From contig NW_006766910.1 of the NCBI RefSeq assembly GCF_000275845.1, positions 84,831 to 148,830 on the forward strand: a stretch of DNA of 64,000 nt. The letters are read 5' to 3'. The DNA comes from Dichomitus squalens LYAD-421 SS1 (Eukaryota > Basidiomycota > Agaricomycetes > Polyporales > Polyporaceae). The notes beneath the pieces were generated by a model. That model saw only the letters and a program-made list of their open reading frames with translations. It searched no databases and was not told the origin of the DNA. The translations under genes and the position numbers were made by a program. This document shows, piece by piece, positions 1 through 64,000 of this stretch. Numbering within the stretch: position 1 is the first letter of the stretch; each line of letters starts with the position of its first letter.

Positions 1-38
1 TCCTCGTACGTCCTCTTCCTTTCTGCTGCTCATTTCAG

Positions 39-1675
39 GCACACGGTCTCACCGTACTGCGCATGCGGCAGAATACGTCGGGCGTATGCTCAGCGAGTCC
101 GACGCGAACCTGCCCCTCATCGGAGTCCAGAACGTCGACGAGCACCTCCGCCGGCGCCGGCCCTGGAACCGTGCATTCAGCGCAACGGCCGTAAAGGGCT
201 ACGGGGAGATGATTGCGAGGAGGGCGCGCCAGCTCGTCGATGCGCTCGAGAGACAGAAGGAGGTGGGGGAGGTTGTTTTGGGGAAATGGTTCAACTTCTT
301 TGCGTAAGTCCGTCAATAGCTGGGAGGCGACGATTGTAGACCCTGATGATTGCTGATCAACGGATACTGCGTGCAGGTATGACTTCATGTGCGACATGGC
401 GTGAGTCCCTGTGACTGTCTGCGTGTCTCCCCCATCTGTTGACGCAAGGGACATGTAGGTTCGGGGGTGGGTCTGAGCTCCTGCGGGACGGTGACGACGC
501 GAACGTGTGGAAGGTCCTTGACGAAGGCATGGTGTAAGTGTCTCCGCTCTCCTATGCAGTCGGTCTTCGACGTCAACGTCAACGCTCATGGTCGATCTGC
601 AGCGCAGGGACATTCCTCGGGCACGTCCCGTGGCTGGGCGTGTACCTCAGCCACATCCCCGCTGCTGTCGCCCCCCTGCACACCCTCATCTCTCACTGCA
701 AAGCGCTAACGAGCAAGCGCATCCAGAACGTGTCCTCGCGTCGGGACCTCTTCCACTACCTCGTGCGTATGAGAATGATCCTCTCAGTACTCTCCGTCCT
801 AAACGAAGTCTTTCTGCGAGTAGAACAACGAAGACCTACCCGAGAAGGGCGTTGTCCCTCTGCGCCAACTGACAGACGACGGCTGCTTGGCGGTCGTCGC
901 AGGCGCGGACACGACGTCCAGCACGATGACGAGTCTCTTTTACTGCCTGCTTACGCATCCAGAAGCGTACGAGCGACTCCAAATCGAGGTGGACAAATTT
1001 TATCCTGCAGGTGAAGACGTCGCCGATTCGAAGCATCTCGCAGATATGGAGTATCTGAATGCCGTTATGTGAGCCATTTCCTTCTAGATACCCCGAGTAA
1101 CTTTGGATTGACCAAGACGGCCCGGACAGCAACGAGACCCTCCGGCTCTATCCGCCCGTACCTACGGGAAGCCAGCGCCAAGTCCCGCGGGAGAGTCAGG
1201 GCGCCACCGTTGACTCGATGTACGTCTATGCTTTCTATGCGCTCCTCTTATTGTAGATATGACGTTCGCAACTGATCGTGCACATGCGTCTAGATTCCTC
1301 CCTCCCGGCACGTCTGTCACGGTGCAGGCGTTCTCCGTCCATCGTGACCCGCGCAACTTCTTTCCCCACCCTGACACCTTCTGGCCCGATCGCTGGCTTT
1401 TTGCATCGTCCTCTTCCTCATCGCCGTCTTTGTCGGCTCCCGAGACGTTCGTGCACAACGTAGACGCGTTCATTCCCTTCGCGCTTGGGCCGATGAACTG
1501 CGTCGGAAAGAACCTGGCGTTGCAAGAGATTCGGATGGTCGTCTGTGCAGTGATGCAACGGCTTGAATTTTCGCTGCGGCAGGGGTGGAATCCCGAGGAG
1601 TACGAGAGGGGATTCAAGGCACATCTTGTTGCGTCGAGGCCGGCTGTACCCGTCATGGTGCGCGTGAGGGGGTGA
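39..1675 (+). CDS. Cytochrome P450 monooxygenase, 5' end outside the window
   Basis: Haem-thiolate monooxygenase that hydroxylates or epoxidises small lipophilic substrates using electrons from P450 reductase at the ER. I read exons 39-303, 377-400, 459-533, 603-762, 824-1068, 1130-1219 and 1294-1675; all introns are GT-AG, 58-74 nt, and the frame stays open to TGA at 1673. Landmarks in order are the C-helix region (RRRPWNRAF), the I-helix oxygen-binding motif AGADTTS, the K-helix ExxR (NETLRLYPP), the PDTFWPDRW region and the haem loop FALGPMNCVG with its cysteine ligand. The conserved Arg of the haem loop is replaced by Asn, as in many basidiomycete P450s. The N-terminal anchor must lie upstream of base 1. 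The P450 class is certain; CYP family and substrate cannot be told. A decayed duplicate lies at 5.8-6.6 kb. Confidence 0.93.
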
Positions 1676-1718
1676 GTTGGGTGGGCTACTGCTGCTCAAG
1701 GGCGTGAATATATGTCTT

Positions 1719-2337
1719 TTAGCCACCGCTCATGAGTCGGTGTTGAGACGTCGATGGTCGATGCAATGCTACCACACTTGGACGAAGCATATACAGGTAC
1801 ACCTTTCTACGGTTGTGGCTGCTGCCATACACGATTCGCGAATGACCACAATTTCCATCCATCACCTCGCACGTACAGCATGTTCCTAGTGAGGCCAGGC
1901 CAAGCACTTGCCTTTGACGAGCTTCTTGGAGGTTGAGAACGAGAAGCAAGACAAGCGTGGATGACAGCCTCCGTCGAGAAAAGTGAGAGCCTCCACGACG
2001 CCAGAAGGGGCGGGACGACGACTTCCGAGTTACCCACTGATTCCGGTATAGTAGATTCGAAGTACCTATCTCATTTACAAAAATCAAGCACTGGACATAG
2101 AGAATGGAACAGAGGGAAATGAGGTCGATGAAGAGCAAGATTTGGGTTATGCGCTTGACGCTGCACAATCAGAGGGCATGTGGCTGTGAGTCTACCGTAG
2201 TTCAGACGGTGACCGATGGTGACGTTTGTTATCAAGATTGGTGGGCCGTTTAGCCGACATACGGCGTGGGGACTATTTAGCAAGACGTGTGAGTACCTAA
2301 TAATCATAAGGAAAGAGAGGTTGACACGGCGAACCAA
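1719..2337 (-). pseudogene. 3' fragment of a ninth DUF6533 gene
   Basis: On the minus strand this stretch matches only the last part of the DUF6533 genes: a hydrophobic segment like the penultimate exons, then LNLQEARQRQVLGLAS, which aligns with LDLQEAYQRKVVGLAS in D8. No N-terminal DUF6533 exons are found upstream before D1 begins. It is read as a truncated remnant of a class I copy, lying directly downstream of D1 in the same orientation. Alternatives such as an unannotated small protein are less likely because the similarity follows the exon 13 pattern of the family. Confidence 0.6.
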
Positions 2338-2360
2338 CCACGACTTGTGTATAGTATGGT

Positions 2361-4128
2361 CTACAACGTGTGTTCCTGTGGCACTCCATTGATTTCTCCA
2401 TCCGCTACTTCTCCAATCGCTGATTGATTGTGCAGTGAAGAGGCTTGTACCATGCTATCAACAGTTGCTGGTAAGGTAACGGAATCGGCTATGTCTGCTC
2501 TGCACGCCGCATCGAAGCCTGGGTCTTCTATGTCCCAACTTGCAGCTTCTATGCGAGCAGCAAGGGATCCAAGTGTTGAAGGGTGGCACAATGAACCAGC
2601 GTTGATGCTTTGTGATATGTGTAGATCATTGGAAGCAAGGCAAACAACGGTTTTTTGATGGGCCTCTTGAAGATCAAGCATGAAATGCGAGACGATCATG
2701 CACGATATACTGGTTTTAATCATCAGGAGGTAGGATATTGGGCGAACCGTATGTCTGCAGGAAGTAGAGGGACTTACGGAGCAATCAATGGGGATATCTC
2801 GTCTCCCGAACTGATATTAGAGAACTATTCTACAGTAAGTCTCACGGTTGAAGCTTTGAGACATCGCCAGAGTTGCAATCACCTGGGATAGCTGAGAAAG
2901 GGTTAGAAGAAGTACATTCAGCAGCAGTAATATCCTAGGCCATAATCAGATGAGAGCTACTATGAGTTATCCAGCGCTACTGCCTACCCAAAGTAAGCCA
3001 TCCCTGTGTGCAAGTAATCAATACAAGGAGTGACGAGTGAGAAATATGAGCGAACCATCTCGCAACATGACCCCCATGAGGCTTTTCGCAGATATCGCGC
3101 TAACTGTCTGCTTCAATGTGCTTCCATGGAATGACAGCGTTGTAATAGCGATAAGCAAGGTGTCGGCTATAATGGTTCCAGTGCGAGTGATGACGGTTAC
3201 TGTCATTGGGAGGGTGAAACCCTTGTTCCAGAAAAAGCCGCATCCAGGTACATACTTCTGCAATGAGTTGAATTGGAACCAGGTTATAATGCAAGTCTTC
3301 ATCACATACTTTTGACCTAGGGAGGAGGGGTAATCATCCTCGCTTGAACAACCTAGTATAGGGTCGACGGAAATAGTGAAATTATATCCAAACTCGATCT
3401 GATGAGCCATATGCATTAGCAGCGACTATCAAAGAAGGGCATGACTGACCATCCCAGTTGCAACAGGCATAAATGATAGTACAAGGATCAGGATTGATAC
3501 ACCCCTATTCTGGCTCAGTGCAAATGCCCTTAGGCTAGCGAATACTGCAGAATATAGGTCAATCACCAAAAGATCAAGTCAACGACTGGCTCACAGGTCA
3601 CTTACATGCGGGTGGGATTATAGACAGATATACGCAGACATAACCCGCCACTGTAAACCCAGTGCACCTGGAATGGTCCATTGTTGTATGAGGTGTGAAT
3701 GCTCTATAATTGTGTCGCTTACCTCTTCACACAATTGTGGTGAGCAGGCAATACTGTGCAAGTAAAGATAATCTGCATACCTTTGCGGGCAATGCGCCTA
3801 ATGTACATAGGGTGATAACTTGACTGATCAGATTGATATAGGTGTTACAGACGTATAAACAGGTAGAGAGTCTGCTGGCAGTTCCTGGACGGAATAGCTT
3901 CGCCTCCCGAGGCAGCGACAAGATCCAATCATATATCACCAATACTACAGAGACATATGCCAGTATTCTCCCTCCGGTGTAAGAAGGCTCACCTGATAAT
4001 GCCATGTCTAAGCAGCCTTGTAGATACCTAAGAAAACTGTGAGAGGAGTTCAAATGTGGTCATTTAGAGACAAACCAAAAAGACTTCAATGTGAGATCGT
4101 CTACTGAAATTTCTGAAAGAGAACTCAT
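2361..4128 (-). CDS. DUF6533 multi-pass membrane protein, copy D1 (class I)
   Basis: Multi-pass membrane protein of the DUF6533 family, whose biochemical role is unknown. Start ATG at 4128 (MSSLSEIS), then the signature VIYDWILSLPRE, FASLRAFALS, DPILGC, IIADTLLIAIT and the C-terminal VSHFMLDLQEAH block, ending at 2361. About seven hydrophobic helices are visible, followed by a polar cytosolic tail. The frame is continuous only if two 2-nt microexons are spliced: AG at 3723-3724 (introns 3725-3782 and 3668-3722) and AA at 3256-3257 (introns 3258-3309 and 3200-3255). Without the first, exon 3 meets exon 4 out of frame. Exon 2 is 35 nt, as in every other copy checked. The copy appears intact. 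Class I sister copies are D2, D3 and D8. Confidence 0.8.
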
Positions 4129-5817
4129 GTCTGCAAGACGAGATATTGAAATGATGAGTACGGAATCAGGGATACGTGTGCCCCATATATATACTCTAGT
4201 ATGTGTAGGATATATCTGGATACTCATGCAACAGGCAATGCGGCCTGGATGATCACTGTTTCATGTTTTGTCATCGGTAGATGCAGCTATATGCCTATCA
4301 TCTGCTATGATACACATCGTATCCATGGATCATTCCGATATGTTCAGCAAGTGAATGATATCCGAAGTTAAGGGGGTGCAGGAACATCGTTCAACCGAGT
4401 CGATGTCTCAACTATCTTCTTTTCAATTATAATGTTTGTCAAAGGATGACAGCGAAGAATCTGGGTAGGATGCTGAGCGAGCTGGCCGACGTCGGGAACT
4501 GCGTCTCGGGAGGGCCGGCATGGCTTGTCACGGCGTGGGACGTTGCGACTTGCCCTCGCCCATCTTGTAACTCGTTCGTCCTTTACTCGCCCGCCCTACC
4601 TGATTGTGAACGCCCTAAGGTCACGGTTCAGCCTACCATTTCCATCAGACTCAGATTGGACCTTGCTTTCAGCTATGACCGGACACTCTTATGGCGCTCA
4701 AACAGTCGATTGCCATTGCTGACGTTTGGAGCGCGTGGTCCTTAGTGCACTGGCACTGCCTAGCTTGGGGAGGGGAGGGCGTCAAGCCAAAAGAATGACA
4801 CTCCTTCTACAGGTGAGTAGATGCGATCGAGTCGCTGTGGGATGCAGGTAGTCTTCGTAGTGGGTAACTTTTGTTCCTGTCTCACCAGCATCTTCCTGGA
4901 CAGCCCTGTCATAGAAGAGGAGCATGCTGTCCATGTGCACATTAAGTGCCGGATAGCACCTTTCCGACATATAGTCCTCGGTCGAGCTCATAAATCAGAC
5001 CTTGATCATTGACCCCAGCATATATCAAAGGTTTATGTTTCGGGATTGGATCACAGAAGGACTGCAGACCCGCTCGGATCCTAGATGCCACCGAGCACAG
5101 CAACCGCAATGATGATCAGACAGGACGTGAGTGATTTCTTTCCCGTGACACCCTTTTGGCTCTCAACTGCTCCTAATTACACACACGTCGTTACGTTGGG
5201 CAAGAGAAACGCCTACCTCGACATTGAAAAGTGCTGTCGTGCCTTTCGTAATCGCACCGACCTCATGGCTTCGTGGACACGTGCATTTATTTAGGTATAT
5301 TTGGTGGAAAGAGTAGCATGACTATCTATGCGCCATTGAATCTGCCCTCCCATGAGGCCACTACCCGGCAAGGAGATTTTGGCGCTAGGTGACGCGTCGT
5401 GTCAAATTCATACTTGCATCGCTCGAGTACCCCTCTGAGCACGGGAAATAGTTCATACATACACCTTTGTCGGACGATGTGAGGCAAAGACCACTCCCCT
5501 GCCGTATATCAGGTCAACTCTGTCAATCCTCGGGAATAGTAGGTTGCCCCAGTCTCTACCCAGCTAGTAATATTGAAAGCTTTTCCTTCACCTTCAGCCT
5601 TGTCGCTCGTAATTAGAGGGAGCGGATAATTCTGCAGTCGCTATTGCCATACATGGAGCTCTGTATGCGAGTCCCAATTTGAGTTGCGCGACACGAAATC
5701 CCGTAGGCCTTAATTATACAAGGTGTCGCTGTACCTGTACCTTTCGCGTCCTTCAGGCGGTCTCTGCATCACTGGTGCCCGCATTTAAAAGTCTTCCGTC
5801 ACAGTTCACGCAGAGAC
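4129..5817. other. Intergenic stretch with no supported gene
   Basis: I see no conserved protein motif. Short open frames on both strands have no family resemblance that holds across an exon-like span. It probably contains the D1 promoter at the 4.13 kb end. Confidence 0.5.
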
Positions 5818-6660
5818 TTGCGCCCTGCTGACCGTCACGTCATCGACCACGTCGCTTATCTCCCAAGTCATTCTAGGGAAGCCTCTGATGCATATATTCA
5901 AAACGAACTTAGCAATATGGTTTTGCAAGCTCTTTGTGGAACTCCTCGATTTGATTGGTCGGGTACACTTTTCATGCTTCACCTCAAGAGATTCCTGCTG
6001 ATGAGACATGTCTCGCTCAGATGGTACATCAGGTTCTTAGGCGGTGCGAGACCTACTCTTGCATGCGTGAGCTTGTCTGGGTACGACCATGAGTATGTCC
6101 ACGGGCTGCACCAAAAGTACGGCGACGTTGTCCGAGTCGGTGAGTTTTCTCCCACCTAACATACCCGAATCGCATGCTGACGCAATAGATGGATATTTTA
6201 GGCCCGAATTCATGGACTCCATCGGCCCTACGCCTCTAACCCCTCTACAGCTCCATCATGGCTGCCGTAGCGTGGGTGCCTAGAGACCCGCTTGCCTCTC
6301 GCTTTTACCTGATTTCCTCGCTCTTCAGTCCTCATCTCATTACCTGCGGTGGACTGTGTAGGACCGACGGCGAACCTACCTTTGCTCGAAGTACAGAACG
6401 TCAACGAACACCTCCGGAGGCACCTGCCCTGGCTCCGCGCGTGGAGCGTAGTAGTGTAGGGGTACGTAGAGACGATCACGAGGCGTGTGCGTCAGATCGT
6501 CGACGTGCTTAAGAGACAGAAGGGGTAGGGGAGGCCGTATTGAGGACTCAATAGTTTAACTTCTTCACGGACGTCCATCATAATTGTATAGAGACGAATG
6601 TAGACTGTGATGCCTGCTGATGAACGATTCAACACAGTCCTTTCGTTATCGTCTATGAGG
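5818..6660 (+). pseudogene. Decayed P450 duplicate (N-terminal half)
   Basis: A P450 N-terminal segment is readable at 5818-6159, with the typical HGLHQKYGDVVRVG followed by a GT donor. A later exon at about 6370-6560 aligns base by base with 105-303 of the functional P450 (VQNVNEHLRRHLPW against VQNVDEHLRRRRPW) but carries stop codons after the tryptophan and in the ERQKG region. The homologous intron, with its GCTGATGAACGA branch region and CACAG acceptor, is still recognisable at about 6570-6640. No I-helix, ExxR or haem exon follows. It is a non-functional, truncated copy of the same P450 lineage; it retains intron sequence, so it came from DNA duplication and not from retroposition. Confidence 0.8.
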
Positions 6661-6743
6661 CCTGGTGAATGTAAGGTCTTCTACCTTCACGTCATGGGAT
6701 ATGCAGCTCTCCTCAGGAACATGTACTTTCCATCGGGTATTCT

Positions 6744-8384
6744 CTACAGGGGGAGCATCATACCTGCAAGTACGTAGGATGAATCGTTTATCTCGGCGAC
6801 AGGAGTTTCCAGGACCGTGTCGTCTATGTGAGCTGCAATTGAGCCCAATGCCGGTACGAAGCTGAGGCCAGACGAAATGATGCTCTGAGATGCACACAGT
6901 GAATTGTACCAGACGCAAATTTCGGAGCTTCTCTTGTAAGCATCTTGTAGATTGAGCATGAAGTGCGAGACGAGAACGGATGATATCCTGTGTAGCAGGG
7001 ACCGTCAGGCTATAGCCAAGATTACACACTGCGACGCGTGACAAAGGTGTGAGACGCACGAGGTAAGGATCTGTGATGCTGTGTCGCCAGTCATGAGGTC
7101 GTGAAGCTGAAGCAGGATCAATTTGGGCGATGATCGAATAGCAAGCTAAGTATTGACGCTTACCGTGGGTTGTTGGAGCACAATGAGTAGCAGGATGTTG
7201 GATATCAAGAGCGCCCTTATCAGTGCCAGAATCAGATCAACTCTCGGTGCTGACCTTCCTGTAACTCACGCAAAATATATCATTCCTGAAGGTCATGCGT
7301 CAGCTAACGAGCCAATCAAACCACCGCGAGAGCGTACCGTTGCGCAGCAGAACCCCAATGAGGCTGTTCTCAGTCAGGACATGGGATACACGTTTTTAGG
7401 GAGAATGCCAGGTGAGAATAATCAATGAGGTATCTGCGACGATAGCACAGGCCCGATTGAGGATTGTGACTATAAAACGGAGTGAGACAACGAGTATTAT
7501 TCCGTCTTTCTTGGGACTGACTACTGTAGTGGTCAACGTCAGCAAAACCTAAGTGGCGAGCTGAACAAACGGCATACGTATGCACAAGAGAAAGAGGATA
7601 GTCCAAACTTGGAATACATCCGTGGAAAATGGGGTCGACGACTTGAGCTCCAGCAAATTGATAGCAGAAATCCATCTGGAGTTTCCCTTTCACTACAGCA
7701 ATGTTTGGCTGGGGGGAAAGACAAACCAATCCGGCAGCGAAAGGCATACATGTGAGAGCGAAGACGGATATCGATAGGCACCAGGATTGACTGAGTGCAA
7801 ATGCCCGCAAGCCATAGAACACTGTCAACTGTAGAATTAATCGCAGTAGCATGACACACACTTTTCAGAAAATACCTGCTTGCGCAAGCATGGATAATGC
7901 GGTCGAGATACTTGTCACCCATATGATACGTGTGCAGCTGAATAAGATGACTCTCGTAAGCGCCGTTCGAGACTTTCTACGCTTGTGAAGGTACCCCTTC
8001 ATGATCGTGGTCAGTGATATGTCCCTGTGCAGGTGAAATGAAAACACATACTTTACTAGACCACGGTACGAATACCAACAGCTGACACGCTTCATAGAGA
8101 AGGGTGATATACCGGTTTGCGAAGTAAAGCCAAGTGGAGAGAGACCTGACATTCCCTGCCCAAAACAGTCGCAGTTTTCGAGGGAGTGAAAGAACCCAGT
8201 CGTATACCACCACCACTAATCAAAGTAATTTAAAAATGCATTGGCACGAGAGGAGTCATACCAGACATCACAACGCTCAAGTAGAATATGACAGACCTAA
8301 AAGAAAGACCGTTAGAATTTTATCTTATGACCTGTGAATCACGTACATCCAAAAGTATGTCAAAACAATGGCATCTAGTGTCAT
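6744..8384 (-). pseudogene. DUF6533 membrane protein, copy D2 (class I), one stop codon
   Basis: Start ATG at 8384 (MTLDAIVL), exon 2 of 35 nt, then VVVYDWVLSLPRK, VFYGLRAFALS, VDPIFHGC, IVADTSLIILTW and the LNLQDAYKRS tail ending at 6744. Predicted microexons are GG at 7995-7996 and TA at 7522-7523, each flanked by AG and GT and needed for frame. The only lesion I find is TAA at 7396-7398, just after LTWHSP; the frame downstream still matches D8 (GVLLRNG against GVMLRDG). The copy is either freshly inactivated or has an exon boundary I have not resolved. Function of the family is unknown. Confidence 0.7.
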
Positions 8385-11340
8385 AACAGACGGAGGAGAC
8401 ATCCCGAGGGGGAGAGGGATCGCGGCCGCCTGGGGACGAGTCTACGCCCCCGCAATCTGAGTTCATATATAATGTCAACGTTTCGGCAAAGATTGGAAGA
8501 CCGCTTTCCCAATGTCAGAATCCGCACGACATCCATGATGGGACTGGAATCGTAGGTTTGGCTCCACGACAGTCACATGTTAGACATGTCGCCTGCGTGT
8601 ATCCATGCGGAAAGCAATGGGAGACGTCATCTGCGTGGCATTCAAAGGCCAGTGCTAACGGCCAAAAAGCTCCATCGCGATTGAGTCCAATGTGTGAACA
8701 ACCCCAAGGTGTCGCCGGTACATGCACGCACTCTGCTGGAAGGCATCAGTGCCAACTATTCCTTGATGTTCACAAATCTCCAATCGGTCACCATGGAACT
8801 CAAACCCGCTGAAGTTCTGGTCGATCGCCACCGTGAGGGGTTTCGGGGTATTAAGCAAGCAGTTGAATGTACAGATAGATCCAAACGCCAGACTTTCGAA
8901 TTGCGGCGTCGGGTACGGCGAAGAACAGCCGAAGGCCACCCTGTCGTTACTCATGGAGTCAGGCGCCGACGATCCGATTCCGTCAGGTCCAAAATCGCCC
9001 CAGAGGCGGTCCTGTACCATGGAGTCAGATGATTCAAATTTATTAATGTTATGGACCAGCAGATGCATGAAGCTGACCTGAACAGTCGTAGTCGAACTCG
9101 ATCCTAAGGCTCGCACGCCAGAAGTGCGCGCTGGAGGTGCTCTGGTCCCACCATCTTGACTTACGTGGATACATCGTGAGGGTTACATGGCATGCGCCTC
9201 TGATCGGAAGCTCCAGTCAGAAAAAAGAAAGGAAAAGTAAAATAGAAAGACTGTAGAATGAGTCTTGCAAGCAACCGTGTACATCATGCGCTTAGGCCGT
9301 GATCATTCATGATGCTTTGGTTTCTCTCGCCGGTGCACAGTGCCCAATCCAAATGAAGAGCGTAGATGGGTCCGATATATTGTGAGAGACATGTATCCGC
9401 CACAAAAGCACAAAAACACGCATACGAAGCAGCACGCAACGGAGTGCTAGGAGCATCATGGGGTGGTCCGAGCTGGTAGGAAGATGCGTCTGCGTCGACT
9501 GTTACAACGCAGGCCCATGTCGAGGGAGGCATGGCATCACCAGGCACCTGGTGCTCCCTCTCAGCAACAGATGATCCCCGATCAAGGCGTCGTGGAATTC
9601 TGCACCATAACGAGGGGCCCAGGAGTCGAAGCGCAGCCTGTTAGACGTCCATCATAGCAAGAGGTGCACGCCGGCCTCACCACTGTCGCCGACGCACGCG
9701 TAGTCTTCGCGCGTCGACAGGAGGGAGGTCCCATTCCTGCGTCTTCTCTCTCTCTCTCTCTCTCTAGATCCCTGTTTATTACCCTGCGAGGCCGTGCCTC
9801 ATGGTAGGCGTGGTTTACATGTACTGTCTACTATGACCTGCGTCCTCTGATTCCTGTCGTGAGGCGACCGCGTCGTGAATCCGCCATGGGTGGCAAGCCA
9901 TGCCCGCGAGGGAGTGAGGGAGCCCCGGTCGTCCCTTGCTGGGGTAGTTGAGGGAGCTCCGGTTCCTGTCACATATTGACCTTAGCTGCGTCGCCGCGGT
10001 CTCGGAATCTGGGTCAACAGGAGATGAACAAGAGTACGAAGAGGCTGAGGGAGCCTCGTACCCTCATTTCGACTCGCGAGTTGCCTGCAGGATTCTAATT
10101 TGGGTCTATTTTCGGGCGGGGCGCAAACGCGGACTTAAGACTGGAAGGGAGAGTTGCGGCAGACGGACCTATCAGTTATCGCGCATTAGCGCATGAGAAT
10201 CGATTGCCGCGGCGACGGCGAAGGGAATGATGGCCCGTACAACCTTACCCAGGGTTGACGCGACGCGCAGCTCACAATAGCCCCGAATCATTAATCAGGC
10301 TGAAGACGGTTGCCTCGAAGCAAAAGAGCCACACTGTTCGGTTGCTCTGGTAATCTCGCACTGGGTGAGTGGTACCGCAGAGAGATTACAGAAGTTCGCT
10401 GTAATTTGTACCGCGCATACGGGGAGGTTGAACATAATATAGGCGCAACGGCCGTCGCAGGGCAAGAGAGCGAGCGACGCGAATGTCCATGACTCTCTCG
10501 TTGTGGGAGCCATTTGCAGCAAGCCATGGTCACGAATCACGGGCAACAGGAGAGGAGGGGGAAGCAGTGCATAGAGATGGAAACATACCTCGATACGCCA
10601 CCCATTCTCTTCCAAGGTCGGACGCATTCAAGCAACATTGCTGCAATTTCCCTCCACCCGCCAAGCATCGGGCGAATTTACGGTCCGAGACACTGGGCCT
10701 GTGGCGCCACCGCCGTATCGTGCATTTCCTGTCGGCGGATCGAGCCATTCTGGCGTCGGAAGTGGCGAGCTCTCATATCCCGAGTCGCACAATGGTCGCT
10801 GCTTATTCGGGGTACCGAGTTAGAGTCGGAGCGAGCGTCGAGGGCCTCCGAGCACAGTACAACAGTGACGGCTATGACTACTTTCGCGGTTGCGAGGTGC
10901 AGACCTGGTAGTCGTCAGTGACTACATGCAATGCAGTCAAGATGAAGGAGGGTATGTGGGACGCATGCGTAATGAGAGCGGAGGCGTAAGTTGAGCGTAT
11001 GAGTTTGAGATAACTGTGGATGCAACGGAATCTGGTGGTGAGGGGATGCATTGGCATCCGATCAGATGCGGTCGACACTCAGTCAAGCCGGTGTCCGCAC
11101 ACGTACCTCGTCGGGATCCCGCGCCATCAAGCTTGATGTTGTGAAGGCGCGAGGAGTCCATCCAATGCTGGGCGGTTCGTTCGTCAATCTCGCCAGCGAG
11201 GTATGACAGCCACAGACACAAAGACTGTCAAAACATGGGAAGGGCGCACCGTTGAATACCCGTCTCAAAGCCGCTCAGCAACATGAGCCGGAAGACACCT
11301 CGGACTCAGACAATTTCTCTGGATAGCAGCCCAGTGGGAT
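8385..11340. other. Gene-poor stretch with an unrecognised ORF and a CT microsatellite
   Basis: The longest frame is a 153-codon minus-strand ORF at 8655-9116 that matches no family I know, has no signal peptide and may be chance. A perfect TC dinucleotide run of about 20 bases lies at 9745-9765. The rest (9.8-11.3 kb) shows no conserved motif on either strand. Confidence 0.4.
9745..9765. repeat. (TC)n microsatellite
   Basis: Uninterrupted alternating TC dinucleotides, about ten units, in a gene-poor stretch. No function is implied; such runs are length-variable between strains. Confidence 0.9.
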
Positions 11341-11439
11341 TAGGTGGTGAGTACTGATGTTCAGAGCAGATCATGCGCATATCCCATGTCTCAGCGCACG
11401 CCATCATCCTGCTTTGCTACCCCAGTGTGCATGATTTGG

Positions 11440-13270
11440 GAGAAACCCAGGTATGTATGCGACGGAGCAAGCGCATGCGCGGATGTTCGAGAACCCGCGC
11501 TTATTACTGGCTCGAGCGCATCGTGTCCCACGTTGCCGCCAGTTTTCTCATCTTGACTCGTGCACCATAGGTGTTACTCAACGCCTTCCTACTGTCTATA
11601 TTTCTGCCGCCTCTCCGATAAGCCCCCAAAATGGCTCTCATCCATAGCCGCTGAGGACATTGCGCACACTTATGCCACTGGTGCATCGGCGTCCAACGAG
11701 CTCGTCAAGTAGCAAGCGTTGACAAGGGACATTATGAGTCTGGCTACAGGTGCGTCCTTACGCCTGAGACACCGAGTGATGGAGACAGATGGTGTTCGCA
11801 GTGGGCGACTTCTCTGCGTAGGTCCTCTTTGACGCGGTACTCAATCGCCCCTTCTCGGACCAGCTAATCTTCGGCAATGAGGATGCTCCCGACCTACGCG
11901 TCGAGTATGGATAAAAGGGGTCAGCGATCTTGCCGCCTAACTCGTGAATAGAGCATTGGCCACGGAGCTCCAACCCCGAGAGGACTAGGGAGTAGCACCG
12001 AACCATGCGAGGGTCATCGATCAACTGCTGGAGGTCGACAGCTGCAGCTACATGGGTACTGCTCAGACGGGACGTGAGTAACTCTGTTTTCCCTCTGTTC
12101 TTTCTCCCTACGTCGTATCCACTCGCGTTCCCTGTCATGTCGCCCAGAAGTGCCCTCATCCTCTGGCTGTTGTCGTCGAGGTCTATCATCACAGTTTTAT
12201 TCATGATACTGCCAGAGTGCGCGAATATGGGATCTACTAGTATATGCGCCGCGCATTGCGCACGGAACCATGCGGAACAATGTTATGAGATCGGTTCAGT
12301 GTAACCCTCTACCTGTGAAGTCTGAGATACTGCCCGTGGCATGACTGGGTCCTCGCCATGCATCCCGCAACGAGACATGTTGCTATGCGGGGGTTGAGAA
12401 ACGTTGAAGGCCAAGTTGAGGCCCCTGCTGCTAGTCATCATCATATTGTCCTGACGACATGCGATGCATTGTTGGCGACACGTGCACATGTCGCGGAGCT
12501 TATGTACCTAGTGTGTTCACTTGTGTAGTGCCTGGTATGGGGTATGATGTTTTTTCAGCCCGCGAGCGCGTCCCATACCGACCACGCGCATGGACTTGCC
12601 ATGTAGCCCTCGGCGGAGTTGTCCTTCATTTTTGACGACTATGTTTGTGCATGACTTTGCTGATGTTAATTCTTGATCACGCTCGCGGATCTTTCATGAT
12701 ATCTACTGGACGACGGGCTTCCTCTGCAGCGAGCAGTATGCGTCGGCTTTACCCTCATCGTCGGCGACCATGTAGCTTGTCGTCATTCTTCTTGCAAATC
12801 CCCCTCTCTGTCTCGAACCTTGATGGCTGGCTCCCACTACTGGATCGTGGTCACTGTCTGCGGACAGGTCCCATATCTACTCCCGCCGAACAACTCTCTC
12901 GGTGAGAGCGGACGACACTGACGATCCCGACCTTCACGCCGGACGTCTTGGAGAGCGTGAGCTCAGCGCACGCGAAATGAAGCTTTGGCGAGCTTGTTAG
13001 TCAGATACCGGGCGCGACGCGGGTATGGCTGAAAGCGAACATCCGTGCGCTAGCTCGCTCGGAGATCCTATCGGAGTAGAATACTTGGGTAAGTGCTGGT
13101 AGGATCATGCGCGAACATCGCTTCTGAGCTCCCGGTGCTGCCGGTTACTTTCGTCTAGAATTCCGCGACGGGCTTTGTTCTCGTCGGCCGCGCGGTCAGT
13201 AACATCCCGGATCGCAGAGGCGAGCCGCTCGACTTCGGTCTTGTGCAGACGCTGGGCGAGAATTACTGGT
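11440..13270 (+). pseudogene. Relic X1 of an unidentified triplicated gene
   Basis: This stretch resembles 21.5-22.9 kb (X2) and 45.9-47.3 kb (X3) along its length. Shared pieces in order include DIAHTYATGASASNELV (11662-11710), VGDFSA (about 11800), NHARVIDQLLEV (about 12003-12040) followed by a GTGAGT donor, the block at 12480-12620, and an intron end at about 13160 whose acceptor context is shared by all three. The frame is broken by stops, for example after SNELVK. Conservation of frame and of GT/AG positions suggests a spliced protein-coding ancestor on the plus strand. I do not recognise the family and propose no function. Confidence 0.5.
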
Positions 13271-13768
13271 CATAGTATATTTGAGCACTATCATGTCAAG
13301 GGTCGCGAGCATGCCGTAGTGTGGTAACTGCCATCCACGTTTACTCTGAACACGCATGTAGGGAATTAACCTGCGTTATCACCCAGAGCATTGTGCGATA
13401 TGTCTGCATTGCACGGTGCAGGCAAACGTGTTTGGGACCATGGAGTCTCCGAGACCATGACACCGAAGAGCGGAGGCATCTCGTCTGACTTTGCTAGGGC
13501 TTCTGTTTGTACCTATCCCATGGGCAGAATCCCCATTGAAGGGGCGTAGTATCGTTCTCTTCATGCCCATACAATCGCTTCCAGGATCTAAGCCACTGAG
13601 ATTCAAACAGATGCCCACACGTATCGTACCGGATCAAGGAGCGTGGAATGGGTGCATTGCGACCACGCTTCTCAACTCCTAAATTTTCCGATGGTATGTC
13701 CGTCATCAGGCCTTTACTGCATCACGCCAATGGATGCTATGTGAACCCTCTTCAGCCAGACCTGAACC

Positions 13769-15468
13769 TCATACTATCCTCTCCTCTCTGCGCGTGATAA
13801 TACCTAGTACATGAGTTTCAGTCATTGAGCCCACATCTTCTGAAGTACCCTGATCCCAGTCTGTGTCTAGTGGATCTACAAATGGAGCATCAATACGCGC
13901 GGCAAGCGAGCCAGGCGCGGGAGCGAATATCAATGTAGGGGAGCTTGTGGTACGGGATGTATGCATAGGGTCGCCAGATACCAAACCGACGTTCATTCGC
14001 TGGTACGCCTCTTGAAGATCTAGCATAAAATGCGAGACAAGGATAGAGGACAGTCTGAGCAGGGGAAAGAAGAGAGGTCAGTAGGGTCATTCTTCGTTGC
14101 TAGGAAAGGCCCGGACTTACGGAGCCATAAGGGTTGACAGTTGGTCACCACCGGATAGTATGGCGTTGACCTAAGGCTACATTAGCTCTAGATCTGTATA
14201 TAGCGACAGTGTGAGCAAAACATACCGGTGATAATTGTAGCAAGATCAGTAGTACGACGTTCAACATCAATAGTACGCTTGATGATGCAGGAGTCAGGAT
14301 AGGATCTAGATGTACGGCATACCAACCCACATGAAGTACACGATCCCTGTTGTCTCGTCTCAGCATGCTGTAGCACAGATGTCTGAGATGCGCTGACCGT
14401 CTCGAAGCATAACTCCCATAAGGCTTGTCTTTGTAAACAAGCTTGCTGCCCGTCTTACGCTTCGTCCGCGAAGTGACCACCAAGTCAGCGTGATAAGTAT
14501 GATATCCGCAATAATGGTAGATGTTCGGTTGACGATGGTGACTACCGTAGAATCACGTGAATAGGCCGATACGCGATTATTCGTTCAGCACACACTTCTG
14601 CAATAGCTGTCGTCATGCACGAATAAGTCATTGAGTAAGAGAATGGCATACTTGTACCCCAGAGACAGAGGATAATCATCAGATTCTGTGCAACCTGAAA
14701 GTGGGTCGATGACTCCAGAGGGGTGGTATCCAAAGGTGATCTGGTGATTGATATAGATTAGGAGGAGCGACTATTCTAGAAGGGAAACCTACCAGCTCCG
14801 TTGAAAAAGGCAGGAATGACAAGGCGAATACAACAAATGATAGTGTCCACGATTGACTCAGTACAAACGCCCTCAGTCCCGTGAATACTGCGGCTCTCGG
14901 GTCAGAGGAAAGACAAGTGCGAACATCACGGGCGGGATACTCACATGCGGGTGCGATCATTGACAAGTACTGCAGGAGATCAGTTGCGACCTGGATCTTA
15001 CCGCAGCTGAGTAGACGGGGGGTTGGTGCAGATTCCAGTTTGATGTGACTGCAACTCACCTCCTAGTAGATTCAATCAGCCATCCGTATATGGTTCAGTG
15101 AATTTATTACGTTTACCTCGGTAGATAGCCTGGAATACGTCAACAATCCAATCACCTAGCTAACGAGATTGGCATATCTATTGAAGAAGTACAGCCAAGC
15201 AGACAGAGGCCTTGAATTCCCTGCTATAAACGATTCTACTTCTCGAGGGAGGGATTCAGCCCAGTCGTAGAAAACCATCACTGTATTCAAGAATATTAGA
15301 GTGTTGTGATGGATGTGAGCAGCGATACCTGGAATTGCGACCTCCCAATAGTCGACAAAGGATCTGAGAGAGACTATTAGAGGTGCTGCATTAGGGTCGC
15401 TAGGCCACTCACGACCAGTAACAGGACGAGATGATATCATCTAGTCCACCTTCAGGTATCGACGACAT
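13769..15468 (-). pseudogene. DUF6533 membrane protein, copy D3 (class I), disrupted
   Basis: Start ATG at 15468 (MSSIPEGG), then VMVFYDWAESLPRE, VFTGLRAFVLSQ, IDPLSGC, TIIADIILITLTWW, GVMLRDG and LDLQEAYQRM, ending at 13769. Two lesions are visible: an in-frame TAG at 15156-15158 in exon 3 (after NRYANLVS), and a first microexon of 3 nt (GAG, 15060-15062) instead of 2, which shifts the frame into exon 4. The second microexon, AA at 14596-14597 (introns 14598-14651 and 14542-14595), is normal. The later exons still read cleanly, so inactivation is recent. Confidence 0.72.
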
Positions 15469-17065
15469 ATTGGAAAGGAGGTGGAAGTATGGGATCTACC
15501 TGCCCCACTCCACTTGAAGCGCAAACACTCTCAACGCGCCTCGCTATATACACCGGCATTGCTACGGTAACTGAAAAATGGATCAGCGGTTTCGCATTCA
15601 GTGATACCTCGGAGTGTTTCACCTGGCTTTTGGGTTCGTGACGGATCCATCATACTATTAATAGTGTGCCTCTAGAGTGGCTCGATGAGCAAGGTTTCGC
15701 TCTCAGGGGCTGTAAGTATAGACTCTGGCAGATGAGGCTTTGACAGATAGCCGCCATGCAGCATTCCCCAATAGATGATCCCTACACACGGTGCGTCGAT
15801 GTCAGGCTATAATGAGCTATATAAGACAAAGGAAGCGACCAGCATGGTTTCGACGTACCGTCTAGAGGCTAAACCAAGGATTGCCTCTGGTTAGGCAACT
15901 TGGACGGGAGTCTGGAGGAGTGTTCTAGCCCTGATGATCTGATGGTGGAAGGTTCAGGAGCGGGTCGAATGTTCATGAGTAATAGGAGCAAGGTGGGGGT
16001 TCACATATGGTGGGAAGATTTCTCATCCTGCTAGAGATAGAAGCAGTTGAAGCAGATGAGGACTACGTTTCATGATGGGATGAATAGTAGCGCAACAACG
16101 AAGGGGACGAAGTTTCTTGTGGAGGGTTACTAGTGCAGGGACTCGCTAGGTCTGAGAGGGGCGCGCCGCGGTTTTCTTCCCTATGTCCGCATAGTCGCCG
16201 CAGCCTGGCGGCCCGGGCAGACGCAGGCTGTCCATGGTTACGCGCGCCTGCTGCTTGCACGAGCTCGTTGCGTCCTACGTCGTGCAACAGTTCTCAGCTC
16301 GCTCCGCCTACATATCGCTCAAACGCAGTATAGTTGGCTACATATATGCTGCAGTTACTGCTCCCGCTATTGTTTCCTCGGAGCTCACTTCAATTTATAT
16401 CCACTAACGACATTGCACAGAGCGGTGGATGGCGTGCGTCAGCTTCCTGGGACACTGAGGCACGAGCATCTATACAACCGCAGGCTGCGCAACAAGTATG
16501 GCGAAGCTCCTTTCTCTGATCAGAATATCTGTTCTATATATCTACTACAGGCTGAAAAGTCAGCCGCCTCGGCTTGCGATGCGAGCGTGTGTCGGCTGGA
16601 GAGGATCCGAATTTTTCCGTCCGTTCTGTGTCCATCGTGAATGGCATCACCAAGGGCATCCTAGAAGGTGCTCGTACGTATTGTACCCTCCTTCGACTCG
16701 ATAGACTGTGAGATGGACAGCTTCTCAAGTACAGGCCCTTCCTCCTTGGCTTCTGGCTCAAATACTCTCATTTGTCAACAAGGTCGCAGCGCTGCAGTTG
16801 ACCCGGGTCAACATCTGTGCTTTTATGCCACTGTTTTAGCCCGCGCTGCATCAGGGAAGTGCTTCAGACGATCAGAAGAGGGATTGCAGGACTATACTCG
16901 CCTGTACTCAGGTGTAACTACTGTATATTGCCAATCACGACAGGGAAAGAGCATCCGTTCCGCCTAGCATATACTTCTCCTGTATCCAGCGCATTCACTC
17001 TGTATCCTTTGGTTAGTAGGTAATAATTCGGATGTGGACTATAGAACAACTGTGCAAGTTAACGA
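15469..17065. other. Intergenic stretch, unresolved
   Basis: Short plus-strand frames at 16.3-16.9 kb are protein-like in places (NRRLRNKYGE; SIVNGITKGILEGA) but interrupted by stops, and I cannot assign them. They may be a heavily decayed gene. Nothing else is supportable. Confidence 0.4.
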
Positions 17066-18664
17066 TCATACACTGTAAGAGTTCATCGTATCCATGCCGT
17101 AATCGTCGGTAGAAGCACCGCTCGTATCGTTCCTACCAAACGGCTCATGAAACAATATAGACTCTGGAGTCTCCAATCGACTCATGACATCCAAGGTGAG
17201 AAAAGACGTTTGATGTATCATCCTCTTGTCCGCCTTGTGGAGATCAATAAGGAAGTGGGATACCATGACGGCCGTAAGCCTATAGAGGTCTCAAAATCGA
17301 TGTGCTGGACTACAGATGAACTCAACTCACGGTTCGGAGAATCTTGTGATATAGGTGGTGTTCATCCCATAGGGGCGCACAGGTGTATCCTGTGTAGTAC
17401 TTCAGAGAGTCTATGCCGATGTCTGATAGAAACCATGCTCACCAGAAAGGTGAACGTGAGGTGCAGGGCGTTCAGAAGGCACAGGACACTTCGTATTCCT
17501 CAGTGGCGCATTACTCTTTTGGCTGCATCTCACTTACAAGAAGTACATAGTTCCTGACTGGGATTGAGATTAACAGACACCAATTCGACAAGACCTACGC
17601 ACCATTCTTGTACATCACATCCACAAGAGACGGTGCTGTTCTTCGTGGGCCGCGAGATTTATAGGTTGCACGCCAGGTAAGGCATACAACGGTTGCATCA
17701 CAAAGGATGAGGCATGAACAGATTGCGATGGTCCCTGTATTGGCATTGTCTATCGTATGCTGACTCGTAAAGGCCTTTCAAATCAGAATCATACCCCTGT
17801 CTCAGGACTGTGAGTTCAAACAAAAGTGGTCCAACCGTGTGTATTGGACTCACAGATGACTCGTCCCTGTGGCGACGTTCACATTCGTGATGCAGCCTAG
17901 AATAGGATCATAGTGCTCGTCAACGTGATGGAGATCTCCCTAGAAAGTCTGTTTGTAAGTGATGCATTATCCGGAAGAGCGACATGAGTTACATAATAAT
18001 TGAGAACCAGGGGCACTATTCCCAGAATAAAAACAACTCCGCTAGCCACTCTGCTTTTATTGCTAAGAGCATAGGCACGGAGAGCGGAAAACACTTCTCA
18101 TGATATTAGTACAACCTCGACAACGCCGTAGTGAACACCATGTACCTGCGAATGGGAAGTATCCCAGATACCTCAGGATATCTTCGGAGAAGTGGGTTAC
18201 AATGCAGCTGGTGATTGCTTGAGTTCAGTAGCTATCGGCTGAGATATAAATGGGCCATACTCCTGAACAGTATCAGCGTCGGTCCAGGTTAGGAATTTGC
18301 ATCACTGACCTGAGTTACTGAAGGAAAGAACCGGATCGGGACCATGGCTACATAGTAGATGACAGCGACATAGCGATTGAAAAAGAAGACCATGCAAGAC
18401 AGATTCAACCGTCTACTCCAGAAGAGCTCCAGTTCCTGCTGGAAAGTTATCAAGTGGTCGAACCCAACAAGTGCTAGTGGTACATCAGCACGAGATTCGC
18501 TTGGATTGAGGCGTCCTCACTGACTCGCAGTGGCAACAATGACGAAGTTCATTATAGAACTGCTCATAGGAAGACGGAGTGAGAAGCTAGCGGGTAGATA
18601 CGAGGACTATGACATACTTTGTTTGGAGAAGAGCTACAATGTTACCTGTACCCGAGGTAGCCAT
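17066..18664 (-). CDS. DUF6533 membrane protein, copy D4 (class II)
   Basis: Class II DUF6533 protein, function unknown. Start ATG at 18664 (MATSGTGNIVAL), exon 2 of 35 nt (IMNFVIVATA), the signature LVGFDHLITFQQE, FNRYVAVIYYVAM, FSALRAYALSNKS, ILGIVPLVLNYY, HHVDEHYDPILGC, CLTWRATYKSRG, TTYITRFSEP and the C-terminal VSHFLIDLHKAD, stop at 17066. Predicted 2-nt microexons are GA at 18261-18262 and GG at 17795-17796 (introns 17797-17853 and 17735-17794). All exon joins I checked keep frame; no stop was found. Hydrophobic segments suggest about seven membrane helices with an acidic Ser/Thr-rich tail. Confidence 0.82.
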
Positions 18665-20223
18665 GGCTTATGGTGAACTCGAGGATAGCGCTTTCTAGGG
18701 CTTTCTGCTTAAGTATACGGGGGAGACAGAGTTCACACTTCGGCGATAGATACACAACAAAGGCTATATTAGCGTTTGGGGTTCGATTGTCTCCCCTACA
18801 TCACCCCTCAATCAGAGAAGCAATGAGGAGTCATCGGAGGAGACGAACTGGGGCCCCTTGCGGACTTTGATGTCACAACTGTAGCTCTCCTTCAGGAAGT
18901 GGTGATTTGAGTCATTTTCAGTGGCCGGTAGAGAACTTTTAGACCATGAAAGACGATCGGTGTACCTGGTTTGTGCCAGCCGTCATACAGCATGAGCAGT
19001 TCTAATCACGTTGGTCAAGGTTTGTGCGTTTTGATCGGCAGAGTTAGACAGAACAAGGTTAAGATTGGATGCGCAAACGAGCATGCAGGCGCCCTGCAAC
19101 CGTGGCGCATCTTGTCAGAATGGCAACGGGATAACTGGAAGACATAGGAGGAGCATCGCGCATGCTACTCAGCTTCAGGAAGCCGCTTCACCAACGGCGA
19201 AATCTCCGCCGGCTCTCGCGAAGGCGACGGCTGTATTAAGTGAGGGACGAATGAGTAGCGCCGCAAGGTGCAACATTTCGATGGCGGAGATAGCGGACCA
19301 GCAGCCCAAATTGTATTATACCAAGGACAAGGGTCAATGAGAGGGAATAATAATGTCAAGTTGCCGACGTTCAGTTGGGCAAGAGCGCTTACAGTGGCCC
19401 AATCGGAGGTATGTGTGGTGGCGGTCACGTGCATCTGTTGGGACCACGCTGGCGGTGGCCAGCTCTGAGCTGCGCTCTGTTCTCTCATCTTCTTTCCCCT
19501 GCGGATTTGGGACGTCTCCTCGCTGTACGACTACCCTTCTGCGCTTCCAGGAACATGTCATGTTGCCGTGCCCCCTCTGACCTTTCCATCTGCTCAGCTC
19601 TCAACCTGACCTGACCTCTATTTCTGCACACGCCGTCTAGGCATGTTACCTGTTCTCTGTAATCTCGCGCACCGGATGCTCTGGGCTGTCGCAATCGCCT
19701 TTGTTTCCTCCCCTTAACCTCCTCTCTTCTCCTTCAATGCGACATGAGTTGAAGTGCCCTGTGACTGCCCCCCCTTGGCATGGAGACTCGTGTCGCATGG
19801 GTCCCTGTGCCCACCTTTCGCCCTGCCGCCTGTTGATCTCGATGCTATCGTCGCTTCTAAAACCCCTTTTCTGCACCTTCCTTCACGTCCACACAAGGTT
19901 GCCCGGTCTGAAAACACACCAGGGAGTGGATGCGAAGGCTAGCGATGGCAGGCATAAGGTGTGTGTTCACGTTCAGCGTGCCCCCTAGCATGCCTTGTTA
20001 GGAGCCAAGCCATTGAAATTTGTCGTAGCGCCGGTTCTACCATCTATACTGTGGCAGGACCGCGCTGCGGCAAATTCTTGTGTTCTCCCGAATCTCGAGT
20101 GTGGTAACGTATCGTACGAGTATTGGGTGTCTGCGTTCTCTCGCACCCGATCAACCAGCTAAGTCCTGCCTGTCAAATCATGAGCGTACTTTTTCAGACT
20201 CTTCGCATTGTCTGCGATCCAGG
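18665..20223. other. Intergenic stretch upstream of D4
   Basis: The part next to D4, up to about 19.1 kb, is partly similar to the region upstream of D5 (24.95-25.45 kb), so the duplication extends into flanking DNA. From 19.2 to 20.2 kb I find no conserved coding motif; pyrimidine-rich runs at 19.45-19.9 kb look like simple compositional bias. Confidence 0.45.
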
Positions 20224-21190
20224 TCGTGGTGGCGGGAGCAACTACAGAGCCCTTAGCACCCAAGGTCGTCATCGTTGACTTGGTGAGTACATTCTTGTAT
20301 ACGTGTTCTAACGCGTTCGTCTCAACATTGTCCAATGTACACTATTGAGGCCAATGCGTTGATCCTCATCCCCGAGTTCGACCTCCTCACACGCAACGTC
20401 ACGGCATTGATCCTTCGCGGCGGTATCCTGCCGTCCAATGCACGGCCAAGGCCGACACCTGCCGGACGAGGGCGAAATCGACGCGGTGTTATCTACGTCC
20501 CCTCTCTTCTACCCTCCACCCAGTCCAATTGTTTTCTCACCGGCGACGGGGCATCTCCCAGAGCAGGGCACGCAGGGCTAGGTCGCGTTCGCAAGTTTTT
20601 CGGTGCAGGTCGCGATGCAACACGAGGCCGACGGGCGCGAGACCCCAGACTGGCTTCCCATCGGATATGTGCCACAGGACCGCACGGGGCCAGTGGCCAC
20701 CCTACATCTCCCGCGCGGAGGCCTTCGAGCCGGACGACGCCCTGCGTCAGCGTGCCGTTGCCCGAGCGCGAGAGCCGAGCTGAACGACACTGCGAGCGCG
20801 CAGCGGTACAGCTAGTGTACACCAGCGAGCCACAGTACGCTGCGGCGCTCGGGGCGCCACGCGTGCTCGCGTGTGATACGGCAACGTCGGACGCGTGGTG
20901 CAGCGGCGCACTCCTGGGAGGTGCATCCGAGAACACGACTACGTCTACGAACGGCACGTGCGTGTACCGCACTATATAGCAGGAGGATGGGTCGGTGCTC
21001 GGGACACTCGTTCGCCGCGTCGACTTTGGGCGTGTCGTTACGATGCGGACAGCTTCGGACATTGACAGGCCGCCCCCAGAGGTGAGCACGGCGGACGACC
21101 TGTACAATGGGCAGACACGGGGTACGATGCGTCGGTGAGGAACGTGTGCCTTACGGGCGTGCAGGTCGTGCGGACTTGCTCAGGACAATG
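20224..21190 (+). pseudogene. Decayed purine nucleoside permease (NUP family)
   Basis: Fungal NUP proteins import purine nucleosides across the plasma membrane. Recognisable pieces in order are AGATTEPLAPKVVIVDL ending at a GT donor (20233-20283), IPEFDLLTRNVTA (about 20365-20405), GEGEI-like sequence in a second frame (DEGEIDAV, about 20466), VQVAMQHEADGRETP and IGYVPQ (20606-20675), FEPDDALRQRAVARA (20725-20770), CDTATSDAWCSGALL (20872-20916), then GTLVRRVDFGRVV and RTASDIDRPPPEVS (to about 21080) and GVQVV (about 21160). The pieces lie in at least three frames and there is an in-frame TAG after VYRTI, so this is a pseudogene. The order and spacing match a complete NUP, so it decayed by small indels and not by deletion. 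Confidence 0.85.
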
Positions 21191-21499
21191 AGATTACCGC
21201 TGTCCCAAGTCTCGAGCATGCATGTAGCTGGCAGTAAGCGTGTGCGGGGGCGTACCAGTACTTACCGAATGATATCAACACCAGTGGACCCGAACTTCAA
21301 TCTGATGGCCGTCCTTGAAACCCGATGGCCGATCCTGGTGTTCATCGCTGCCTAACGAAGTCCGGCGGCATCCGTCGAAGTCCGTCCACCTCCGACGCTG
21401 TTCACCGGACTCTGCCGGAGTCTGACGCTGTGTCCCGGAATTCACTGACCTTTCCAGTTCCGAGCGTTTCCCCTTACTGTCCCCTATTGTCCCCCTGAC

Positions 21500-22920
21500 T
21501 CGCTCACCGCTCCCCTGCTGTACGCGTCTGTGTTGCCTCTTGAGATTGTTCTCGGCCATCGGAACCAATGACGTTGCACACGCCTATGCCAGATTGCCAT
21601 CGTTGCCGTCCGAAGGACGTACGTTCTCATGATATCGGCATCCAACAAGCTCGTTGGGTAGGAGGCGTCGACAGAGGGCAATAGGACCCCAATTATCGGT
21701 GAGTGATTATGTTCAAGGCACCTAGCAACGGTGATACATGATCTTCACTGTCAGCGACTTCTCTGCGGAGGTCCTCGTGAACGCGGTCCTCAGTCGCACG
21801 TTCCTGGACGATACCCGTCTGAGGATGCCCCAGACCTATCCATCGAGCGTATAAAAGCGCTAATGGGTCTTATGGCCGGACTCGCGAGCAAGACTTGGAC
21901 TGCGGAGCCTCAGCCTGGAGAGGAGTTGGGATTGAGACTGAACCATGCGACAGTTGATCAGCTGCTGGACGCGGTCTACTGCGGCGGCTATACCGGTACT
22001 AGGATAGGATGTGCGTCGATCCTCTCCCTCGCTCGCTCTCGCTCCCACGTCGTAACCACTCTCCCCCGCCATCATGTGATGCGGAAGGGTCGCAGTTCGC
22101 CATGTGCGTGCTGGTCTAGATCATATGCGGGTGGAATCCTCTGCCTGTGGGGTTTGGAATCCTGCTCATCATCAGATAGAGTCCTCGCCGTGGACCAAGC
22201 GAGAGCACGTGAAGTGCGATGTGGCAGTCGAGAGATGTCGAAGGCCATGTAGATGCTCCTGGGGCTAGTAATCAGTATAGCGTGCGGTGAACATGCGGGA
22301 CGCTGTTGGTAGCACTAGCGCATGTCGCGAATTCGAAGTATATGTGCCTAGTGCGTTCACGCGTGTCTGTAATGGGGGCACGGAGTTCGTCCAAATCCAC
22401 GAGTGCATCCCATACCGACAACCCGCATACATCGAGCACATAGCCCTGTGTGGAGTCGTCCTTTGCATTCAACGTCTTGTATGATTTTTGCCGACACCCG
22501 TGTCCGTCAGGTATGCAGATCCTTGATTCTACTCATGTCATTGAGATATTTCTCCACAGCCGACAACATGCATCTATCTCACGCCTATCGTCGCTACCCG
22601 CATAGCTTGTCGCCACTGCCCTTTCTCGAACACTAATGGTCACGGCGGCTGGTCTTTCGTCGCGGCATGCAGAGAAGATGTACCCCCATCCAACGAATAC
22701 CCCAGCGGGAGCGGACCGAACCTGAATAGTTTGCGCTTGCGCGAAGCGATGGGGCGGTCGCAGTCGGATCGAGGTAGGGGGTGAAGTTATAGGTAAGTTG
22801 CATTGGGAACGTGCGCGCACGTCTCCTGTGAGCTCCCAGTGCTGATCTGCGCCGTCGTCCAGAAACTTCAACACGCGGTGCGCTCGGATCTTATTCGACA
22901 GGGTCCGGGTTGTCCTACAC
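21500..22920 (+). pseudogene. Relic X2 of the unidentified triplicated gene
   Basis: Best preserved of three copies. The readable blocks are IGTNDVAHAYA (about 21562), DFSAEVLVNAVLSR (about 21755), SEDAPDLSIERIKAL then MAGLASKTWT (21826-21900) and LNHATVDQLLDAV (about 21940-21980). X1 and X3 contain matching blocks in the same order, with GT/AG intron edges at equivalent points. Frame changes between blocks show it is not functional. It lies directly downstream of the permease relic and upstream of D5. The protein family is not recognised. Confidence 0.5.
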
Positions 22921-23345
22921 AGGGTTCATTAGCTATTTATCATCACCGGCTGTTCCGGGCAGGACGTAGGTGAAAGTGCATATAACAGGGAGCTATGCTT
23001 GGGTAGATTCTATCGATCCAGGACGATGGTAGCCAGCAGAGATGAGCTGAGATTACGGGCACTTGCGGTATAATACTGCTTGCATTGGCTTGATACTAGA
23101 ATTGGCCACACCGTCGTAGTGTACGATGTTAGTCCAGGCGAACGCACGGCTCGGGTGGGGTTGAGGTGATGCACAGATGTGTGTATAGGAGCACGGAGTC
23201 TCCGATATCACGATACTAGGAGTTCATGCTTAAGTCTCCTCTTTGCCGTGATGCGATATATGCTCATGAAAGTTAAAGCTAGTGCAACTTCCTTTGTATC
23301 TTCTGGCTAGTGTGTACATCGGGGACTGCGGAATAACTGTGCAAG
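22921..23345. other. Short spacer between X2 and D5
   Basis: No conserved coding motif; probably the 3' flanking region of D5, which ends at 23346. Confidence 0.5.
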
Positions 23346-24953
23346 TCAACGCCGCACGCTGTATCGATTCCTTATATCCATGTCATACTCGTCGGTGGTG
23401 GCACCACTTGTATCGGTACCATCGGATCGCCTGTTGAATACTATGGACTCCGTAGTCTCGAGTCTGCTCATGACATCCGAGGAGAGGAATGATACTTGAT
23501 ACATCATCCTCTCGTTGGCTTGGTGTAGGTCAATGAGGAAGTGAGACACCATGACTACCGTAAGCCTATGGAGAATTTAGCAATGGTGTGTTGATATATA
23601 CTAAGGGACTCACGGCTCAGAGAATCTTGTGATGTAGGTAGTGTTCAGGCCGACAGGGCTCACTGGTGTGTTCTGTTCAGCGCGTGAGATGCTTGATAAA
23701 GGCTGGTGATAGGAGTTGTAGTTGTAATCACCACGAAGGTAAACGTGAGGTGTAGAGCATTTAGAACAGACAGGAGGCTTTGATTTTGAGAGAATCAGTG
23801 TCACATAACTCGATTTACCGCATCATACTTACAAGAAGTACAGAGTCCCTGACTCGTGCTTAGACCAAATGAAAACATTGAGACCGAATGTACACACCGT
23901 TATGGTACAGCACATCTGCAAGCCCAGGCCCAGTGCCTTGTAAGCCGCGAGACTTATATGTTGCGCGCCAGGTGAGGAATACAACGGTTGTATCGGAGAG
24001 AATGAGAAACGTGCAGATCAAAATAGCTCCTGTGTTGTGCGCTGTCTATCGTATGCTGCATGATAAAGGCCTCGCAAACAAGAACTTACCCCTATAATAC
24101 TATGAGTACGCAACTAGTCTGACTGATTGCCTTGGACTTACAGATGATGTGTTGCCGTTGTGACATTAACATTGGTGATGCAGCCTAGAATAGGATCATA
24201 ATGCTCATCGACATGGTGCAAATCTCCCTAAGAAGTATGTAAGTGTTCGATTCATTCTTCCAAGGGATTTGATGATATTACATAGTAGTTGAGAACCAGG
24301 GGTGCTATACCCAAAATGAAAACGATTCCGCCAATCGCTCTGCTCCTGTTGCTGAGAGCATAGGCACGGAGAGCTGAGAACACTATTCACCATATCAGCA
24401 CGATCTCTACGAGATTGTGGGTCACACCTCCTACTCGCAAATGGTATATATCCTAGGAACCTCATGATATCATCGAAGTAATGAGTTACAAGGCATCTAG
24501 AGATTGCTTAACGTGAGCGGCCAGCTGAAACGTGAACGGGCCATACTCCTGTTTGTGTGTGAGCACCAGTAGATTCCAGACATAAGTGTTACTGACGTGA
24601 GTGAATGAAGGATAGAAACGGATGGGGAGCATAACGACGTAGTAGACAATCGCCGTATAGCGATTGAAACAGAAGAGTATGGAGGATAAGGTCACCCGTT
24701 TCTTCCAAAAGAGATCTAGCTCCTGCTGTATAGTTATCAAGTGGTCGAATGAAATGAGGGCTGCGGTCCCGTTAGAAAGTTTTTGGCTGGGATTGTAGTT
24801 CCATCACTGACTAGCAGTGGAAACGATGACGAAGTTCATGATAACACTGCTCAATCGAGAATCTAGGATAAGAATCCAGCCGGAATATACATAGACTGGC
24901 ACTTACTTCGTTTTGAGAGTAGTAAGGATGTCCTCAGTACTCATGGCGGTCAT
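23346..24953 (-). CDS. DUF6533 membrane protein, copy D5 (class II)
   Basis: Start ATG at 24953 (MTAMSTEDILTT; the second Met at 24944 is also possible). Then IMNFVIVSTA, FDHLITIQQELDLFW, FNRYTAIVYYVVM, MFSALRAYALSNRS, LNYYGDLHHVDEHYDPILGC, VFLTWRATYKSRG, NTTYITRFSEP and VSHFLIDLHQAN, stop at 23346. Predicted microexons are GA at 24547-24548 and GG at 24090-24091 (introns 24092-24141 and 24030-24089). Every splice junction checked is GT-AG and in frame, so the gene reads as intact. It lies between relic X2 and kinase F1 on the same strand. Role unknown; about seven membrane helices. Confidence 0.82.
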
Positions 24954-25744
24954 GGCTCATATTAGTAGCGTCGAGGATAGCCAGATCGGCTGTTTAAGTA
25001 GCCGTACAGGACAGATATAAACTCTCGGAACAATTGTAAAACGAAGTTCTATCAGAGTATGGGGATCCGTGAAACCCGCAAGTCGCTGTCGCACCTCTCA
25101 AACACAGAAGCTATCCGGTGTCATCGGCCGAAGCCAAGGTTAACTCATGTATGTCTTCATCTTGCAGGGTTCAGTTCTCAAATATCAGTGTTTGTTGTAT
25201 GACGTGGCCAAGGAAAGCTCGTTGGGTAGCGAATGAAGACCCCATAGTCAGATTATGATGCTCGATTCTCAGCTGCTCATGGACAAGCGTTAAACAGCGA
25301 GCGGCGATTGGTGCTTCCAGTCTGTAGCAGGCACCGGACCGCTTGGCACATCCTAATCTTCTCTGTGACACTTCGTGGGTTCTAATCAGGAGAATTTAGC
25401 AGAGCAAGGCTAAGATTAGATGTGCAAAGTCACACGCGAGTGTCACTGAAGTCAGGTGGATTTGAGGCCCCGTCAATACACATTGATCGCTGTCTAGAGG
25501 AAGGATTTCTCTCTGCTATCTTGTAAACATAAGGACCTCACCCAAGCAAGCACCTTGCTCGACGGAGGACGAGGACATGATACTCGAGAATGTCTGCGAA
25601 CATGTGCATAGGCGATACCAGGTACATGATGAAGGCTCGGCCTAACAAAAGATCGTGACACAGATATAAGGAAGAGGTACACACGATTGGAGGCACAACA
25701 GAGCTGCACGCACGTGCGAGGGCTCACATCCAGAGAAATCGACA
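24954..25744. other. Spacer between D5 and F1
   Basis: Part of it resembles the DNA upstream of D4 (shared segment near 25.38-25.43 and 19.03-19.07 kb). No gene supported. Confidence 0.45.
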
Positions 25745-28553
25745 CTACTTACGTCGCCAGGTCTTGATAAGTAGCCTTCCGCTCGCAGTCGCCGCTCGCC
25801 TACGCGTCGTCTTGGTACAGACCGTCTGGAATACCGGCACAGTTCTGGCAAAGACTTTCGCTATAGAACGAGTGTCATGGACCGACTCCTCGGTCTCCGG
25901 CTCAGGTGGACCCGGAACGTGCAAGTGATCCTGCAGTACCTCGTTTTCCGGCCACTCGCATTCTTCTGCCCCAGAATCTAAGACCGCCCAAAACAAGTTG
26001 CGGACAGCGTCGTGGTCCTTGAGGTTGGCGGCCTCTTCGTATGTCTCTTCCGAAGGAGGGATGGGCCCGCTGGCGGCCAGCTCCTTGCGGAAGGTCATTC
26101 CTGGGAAGGGGGAGCCGATCTTGGGTTTACTCGATTCGACGCGCGGGCGCCGGGCAGGAGGTTCCGACTCTGCCGCGGCATTCGTCGTGCAAGAAGGCGT
26201 CTTGTGTGATGGAAGCGAGTTTTCGTACTTCCTCACGTCGTACCGCGCCTTGAACCATCCCAACAAAGTGGAAAAGAGTATGTTGAGTGCGTTGTTGGGC
26301 CGTCCGTCCAGCCCAAATCCGATGTCAACGCCATCATACTCCAGAGCTCCGAGTTGGGTTATCACCCAGACCTTGAGAGAAGGACACTTGATGGTCCCGT
26401 CGGGTCGGCGCATGAATCGGACGAAGTAGTCGTCACAGAATGAGGGAACTTCCAGCTCCATGTTGTGGGAGCAGTAGCGAATGGCGTTTTCCAAGAGGAC
26501 ATTAAAGAAAGACTCGATCTCGTCCGCAGTGCTGACGATATGAGAAGCATCCCAGAAAGACGCCACTGACATATAACGCCAGGTACCCTGTTCAAATAGT
26601 AAATGATTCCTTCGTTCCACAACGTTGAGCGGAGCGCACCACTCTGATCTCATGCTTGGGATGCTGCCTGCTGACATCCTGCTCAGGCTCAGATACCGGC
26701 TTAGACAACTCCCAATCTGCAAGAATCCCACGCCAACGTATACGAACAACACGTTTCCCGTCGTCGTCGTCTGATGCGATGAAGGTGGGAAGAATCAGGA
26801 TGTTTCCGCTACTGACGTCGCAGTGTATAACCCTCGATTTGCTCGTGGCTTCATAGTGGGCTGGTTTCAGCAGTCAGTACATGCCAGCGACCCAAGAAAT
26901 GCGCTAGCTTACCCTCAATCGCATCCCGTATGACGCTGACCAGTTGGCGGCTAGACTGAAATGCTTTGAGCGGGAGGCAAACCTCCTTGAAAGCGAGACG
27001 ATGATGGACATATGGCCACACGTCGGGCGTCGGCTCTTCCTCCATCTCGCTGTGGGTACGCTTGACTCCGTGAGGCTCGTCCGAACGACCCTCGCGTGCG
27101 CCGGTCTGAGGTTCTTCATTCTTGCTCGGGTCCTCGCTTTTGCAGTCAGGTGAGAGGCTATAGTCGAATTGTTGAGCAGTAAGGAGAGTCGGTATGTTGC
27201 AGACGTCGTACTTATTGAGCTTGTCTAGGATCTGGGCTTCGGAGTTGACATTCTCGTGGACCGGCCGCCAGGTATCCTTGAGGAAGACGAACGTCCTTGT
27301 TCGCTTGCGGTATGCCACGTAACCACGAGTGCCTCGACCAAAGACTCCGCGCGTGTGGTAGAATGGCTTGCAGACAAGGAACTCGTCGTCGTCGATGGTG
27401 AGGTTGTACCGGGGCCAGTCTGTGAGAGATTTACGGAAGTAGTCGAGAACGTACTCGAAGACGAACGAGCCGCCATCAGGAATATGCAGAGTGGTCGGTT
27501 GTTCCGTATCCCTGTCGACAAGACCAGGGCTGGGGCCGTTCATGACCGTGTTCGTATTGGTAGGTAGAGGCTGGGACGGGGCAGTAAGGAGAGTCTCGGG
27601 GAGCGGGGTGCCTTCTTCATGGCCGACCACAGGAAGATGGAACGGGATGTTTACGTCCGCAAGTTTGTCCATCAACCGGTAGTCGTCAGTCCCCTTCTGG
27701 ATCAGCGTCGCAGAGGTGTCAAAGCCCTGACCCTCGTCGTCCATGACAATGAGCGCCAGGAGCACCTCGACCAACGCATCCGTACGCAAGAGGTAGTCAA
27801 CCTTCTCGCTGACGAAGACACCGATCCGGTCCCACTGCATGACGCGAAACTCCCTCCCGATCACGAAGAGAGAGAAGGCGGCAGCACGATGTTGATAGAG
27901 GAAGACTTGATCAGCGTAGGCGCTGAGCTGCCCCCATACCTTCTTTCTCTCTTCTAGGGCCTCCGCCTCTCCTTCCTGTGCCTCGTCGAAGGGGTCGTTG
28001 TGCGTGCCTTCCTGCTTGAACTGAAAAAACGCCCGCTGATGTTGCCAGTTGGGCCGGCCTTTGCCGAGCTCGGCGTCCTTCCGGAAGAGCGCTGCGTCGG
28101 AAACGTTCCTATCATCGTCTCTCGGGTCCCAAAGGCGAGGAGAAAGCCGCATGACGTAGCGCGGGACTTTGTCGGCCATCTCCGTCTGCCACATCTGTTG
28201 AGAGGAAGGTGTAGCGGAGACGGAATCGACAGGAATGATGGGAGTGATACTCCGTACGCAGTAGTCAAGAAGGTGCTTGTTGATCACATCCGCCTCGAAG
28301 AAAATCAGCACAAAGCCGGCTTCAGAGAAATCACGCCACTCACAAAGTCGGAGGCAAGCTGATCCTCAGGAAGGCGGTCGCTATTATTTGAACGCTTATT
28401 GTGGTTCTGAATGACGTCTTTGAGCGAGGCGTTGATCTTTGACATCTGCTCGGGCGGGAAATTGGAGAGCAGGGGTTGAGGTGTCGGGAGGAGATTGTTG
28501 ACGAAGTCGGATAGCGACAGCCACGTCAAATCTCCGTGCATATTGCGAACCAT
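25745..28553 (-). CDS. FunK1 fungal-type protein kinase, copy F1 (HCD variant)
   Basis: Large eukaryotic-like kinase of the FunK1 group, expanded in mushroom-forming fungi; substrates unknown. Exons read as 28344-28553, 26913-28293, 26640-26860 and 25745-26587, total 2655 nt (884 aa), all GT-AG. Motifs in order: an N-terminal region shared with F3 and F4, GRGTRGYVAYRK (nucleotide-loop-like), KEVCLP, the catalytic loop VIHCDVSSGNIL in which HRD has become HCD, ILADWELSKP in the DFG position, and GTWRYMSV. The catalytic Asp and Asn remain. The ancestral start used by F4 is ACG here and a TGA follows within that leader, so translation probably begins at 28553 and the low-complexity N-terminal leader is lost. 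A GTAAGT at the stop codon could instead splice to another exon. Confidence 0.82.
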
Positions 28554-28819
28554 GACGAAATCGAACTCTGCTTTATGTGGTCCAACAGTCCCGGGCCCTC
28601 GGCTGCAATAGTGATGCTGATTTTGCGCGAAGTGGGAAGGATTGTTATGAGGAACTCAGGATTCGTCCACAGAGAATGGAAGAAGGACCTGTGGTTTCGT
28701 AGTCGTATGTTGGGCAGGAATGTATTAGAAGGAAGAGCGATACTCACGGAGTACTCAAGTGAGGATGGTGGCTTTCTATCGGCAGAGGGCGCAGAGCAGT
28801 GTCTATTGCTGCAGGGCAA

Positions 28820-31457
28820 CAGTGTTCATCGTGGCATCATGAGTCACAGACACTTAGGTAAAGCAATTGATATCAAGCATACCGATATTGGTGTGCGATT
28901 TGGACTTCGTGGATGTGTGTCTCGCGACGTTGGCGGTTGGAGAATAACCTGTATGGGCGCCAAGTTCGACCGAACGCCACCTTCAGGTCTGACGCCGGTG
29001 TTGTCTGATCATGCGGCGTACAGGTAGCTTCGAAGGGCATCAATTGGACGTGACGCTACTATGATGAATTAGGACGTAGTGCACAGGACGTCCATTGCCG
29101 AGGCCCTACTCAGGCCACAATCGGATGGTAGTTCCAAGAAGCTACCTACGAATGTCAAACAGCCGATGTCAGCATGAGGCTCTATGGCAGTTGATATGGC
29201 AGCGATGAACGACAGGATTCAACTTACTGGAGTTCGTGAGATTCGTCTGCGTGCCGAGGCCGCCACGAGACGGTGACGTATACGTGGGTGAGGCACGATG
29301 AGCCCGAGGTCGAGCAAGGTAGCGTCTACCAAGTCCAATCGAACGACAATGTATTCGGCGAACTGCACGGTCACATGAGATGGACTACCAACTAGTAATA
29401 CTGAAGCGCGAGTGGTCAAGAAAGCCGGACGAGAATCTGATAAGAGCCAACCTAACCAGACTCGCTACCTGCCCACGCAACAGGACCATCCTCACAACGA
29501 GCTCTTGACGGCTACATTTACACTGCGAGGATCAATTAGCCAAGTGGATAGGGGGAGGGCACGTACATACAAGCGCAGGACGACGTCTGCAGGATAGCTC
29601 AGGGCGGGAGGAGCGATGCCAAGATAGGTATGCCTGCTCCGTTCCGATAATGGTGGAGATTTCGCGGTCGAGGGGTCGAGTGTCAGGAGGTATTAAAAGC
29701 GATAGTGATGGTCTAGGCTTGCTCATATACTTCAACCATCTAACGGAATGCGGGAGAAACAGACCCACTACGGCGTACGGCCAGAGAAAGCGAACCGCCT
29801 GCTCGAGTCCCGTACCTGGTCAATTCGTCGTTGGAAGAAACATTTAAGCGAGGGACATACCCTAGCCCTTGTATTCTTCCTACCCCTTTAGCGTGTCCTC
29901 CTGTTATAACAACTCACACGTGCAGGGTAGCTCGAGCGTTGAGGGTGATCGGCTGGTGCAATCGTATGCGCTCCCTTCCCGGAGACGAGCGTAATGGAAG
30001 CGCGGGTCATGTTGGCATGTAGCGTCCCGTGTCGTGGACGATTTGAAGACGGTTCGTACATGATGCGTTCTTTTCGCGGCTATAGGGATGGTGGTAGTGG
30101 GCGCGTCGGCCCCACAAAACGTATCGTGTCCAAGCTAGAGCCAGCAGGAAACTAGATAAGAGCAGATATGAAGCAGCTAAAGGTACTCAGAATGTGAAAG
30201 ATGCATGCATAGATGTAGCTCGGGAGGGTTGAGGGAGAGAGGGAGAGATATGGCGATGTGCGGGCATGCGCAGGCTTGCGAGGACGGACAGCCAAATTCC
30301 GGTCTAGGTGACGTCAGCAAATGGCGGGCGGTGATTCGTCCGAGCTTCGGGCGCCTTTGTCCCGCCCCAACATTCAAGCCAACCTTAGAACTGAAATGCG
30401 CGATTCAGCAAGCACTCGGGAATTGCATACATGAATCTGAGAAAGGTCAGTACAATTTTTGTCTTTCAGTGCCCGACTCCTAGGCTGGAACGGCAAGACT
30501 CTAGTCGTCTTGATCTTAACCCTACTGGGGCACTCGGGTACGAACTTCTGTAGAATCACTGATCCTCCAGGCTGCAGGAGGATTATGGGAATGTAATATG
30601 CCTTTGGGTCAGTTCAGCTCCTCTAATATACCTAAATGGGACAGGTTACTCATGTTGCCACTTAGGCGTGTAGATATGATTCAGAACCCTTGATTAACTT
30701 CGCATTCTCTCGTCGCTTGATGGGCACCGGGCGGGTACTCAAAAGCCTGCGTACGTTTGCACCAATTTCACCTCTCCTCTTACAGCCTTACTCACAGGGA
30801 GAACATGGGGCTTACATCAGGGTGATGTTCCACAAGTCAAACGCGAACATCCAACCAACCGGAGGCCAGAACATAGGTGGATGTTTTGGTGCACCTGTCC
30901 TCTTCTGCGCAGCCGAGGTCAAGAATACAGGAAGAGATCTGGAGTGACGTATGTCCTATTCTATGTAGTATCTGAATGCCAGCCATGTGCTTAAGCCACA
31001 TCTCCACCGCCGTTATCTCCATGTGTCTTCTCATCCCCGCACTGAATCTCGTCTACGAGCAAGCGTGACCGCACCGCAATTATCGTTATGGTCTAATGTG
31101 CATAGCATCCTTGGGTTCATGACTTTCAAGGAAACATTCAGGAGATAGTGTCTGCAACGTGCGCTGCGCTGTAGCGGCTTGCGCTCTCATTCCCGGAGAG
31201 GGGCTGGGAGGAGGACGAAAGGGGATCAGATCACAGTAGCTTCGCACACGTATCGTGATGTATGGCACCTTTCGTTGACCCTCGGTACTTTTGGTGTATG
31301 TACTGAATGCTCTGCGACTTTGTGGCTTGTCACAGGAGGACGGGTTCTAAGCGGTCTTGCAATGATAGTCAATTACGGGCAGCGCGCTTTGCTCGACTTT
31401 AACTTAGTAACGGGTATGTGCTACTATATTCATTGAAATAAACGTGTAATTCCAATG
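28820..31457. other. Region containing relic Y1
   Basis: 28.8-30.4 kb resembles 35.7-37.3 kb over most of its length, continuing the F1/F2 duplication. 30.5-31.4 kb shows no coding signal. The relic itself is listed separately. Confidence 0.5.
29090..30430 (-). pseudogene. Relic Y1, unidentified repeated sequence
   Basis: Similar DNA occurs at 35.95-37.30 kb (Y2) and 51.54-53.53 kb (Y3). Conserved pieces are a block near 29115-29170, the frame LDLVDATLLDLGLIVP on the minus strand (about 29270-29330), PADVVLRLYV (about 29568-29600) followed by sequence like a GT donor, and TGACGTCAGCA at 30309-30319. The copies diverge by many indels and none has a long frame, so I read them as remnants of one gene on the minus strand with its promoter at the high-coordinate end. 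Family not recognised. Confidence 0.4.
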
Positions 31458-33066
31458 TTATATGCTATAAGAGATGGATTCTGTGTCATCGTCCTCGATA
31501 ACAGCACGGATTGAATCGTCACTAAATGGTCTATAGAATACCATGGACTGGGGAGTTTCCAGCCTGCCGATACTATCAAGGGATATGAATGACTCTCGAT
31601 GCATCCTCCTCCCATCGGCTTCACGTAAGTCAATGAGGAAGTGGGATACCATGATGGCAGTGAAACTACAGCGTTGTCAATGATAGCAGGCTGAAAGACT
31701 GTATCAAACCACTTCACTCACGGCTCGGAGAATCGTGTGATATAAGTGGTGTTCTTGCCAACAGGGCGCAGAGGTGTATCCTGTGAAATATCTCAGAGTG
31801 CTATGAGTATTTCTATGCACAAATCAGACTGACCAGGAAAGTAAATGTGAGGTGGAGAGCGTTCAGTAGGCACAGAACACTTGTGAACTATTCAGCCACG
31901 CTTCGCATATTGCCATCATTATACCCACGAGAAGTACATGGTCTCTGTATAGTGTTCAGATACAGGAGACATCAGTGAGACTCAACGTGCACACCATCCT
32001 GGTAAATCACGTCCACAATGGAAGGTAACATCCTTCGTGTACCACGATATTTCCAGGTTGCATGCAAGGTAAGGCATACAACACTTGCGTCACAGAGAAT
32101 GAGACATGTCCGGATCACAACAGTTCCTGTATTGTGAGCCGTCTACTGTAAGTTGCATGGTGAAGGCGGTGCAGATTGGATAATTACCCCTGCTTTATTG
32201 TAAGCCTACGAAACGTGAATCTGATGAGCTTTGACTCACAAGTGGTTTGAGGCTGTCGACGTGTTTACATTTGTGATGCAGCCTAGGATAGGATCATATT
32301 GCTCGTCAACGTGATGCAAGTCACCCTTGAAACTGCATAAATATGTGGTTCCCTCAAGGAGTGTCATGACTTACATAATAATTGAGAACTAGGGGCATGA
32401 TTCCTAGAACAAATACAAGCCCGCTCACCACCTTACTCCTATTGCTAAGAGCGTAGGCACGGAGAGCTGAAAACACTTCTCAAAGCTTTAGCAAGACCTG
32501 TACGACGCCATACCCAACACCATGTACCTGCAAATGGGAGGTAGCCTAGAAACCTTAGAATATCTTCGGTGTAATGGGTCACAACGCATCTAAGAATTGC
32601 CTGACGTCAATAGCTTCTATTGTAGCTGTGACATTGATGGGCCGTACTCCTGGGAAGCGTCAGAAACACCATAGCAGCATCACCATGATCGAGGCATTCA
32701 TTTACTGACCTGAGTGACCGAAGGAAAGAATCTGATTGGGAGCAAGGCAACATAATAACTGATAGCCACATAGCGATTGGATAGGAATAGTATGGAGGAC
32801 AGGTTCAACCTTCTCTTCCAGAAGAGCTCCAGTTCCTGCTGGACAGTCATCAAGTAGTCGAACACAACAATCGCTAGGGCCTTCATTAGCATGCTGTCCA
32901 CCGATCATGACGTCACTGACTGACTCGCAACGGCCACAACAATGAAGTTCATGATCTGACTGCTCGAAGGTTGATCAATTTACAGACACCAGCTGCTATA
33001 CCCAGAGAGTCGTGCGTACTTTTTCTCAAGGACGGCGACCATGTGCGCCATATTGGGGGTAGCCAT
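31458..33066 (-). CDS. DUF6533 membrane protein, copy D6 (class II)
   Basis: Start ATG at 33066 (MATPNMAHMVAVL). Then IMNFIVVAVA, VFDYLMTVQQELELFW, SNRYVAISYYVAL, FSALRAYALSNRS, LNYYGDLHHVDEQYDPILGC, TTYITRFSEP and VSHFLIDLREAD, stop at 31458. Predicted microexons are GA at 32648-32649 and GG at 32188-32189 (introns 32190-32239 and 32127-32187; the donor GTAATT is weak). All other joins are in frame, so it reads as intact. Two TGACGTCA octamers lie in introns at about 32605 and 32909. It is followed downstream (lower coordinates) by relic Y1 and kinase F1, and preceded by the F2 fragment. Confidence 0.8.
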
Positions 33067-34795
33067 GACTCCTAACGAACAGGAGCCTGACATTTTCGGA
33101 ACTGGCTGCTTAAGTAGTCAGGTGAATAGAGCTTACCTGTGAGGGCGGCCAGACAACATGTTGTTTCCCTAGCTTCTAGAGTACGACGAGACGCCATAGC
33201 ACCTCCGTGAGAGGAGCAACTGAGGGCCGTTGGCAAACACAGATGCCCAGATCTGTATGTTACTCTGCATTCACATTGCGGCTCATCTTCGGGATTCAGT
33301 TCTCCCGACCATCACGAAGTCAGAAAACATGCGTAATGGCTGTACAACATGGCACAGGCAGGGCCAGACTCTTCACTTCGGAAAAGTAGAAGAAAACCCA
33401 ATAGTGAAATGAAATTGCGCGACTTACGTTCGGCAGTTGAGGAATAGAACTAAGGCTGTGTATATGAGCTAAATGATTGTGCTTTGTGTCGTCGCTTTCC
33501 CTGCATTTCTATCAACAAAGATTCGCAGAACCCGAAAGAATTCAAGTGGATCAGCAGGCACTAGAGCTCTCCTCGACTGTGGTGCATCAGTATGGCAACG
33601 AACAAGCCAGAACGCATGTAAGAAGCAGCGTGAAAGCCGCACAGCTCCGAGCATTGCTTCAATGGTCAATCATCTCGTCGCTCTGGCTTGCTCGCGAGAT
33701 TGGACTCGGTTGTGATCGGGAGCTTCATCATGTGAAGAGTGCCTATGCGACCCGAGGAAGAGGTAGCATTGTAAAGGCTACTCAGAAGTCTGAAGCCCCA
33801 TGCTGATATGGACAGCCTGAGGGACGACACGAGGTTTCAGACTGTCGCCAGTGGGCTCAACGGAGTAACCATACAAACTCGTCTGTCAAGGGACCGCCAT
33901 AATATACCGCCACGTTGTAAAAAAGAAGGGGCCAGTGTAGTTCGTCAGGTGAACGAGTGATCGGATCAGTAACACAGCGATCAGAGGCGGGGCGGAATGA
34001 ACGACATCTGGCAAAGTTCTAGACCCATCATGAGGGCTATGAGGCTACGATACGCGTAACACGTAGTGTGCTGGAGGTCAGCTTCAACTGAGCTCCAGGA
34101 AACGGTAAAGCCTGACAGAGGATATAGGAAGTCCACTGACATTGATGGCCGAATGCGGGGTAGACAAGTAGCAACATGATACAAGCGAGCGTCGGGCAGT
34201 GCTTAGGAGGGCTGTGACCTATTCAATAGGTCGGAGTCAATAGCGAGTAGATGCGAACACTTGTAAGAAGAGCTGCCGGATCCAGCTTATCATCAGCTTA
34301 ACAGATACGGTGTGGCCCAAAGAGCAGTGCTTGTGAGCTTCGAACGTAGGACCACGTTGATAGTTGCAAGGAAACAGACAGGGAGGCGATCCACGAAGGA
34401 GTCTTAGTATGCACGCATTGCATCGGAGCCCCTCCTTGGCTCGGACTCGCACATGCCAATAGTACCGAAGCGTGAGCCTGCTATCGAAGGAGAAGGACAG
34501 ATGAAATCTGAAAGATCGAAGTCGCCGGATTTAGCTACTAACGTCGGCTATAATTGGCCCGGCCCTTCGGCGCCTCTGAGTGCTGGCCCAACGTCCGAGT
34601 CTGGGCCAGCGGTACTCACCATGCCCAGCAAAGTCACAGACCGGTAGCTCTTCTGCACCTGAATCTAACAGCATTCATGTGTCGTCTTGATACCCTCTTG
34701 TACTTCGATCGAATAAGCTCCATGCTGAGCTGACCGTCTGTCGATTAGCAGGTACAAGAAATTATATGGTGCCTTCGGAGAGTCCTTGTATGTAC
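33067..34795. other. Intergenic stretch, no gene supported
   Basis: Overlapping plus-strand frames at 33.47-33.81 kb have no recognisable motif. The part near 34.8 kb is where the truncated kinase F2 stops matching F1. Nothing further is supportable. Confidence 0.4.
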
Positions 34796-35720
34796 CTACA
34801 CTATCGCTCTTTCCTCCTCTCCAGTTCTGCGCTGATACACCTTGATATTGTGAGCAGAGTACGTACGGCACATCTCCACCGGCCACACCATGATCCTTTC
34901 TTCTAGGGCCTCCACCTCTCCCTCTTCTGCGTCGTCGAAGGGGTCGTTGTGTGTGCCCTCATGCTTGAACTGGAAGAACGCCCGCTGATGTTGCCGGTTG
35001 GGCAGACCTTTGCCGAGCTCGGCGTTCTTCCGGAAGAGCGCTGCGTCGGACACGTTCCTACCATCGTCTCTCGAGTCTCAGCGGCGAGGAGAAGGCCGTA
35101 TGACGTAGCACGGGACTTTGTGGGCCGTCCCTGTCTGCCACATCTGTTGGAAGGACTGTGAAGCGGAGATGGCATCGACAGGAATGATAGGAGCGATATT
35201 CGCACACGTTGCGCTCCATGCGAAGTAGTCAAGACCGTGGTCGCTATAAACAGTAGCCTGGGACAAGTTCAGCACAAAGCCGGCTTCAGAGCATCCGAGC
35301 CACTTACGAAGTCGGCGGAAAGTTGATTCCCGGGAAATCGGTTGCTGTCCTCGACATGCTGCTTGTAGTTCTGAGGGCCGTCTTTAAGGGCGACATTGAT
35401 CTTCGACATCTACGCAGGCGAAATTGTCGGAGAGCAGGCGTATTAGGAGGAGCTTGTCGACAAAGTCGGATAGCGACAGCCATGTCACCTTTCCGTGCAC
35501 ATCGCGACCCATGACGAGTATGACGTCTGCGTTAGGCGGTCGAATGATTCCTGGCTTTCGACTGCAATCGCGACGCTGACCCCGCGCGAATTGGGAAGGA
35601 CTGTTGTGAGGGAGATAGGATCCGGCTACAGAGAATGGGAGAAGGACCTGTGGTTTCATAGTCGTATTGGAGCAGAACATGGATAAGAAGGGGAAGAGAG
35701 CGACAGTTACGGAATACATG
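34796..35720 (-). pseudogene. FunK1 kinase fragment, copy F2
   Basis: Only the N-terminal quarter of a FunK1 protein is present. HGKVTWLSLSDFV (about 35470-35515), PIIPVDAISAS (about 35180), and SDAALFRKNAELGKG through RAFFQFKHEGTHNDPFDD (about 34935-35060) match F1 closely. Stops interrupt the frame, for example after RPSPRR near 35078. Similarity ends abruptly at about 34.87 kb, before the nucleotide-loop and catalytic regions. The copy was therefore truncated, perhaps at a duplication breakpoint; its upstream side continues to match F1's upstream side (relic Y). Confidence 0.85.
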
Positions 35721-35949
35721 AGAGAGGATGTGCGTTTTCTATCGGCAGAAAGCTCAGCGTGTTCACCATGGCGTCATGAGTCACAGACGGTTAGGCAAAT
35801 AGAACGAGATCAAGCATACCAATGTTTGTGTGCAATTTAGGCTTCGTGGATGTGTGTTTCACGAAGTTGGAACTGGAGATCAGCCCGCATAGGCGCCAAG
35901 TTCGACCGAACGCCACGTTGGGTTCAGACGCCGATGTCTTTCGATCTAC

Positions 35950-37300
35950 GACGGAAGGGTGCTATTCAGGCTCTGACCGGATGGTAGTCCCAAGAAGCTA
36001 CCTTACGGACGTCAAATAGCAGATGTCAGCATGGGGTTCCACGACGGTGAACATGGCAGCGAGGCGCACAAGAAGATTTGGCTTACCGGAGTTGATGAGA
36101 TTTCTGGGCGTGCCGAGGCTGCCGCCAGACGGTGGTGACTGAGGCACGATGAGCTCGAGGTTGAGCGAGCAGCGTCAATCAGGTCCAATCAAGCGACGAT
36201 GTATTGGGCAAACTAAACGGACCCATCAGATCGACTACTGACTGAAGATGAGGGCCGCCGCCAGCGTATTCGATGCAGTCAATCTTGGGGGCATAGATAC
36301 GCGGGCTCAGGAGGCTTGTACGAACAGGGACGTATCAGACAATCATGAAGAGCCCATCTTTGCGTCTCAATAGCCCTATATCCGAGACAGTGTCTCTAGC
36401 CGGTAGAGGAGATAGGGTAACAACCAAGTAGACGGGAAGAATACATACAAGCGCAGGACGACGTCGCAAGATGATTCGGTAAAGTAAGCATCGGCAGGGT
36501 TCCGAAGTGTGTTCAAGCTGAGCGATGGATGATTTCCGGGGTCGTCAGGAGCGTCTTCCAATCAGGTGTACCTGCGCTGTTCGTGGGAACAGAGGAAGAC
36601 TTAGGCTATCGCGCGCGAGCGGGCAACAATTTAAACATAGCGCACGACTAGTGGATTGCGCACGGCCCGAGAAAGCAAACAGCCTACTCAATTGCCGTCC
36701 AAGTAAGGGACATACCGTAGCCTCTGCAGTCTGATTACTCTGTCTTGTCCAACGGGTTGTAGCAACTCACGCTTGGTGCACGGCTCATGCGCTGATGGTG
36801 ACAACCGATTGGGCTGTACACGCTTCCTTCGCGGGGCGCATTGGGAGCGCGTTTCATCCTCGCGCCAGAATCCTGTGGACTGAGAAGTTGTTGGGACAGT
36901 TCATAGGGCATACAGTCTTCTCGCGACCATGAGGACAGTGGTAGTAGTGTTTACAAGACGAACGATACAATATCGGTCCCCCAGAATGAGTCGTCCATGT
37001 CCAAGTTCGGGCACTACCTAAGGGAGCAGGAAAAGCAAAGCAGCTGCAGATACTCGGGATGTTCGAGATGCATTGACAAGTGCAGTAGGCAGTTGGGCGG
37101 AAGAGACAAATGATGAATCAATTATTGCGCTGGCGAGGACGGATAGCCCACTTCGGTGAAATGACGTCAGCAAATGGTGATGCCGATTCGCCCGAGCTTC
37201 GGGCGCCTATATCTGCTGGAGCCTTGCAGCGGACGAGTCAGTCACCCATGTCCAATGACAAGCCCTCGGGAAGCGCATGCGTGAACATCAAGGTCAGATG
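35950..37300 (-). pseudogene. Relic Y2, unidentified repeated sequence
   Basis: Aligns with Y1 through the blocks at 35975-36030, 36090-36230 (LELIVPQSPPSGGSLGT on the minus strand) and 36445-36480 (SSCDVVLRLYV), and through TGACGTCAGCA at 37162-37172. Stops and indels are frequent. It continues the F2/F1 segmental duplication upstream of the kinase fragment. Family not recognised. Confidence 0.4.
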
Positions 37301-37965
37301 AGTTTATTGCTTTCATTAAAGGAGATTCGAGGACCAAGACTCTGACTGTCTACATGGGGAAGGCAGGGATATCGACTTGTACAACAGTGAGCTGAAGGCT
37401 CGTGCAAGCTAGGGGGAAAGGAGGGAGACTCAGTGAGGAAAGGTGCAAGGGGAAGGCCTGGACGATGAGCGGGAGGGGAGAGGGGGTTGGGCTATACGAA
37501 TGGTGAAGTGCTAGGTAGGGGGCTCAGTACCTATGCGTTGCGAATGCCCGTCCACCCTGGGCCATTGAAGGCAAAGGTACGGGTTATAAACCTGCCGCCC
37601 AATGGGTACGGTTGCGCCCCTGGAACTCGCTTCTTGCTGCGGTCAGGAGTACGCCCGGCGGGTTTCCCGCCGTTCGTCGATCATCTTAACCCTAGCTTAC
37701 GATAGCAGTACTGCGAGGACTGTCATGCCATTGCAATGTCACGGTATTCTGCACATCCGCACATGCTTATCTTCTCGGTTCCCATGCCCTAGAAAGCGCA
37801 TCGAGGTCCTATATCAAAGACTCTGCGTTGGGATTGTACTCTAAAAAATCTCGCAAATGTGCAGGACCGTGTCCATAGCTTCATGATGTTCCCGGGCCAC
37901 ATCCGGACTGCACCGAAGAATACACAGTAGAATCCGATTGGTGCACTGAAGGTAGAAGCCGAGTA
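37301..37965. other. Spacer between Y2 and D7
   Basis: No conserved coding motif; the end near 37.9 kb is probably the 3' flank of D7. Confidence 0.45.
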
Positions 37966-39553
37966 TCATACATCCCTGAGGCTCACTGAATCCTCTCCGT
38001 AGTCCTCCGTAGAAGCATCGCTCGAATCGCTACCAGATGGAGCCCGAAATACAATAGACTGTGGAGTATCCAGTCTGCTCATGACGTCCAGCGATAAGAA
38101 AGACATCTGGTGGGTCATCCTTAGGTTGACCTCATGCAGGTCGATGAGAAAGTGCGACACCATGACGCTCGTAATCCTTGAGAGTTGTGAGCGAAAGGTA
38201 GCTGGCCAGTCAAATTGACTCACGGCTCGGAAAATCTCGTGATATATGTTGTCCCAGTACCAATCGGACGTACTGGTGTATTCTATGAGCTGTGTCAGGG
38301 ACATCTGGTGGGGAATGGGAGATGGAATCAAGCCCACCACAAAGGAGAATGTCAAGTGGAGAGCGTTCAGGAATGACAGAATGCTTTGTGTTCGCTCAGC
38401 AACGTCCGGACCAAACCTCCTCGGTAATAGGGAGCTCACAAGAAATACATGGTTCCTAGGAACCGATTAGGAGAGTTGATAACAAAAAGGACAACGCACG
38501 CACCGTTCCTATACATCACGCTGAGAAGGGAGGGCAACCCGCTCTGTGAACCATGCGATTTATAGGTTGCACGCCAGGTAAGACAAGCAACACATGTATC
38601 AGAGAGAATGAGACATGTAGCTATAGCAGCGGTGCCTGTGAGGTGTCAACGACAAGCTCTTCGGAAGAGCCATTCCCACATACCCCTGCATGTGCGTAAG
38701 CGTCTGGACCCACAAAATAGTGCGTTCTGTACTCACAAATTGCTTGTGTGCGTCGCGACATTGACATCTGTGGTACAGCCTAGGATGGGGTCGAATCTAG
38801 TCGTGACGTGATGAAGGTCTCCCTGCAAAGCCGGTGAGCGTTTGGTTGAATCAAGGTGGGATATCGAAGTACATAATAGTTGAGAATCAAAGGAACGGAC
38901 CCCAAAATGAATATGATCACACTGAGAGCTCTGCTCTGATTGCTGAGCGCATAGGCCCGTAAAGCTGAGAAAACTTCAGAGGTTGTCAGTAACCCATTTG
39001 TACTGACTGAAATCATGGCGATGACTACGCACTCGCAAACGGAAGGTATCCTAGATTCCTGAGAATGTCTTCAAAGTAATGTGCAACCGTGCAGCTATTG
39101 TACGTCCTTGCGTTAGCGAGTGCCAGCAATGAAATGACGTAGTCGTACTCCTAGATAGAATTCAATCAAAGAACTCTGGCATGTATGTCTCACTTACTGC
39201 AGTCACTGAGGGGAAAAACCGAATTGGAGCCATGCCAATGTAGTAAACAATAGCCAGATATCGGTTGAAAAAGAAGAGGATTGAGGAAAGAGTGGGCCGA
39301 CTCCTCCAGAAAAGCGCCAGTTCCTGCTGGAATGTCGTGAGATAGTCGTATCCGACGAGTGCTAATGTTTTCATTAGTATTGGTCGGTCCTTCACATTGA
39401 CTTGCGCGCACGAACTTGCAGTCGCCACAATGATGAAATTCATGACAACACTGCAGAGATCAGAGCTGTGTCATATGGCTACAAAACTGAAAGAAATACT
39501 ACTCACTTTGTCTCTAGGATCGCGACACTCAGCGCTTCATTTGAGAGACTCAT
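37966..39553 (-). CDS. DUF6533 membrane protein, copy D7 (class II), fully reconstructed
   Basis: Thirteen exons: 39507-39553, 39416-39450, 39198-39361, 39149-39150, 39033-39094, 38873-38973, 38737-38822, 38684-38685, 38504-38635, 38440-38455, 38338-38383, 38224-38282 and 37966-38176. They total 963 nt (320 aa) with a single open frame, and all introns are GT-AG. Two exons are only 2 nt (GA and GG). Retaining the first downstream intron (39095-39148, 54 nt) would also stay open in this copy, so D7 alone does not prove microexon A; the other copies do. Signature blocks: VGYDYLTTFQQE, FNRYLAIVYYIGM, FSALRAYALSNQS, DPILGC, LTWRATYKSHG and VSHFLIDLHEVN. About seven membrane helices are expected; function unknown. 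Confidence 0.85.
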
Positions 39554-41301
39554 GGCTCAGAGATGGAATCCTGCGTCCTCAGTTAAGCCGGGCCTCATGA
39601 ACGCCTCTTTATGTAGCCTGGTGAAGGTGAGACAGATGCCCGCTCAACGCCCACTAGCCAAAATAGCATGGGTAAGCCGAAGACAACCTTCACAGACCGC
39701 ATGCCAGTAGAACTCCTAAGGGATGGAGCTTGATGACATTCCTCGGTATGACATCCGATTCGAAGAAGCAATGGACTCGATACCGTCTGCGGATGGCAAT
39801 GCAGCGCTCACCTTTCCCACACGTCACTTCTTCCGTTCAGGGTCTCCTCGAAGCTCAAATACAAGCCTCTCGAATATTGACCAGTGATCACTGCATATTG
39901 ACTGGAAGGTGACTATAAGCAAAATTCAGCGTTTTCGCACCGACGGTGATAGTTAAATCAAGCGACAGAGGATTCCGCTCAAATGGACCGACAAGCAAGG
40001 TCAGTCGCAGTGCCAAGGTCGTTGCAGCTGCGGTCTCATGCCGGAGATCAGGGTTACACAGATGCCTGATACACGTACCTCTTCGTCACCTTTATTCAGG
40101 GTCTCGTAAGTGTATATAGACCTAGTACTAATCGTGTGGGCTTTATATAGACCACCGAACGTTCGAGCGCTGCTCAGCGACTGCGCCTCTTAGCGGTATG
40201 GGAACGGATCGAGAAGGGCTACGTGAAATTTCCCAAGCCTCAAAGCATCGACACCTGTGTATCATAGAGAGGTAGAAAAAGTATGGCAAATTTGAGGATG
40301 AGATAGATGTGCGGCGTTACAAGACGTGAGATCCTAGGCCTGAACTGAGATACGCTGTACTAAATGTGGTACGGAATCTAGGAACTGACGCTTAGAGGAT
40401 ATTCCGCCATGAAATGTGAGGTGATGTATCGCGACAGCAGTAAGGGCATAGTAAAGTCATACTGCCTATGGGATCGAGTTCGTGGACGTGGCTCTACATG
40501 AGAGCGAAGGTGTGCGCAAGGAAGCGAGGGTCTGCACAGAGGACGCTACATTCGCCGTCCACATAGACTTTGAGAGTCGACGAAGAAGGGAGGACGTGAG
40601 AACTAGGTGCGCTCGTATCCCAGGGAGATTCGCACAAGGTGGTGACATATCAACGGATTTAATCAGGATTCAGGTAGTGCAATCAGCTTCGCGAAGAGCT
40701 CCTGGATCCTCCTCGGTGCCTGACAGTGACAGTGCGGGAAATCAGCAGTTGTGGGCTTTCGGTAGGCGAAGCGACTGTAAAAGTTGTGAGACTCAAAGGT
40801 GCGGAAACTGCTCGGAATGCATACCAGATGGCACGACGATCAGTATGAGGAGCATCCAGTGGCTGCGGAGCAGGGGTCGTGGATCAGTGGGCTATGTAGG
40901 TAGACGAATTTGATGCCGTGACGTCAGCAGATACACTAGGGTTGCTTATATGAAACACACCAATTCAGGGTCTACTTGCCCTCAATTACCATCTCCGCAC
41001 AGCGATATCCGGCATTCACGGCTGCATGATATCACATTGAGACTGATGTACTATTTTTCCTTCATTACGAAACTACGGGATAGGATTGGAAAAAATACAG
41101 CCCCAGACAGCCTAGAGCAGTCTGACGTGTGCCGAGAATCGAGGACGTTCGTTAGCTTTGTGCTCCTGCGAGGCCGGTAGTTTCTTGCGTCGAGAGGCAA
41201 CTGGCAGCCATCCGCTTGCGGTCACTGCCCGCCTGTGGGCCGTCCTAGAATATACGAGCGGAAATTACAAGTACGCTCTTCACCGAGCCGTCGATACCGT
41301 C
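39554..41301. other. Spacer between D7 and F3, possible fourth Y relic
   Basis: A TGACGTCAGCAGA string at 40919-40931 matches the one shared by Y1-Y3, and weak similarity to Y3 is seen near 40480-40530. It may be a more decayed Y copy. A 143-codon plus-strand frame at 40482-40913 has no recognisable motif and is probably chance. Confidence 0.35.
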
Positions 41302-43954
41302 TTAGGACTCCTCTGGCACAGGCGGGAGCGGACCGAGGACGTCCAGGTGATCCTGCAGCACCTCGTTCTCGAGCCAGTCCCAGCTCTTTGCCTGCCAAAA
41401 GAGGTCCCGAACAGAAGTATGATCCTTCAAGTTGGAAGCGAGCTCGTAAGTCTCCGCCGAAGGTTTCGAAACTCTTCGTGCAGTCTTCTTCCCGAAAACC
41501 TTGCCAGACTTCGCAGGACCTGTACTTGAGGCCTCCGCCTTGATACGCCGACGGCGAGCAGGACGATCGCTGGGATCAGAGGGAGCGGACGAGTTACCGG
41601 ATCGAAGCGAGCGGTCATAGGCCTTGACTTCGTACCGCGCCTTGAACCAGTCCAGTAACTCGAGAATGAGAGTGTTCAGTGCTTCGTTGGGTTCATCCGA
41701 AGCACGACCAAATGTGATGATTCGGTTGCCGAACTTGAGAGCCCCGTCGCTGGTGATGATGTAGACTTTCGTCTCGGGACATTCAAAAGTGCCTGTGGGC
41801 AGTCGCCTGAAATCGACGAAGTACCTGTTAATGAAGTCCGGCACGTACAACTCCATGTTGTGCGGACAGTAACGGATAACGTTGTAGAGGAGGACATTGA
41901 AGAAGGACTCGATCTCGTCGGCGGTCTGTACGATGTGGAGGGCATCCATGAGAGAAGCGACAGACATGTACCTCCACGTGCCCTATCCTATTGGTAAGCA
42001 GGAGTTATTCGTGGTATCATCAATATGGACGTACAGTTCTCTTCGGTCGCAGAGCCTGATTGACCTCTTCTCCTCGTGAGATGGGTTTCGAGAGCTCCCA
42101 GTCCGCCAGGATGCCTCGCCAAGTCACGCGCAAGGTCATGTCGCCCTCCTGCTGAAGAACGAATGTGGGAAGGATTAGGATGTTCCCGCTGCTGATGTCG
42201 CAATGGAGTATCTTGGACTTGACCGTCACGTCATAGTGGGCTGATCTCGTGAGTCAGTGAGACGTTCTAAGGCGCAATGCACGCACCTTCGATGCTATCC
42301 CCAATGATGCTAACTAGCTGACGGCTGGACCGAAACGCAGTTATCGGAAGGCAGACTTCCTTGAGCACGAGGCGATGATGCCCATAATGTGGCACATAGG
42401 GCGTCGGCTCTTCCTGCATCTCACTGTAGGTACGCTTCACCCGGTGAGGCTCGTTCGAATGATCCTGAACGACATCCACCTTACGCTCCTCCTTCGTTCC
42501 CAAGACCTCGTTCACCCGATAATGGGATAAACGGGTCTCGTGGCGACGAAAAAGATGAGCGCGAACGAGACTAGGTATATTCCTGACGCCGTCCGTATTG
42601 AGCTTACCCAGGATCTCGCGTTCAGAAGCGACGTTCTCATAAATTGACCGCCAGGAGTCTTTGAGAAATACGAATGTTCTCGTCCACTTGCGGTATGCCA
42701 CGTAACCACGGGTGCCTCGACCGATGAGTCCGCGCGTGTGGTAGAGCGGCTCGCAAACAAGAAATTCCTCGTCGTCGACAGTGAGATTGTATCGGGGCTA
42801 GTCTGTGACTGATTGGCAGAAGTAGTCGAGAACGTACTCGAAGACGAAAGAGTCATCGCTCGGGACCTGAAAAGTGACCTGTGTGTCCCTAGCTTCAGCG
42901 ACGAGACCGGGACTGTGACCGTTCACCGTGTTCGTATCGATGGACGGCGGCTGAGGCAGTATAGGGGAGAGTGCCTTAGGGAGCGGGGTACCTTCTTCGT
43001 AGCCGACCACAGGAAGATGGAAGGGGATGTTGACGTCCGCAAGGGTGTCCATCAACCGATAATCGTCGGAATCCTTCTGAAGCAGCGTCGCCGAGGTGTC
43101 AAAGCCTTGAGCCTCGTCGTCTATGACGGTGAGCGCTAGGAGCACTTCGACCAACGCGTCCGTGCGTAAGAGGTAGTTCACCTTCTCGCTGACGAAGACA
43201 CCAGATCGGTCCCAGCGCATGACACGGAATTCCCTTCCGATCACGAGCAGAGAGAAGGCGGCGGTGCGATGTTGGTAGAGGAAGAGCTGATCAGCGTAGG
43301 CGATGAGCTGGCCCCACACCTTCTTTCTCTCTTCTAGGGCCTCCTCTTCTCCCTCCTGTGCCTCGTCGAAGGGGTCGTTCTGAGAGTCCTCCTGCTTGAA
43401 GTGGAAGAACACCTGTTGATACTCCCAGTTTGGCCGACCTTCTTCGAGCTCGAGATCCTTCCTAAAGAGAGCGGCATTGGCACTGTCCCTTTCAGCGTCG
43501 CCCAGATCGTGGCTGTGAGGAGAAAGTCGTATGACATAGCGATGGACTTCGTCGACCATCCCCGTCTGCCGCGGAGTCTGTTGAGAGGACGGCGCAGCGG
43601 AGTTGGAGTCGATCGGAACAATGAGAGTGGTGTTCGGGTGCTCCATGCCCCATGAACAATGACCAAGAACGTTTGCATTGATCACATTCGCCTCGGACAA
43701 CGTCAGCACAGGGTCAGCTTCAGAGAACTTGCGCCACTCACGAAGTCTGAGGCAAGTTGATCCTCAGGGATGCGGTTGCTGACCTCGGCACGCTGCTTGT
43801 AGTTCTGGAAGACGTCTTCGAGGGCGATGCTGATCTTTGACATCTGCACAGGCGGAAATCTATCGGAGAGCACGCGTCGAGGTATCGGAAGAAGCTTGTC
43901 GAGGAAGCCCAATAGCGATAATCTCACCGCATTCCCGCACAGATCGCGATCCAT
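41302..43954 (-). pseudogene. FunK1 kinase, copy F3, one nonsense codon
   Basis: Exons 43742-43954, 42287-43691, 42035-42240 and 41302-41982 total 2505 nt and stay in one frame except for a single TAG at 42798-42800, where F4 has Trp in the motif TDWPRYNLT. Other motifs are preserved: GRGTRGYVAYRK, KEVCLPITAF, the catalytic loop ILHCDISSGNIL (HCD, not HRD), ILADWELSKP and GTWRYMSV. The C-terminus ends at VPEES, about 45 residues shorter than F4. It is either a very young pseudogene or a strain-specific null allele. A decayed homeodomain-like gene lies just upstream, as an intact one does for F4. Confidence 0.82.
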
Positions 43955-44736
43955 ACTTGATCGCTGTCGCGTTCGGTGTTTTGAAACCCCTAGCTCTCGC
44001 CTGCTGCAATCGAAAGGATCCGTCTCTGGGAGAGAAAAAAGAACCTTCAGTATATAACTGCACCTTTAGCAGCAGTTGTTGAGAAAGGACGTACAAGAGT
44101 CAATAACGCTCGAGAGAGGATGTGCGCGATTTGACTTGGGACTTCGTGAATGTATCTCACGATCTTGGTGGTTGGAGAACAACTGGTATGGGCGCCAAGT
44201 TCGATCGAACAGGTCGGAAACGCCCATGTCCTTTGGTCAGTGGCTGGTCTCGTCAGTAGGTGGCGGGGATGCGGCACATCCTCCCAGTGGCAAACTACGC
44301 GCCATTCACTATCAATGTTCGGCATGATTTACGAGGATGCGAGGCGTTGTCACACCGACATCTGACATTTGGCCATCCAGCAGTGTCTCTGCGAGTCGAG
44401 GCGGGAAAGCGCCACATTGCATCAGTACCGCGGAGCGTCCAGGACCGAGCCGGGCCGCATCACCTCACGGTGGCGAATGTCCGAGGGACGTGCCCGACCC
44501 GAGAGCCACAACTTACCTAGACGAACCCTGTCTCGATTATGCTCGAACGATACAGATCAGAGTATAGATTAAAGGCTGCGAGTAGGAGGCGTCACATGAA
44601 GATGCTACAGACCGGGTGGGGTGGTGCATGCCGCGCGAGTGATGTGTAACAGAGACACGCGACGACACGCGATGCTTCAGAGGTAAGCGATGAACAAGCA
44701 AGATGGCACAGGGCTGAGTGCGCAATTCGCGTGTCA
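43955..44736. other. Spacer between F3 and the homeodomain relic
   Basis: 43.96-44.33 kb resembles the leader and promoter region of F4 (57.13-57.45 kb): the shared ATGGGCGCCAA string and flanking bases occur at about 44189 and 57398, and also near 28957. No gene supported in 44.33-44.74 kb. Confidence 0.45.
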
Positions 44737-45600
44737 CACTAGCGCTACCATACCGCTACCCAGGCGCATGTTCTGCTCCTCAAGCCACCTCCCTAGCTCG
44801 CCGAGCGTTCTTGGGATGCTGTCCAATGATACATCGGAGCCCGATGAGATGACGGAGTCCGTCGTCGCCGTGAGAGGCGATGAAAACTCAGCTTCGGGTT
44901 CGCAGGAATGCTCTGCAGGGGCGGGATGTAGGGGACAGTGAGCTAACGACCACTTCGCTAGTGCCCGCTGCTTTATCTGGATCGCGCAAAGTGAGCCTCT
45001 GCGTCGTGTGGTGCCCGCAAGCCAAGCATACGTACACACCAAGCATGTAAGGCGCAGCGAGTCGCGGCTCCGTCTTCTGCCGCTTCCAGCAATTCGCCTG
45101 AATTCCTCAAGTCTCACACCCTTCGCAACTGGGTATGCAGCGAGTCTTGGTGGGTAGCTCCAAGAGCTGGCCTTACATGGTCATAGCATGTACGTTGCTG
45201 GAAATCGCCTATGGATCATTTCTTGGTGAGACTGAGATCGAAGATGTCGACGACTTGAAAGTTTATACTGGCCTATTAATGCACTTCGCAGCATGACGTA
45301 CGCTGTTTTGGGTAGTATCCCGGCGGTGGAAGCGCCATGGACATTACCCCAGTACAGTCGCGTTGTACACGCGCGTGGCTGACTTCCTGCTAAGCGCGAA
45401 TGAGGCGCAATGATGACTTCAGGCCATGTCCGATAGAGTAAAGGGTACCTTGGAGGGAAGTAGATAGTAGGAGCTGCACCCAGCAGTGGTATTGGGTTGA
45501 CTTCTTGGACATAACCAATGAACAGACCTCTAGATGTCTGACATGTGAGTACTTGGCCAACCCCAGATGAATTATGAGACATTGAATGGCTATGAAGCCT
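44737..45600 (-). pseudogene. Decayed homeodomain-like gene next to F3
   Basis: Matches the intact gene at 59731-60405 in order: the VQLLLSTSLQ-type leader sequence (about 45470), STAGILPKTAYVMLRSA (about 45275-45335), a degraded CIPSCEGCET block with stop codons (about 45085-45130) and the C-terminal SLDSIPRTLGELGRWLEEQN (about 44760-44820). The helix 3 region is destroyed by stops and substitutions, so DNA binding is not expected. It shows that the homeodomain-like gene and FunK1 were duplicated together. Confidence 0.72.
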
Positions 45601-45929
45601 TGGACCTGCCCGTACTCAATGATGAGTGTGTCGAGACACGTACCTCGCTGGAAACCCGCAACAGCATTTTGCTGTCATGAAGGCGCGGAGAGTTCACCTA
45701 CTGCTGTACGGCACGCTCGTTGGCCAGGCCAGCGAAAAAATTACAAACACGAATATGCAACATACCAGGGGAAGCGCATGCATGAGCCGGATACATGTCT
45801 CGAAGTCGCCTAGATAACCTACATGAGCCGGAACTGTCTCTCTGGAGAGCTGCGTAAGGGTGAGTGGTAGTATCCGACGCAGATCACGCACTCCGTATCA
45901 TGTCATTGACCTCGAGTGTATGTTGTTGC

Positions 45930-47275
45930 CTCAGTTTGCGGGATACGGGACAGAGGTGGGAGTGCTGAGCGAGATGCTTGAAGACGCGCGCCTGTCGCAA
46001 CCTCGAGCTCATCGCGTCCCACGAGGTCCCACCGTCCACGCCGTCCGACACTTGCATCCGTGAACTTCATGGCCTCACATGCTGCTCGACACCTTCTTGC
46101 TACCCTGTTCTCTGTCCCTTCTGCGATAAGCTTCAAGGTTACCCTCAATCTTGGTCCCCGAAGACAACGCACGCCCAGGCCCCAGATGTGTAGATCGCCA
46201 TCGCGACCATTCGGGACGCGCGCGCCCTCATGGGCTTGGTATCCAAGAACCCCATCAAGCAGGCATCGACATGAGCATAGCTGCAGGTGTGTAGCATTGT
46301 CTACGGTACAGCGCGATAGGGACAGACGGGGTCGCAGCGGGCGATTTCTCCGCGTATGCCCTGCTTGCGTCTCTTAGGCGACTCCTTCATCTCTAGGTGC
46401 TGCCAATTTAGAGTGGGACTGGCGCATGCGAGGACCGCTGACCGGCTGCTGGACGCGGTCGTCTGCTACAGCTGCACTGGTGGTCGGACGGGACGCAGTG
46501 AGTGACTCCTTTTACTCCCCTTTCTCCCCATTTGTAGCGCGTACTGCGCGCGGCGTCATCGTGCAGAATAGCGAGTCGTAGGCTCTAGATTTTCGAGTCT
46601 AGCATCGTCTTGCTTCTGTGCGTGACGCTGCCCACGAAGTCCAGTCGACACTGCACATGCACCGTGTGCGTGCGACGCGTCACCGCGGGCGGCATTTTCT
46701 TCTGCGACACCTTGAGACGACCTCGCGCTGACTTTCATTGCTCGTCAGGGATGCCAAACCTCAGTCCTGTCAATGGCATGGAATGCTTCCTTCACTACGA
46801 ACAAGGGCTCGGATGGCTTGAGCTACCCGCCAACGCCTGTGTACGGCTTGTCCCCATAGGTCCTCGTTTTTGCGTTCGACCGTTGTCTGCGTCTGCGGCA
46901 ACATTGTCTTCCGGCGCCCTCTTGACAGCCTCCTGGTGAGAAGTGGACGCACTTGGACGGTTACGAGGTCCACTGCGGATATACGCAGATCTTAGGAGTG
47001 CGCGAATGAGTTGCGCGCGAAACGGTGCTGCGTGCGGTTGGCCAAACACCGGGCGTGATGCGGGCGTCGATAAGGTGGGATAGACAGGTGGAACACTACG
47101 CTCGCTCGGGACAAGGGTGTGTATAATTGCAGATGCCGGATTCATTCGAGTATATATGTGGAGATCTATGTAAGTCCTGCTAGAATTTGACTGGCGTATT
47201 ACCTGTGACTTGCAGTGCTGACAGTTGCTTTCGTGTAGAATCACGCATCATCGAGTGATTTGGCGTCAGGTAATA
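45930..47275 (+). pseudogene. Relic X3 of the unidentified triplicated gene
   Basis: Third copy of the X sequence. It shares the MLEDARL...RAHRVPR block with X1 (about 45975-46020 against 11480-11530), GDFSAYAL (about 46340), and the HARTADRLLDAV block followed by a GTGAGT donor (about 46430-46505). A shared intron-end context lies at about 47200-47240. Stops are frequent. It is the most decayed of the three and precedes D8, as X1 precedes D3 and X2 precedes D5. Confidence 0.45.
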
Positions 47276-47537
47276 AATTAATTAAAACTCTAATATAACG
47301 GCGGCTGGTCGGCGAGTGCTGCCTGTTCTCACATAGCATCATGCAACTCGCTCTTGAGCACATTCCTGCTACTTCTACGCTTCAATCACTCTCTCGCGCT
47401 CGATGCACGCTGGGGTGATCGGCATGGCAGCGGTTATTCCCAGCCTTAGCGTGGACGTCTATTCGTGGTCCTGTCTCCACGACGTAATGTTGCACCGCGA
47501 TGCGATCAATTCATAAACTGCACATTGATCGCCATAA

Positions 47538-47905
47538 GGGCCGCTCAATTCTTGAGGACGCAGGACGCAGGACGCACTCAGAGCTCGTTTGATGGATGTG
47601 ATGGGCTAGCTGAACCTGCCGCATACGGCAAGATACCAACCTCATTTCTCGTGCCCGTTGTTTTCCAAGAGGTCTGTCGTGTCCCAAACCTCACATAAAA
47701 ATATGAATCGCGAGTATGTTGAAGACGAAAGCCTTCCACGTCGATTGACACTACCCTTGAGGCACTTTGTGAGGGGGGAGGAGTGTTATCGTCGCTCGAG
47801 GGGTTTCGAAGGCGAGCTTGTCGGCTAGTCTCTCTTAGCCCATCACCTCCATCAATGGCCTCTGAACGCGTCCTGCGTCCTGCGTCCTCAAGAATTGAGC
47901 GGCCC
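47538..47905. mobile_element. MITE-like element with 70-bp terminal inverted repeats
   Basis: The sequence at 47538-47607 reappears inverted at 47836-47905. Both begin GGGCCGCTCAATTCTTGA and then contain three tandem GGACGCA-type units; roughly six of every seven bases match over 70 positions. The 228-bp core has no coding capacity, so this looks like a non-autonomous DNA transposon. No clear target-site duplication was found; the flanks are AT-rich (CATAA and TATAG). Confidence 0.75.
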
Positions 47906-48968
47906 TATAGACAACTATGATCGAGAGCATGCATTAGTAAAACAAATTGACAGGTCTCTAAGTAGTGTCCGGTTGGGCGTTCAGGTCTCTGAAACTCGAA
48001 GGAACCCCCGACCCAAAGAATCCTATCTTGATTGTAAGTCAAGAAGCACTGCGCTGAGGTCGCCCAGCTGTACAATCAATCCCCGGTGTGGGGAATGCGA
48101 CAACACAGACTCCTGTCAAGGAAGACATGGCGTTCGCCAGGCACTCGGCTCTCCACATCCCTGCTCAAGAGGGTAAGCTGCCCTGAGACTCCACGAACTC
48201 TGGACAACGGTTCGCCTGCCCACACAAGTTGGAATTTCAGCGTCCATCATATTCAGAGGTGGACGTCAACCGCGCTCTCCTCACCATTCCTGCCGATGCG
48301 TATGTAGCTCGGCACTACGCGGCGCATACCTCTGCGACGCTGTTGGCCACGTAGTCGAGGGAGAACCCGTGCGGTCTATCAGATCATGTATCGCCGCGCC
48401 TTAGATGATTATGGATGCCGGTAGGCCAATGTACTATCCATGAGCAAGATCGACGTGTTCACGGGCATCGCGTCGACCGACAAGCATCGTGGGCAAAGGG
48501 CGGCCCGTGCAAGACAGAGAACCTACGTTTACTGAGTATGGGCGTGCCTGCAGTCTCGTTCACCACACCCGACATTGTGCTATTGAGTTAGTGAGTATTT
48601 TCTGACCCATGCTGGAGTAGACTATCCCTTTCGCAACTACCACAAGAAAGCAGCACCAATAAAAGGCAGATCGGACTCAAGTGCGTGCGAACAGGACGCA
48701 GTCCAGCAGACTACAGGACATATCAGAGAGGGGACACCCGCAGAGCTGTCTTTGAATAGAGACAAGTCTAGAAGCTACGTCATACAGAGAGAGTATCTAA
48801 GGGTCTAGAACCTGGGAGGGGGAGATGTCACAACTAACATGATGACGAGAGCACCATTGGTGTGCACGAGTACCTAGTGCGAGTCGAATATCAGCCAATC
48901 ATGCAATATTTGAGCCGAATCAATCGGACACGGTCAACGTACTGACCTGAGTATAGTCTTTCAAGGTT
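47906..48968. other. Intergenic stretch between the MITE and D8
   Basis: Small frames only; no conserved motif on either strand. Confidence 0.45.
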
Positions 48969-50738
48969 TCACACTTCAGCAGCCGCCCCGCCTTCACTGA
49001 TTTGCTGAATCTCTGTAGCAGTTACTGTATGCTTCTGTACTGCCTCGGCATTCTCGGCATCAAACGTATCTTGAGCATTCGGCGAGAAGCTGTTTGGTTC
49101 TTCAACCTCATAGTCCTCCCATCCGGGGTTTTGGAGGTCAGATTTCGGCTGGTCTATGTGGGTGGCGATCGAACCGAGTGCATTTGCGAAGTTCAAAGAA
49201 GGGACGCTCATAGTGTGCGAAGTGTGGAGCGGATCATTGGAAGCCAAGCCGACGACCTTCCTTTGGTAGGCTTCTTGGAGGTCGAGCATAAAATGTGATA
49301 CAAGAATGGAGGACAGTCTGCTCAGAGATTGTGATTGTCGCGTGAGTGTTTGACCCCCCTTATGAAACCATGCACTCAGACTTACGGGGCACTGAATACC
49401 GCCACAATATCTCCTAGGGTATCGAAGAACTGTCACGCACATTGAGTATAGTTCAATCCGCAAGGGATGATGAATTCCAACCGAGAGTTCCTCCACAAGG
49501 AGCTGGGCGATATTGAGAACAAGAAGAATACTGAGATGTGCGACTGTCAGATATATTCCTGAGTAGCTCTCACAGATAACCCACCCGAAGTAAAGCATCC
49601 CTAAGCATACCACATCAGCCTCGGATTCAAGGACATATAGGGGATGAATTCACCATCTCGTAGCATCACTCCCACAAGACCCTTCTCGGATATTGCGCCT
49701 GCGGCCTGTCCAATAGTTTGCACACGTAGAGACCGCCAAGTGAGTACGATGAGTAGTGTATCGGCAGCAATAGTGCATGTCCTATTGATGTTGCCGACTG
49801 TTGAGAGATGAGATTAGGCTACCGAGGTTAATCCGAGAGACAGCACTACACACTTCTAACAAGGATCGATTATCAGCCAGACAAAAGCATTGACTTGACA
49901 TGTGACCTACTTTCGGAAAAGGGATTCGGGCTGAACGATATCATCCAAGCATCCCAGGATCGGGTCCTCAAGACCACTAAGATGGTAGCCGAATGTCACC
50001 TGGTGAATAGGATAGGGTGACCCTAGGGGCAAACCAAGAAGACAGCTACTTACCATGTTCGTTGCAAAGGGCAGGCATGAGAGGATCAAAATCAAGGAGG
50101 AAATCCTCCAGTCCGAGCTGAGCGCAAAGGCCCTGAGACCAGTAAACACTGCAGGTGTCAGATGGACAGATGTTTCGTGGGAACGTGATCAAGTTGAAGT
50201 GGCACCTACAGGCAGGCGGCAACAAGGATAGATAGGTAAGGACAAGATTTGAAAAAGCTATACCGGTGCAGCTGTGAACGTCAGCACAGCTATTGAGATG
50301 AAACAGGAATGCCCAAAACTACACCTCTAAGAGCATATTTCTGAGCAACTGGTAACCCCTCGACTCGTGTGCCAACAAACGTACCTTGGTAGACAACGAG
50401 GTGTTGTAACCAAGGAGTCCCATTGTTTCGTCGAGGAGATTGATATACCTGTTTGCAAGGTACAAAGCCACGGATAGAGGTCGAGCACGTCCCCTGAGCA
50501 TCAACTGTGCCTCTCGGGGGAATGTAAGCAGCCAGTCATACACAACGACAGCTAGAAAAGCCCACATCAGACGAGGAATTGATGCATAAGATTTTGGGAC
50601 GTACTGGGTGCTGTGACATCGCAGTAATTTTCGAATAACCTGTAAGAGACAGTAAGACATTGATGTCATCTTCAGAGTATTTTGTCCGCACCCAATCGCA
50701 TAGGAAGCGACAACTTCATCTGTAGATGAGGAAGCCAT
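48969..50738 (-). CDS. DUF6533 membrane protein, copy D8 (class I), fully reconstructed
   Basis: Thirteen exons: 50692-50738, 50605-50639, 50385-50551, 50325-50326, 50210-50271, 50054-50148, 49911-49999, 49854-49855, 49654-49797, 49585-49600, 49482-49530, 49386-49429 and 48969-49317. Total is 1101 nt (366 aa), open throughout, all introns GT-AG (48-65 nt mostly). The start is ATG at 50738 (MASSSTDEV). DUF6533 signature: NYCDVTAPTVVVYDWLLTFPRE; later blocks are FTGLRAFALS, DPILGC, AADTLLIVLTWR, GVMLRDG and VSHFMLDLQEAYQ, then an acidic tail. Microexons are AG and AA. Exon sizes 47, 35, 62 and 16 nt equal those of D7, though the proteins are well diverged. Multi-pass membrane protein of unknown role. 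Confidence 0.87.
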
Positions 50739-51539
50739 ATGAGAGGAAAGACTGTTGAGGTCAACTGACAATCAGTCATGGGCTGGAAAGCCGTTTATAT
50801 GCGTGAGGAACCGCTCGGGATATCTGTGTGACTTATCCAGTCTTGTGTGATCGAGTCAGTGCATATTAGACTTCGCCCCAGTGCAACAGTCAGATGGCGC
50901 AGTGATACATCGGAATATTGATCGTAAATCATGATATGCGATTAAGCCTCAACTGAGATGACGAGCAATGGAGCTTGCGTACAAGTGATTAGTCAAGTGC
51001 TAGGGTGTATCGGCTGACTTCAAGGCAAGCTCCAAGTGCGCTAAGTCGGGCTGAGCTAAGAAAGCCAATAGAAATACATATGTGAAGATAGTATCAAATG
51101 CCGTCCATAGTACAACTCTGGCCACCTGTTGCTCTAGTACACATCGGAGGACTTCTCGGCAGTGGCGCGTTTGAGCACAGCGGCGGTAAACTTTCTAACA
51201 GATCATGTTACGCCATGTGCGAGTCCGAGCATTGCATCAAATCTCGAAACACCGACAGCTGTGCTACTCCGGTGGGTTGAGAGGTGAGGGGCTGCGGTAC
51301 TACAATACAACAATAGATGCGAGTCTCACGATGCTGTTCAGATGGACAGGTGGTAGTATCAAGATGAGCGAAGCGTGAAACGAGAAGTTTACCAGGCCTG
51401 TATTGCCAGGTGCGAGACAGCAGAGCAGCGGCGTAATACAAATCATAGGTTAATCAGAACAGCAGGTAGAATATGATGCCAGTCAATGTAGATTGATGGA
51501 GTAGTGGTCCAGGCAGCTGCGCGTAAGGATTTTCTTGAA
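50739..51539. other. Spacer upstream of D8
   Basis: Presumed promoter region of D8 at the 50.74 kb end; no coding motif seen. Confidence 0.45.
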
Positions 51540-53530
51540 ACACTGGGGACATAACTGCGGATCTAAAGGCTGTGACCAGACGGTAGTCACAGGAAGCTGC
51601 CTACGGATGTCAGATGTCAACACAATGATCCGTGGTCATCGATGTCGTGGAAAGGCGCGGAACAGGGAATACGTACTTCCTACAGTTCGTGACTGTCCTG
51701 TGCATGCCCGCAATTGAGATGTGGGGGCGACTACGACGTAAGATGTGCAATGTGTGAGGCGCTAGCAATCCTTAGGCTGAGCGATCTAGCATCTTTCAAG
51801 TCCACTTAAGGAATCCTGGATGCTATACATGCTAGAAATGGGTTGGATACATAAGAAGATTAATTGCAGGGTGGACAGAACAAGGATACAGGAGCTCCAA
51901 GCAGGACAGTCGCCTCATCGCAGATCACAAGGATGCTCGCAGAGATAGGAAAACGGTACATACGAGCACGGGACTGCGTTCGCAAGACAGTTGGGCGGAT
52001 AGCATAATCATGTGGCGGTTCGTAGACGTGAATAGCCGGAGGAGCGGTTTCTATACAGCTACGCCGCCAAATCGCGGAAGACGGTGACTGGGGCGTTTCG
52101 GAAGGGGTAGACGGTGAGAGCCAGGTTCTCAGTAAACAACTGAAATGCATCAGCGCAGGATGAGCTCTATTAATGGTTCACGGGTGATCCGGAATGTGAG
52201 ATAGATAGATGCCGGCCTGCGTACATATAGCAAAAATCAGCGGGCTGCAAGTGAGAGAAAAACACGTACAATCATAGGAAAGGAGCCACCTGCTCAAATA
52301 CCATACCCTATTCACTTTCGAGTAGCCCTCACGCAGTGTCTGAAGTATGCCTCGTCCTTCGGCTTGCAATTTTGATCGATTTATTCACACTCCGAGTGCG
52401 GTTTGAATGCAGATGGTGGAGAGCCGCGCGAATCAACGTATGCCTTTGAGAGAAGCGAAGCTGGGAGCGAGCATCGATTCCGTATTATCAGAGTATCCTT
52501 TAGAGCTTCGATAGCTGCTGGCATTAGAATTGATCCATGTATCTCGCAGCTACACGACTGGTGAGCAGTAGCCCGTTGTCATCAAGACGAACAACACAAC
52601 CGACGCAGAATGAGTGACGTACAAGCATGGTGTCATTTGAAAGCCAGAATTAGACTCAAGGAGAGTACAATGAAGGCAGCGGAAACATTTCCGGATGGTC
52701 AAGGAAGTAGCAGGCAGATGGACATCGAGAGAGAGGTACTAGTATCGCGACCATAGCTTGGAAGTGACGGTTGGCTATAGTCGATTGAATAACGTCAACA
52801 TACGATGGGCAATGAATTGCTCAGTGTTCCGCTGCCTCCAACTACTAGCACCGCATACAAAATGCTCGATGAACCGCCGGTGGTAGAATTCATCAGCGAG
52901 CACTGCGAAATCTCCGCTCGCCTTCATTGAGACCCCATCTCACGAGCACGCTCTCTGCCCTGTTTGCATGGATAGCCAAGCAATTTAACGTTTGCATACT
53001 ATGAAACGCGTGTGCATACTTCTGCAGAAACAGAGACATGCATGCAGCATCAGTTGAAATTTAACATTTGACAGCGGGATCCAGGGCCGCGGACGAATCG
53101 AGGTTTAAAGCGATGTTTGGCACTCCGACCGCTCGGGTGAGGCAGTAATCTGTTGATCATTCGGCGACGTACGTTATGAACCGTCCAAGAGCGCAAGCGA
53201 AGCCTAGGAGACCTTGTGATCGTAGGACCTGAAGCGGTAGATGCAGCAGTTCGGGGTTGTGCCCAGCGTATAAGGTGCGACATGCGCATGAACGGCGAGC
53301 AGTGAAGAACAGGTCTTGGATTTGAGAGAGACGAGCCCGATTTTAAACGTAGGAGGGAAGCAGCTACGCTTTCAGTGCGGGGAGTGTGCCAGCCAGCGTC
53401 GAATTTGAGAAGAACAAGTATTGCGAGCGCCGACGGGACGTAGTGGCTAGTTTTGGTCAAGTGACGTCAGCAGATTGCCGACGTTGGTTGGCTGGAGCCT
53501 TCAAGTTTACTCGAGTCTCGAGCTCGATGT
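51540..53530 (-). pseudogene. Relic Y3, unidentified repeated sequence
   Basis: Shares with Y1 and Y2 the block at about 51560-51640, the region near 51955-52000 (open on the minus strand as RPTVLRTQSRARMYR) and TGACGTCAGCA at 53462-53472 followed by a GGCTGGAGCC segment also in Y2. Order and spacing agree with Y1 and Y2 but internal insertions make it longer. No open gene; family not recognised. Confidence 0.38.
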
Positions 53531-54119
53531 GCCGTGAGTCGTATCGGACGTCCAAGCGTCTACCACGTTCGATGTATGTACCAATACCTCGTGCTGTACA
53601 GATTTTGAACTTTAAGCTGTGCATGGCGATGTCCCTGTTCTCTAAAGGCAATCTGCTCGCTCAGACCGACCCACACCGGATGAATATAGCCAGGCTTGTG
53701 GTCGCATCAAAGCTAGAACGTGTTCGTGGTGCAGCCATAGAGCCCGACACAGTATTATCGGGGCATGGGCTGGAAAACATTAGCCTGAGCGCCGAGGAGG
53801 CGGAAGCGATCCACCGTTGTCTAAGCTACCAGGCCCTGCCCCAGAAGAATCGATCATTGTCCAGATAGAAAATTCTGCTATCTCAAAATTATGAGAACTT
53901 CGCACAAGGACCTGTTCGGACAGACGAAAAGGTTGTGGTCAATCGAGAACGTCCGTACATTGTTCGTGAACGATGCTAGATACATGTCATGACGTGGGCT
54001 ACACCGGATCCCATGTTCATTACAAGAAGTCGATGGAGAATGAGAACAGAGAGATTACACAAGAGCAGAGCACAATAGAGCTTCCCGTGCGGAGGTTCTC
54101 AATTGTAGCAAGTTCGACA
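53531..54119. other. Spacer between Y3 and F4
   Basis: A plus-strand frame covering 53386-53868 has no recognised motif. It lies over the relic and the F4 3' flank and is not called as a gene. Confidence 0.4.
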
Positions 54120-57100
54120 CTACTTACCCCGCCAGGGCTTAGGTACTCCGCTCGCAGTCGCCGCTCGCTTAGCTGTCGTCTTGTAATAGACGGGCTGGAG
54201 GTTCGGCACGCTGTTGGCAGAGGCTCTCGATGTGGAGCCATTGGTCGTCTCCTCGGGCACCGGCTCGAGCGGACGAAGAATTTTCAAGTGGTCTTGAAGT
54301 ACCTCATCTTGCGGCCAATCAGTTTCGTCTTCGGAATGCAAGATCTCCCAGAAGAGGCCGCGAACGGCATGGTGATCGTGTAGTCTGGCGGCCCGTTTGT
54401 ATGTTTCTGTCGAAGGTTTGACGAGCCCGCTTACGGCCGAATCCTCGCGGAAGGTCGTCCCCTGGAAGGGGGAGCCAGTCTTGGAAGCACTCGAATCGAC
54501 ACGTTGACGTTGGGCGGGAGGGGGTCTCGACTCTGAGGCGGCATCCGTCGCCGAAGTCGACGTCTCCTGCGATCGAAGCGAGTCCTCGTACTCCTCCACG
54601 TCATACCGCGCCTTGAACCATCTCAACAAAGTTGTAATGAGATCGTTCAGCGCCTTGTTGGGCCTTCCATTCACCCCGAATTCAACTCTGGTGTTGTTGG
54701 AAACACGGATTTCTCCGGTGTTTTTGATCGCGTTGACCTTGGCCCCTGGACACTGAATAGTCCCGTCGGGTAGCTGCTCAAACCGGACGAAGTAGTTGTC
54801 AATGAATGAGGAGACGTATAGCTCCACGTTGTGGGAGCAGTAGCGGATGGCGTTATGCAGCACAACGTTGAAGAACGACTCGATTTCGTCCGCAGTGCCG
54901 ACTATATGAAAGGCATCCAAGAGAGACGCCACTGACATATAACGCCAAGTACCCTGTCAAAACCATAAATGAATCGCTCCTCGACAGTTCAGAGGAAAGC
55001 GCACCGTTCTCTCGGGTTGTCGAGCACCGACGTCCTGTAGCGGCTTAGACAACTCCCAATCTGCAAGGATGCCACGCCAACGTATCCGTAGTGTAGTATT
55101 CCCGTCGCCGTCGTCTGGTATGACAAATTTCGGAAGAATGAGGATGTTTCCGCTACTGATGTCGCGGTGTATCATCATTGATTTGGTCGTTGCCTCATAG
55201 TGGGCTGGTTTGGAGCCATTAGCGACATCCGAGCGATCCGAATAACGTGCTAACGTACCTTCAACCGCATCCCCTACTACGCTGACCAGCTGGCGGCTGG
55301 ACCGGAATGCCGTTATCGGGAGGCAAACCTCCTTGAGAGCGAGACGGTGATGGCCATAGTGTCGCACATAGGACTTCAGCTCTTCCTGCATCCCGCTCTG
55401 GGTACGCTTCACTCCGTGCGGTCCGTCCGAGGGGCCCTCGTGGGCCTGCATCTTACGCTCTTCGTTTGTTCTGAGGTCTTCCTTATAACAGTAACGCGAG
55501 ACGCGAGTCTCGTGGTCGAAGAGTTGAGCGGTAAGGAGAGTCGGTATGTTGCAGACACCGTCCTTGTTGAGCTTGTCTAGAATCTCGCCTTCAGAAACGA
55601 CATTCTCGTAGAATGGCCGCCAAGCGTCCTTGAGGAACACGAATGTTCTCGTCCGCTTGCGGTATGCCACGTAACCACGGGTGCCTCGACCAACGAGCCC
55701 GCGCGTGTGGTAGAGCGGCTTGCCGACAAGAAACTCCTCGTCGTTGATGGTGAGGTTGTAGCGGGGCCAGTCTGTGACAGATTTGCGGAAGTAGTCGAGA
55801 ACGTAGTCGAAAACGAATGAGTCGCTATTAGGGATCTTCAGAGTGACCGTTTCTTCCGAATCACTGTCCTCAGCTTGAGCAGCAAGACCGGGACTGGGAT
55901 CGTTCATGACCGTATTTGTATTGGTGGGTAGCGGCTGAGACGGGACAGAGGCGAGATTCTTAGGGAGCGGGGTACCTTCTTCGGAGCTGACCACAGGAAG
56001 GTGAAAGGAGATGTTGACGTCCGCAAGGGTGTCCATCAACCGATAATCGTCGGAATCCTTCTGAAGCAGCGTCGCCGAGGTGTCAAAGCCTTGAGCCTCG
56101 TCGTCCATGACGATCAGCGCCAGGAGCACTTCGACCAACGCGTCCGTGCGCAAGAGGTAGTCCACCTTCTCGCTGACAAAGACACCAGACCGATCCCAGC
56201 GCATGACACGGAACTCCTTTCCGATCACAAAGAGAGAGAAGGCGGCAGTACGATGTTGATAGAGGAAGACGCGGTCGGCGTAGGAGATGAGCTGGCCCCG
56301 TACCTTCTGTCTCTTGTCCGCTAGCACCTCCACGTCACGCTTCTGTGCGTCTTCGAAAGGATCGTTTTGTGTGCCCTCCTGCTTAAACTCGAAGAACGCC
56401 CGCTGATGTTGCCAGTTGGGCCGACCTTCTTCGAGCTCGACGTCCTTCTTGAAGAGAGCTGCATCGGACTTGTTCCTAGCGGGATCGCTCAGGTCCCACT
56501 TGTGGGGAGAGAGCCGTACGACGTAGTGAGGGACTGTGTCGATCGTGTCTGTGTGCTGGATCGGGTGAGAGGATCGTGTGGTGGAGTCGAGGGCTTCGTC
56601 TGCGCCACTGGCGAGGTGCGTGGATGAGTCGGCAGGGATGATGGGAACGGTAACCGAAGGTTGGTCCATGTTCGAGATGTCTCCAGCGGAATGGGCAAGA
56701 ACATCTCTGTTGATCACATCCGTCTGGACAAAGTCAGCACAAGGTCGGCCGGGAGGAAACGACGCCACCTACAAAGTCAGTAGCAAGTTGATCCTCAGGA
56801 AGGCGTTTGTTCTCCTGGGCACGCTGTTTATAGTTCTGAATTACTCCTTCGAGGGCGGCGTTGATCTTTGACATCTGCTCGGGCGGGAATTTGTTGAAGA
56901 GCAGGCGTCGAGGTATCGGAAGAAGCTTGTTGACGAAGTCTTTCAAAGAAAGCCACACCACCTTTCCGTGCAAATCGCGAACCATTTCGAGCCGATCGAA
57001 AGGTGCGTTAGGTAGTTGAACAATGCCTGGCTCTCGGTTCCAATCGTGATGCTTGTCCTGCGCGAACTGGACTGGACTGCTGTGAGGTTTGTCCTTAGAG

Positions 57101-57126
57101 GATGAGGGGAAGACCTGTGGTTCCAT
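54120..57126 (-). CDS. FunK1 fungal-type protein kinase, copy F4 (intact)
   Basis: Best preserved kinase of the set. Exons 56773-57126, 55259-56723, 55005-55204 and 54120-54953 total 2853 nt (950 aa) without a stop. Start ATG at 57126 (MEPQVFPSSS); an upstream Met at 57285 lies in the same frame but is not shared with F1. Motifs: WLSLKDFVNKLLP near residue 60, GRGTRGYVAYRK near 415, KEVCLPITAF near 585, the canonical catalytic loop IHRDISSGNIL near 620, ILADWELSKP near 655, GTWRYMSVASLLDA at the start of the last exon and a basic Ser-rich tail. FunK1 proteins are predicted Ser/Thr kinases with unknown substrates. A GTAAGT overlaps the stop, so a further exon is possible. It has the ordinary HRD, unlike F1 and F3. 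Confidence 0.88.
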
Positions 57127-58265
57127 ATTGGTGTGAGATCCAGCAGTAATGTGGAGAGGGAATGGGAGAGATACTAACGTTCGAGTGAGGATGTGCGCGT
57201 TTTTATAAGAAGAGGGCTGAAGCCTGAACTTGGGTCTGGCAATGACCTCAGCTGCGGCCAGGCAACGATGTGCACGCATTGTCATGAGTCACATACATAT
57301 AAACAAAGGGACCAAGAGTCAAACATACCAGAATTGGCGAGGAATTGGGACTTGGTGATTGTGTCTCACCACGCTGGTGGTTGCAGAACAACTTATATGG
57401 GCGCCAAATTCGAACGAACACTGTGGCAGGCGCCCATATCCTCTGATCCGTGATCGTGATAGTGAACTCTGGCACGGTCCATGCAACGGCCGTGAAGCAA
57501 TCCTAGATATCCACGAAATACAGACAAAGAAAGAGACTGCGTTTTACCCATCAAGCACCGCCGTCATTGTCCAAATTGATCTTGTGCAGAGCCATGACTC
57601 CTGCGGCCTTTGGCTGGTTCCGTCCGTACTGGCTAAGCGTACCACGGCAGTACCGCCATGATCACAGAGTCCCAAAGGCAAAGCGCTAGTCACATTGAAT
57701 CTCTGATCGATGGTTATCTTGGTGGCAATCCACATGCCACTGAGTCAACGACTGCGCGTGAGGAATTCGAATGGTTTTGATTGGAGAGAGAAGTCGATGA
57801 AAATGGTAGCGAGACTCAGCAGCCCGCCATAGAGTCCAATAGGGCTTTGTTGAGGAAGGCCACCCGCCAGCGTTGTACACGGCGAGTCCCGCACTTCGTA
57901 ACCACGACCATTTCGGGATACTACAGATCCCCACATCCAATGTGTACTGCTTGGTATGCGAGTTACTTTTAATCATATCAGCCATATCGTACCGACTACA
58001 GCATGGAAGTAGCATAGAGGGAGCGACGATCTTCCGTCCCGTAACTGTTCTCAAAACATGGTCGACCCAGCGCAATTTGCGGATGGGGCAGGTTCTATGA
58101 ACCCCAGTATCGCTCATCACTAACTCTTCCTGGGAATCATTGATGAAAGCACTCCGGACAATGGCACGCTGCTCCTGAGGTCCACGCCAGCTCGTTCATC
58201 GGCCCTTCCATTGTTTCCAGTATTAAAGCAACCTGACCACTGCAGCTTTTCGACCGTGGAGTAAC
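57127..58265. other. Upstream region of F4
   Basis: 57.13-57.45 kb is conserved upstream of F1, F3 and F4 and likely holds the promoter. 57.5-58.26 kb shows no coding motif. Confidence 0.45.
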
Positions 58266-58905
58266 CTACAACGGCGGTTATAACCCGAAGGAGGATCGGG
58301 CCATGATGGTTTAAAACCTCCCTTTTCCCCTCCACGGGATGACAACCGTGCTTTTCCAGAGTTGTCTGTGCACACATCCGGGGTGGCTCTTCCATTGCCA
58401 GCGTCGTACCGCTCGGGTTCCTTTCCCTCCCTCTTCCCGCCGTGTACGGCTGTTCTGTGAGCTAGTTTGCGCTCTCCTTGCCTGTAGAACCCCTCTCCTC
58501 CTTCCTGCGCTCTGCCCGCCTCCCGCCGTCCTGCTCTCCCCAGGGACGATATCGCGCCAACAGCGCATCAGAATTTGATGCGCTCCTCATGGTACCTACG
58601 CGCTTACCATCAGCGCCGTTTCTCTGTTGATATCCGCCTCCCGTCTTGTCCTACGTGACTGCCGCCTCCCACTGCCGCCTCCCTACGTCCCGCCACAGAC
58701 CCGCTCGCCTTAAGGCATGCTATATGCTTGCATACTACGTACTCGTTGCTTTGGTTTCTCCCCTCTTCCGGCCGTCATGGGCAGGACCCTCGACCTCGCC
58801 GCCCGCGCCCGCGCGTTGCTCGGCTGCTCTCTTTCTGCATGCGGTAGGTAGGTTTAAAACCGTCAAGGCCAGATTGCCCTTCAGGTTAAAACCGCCGTTG
58901 TAGTC
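58266..58905. mobile_element. Non-autonomous inverted-repeat element with internal hairpin
   Basis: About 57 bp at 58266-58322 recur inverted at about 58849-58905; both arms start CTACAACGGCGGTT and share GAAGG and GGTTTAAAACC-like blocks, roughly 80% alike. A TA dinucleotide lies at the same place in both ends, which would fit a TA target site, but this is tentative. The 525-bp core is pyrimidine-rich on the plus strand and contains a perfect 8-bp stem (GCGCATCA, 5-nt loop) at about 58562-58582. No transposase frame, so it is read as a MITE-like element. Confidence 0.65.
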
Positions 58906-59730
58906 TCTACGAAAACTGACTGAAATGCAGACGCAAAAGGCAACCGCGCATTGGTTGAACAAGATTTTTGTTCAGAAACGCCACTTGTTTACAATCGTTT
59001 ACCTCGCGCCTCGCCTTTTCAGAGACTTTCCTCCAGTCAAAAACATCCGAATCCCTGCCGTGTTATAACTCATCTACTGTCCCTTCCGAGCATCAACCAC
59101 CATCCCGGCCCCACCGGTGAGTCGGAGCCTGGTATTCCCAACCACCCTGCTGTAGAAGGTACTCGCACCACTGCCCCCTGATGTGAGGAACAGAGACTAC
59201 CAAGGGGGTGAAGCGTGTCCTAGTGGGGGTGGAGTCAGTCTAGGACTCGCTCGCAGGTGCCGCCTTGGCCCGCATCTGAAAATTGAGGGCGCGAGAGATC
59301 TATTGAGAACGTGCATGGAAGTGGTCATACAAAGATCGGTGAGACGAAGTGAGACAGGTTGGAGGGAACGCCTGCAAGCAAGGCTGGGTAAACATTCGGC
59401 TCTGAATTACGCAACCTCCGCACGAGACTACTGTAGCACATGACATACCTAGTCTATATAACATACCAAGGCGAACACGGATCAGAAGTACGCTCAAAAC
59501 GGACCTAAGGCAGAGACTACGGAAAGTAACACGAAGACGCCAACGACCGCGTAGCGAAGCTCACGTTGAGCAAGCAGTGGGTAGACCAGGGATGCATAGC
59601 GGCGGCGAACGATGCCTGAAGAGGTGAGATCGCGCCGTATCTTTTGAGAGATGACTGTGGCATGTTGTGGCAAGGGACACACTGTCACATGTTTGAGCGT
59701 TCAGCGTGTCGCTCTCGCCCTCGCCTCGCC
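58906..59730. other. Spacer between the inverted-repeat element and the homeodomain-like gene
   Basis: No supported coding sequence; contains the 3' flank of the minus-strand gene ending at 59731. Confidence 0.45.
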
Positions 59731-60405
59731 CTACCATACCGCCATGATTGCACTGAGGCGCCTATTCTGCTGCTCCAGCCACCTCCCTAGCTCGCCGAAC
59801 GTTCTTGGAACGCTGTCCAATGAGGGGCCGGAGTCCGATGGCGTGACGGACTCCGTCGGGACCATGGAAGATGATCCGATCTCATCTTCGTCTTCGGAAA
59901 AGGACGTGAGGGGACTGGATCTACAGGAAGGTGGGTTGACGTCCACCCTCCTGGCTTCCGTAACTTGATCTGAATTGGGTATAGTAAGCTCCCGCTCTGT
60001 GTGGCCCTCGCAAGTCACGCAAATGTACACACTGCATCTGAAACGGGCAGCCCGTGCCACCGTCCTGCGCCGCTCCCGGAAGTACGCCTGGATCCTGGAC
60101 GTCTCACACCCTTCGCAACCGGGAATAAGGTGAATCTTGGTGAGCAGCTCTACGAGCTGGTCTTTGTTGGGGTATAGCGTTTCTGCCTCTGAGTAAGCTG
60201 AAAGACATCTCTTGGTGAGACTGATGAACGTAGACGGAGCTTAGGCCAACTTGGCTATCGACGCACTTCGCAGCATAGCGTAGGCTTCTTTGGGCAGTAT
60301 CCCCGCAGTGGGAGTAGCATGGGTCTTACCCCCTCTCACTTTGCAGATACGTTTTGTGGATTTTCCGCTACGCGCGGACGAAGTCGAACGACGACTTGGA
60401 GCCAT
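59731..60405 (-). CDS. Homeodomain-like DNA-binding protein, atypical recognition helix
   Basis: Two exons, 60267-60405 and 59731-60197, with a 69-nt GT-AG intron, total 606 nt (201 aa) open from ATG at 60405. After a basic leader (MAPSRRSTSS, then SGKSTKRICKVRGGK) comes a homeodomain-like three-helix block at about residues 35-95: LPKEAYAMLR (helix 1), YPNKDQLVELLTKI (helix 2), IPGCEGCETSRIQAYFRERRRT (helix 3, given as ETSRIQAYFRERRRT). The usual WFxNxR of helix 3 is YFRERR, so Trp48 is Tyr and the near-invariant Asn51 is Glu. A CX4CX2CX2H cluster (CSVYICVTCEGH) follows, then an acidic Ser-rich stretch and LGELGRWLEQQNRRL. Probably nuclear; homeodomain assignment is by pattern. It lies upstream of F4 on the same strand; a decayed copy sits beside F3. 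Confidence 0.72.
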
Positions 60406-61288
60406 GTATATGTCCAAGAGATTGCCGCAGAGCAGCTCGGGGGGGAGTGGAAAGCAGGGGTCGCACGGAGCTGCGGTAAGAAGGCGGAGACATTTTGGAC
60501 CTCATGAACGAAAAGACCTCTGGATATCTGGCATGTGAGTGCTTGGCCGCCGCAGATGGCATCCCAAACGTGAACGCAGATCGTAAGGTGTCCACCATGC
60601 GCCGCGTCCTGCAGTAGATTGGCCACCACGTGTTGCCTGCTGACGCAATCTGTGAGTTCCCACGACCGACTTCGGCGCTAGACCTTCGCCTACCTGACCG
60701 GAACCCTTCAACATCGATCCGTTCATGCTATCTCTACGTCAAGTGTTACCTGGTATTTTCCCGTGTTAGTCTGAAGCTTATGACAGGGATTCCAACCAGA
60801 GGGCCCTGCGCCGGTCTCCTGAGCGTAGGACCTCAGGAATATCACAATTCACCGAGTTGAGGGCCCTCCATCCGCAATTGTCTTGAAATGGTACGAGGTA
60901 CGTGGTCAGTTTCCCTGATCCTCCCTTTGCCAACGAGCTAGTACTCCACGGCCGTACTGACTCTCGCAGACGACATTCTGTTGCCAGAGAGTCGCAAGTC
61001 ACACCATAAAGATACAGAGAGAGCGACTGCAACCATCGGGCACAACAGATGTCATTTAGATCGTTGTATAGACGTGAAATCTAGCATTGCTATAATACCC
61101 GTACGTGTAGTCCACCAGCAGCCCAGTAACCCAAGAATGACCAGCTTAATAGACCGGTACGACAGCGTTATCTTGCGGCTATACCGTAACCGAGATACAA
61201 GTACCCATTAATCACGGTGACCAGACCCAGATGTCCATAGAAAGGAACGGGAAGAAGCGAAGGGATGGCAGGACGAGCCAACGAACGA
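60406..61288. other. Spacer between the homeodomain-like gene and the GH16 gene
   Basis: 60.41-60.63 kb still matches the F3-linked homeodomain relic region (leader and promoter). The remainder shows no coding motif. Confidence 0.5.
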
Positions 61289-63243
61289 TCAGCACTGCTG
61301 CCACATCTTGACCGAATCAACGACGAGCGCGCGATCTTCTATATTTGTGGGCCACGTCGCATACCACTTTTCCTGTGCTTGAGCGAACTCGGTCATCGCA
61401 ACTGATAGATTGCTGGTAAGCCTCGCATTGCCAAAGACAGATAGACAGTCAAGTGCCACTCACTGTCTGAGCCGTCCAACCACGGCTTGTTCCCAACCCC
61501 ATCTGGGAACCAGCCGTTCGTACCACCGACCGCGACGTTCATGATGAGGTAGAACGGCTGGTCGAAGGGCGCCACGTTACGCGTCCCGCTCGCCCAAGGG
61601 TCCTCGAGCTCGATGAAGTTGGAGCCGTTGGAGACGACGGATGGGAAGTCGCCGCGCTTGAAGAACGGCTCGTTGAAGCGCAGGTAGAGCATGTACGTCA
61701 GGCGCGAGTCGACGTAGATGCGCATGAACTGCTCGTCCCACTCGAGCACATACGAGTGGAAGCCGTCGGCGAACGTCTTCCGCCGGTTCGTCCACCACCC
61801 GAACGTCTTGCTGACGCCGTTGAGCCACGAGAACGGGCCCCAGTTGAGCGAGCCGCGCACGTAGTCGATGCCCCTACAATTCGGTTCCGGTACCAAGGAG
61901 TGATGGTGGAGGTGAGACAGAGACACAGATGAATGTCAGACTGGCATTCGCTGGCTGGCATGTGAAGAGAAAGACGAAGCGACGTACTGAGCCTGATACT
62001 CCGGTCCATTCCCGCGCGCTTCCATGATATCGATCTCGCCCGAGCGTGGCCAGGGTCCATATACATCGTTGACTGGAAGCATCCATAGCGCCGGCCACAG
62101 CCAATCCCCGCGCGGGAGCTTGGCCGAGATCTCGACGCGGCCGTACTTGATCGCATACTGATTCTTCGTGTGGATGCGGGCACTCATCACCGGGGGTATG
62201 ACGACGTTCGCAGATGCATTCGACACTGCGCCGCAGTTGGTCGAGTTGGCATCGGTGCAACCAGTGAGATTGAACATGTACGGGGGAGACCCGAGCACGT
62301 TGTTGTAGCCGATGACATCGGATGTCAGGGTGGGCACGATGTACAGGTGCCCATCGCGCACGAACGAGTTGTTCGCGGAATTCGTGGTCATCTCAAATTC
62401 CTGGTTGCTGCGTGGCGTCAAAACAAGGTTCCGTCAGCCCAAGAATGAAATCGCAGTCGCAGCCAAACTTCGGTCCGACCCGTTGACGCAACATCAACGC
62501 GAGCGTGCGGGCGGACGAGATGGCGAGAAGATAAGCAGGAAGATAACACACCCGAAACCGCTCATGGTGACTTCCTGCGTCCAGGTGTTCTCCAGGTCGA
62601 AGGTGTCAAAGTTGTCCTCCATCACCAAGCACAGGTTCCCAAGGTGCAGCGTCTGCTTCCATGCGAAGTAGCAGCGGATAGCACCGCCGGCCACGCCCAG
62701 GAACGCGACGAAGTATACAATCCAGTACGCGAGTGTCAACCGGGTGTCCTTCTCGGTGAGCCACGGCTTCTCGATCTTGCCGGTGAGCATGGTGGATCGC
62801 ATGGGCTTCTTGACGCGAGACATCATCGACATCCGCGAGAGCTGCGTGGAGCTGCGACCCGTGCTCGGCCGGATAGGGCGAGGAGGCATGAACGAGTTGC
62901 GCTGTGACCGCGAACCAGAGGAGGAACCTGCGCCGTTGTTCACTTCCTGGCGTAGTGCCGACTGCACGGACGTGCGGCTGTCATGGCGTCGATACACGGG
63001 CTGGTCGGCGAACGCGCTGAAGCTGACAACGCTGGAGGGTTTGGGAGTAGAGGGAACGGAGGCGTTGGGGGTCTTGAACGGATCGCGCGCGCCGTCATCC
63101 CCGCCACTACTCGACGGGGAGTCGTTGGAGATCGAGAGGCCATAAGAAGGGAGTGGAGGGGCGTCTGAGCCCGAGGTCGATGGTCGACGTGAAGAAGACG
63201 ACGCCGAAGACGCGGACGAGCTCGAAGGCTTGAGGTCAGCCAT
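61289..63243 (-). CDS. KRE6/SKN1-type GH16 beta-glucan synthesis protein
   Basis: Type II membrane glycosidase-like protein of the secretory pathway needed for cell-wall beta-1,6-glucan in yeasts. Exons 62552-63243, 61988-62407, 61464-61873 and 61289-61401 total 1635 nt (544 aa). Start ATG at 63243 (MADLKPSSS). Residues 1-165 are a Ser/Pro-rich cytosolic region; one membrane helix follows (YWIVYFVAFLGVAGGAI, about 175-195), then the GH16 domain: CLVMEDNFD, GWFPDGVGNKPWLDGS near the end and the catalytic motif GEIDIMEARGN, with both glutamates and the Asp present. The C-terminus ALVVDSVKMWQQC fits the family. The gene looks complete, is single-copy here and probably marks the edge of the duplicated region; it is a conserved housekeeping-type gene. 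Confidence 0.95.
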
Positions 63244-64000
63244 GGCGGGAGTGGAGGACTGGAGGGGCTCTCGTATGCAGGACGGGCATATAACGTTCCG
63301 GCCAGTTTGGATAATCTGGCGTGAGCGCACCGCCCAATTTTGTTGGCGGCGTGTAAGGGTTCCAGGGATCCATGAGAATGACTGTACTTGGCTCAGATCG
63401 TATCAAGCGTAAGGGACGCTGAGTGACTGCCTAGTATGGGACGAACGCGCAACTGCAGGCGGCTGGAGATCTCGGATTCCTTCATCGTCAAGTAGGCGCT
63501 AGTACGCTTCTCGACCTATCGTCATCTATCAACGTGCGGTGATATTAGACAGATCTTTTCGGCATACCTTGCAGGGTGTGGGCCATCGAAAGATTTCCTA
63601 TATTAGCAGCTGTCAACAAAGGTCAGCGCTGCAGAGGTTGGCCTTCGCATGACGCTTGAGCGTTGCTCGTTTCCTACATTCTCGACCAGGGAAGCAGGAC
63701 GTCCCAGGAATGCCTTCATGCTATCGGAGCGCCGTCACGTCCTTGAGACCTTCAGCGGCGTGTTTGACACATGCCGAGAGACGCCACAGATAGGAAAGGC
63801 ATGGACCAGAGGGCTACGAAGTAATCCAGGGCGGCACGTCAAAATGACTACCACCAGGAAGCAACGTGCGAGGTGCTTGCCGAAAGCAAGGGAAGATTCA
63901 ACTAATCCCATATGGCGCGTCAAACAATCCGAGCCGGGGGACAATGTTTTGGGCAACCCACCTACTCCTTCGAAACAAGATCGTCCGCAACTTATCCTGT
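63244..64000. other. Region upstream of the GH16 gene
   Basis: The first few hundred bases should hold the GH16 promoter. No coding motif is visible on either strand up to the window end; the 73-codon minus-strand frame at 63735-63956 is not recognisable. Confidence 0.5.

Follow-up and report, generated by a model that had tools for sequence, protein, structure and literature searches.

Predicted two-nucleotide coding exons at two conserved positions in DUF6533 genes of Dichomitus squalens

Recursive splice sites of zero nucleotides, as they occur in Drosophila and vertebrates, divide long introns into smaller parts, and no coding bases remain. Very short coding exons are also known. Exons of a single nucleotide are described for the plant genes APC11 and VPS55, backed in the available text of both reports by RNA-seq and RT-PCR (PMC4674806, PMC8831610). 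For APC11, intron definition with sequential removal of the introns is proposed in the text available (PMC4674806). The shortest P450 microexon of Phanerochaete chrysosporium stated in the part of the report at hand measures 6 bp (PMC1184071). A report of 2-nt exons was not found in the literature searched. Here we describe predicted exons of this kind for the DUF6533 membrane protein genes of the wood-rotting fungus Dichomitus squalens, a family to which, according to the available text, SNB1 of Coprinopsis belongs, a protein on which fruiting-body patterning depends (PMC10949477).

Two short sites in eight DUF6533 genes

The D. squalens genome contains at least 150 DUF6533 matches to the Pfam profile. 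The window analysed here is a stretch of 64,000 nucleotides with eight DUF6533 genes (D1 to D8), six of which (D2, D4 to D8) exceed the Pfam cut-off for PF20151 (DUF6533). D1 and D3 lie outside the 150 scored matches; the tree places both with D2 and D8. A TAA is found in frame further downstream in D2 and a TAG in frame upstream in D3.

The preliminary description of this DNA had reported that an AG-NN-GT point divides the interval at one position, here called site B, into two introns of 48 to 61 nt in all eight genes. Every one of these points was recovered on the minus strand where it had been placed, with the dinucleotides as reported, and the intron lengths measured in D1 to D8 span exactly the same range. 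The two bases are AA in D1 (3256..3257, introns of 52 and 56 nt), D3 (14596..14597, 54 and 54 nt) and D8 (49854..49855, 55 and 56 nt), TA in D2 (7522..7523, 54 and 52 nt), and GG in D4 (17795..17796, 57 and 60 nt), D5 (24090..24091, 50 and 60 nt), D6 (32188..32189, 50 and 61 nt) and D7 (38684..38685, 51 and 48 nt). In D7 the arrangement AG-GG-GT is flanked by introns B1 (38686..38736, minus strand, GTGAGT..GCAG) and B2 (38636..38683, minus strand, GTATGT..ACAG), and the resulting codons TTG-GGC read L-G. In D8 AG-AA-GT lies between B1 (49856..49910, minus strand, GTAGGT..TTAG) and B2 (49798..49853, minus strand, GTGTGT..ACAG); the residues K-I at this junction are also present in the public protein P0001 (LFRKIG). 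Across the site-B junction K-I is likewise encoded in D1 and D3, T-I in D2 and L-G in all of D4 to D7. Site B thus has the features of an ultra-short microexon (at most 15 nt, with its own GT and AG on each side) in the eight window genes.

The gene models also bear out the codon phase described before, with two nucleotides left by the upstream exon and two opening the downstream exon, and inclusion of the dinucleotide keeps the frame in all eight genes. The statement that one intron alone disrupts the frame of all copies is correct for the donor and acceptor originally considered; it does not hold for D1 to D4 if sites are shifted by up to 15 nt or an intron is kept, and it does hold for D5 to D8, for which there is no alternative.

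A second 2-nt exon, at site A, was found in seven of the eight genes, by gene model in D2 and D4 to D8 and by eye in D1; D3 lacks it and has three bases there. All lie on the minus strand. The dinucleotide is GG in D2 (7995..7996), GA in D4 (18261..18262), D5 (24547..24548), D6 (32648..32649) and D7 (39149..39150, introns of 47 and 54 nt), and AG in D8 (50325..50326, introns of 58 and 53 nt), where the serine is present in P0001 (LSTKSCTG). In D1 the automatic model put other introns at this place, and the exon read by eye is AG (3723..3724), with AAG as acceptor. The original observation at site B therefore appears to understate the case, since the genes are usually predicted to carry two 2-nt exons each. 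Site A appears to be older than the split between canonical and expanded DUF6533 genes of the D. squalens genome.

Frame demand, paralogs and public proteins

For comparison across the family 98 DUF6533 genes of D. squalens were sampled; 82 yielded usable models and 16 had no usable main model. The frame test on the 82 genes did not assume a 2-nt exon: exons below 10 nt were forbidden and the junction columns were treated as neutral. At site B 69/82 genes demanded two additional nucleotides (mod 3), one demanded none and 12 gave no call. At site A the demand was +2 in 68/82, +0 in two and +1 in one, with no call in 11. In the control, 153 ordinary introns that were artificially lengthened, 139 demanded +0, two +1 and ten gave no call, and only 2/153 demanded the two bases that are needed for the frame at sites A and B. 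Within the +2 intervals AG-NN-GT is present in 69/69 at B (7.0 expected from dinucleotide shuffles) and in 67/68 at A (8.0 expected). Frame test, shuffle counts and lengthened-intron control together rule out AG-NN-GT as a product of chance. Other middle-exon lengths that fit the frame (5, 8 and 11 nt) are found at about background level; the largest excess besides 2 was seen for 20 nt at B (13/69, 4.3 expected), and among the +2 intervals no other frame-fitting length approaches all genes. Some lengths that misfit the frame or coincide in part with the 2-nt signal also occur more often than expected, namely 0 and 6 and, with a two- to threefold excess, 7, 9 and 12 nt at A and 9, 12, 13, 19 and 22 nt at B; this is probably due to the relatedness of the sequences.

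Five paralogs lack one of the flanking introns and contain the same two bases inside an ordinary contiguous exon. Exactly two bases are kept at B in L005 and L020 (both without B1) and at A in L032 and L040 (without A1) and in L020 and L054 (without A2).

Among the public D. squalens proteins, the residue count is as expected in 5/5 that span B and in 4/6 at A. P0001, which corresponds to D8, and P0007, which corresponds to L029, have the predicted residues at A as well as B, and the count of P0003 agrees at A and B in an ungapped alignment; P0003 and P0004 are comparable with paralogs only. The two exceptions at A are P0002, with two extra residues, and P0005, which retains a 54-nt intron. 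The public models are indirect support that the two bases would be included in the mature RNA. Proteins of other Polyporales (P0008 to P0014) aligned with L020 at B are ungapped in 5/7 cases (not P0012 and P0014), which is hardly informative on 2-nt exons, since a single intron is present in L020 at this position.

Serine codons at site A are AGY in 45/46 cases, compared to 317/1222 elsewhere in the same genes; this bias is a joint coding and splicing signature. The second codon at site B encodes Leu or Phe in 55/71 genes. For the divergence of the dinucleotide versus the introns between close paralogs, related introns show an identity of 0.66 to 0.67, where unrelated introns already reach 0.61 in the same alignment. 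Altogether, the 2-nt exon put forward in the preliminary description is supported by the frame test with its control, the one-intron paralogs, the public proteins and the codon and splice-site signatures; the description of such exons as extremely rare has to be qualified, since they are the rule inside the DUF6533 family.

Alternative readings of the intervals

Instead of two introns, each interval could hold one long intron of approximately 100 to 130 nt, with AG-NN-GT arising by chance and a shifted donor or acceptor keeping the frame in each gene. Moving the sites by up to 15 nt indeed gives a single-intron solution in 32/71 genes at B (including D1, D2 and D4) and in 44/65 at A, and in 7/71 and 13/65 cases, respectively, it comes to within 2 bits of the score of the site pair used; P0002 seemingly has such a solution at A, in a D8 allele. 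However, D3 and D5 to D8 have none at B, and the donors required there in D1, D2 and D4 score from -4.0 to -7.1. The commonest offset pair accounts for 9/71 genes (B) and 19/65 (A), and no single pair fits the whole family. Since AG-NN-GT occurs in every one of the +2 intervals at B, lengthened ordinary introns demand +0 and not +2, and the one-intron paralogs retain the two bases, we consider a single intron very unlikely. The unit could also be a longer exon or a retained intron, for example the dinucleotide together with intron 2 or intron 1 together with the dinucleotide. D7 could keep its 54-nt second intron at site A in frame, as P0005 does, and at B retention would be in frame for both introns of D1 and for intron 1 of D2 and D3. 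Such stop-free retention in frame is nevertheless restricted to 6/71 genes at B and 12/65 at A, and the lengths of the whole intervals show no preference for any remainder modulo 3, which makes this reading highly improbable. If single introns whose sites are displaced by no more than 15 nt are counted together with kept introns, some frame-keeping alternative is available for 34/71 genes at B and 47/65 at A.

A pair of consecutive U2-type introns separated by 2 nt in a fungus is reminiscent of stwintrons, for which ascomycete cases are documented in the available text of two reports (PMC5639578; PMC12403724). There, the external intron has one of its splice sites divided by an internal intron, and removal in two steps leaves nothing. 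In the DUF6533 intervals an interrupted splicing element was not found and the number of exonic bases between the introns is not zero: neither intron shares its donor or acceptor with the other, complete removal would leave the flanks two bases out of frame (69/82 at B, 68/82 at A), and the extra residues are present in public proteins. A stwintron is thus an extremely improbable explanation. A real 2-nt exon might alternatively serve as a regulated switch, with skipping (through a zero-nucleotide recursive site AG-AG|GT at A) giving a truncated and inclusion a full protein. The dinucleotide is AG in 45/65 sites at A, so that two AGs in tandem immediately precede GT, an arrangement known from recursive splice sites. 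But the second AG has a G at position -3, a poor acceptor context, the dinucleotide differs from AG in 20/65 A sites and 70/71 B sites, and P0001 and P0007 show inclusion; we regard a switch as unlikely. A zero-length AG|GT occurs in 50/68 intervals at A, explained by a dinucleotide AG (47) or GT (3), and in 24/69 at B, where 14 are explained (GT 13, AG 1) and ten are not. The zero-nucleotide recursive splice site as such was rejected, an exon of zero length being at odds with the frame.

Splicing order and comparison with known systems

Very probably, then, the intervals as a whole contain a genuine, constitutive 2-nt coding exon at B and mostly another at A, with the introns being removed consecutively. 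The frame demand, the common AG-NN-GT and the two bases retained in one-intron paralogs are demonstrated at the level of DNA; the actual splicing, the order of removal and the decay of mRNA that skips the dinucleotide are what we infer. Ordinary short introns of the U2 type, in most cases about 50 to 60 nt long, would flank each 2-nt exon on both sides and be recognised by intron definition. At site B the bases would complete one codon (position 3) and open the next (position 1), at site A they would form positions 1 and 2 of a single codon, and if they were missing, the remainder of the protein would be read in the wrong frame. Two spliceosomes can hardly share an exon of 2 nt at the same time, so stepwise removal of the two introns is a sound prediction. 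Somewhat more likely than the reverse, intron 1, with the stronger donor, would leave first and join the dinucleotide to exon 1, thereby providing a better exonic context for donor 2; intron 2 would follow, and mRNA skipping the dinucleotide would decay. Donor 1 scores higher than donor 2 in 58/65 genes at A and 51/71 at B, and the score of donor 2 rises once intron 1 is gone. On the intron side alone the site-B donors hardly differ (6.73 versus 6.16 bits), so that the order at B is weakly supported; removal of intron 1 before intron 2 is weakly favoured. In a wider proposal, which might equally well prove right or wrong, obligatory 2-nt exons would be an ancestral, hard-wired trait of the DUF6533 superfamily as a whole in mushroom-forming fungi, with a couple of hundred in the D. 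squalens genome and many thousands across Agaricomycetes. They would be maintained by an efficient routine in which introns are defined and spliced one after the other and an exon of 2 nt is nothing unusual.

Since exons this short are hardly recognisable as exons, the DUF6533 family is a natural test of the limits of intron definition and consecutive splicing. One genome offers dozens of natural variants of dinucleotide, splice sites and intron length, from which order and rules can be derived directly. Gene finders can easily misread these genes because the predicted 2-nt exons must be spliced in for a readable protein, and this large membrane protein family, on which few studies exist, is prone to false gene models with any predictor that is unable to place them.

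As in recursive splice sites, AG and GT are nearly adjacent in the DUF6533 genes, and AG-AG-GT at site A resembles such a site, but the DUF6533 sites would leave coding bases. With fungal stwintrons, as presented in the available text (PMC5639578), they share two U2-type introns that need consecutive removal; stwintrons leave nothing between the introns, whereas the DUF6533 sites would keep two coding bases and have a separate donor and acceptor for each intron. The P450 genes of P. chrysosporium, as far as the text at hand describes them, are similar in that they combine short introns and very short exons in a white-rot basidiomycete. The plant genes APC11 and VPS55, judged by the available text of the reports, likewise have an evolutionarily conserved ultra-short coding exon that annotation missed and that is absorbed into a larger exon in intron-less copies. 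Unlike these 1-nt exons of few-copy plant genes, the DUF6533 exons, predicted here from DNA sequence, are fungal, 2 nt long, usually two per gene and spread over dozens of paralogs.

Predicted two-nucleotide exons in the eight window genes

All eight DUF6533 membrane-protein genes of the window (D1 to D8) lie on the minus strand. The preliminary description had placed an AG-NN-GT, in which NN is a 2-nt exon separating two introns, between the DPILGC exon and the exon for the ADxxLIxLTW helix (site B) of every gene, and direct reading of the strand found it at each of the eight positions. NN is AA in D1, D3 and D8, TA in D2 and GG in D4 to D7. In D1 to D8 the exon before site B stops after the second base of a codon, and the exon after it opens at codon position 2; as had been proposed, a single intron joining this donor and acceptor puts the frame off by two, which NN repairs. 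The residues across the junction are K-I (D1, D3, D8), T-I (D2) and L-G (D4 to D7), and the flanking introns are indeed 48 to 61 nt long. D2 has an in-frame TAA at about 7396-7398 (minus strand), directly 3' of LTWHSP, and is possibly a truncated or decaying copy.

During gene modelling, seven of the genes, all but D3, were seen to have the same arrangement approximately 470 nt upstream of site B, in an interval bounded on one side by the DUF6533 exon and on the other by an exon opening with C/TGC or similar (site A; slashes mark exon borders). On the minus strand, the modelled 2-nt exons are GG at 7995-7996 (D2), GA at 18261-18262 (D4), 24547-24548 (D5), 32648-32649 (D6) and 39149-39150 (D7), and AG at 50325-50326 (D8); AG at 3723-3724 in D1 was identified by eye. 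The exception, D3, has three bases at site A (GAG, 15060-15062, minus strand), and its DUF6533 exon contains a TAG in frame approximately 100 nt upstream (15156-15158, minus strand); D3 may for these reasons be a decaying copy.

Frame requirement across the family

The DUF6533 family is very large in this genome, with at least 150 matches scored in the 40.3-Mb assembly (116 contigs). Seven transmembrane helices are predicted for one member, SNB1 of Coprinopsis, in a passage of PMC10949477. Our sample of 98 genes (90 loci and the eight window genes) was modelled with a spliced-alignment program written for the purpose, which compares a protein profile with DNA, places no limit on exon length (zero included), permits introns in any phase and penalises frameshifts. 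After two modelling rounds 82 of the 98 genes scored above 115 bits; the other 16 were excluded from the counts. A 2-nt exon was modelled at site A in 65 of the 82, at site B in 71 and at both sites in 57.

In a frame test, exons shorter than 10 nt were forbidden, because otherwise the answer would be built in; junction columns were neutral, and a long interval could contribute 0, 1 or 2 bases of unknown identity, all at the same cost. Two extra bases (mod 3) were demanded at site B in 69 of the 82 genes (none in one, no call in 12) and at site A in 68 (none in two, one in one, no call in 11). The control consisted of 153 ordinary introns from these genes that had been extended with segments taken from other introns; they demanded no base in 139 cases, two in 2 and one in 2, with no call in 10. 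Inside the intervals demanding two bases, AG-N(L)-GT was counted for every L from 0 to 30, provided that 38 nt or more remained on either side, the expectation being taken from shuffles. AG-N2-GT occurs in 69/69 intervals at site B (7.0 expected) and 67/68 at site A (8.0 expected). In the one interval without it, that of locus L001, the frame test had chosen an early acceptor, and the gene model has a 2-nt exon AG at site A, where a GC donor is used and the first intron is 100 nt long. Among the other lengths fitting the frame, L = 5, 8 and 11 are near background and L = 20 shows a threefold excess at site B (13/69 versus 4.3 expected). NN = AG or GT explains the whole L = 0 excess at site A (50/68) and 14 of the 24 cases (24/69) at site B, while the L = 6 excess at site B (48/69) arises because donors of the form GTNNGT create such matches. 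A few further lengths lie two- to threefold above expectation, probably due to relatedness of the sequences.

The frame could also be kept by shifting donor and acceptor of a single intron, scanned here up to 15 nt, or by retaining an intron. No such solution exists in 37 of 71 genes at site B, including D5 to D8, and in 18 of 65 at site A; the remaining genes at each site have at least one alternative route. A single-intron alternative comes within 2 bits of the chosen site pair in 7/71 genes at site B and 13/65 at site A (D6 included), and keeping the second intron at site A of D7 stays in frame. The most frequent offset pair is found in 9 of 71 genes at site B and 19 of 65 at site A.

Public models bear on the same junctions. 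Seven Dichomitus squalens proteins were found, and all five that span site B (P0001, P0002, P0003, P0004, P0007) have the residue count expected from the 2-nt exon, P0003 and P0004 being assessed by ungapped comparison with paralogs instead of their own loci. At site A, four of six models assessed (P0001, P0003, P0004, P0007; P0017 left out) agree with the 2-nt exon; P0002 has two residues more, and in P0005 the second intron (54 nt) is retained. P0001, which matches D8, reads LSTK-S-CTG at site A and LFR-KI-G at site B, and P0007 is identical to the gene model of its locus, L029, at both junctions. The public proteins closest to a hand-joined D8 query come from Dichomitus squalens (identities of 98% and 96%). 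P0022 of Armillaria borealis lacks the stretch directly after site B, which the near-identical, contig-derived P0018 has in full; gene finders may stumble there too.

Codon signatures, probable intron loss and age of the sites

Serine codons at site A (65 genes) are AGY in 45 of 46 cases versus 317/1222 (26%) elsewhere in the same genes; since these genes are related, a nominal p-value for the contrast should not be read at face value. Judged from sequence, the two bases do double duty as codon and as AG/GT context. At site B, Leu or Phe is encoded by the second codon in 55/71 genes, and Lys by the first in 26/71.

Several paralogs lack one of the introns. Intron B1, the first at site B, is missing in L005 and L020, where the exon continues through both bases (..AAA C/, ..AGA C/). 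L032 and L040 have no first intron at site A (..CAG AA/A TGT, ..GAC AA/A TGT), and L020 and L054 no second one (/GC-G TGT, /AG-A TGT). Each of these loci has exactly two bases at the position of the 2-nt exon; the models of L040 and L054 are weak (85 and 51 bits). In the tree, from which L054 was left out, L005 and L020 group together with orthologs of L020 from other polypores (SH-aLRT 84), nested in a larger group in which most genes have the microexon (SH-aLRT 84), and L032 falls in another such group (SH-aLRT 94). Because of this placement the missing intron looks derived in L005, L020 and L032, and L005 and L020 may share a single loss.

Site-A 2-nt exons also occur in canonical DUF6533 genes that do not belong to the expanded group, namely GA in L009, CT in L057 and CG in L016 (by eye), in weak models of 52, 38 and 40 bits, respectively. 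The site-B exon of L009 and L016 is 8 nt long (GGGCATCC, AGGCCTCC) instead of 2 nt, two codons longer with the frame unchanged. From these exons, site A appears to predate the split between canonical and expanded genes, and the site-B exon seems to have altered its length at least once, by two codons. A literature search for exons of 2 nt, with the term spelled in several ways, brought up papers on a rare-disease database and on HLA-F but nothing relevant. One plant survey reports 1-nt exons, and "2-nt" is absent from its main text (PMC8831610); a passage in a Trichoderma paper states that functional microexons had no earlier description in filamentous fungi (PMC11121469).

Proposed order of intron removal

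Intron definition is the general mode for introns of such length. Since two spliceosomes on one 2-nt exon are implausible, we infer that the flanking introns must be removed consecutively. Intron 1 may leave first and intron 2 thereafter, an order weakly favoured because donor 1 is the stronger and donor 2 gains once intron 1 is removed. With exonic positions counted, donor 1 outscores donor 2 in 58/65 genes at site A and 51/71 at site B, and with intron 1 already gone donor 2 scores 2.6 instead of 1.9 bits at site A and 4.69 instead of 2.95 at site B. On intronic positions only, donor 1 is far ahead of donor 2 at site A (7.26 versus 3.31) and slightly ahead at site B (6.73 versus 6.16). Removal of intron 1 before intron 2 is perhaps somewhat the likelier order, and seems less favoured at site B. 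The authors of the work on APC11, a plant gene with a 1-nt exon, argue in a like manner for consecutive removal (PMC4674806). Around the 9-nt exon of potato invertase the second intron goes first (cited in a passage of PMC4674806), which counts against intron 1 being the first to leave.
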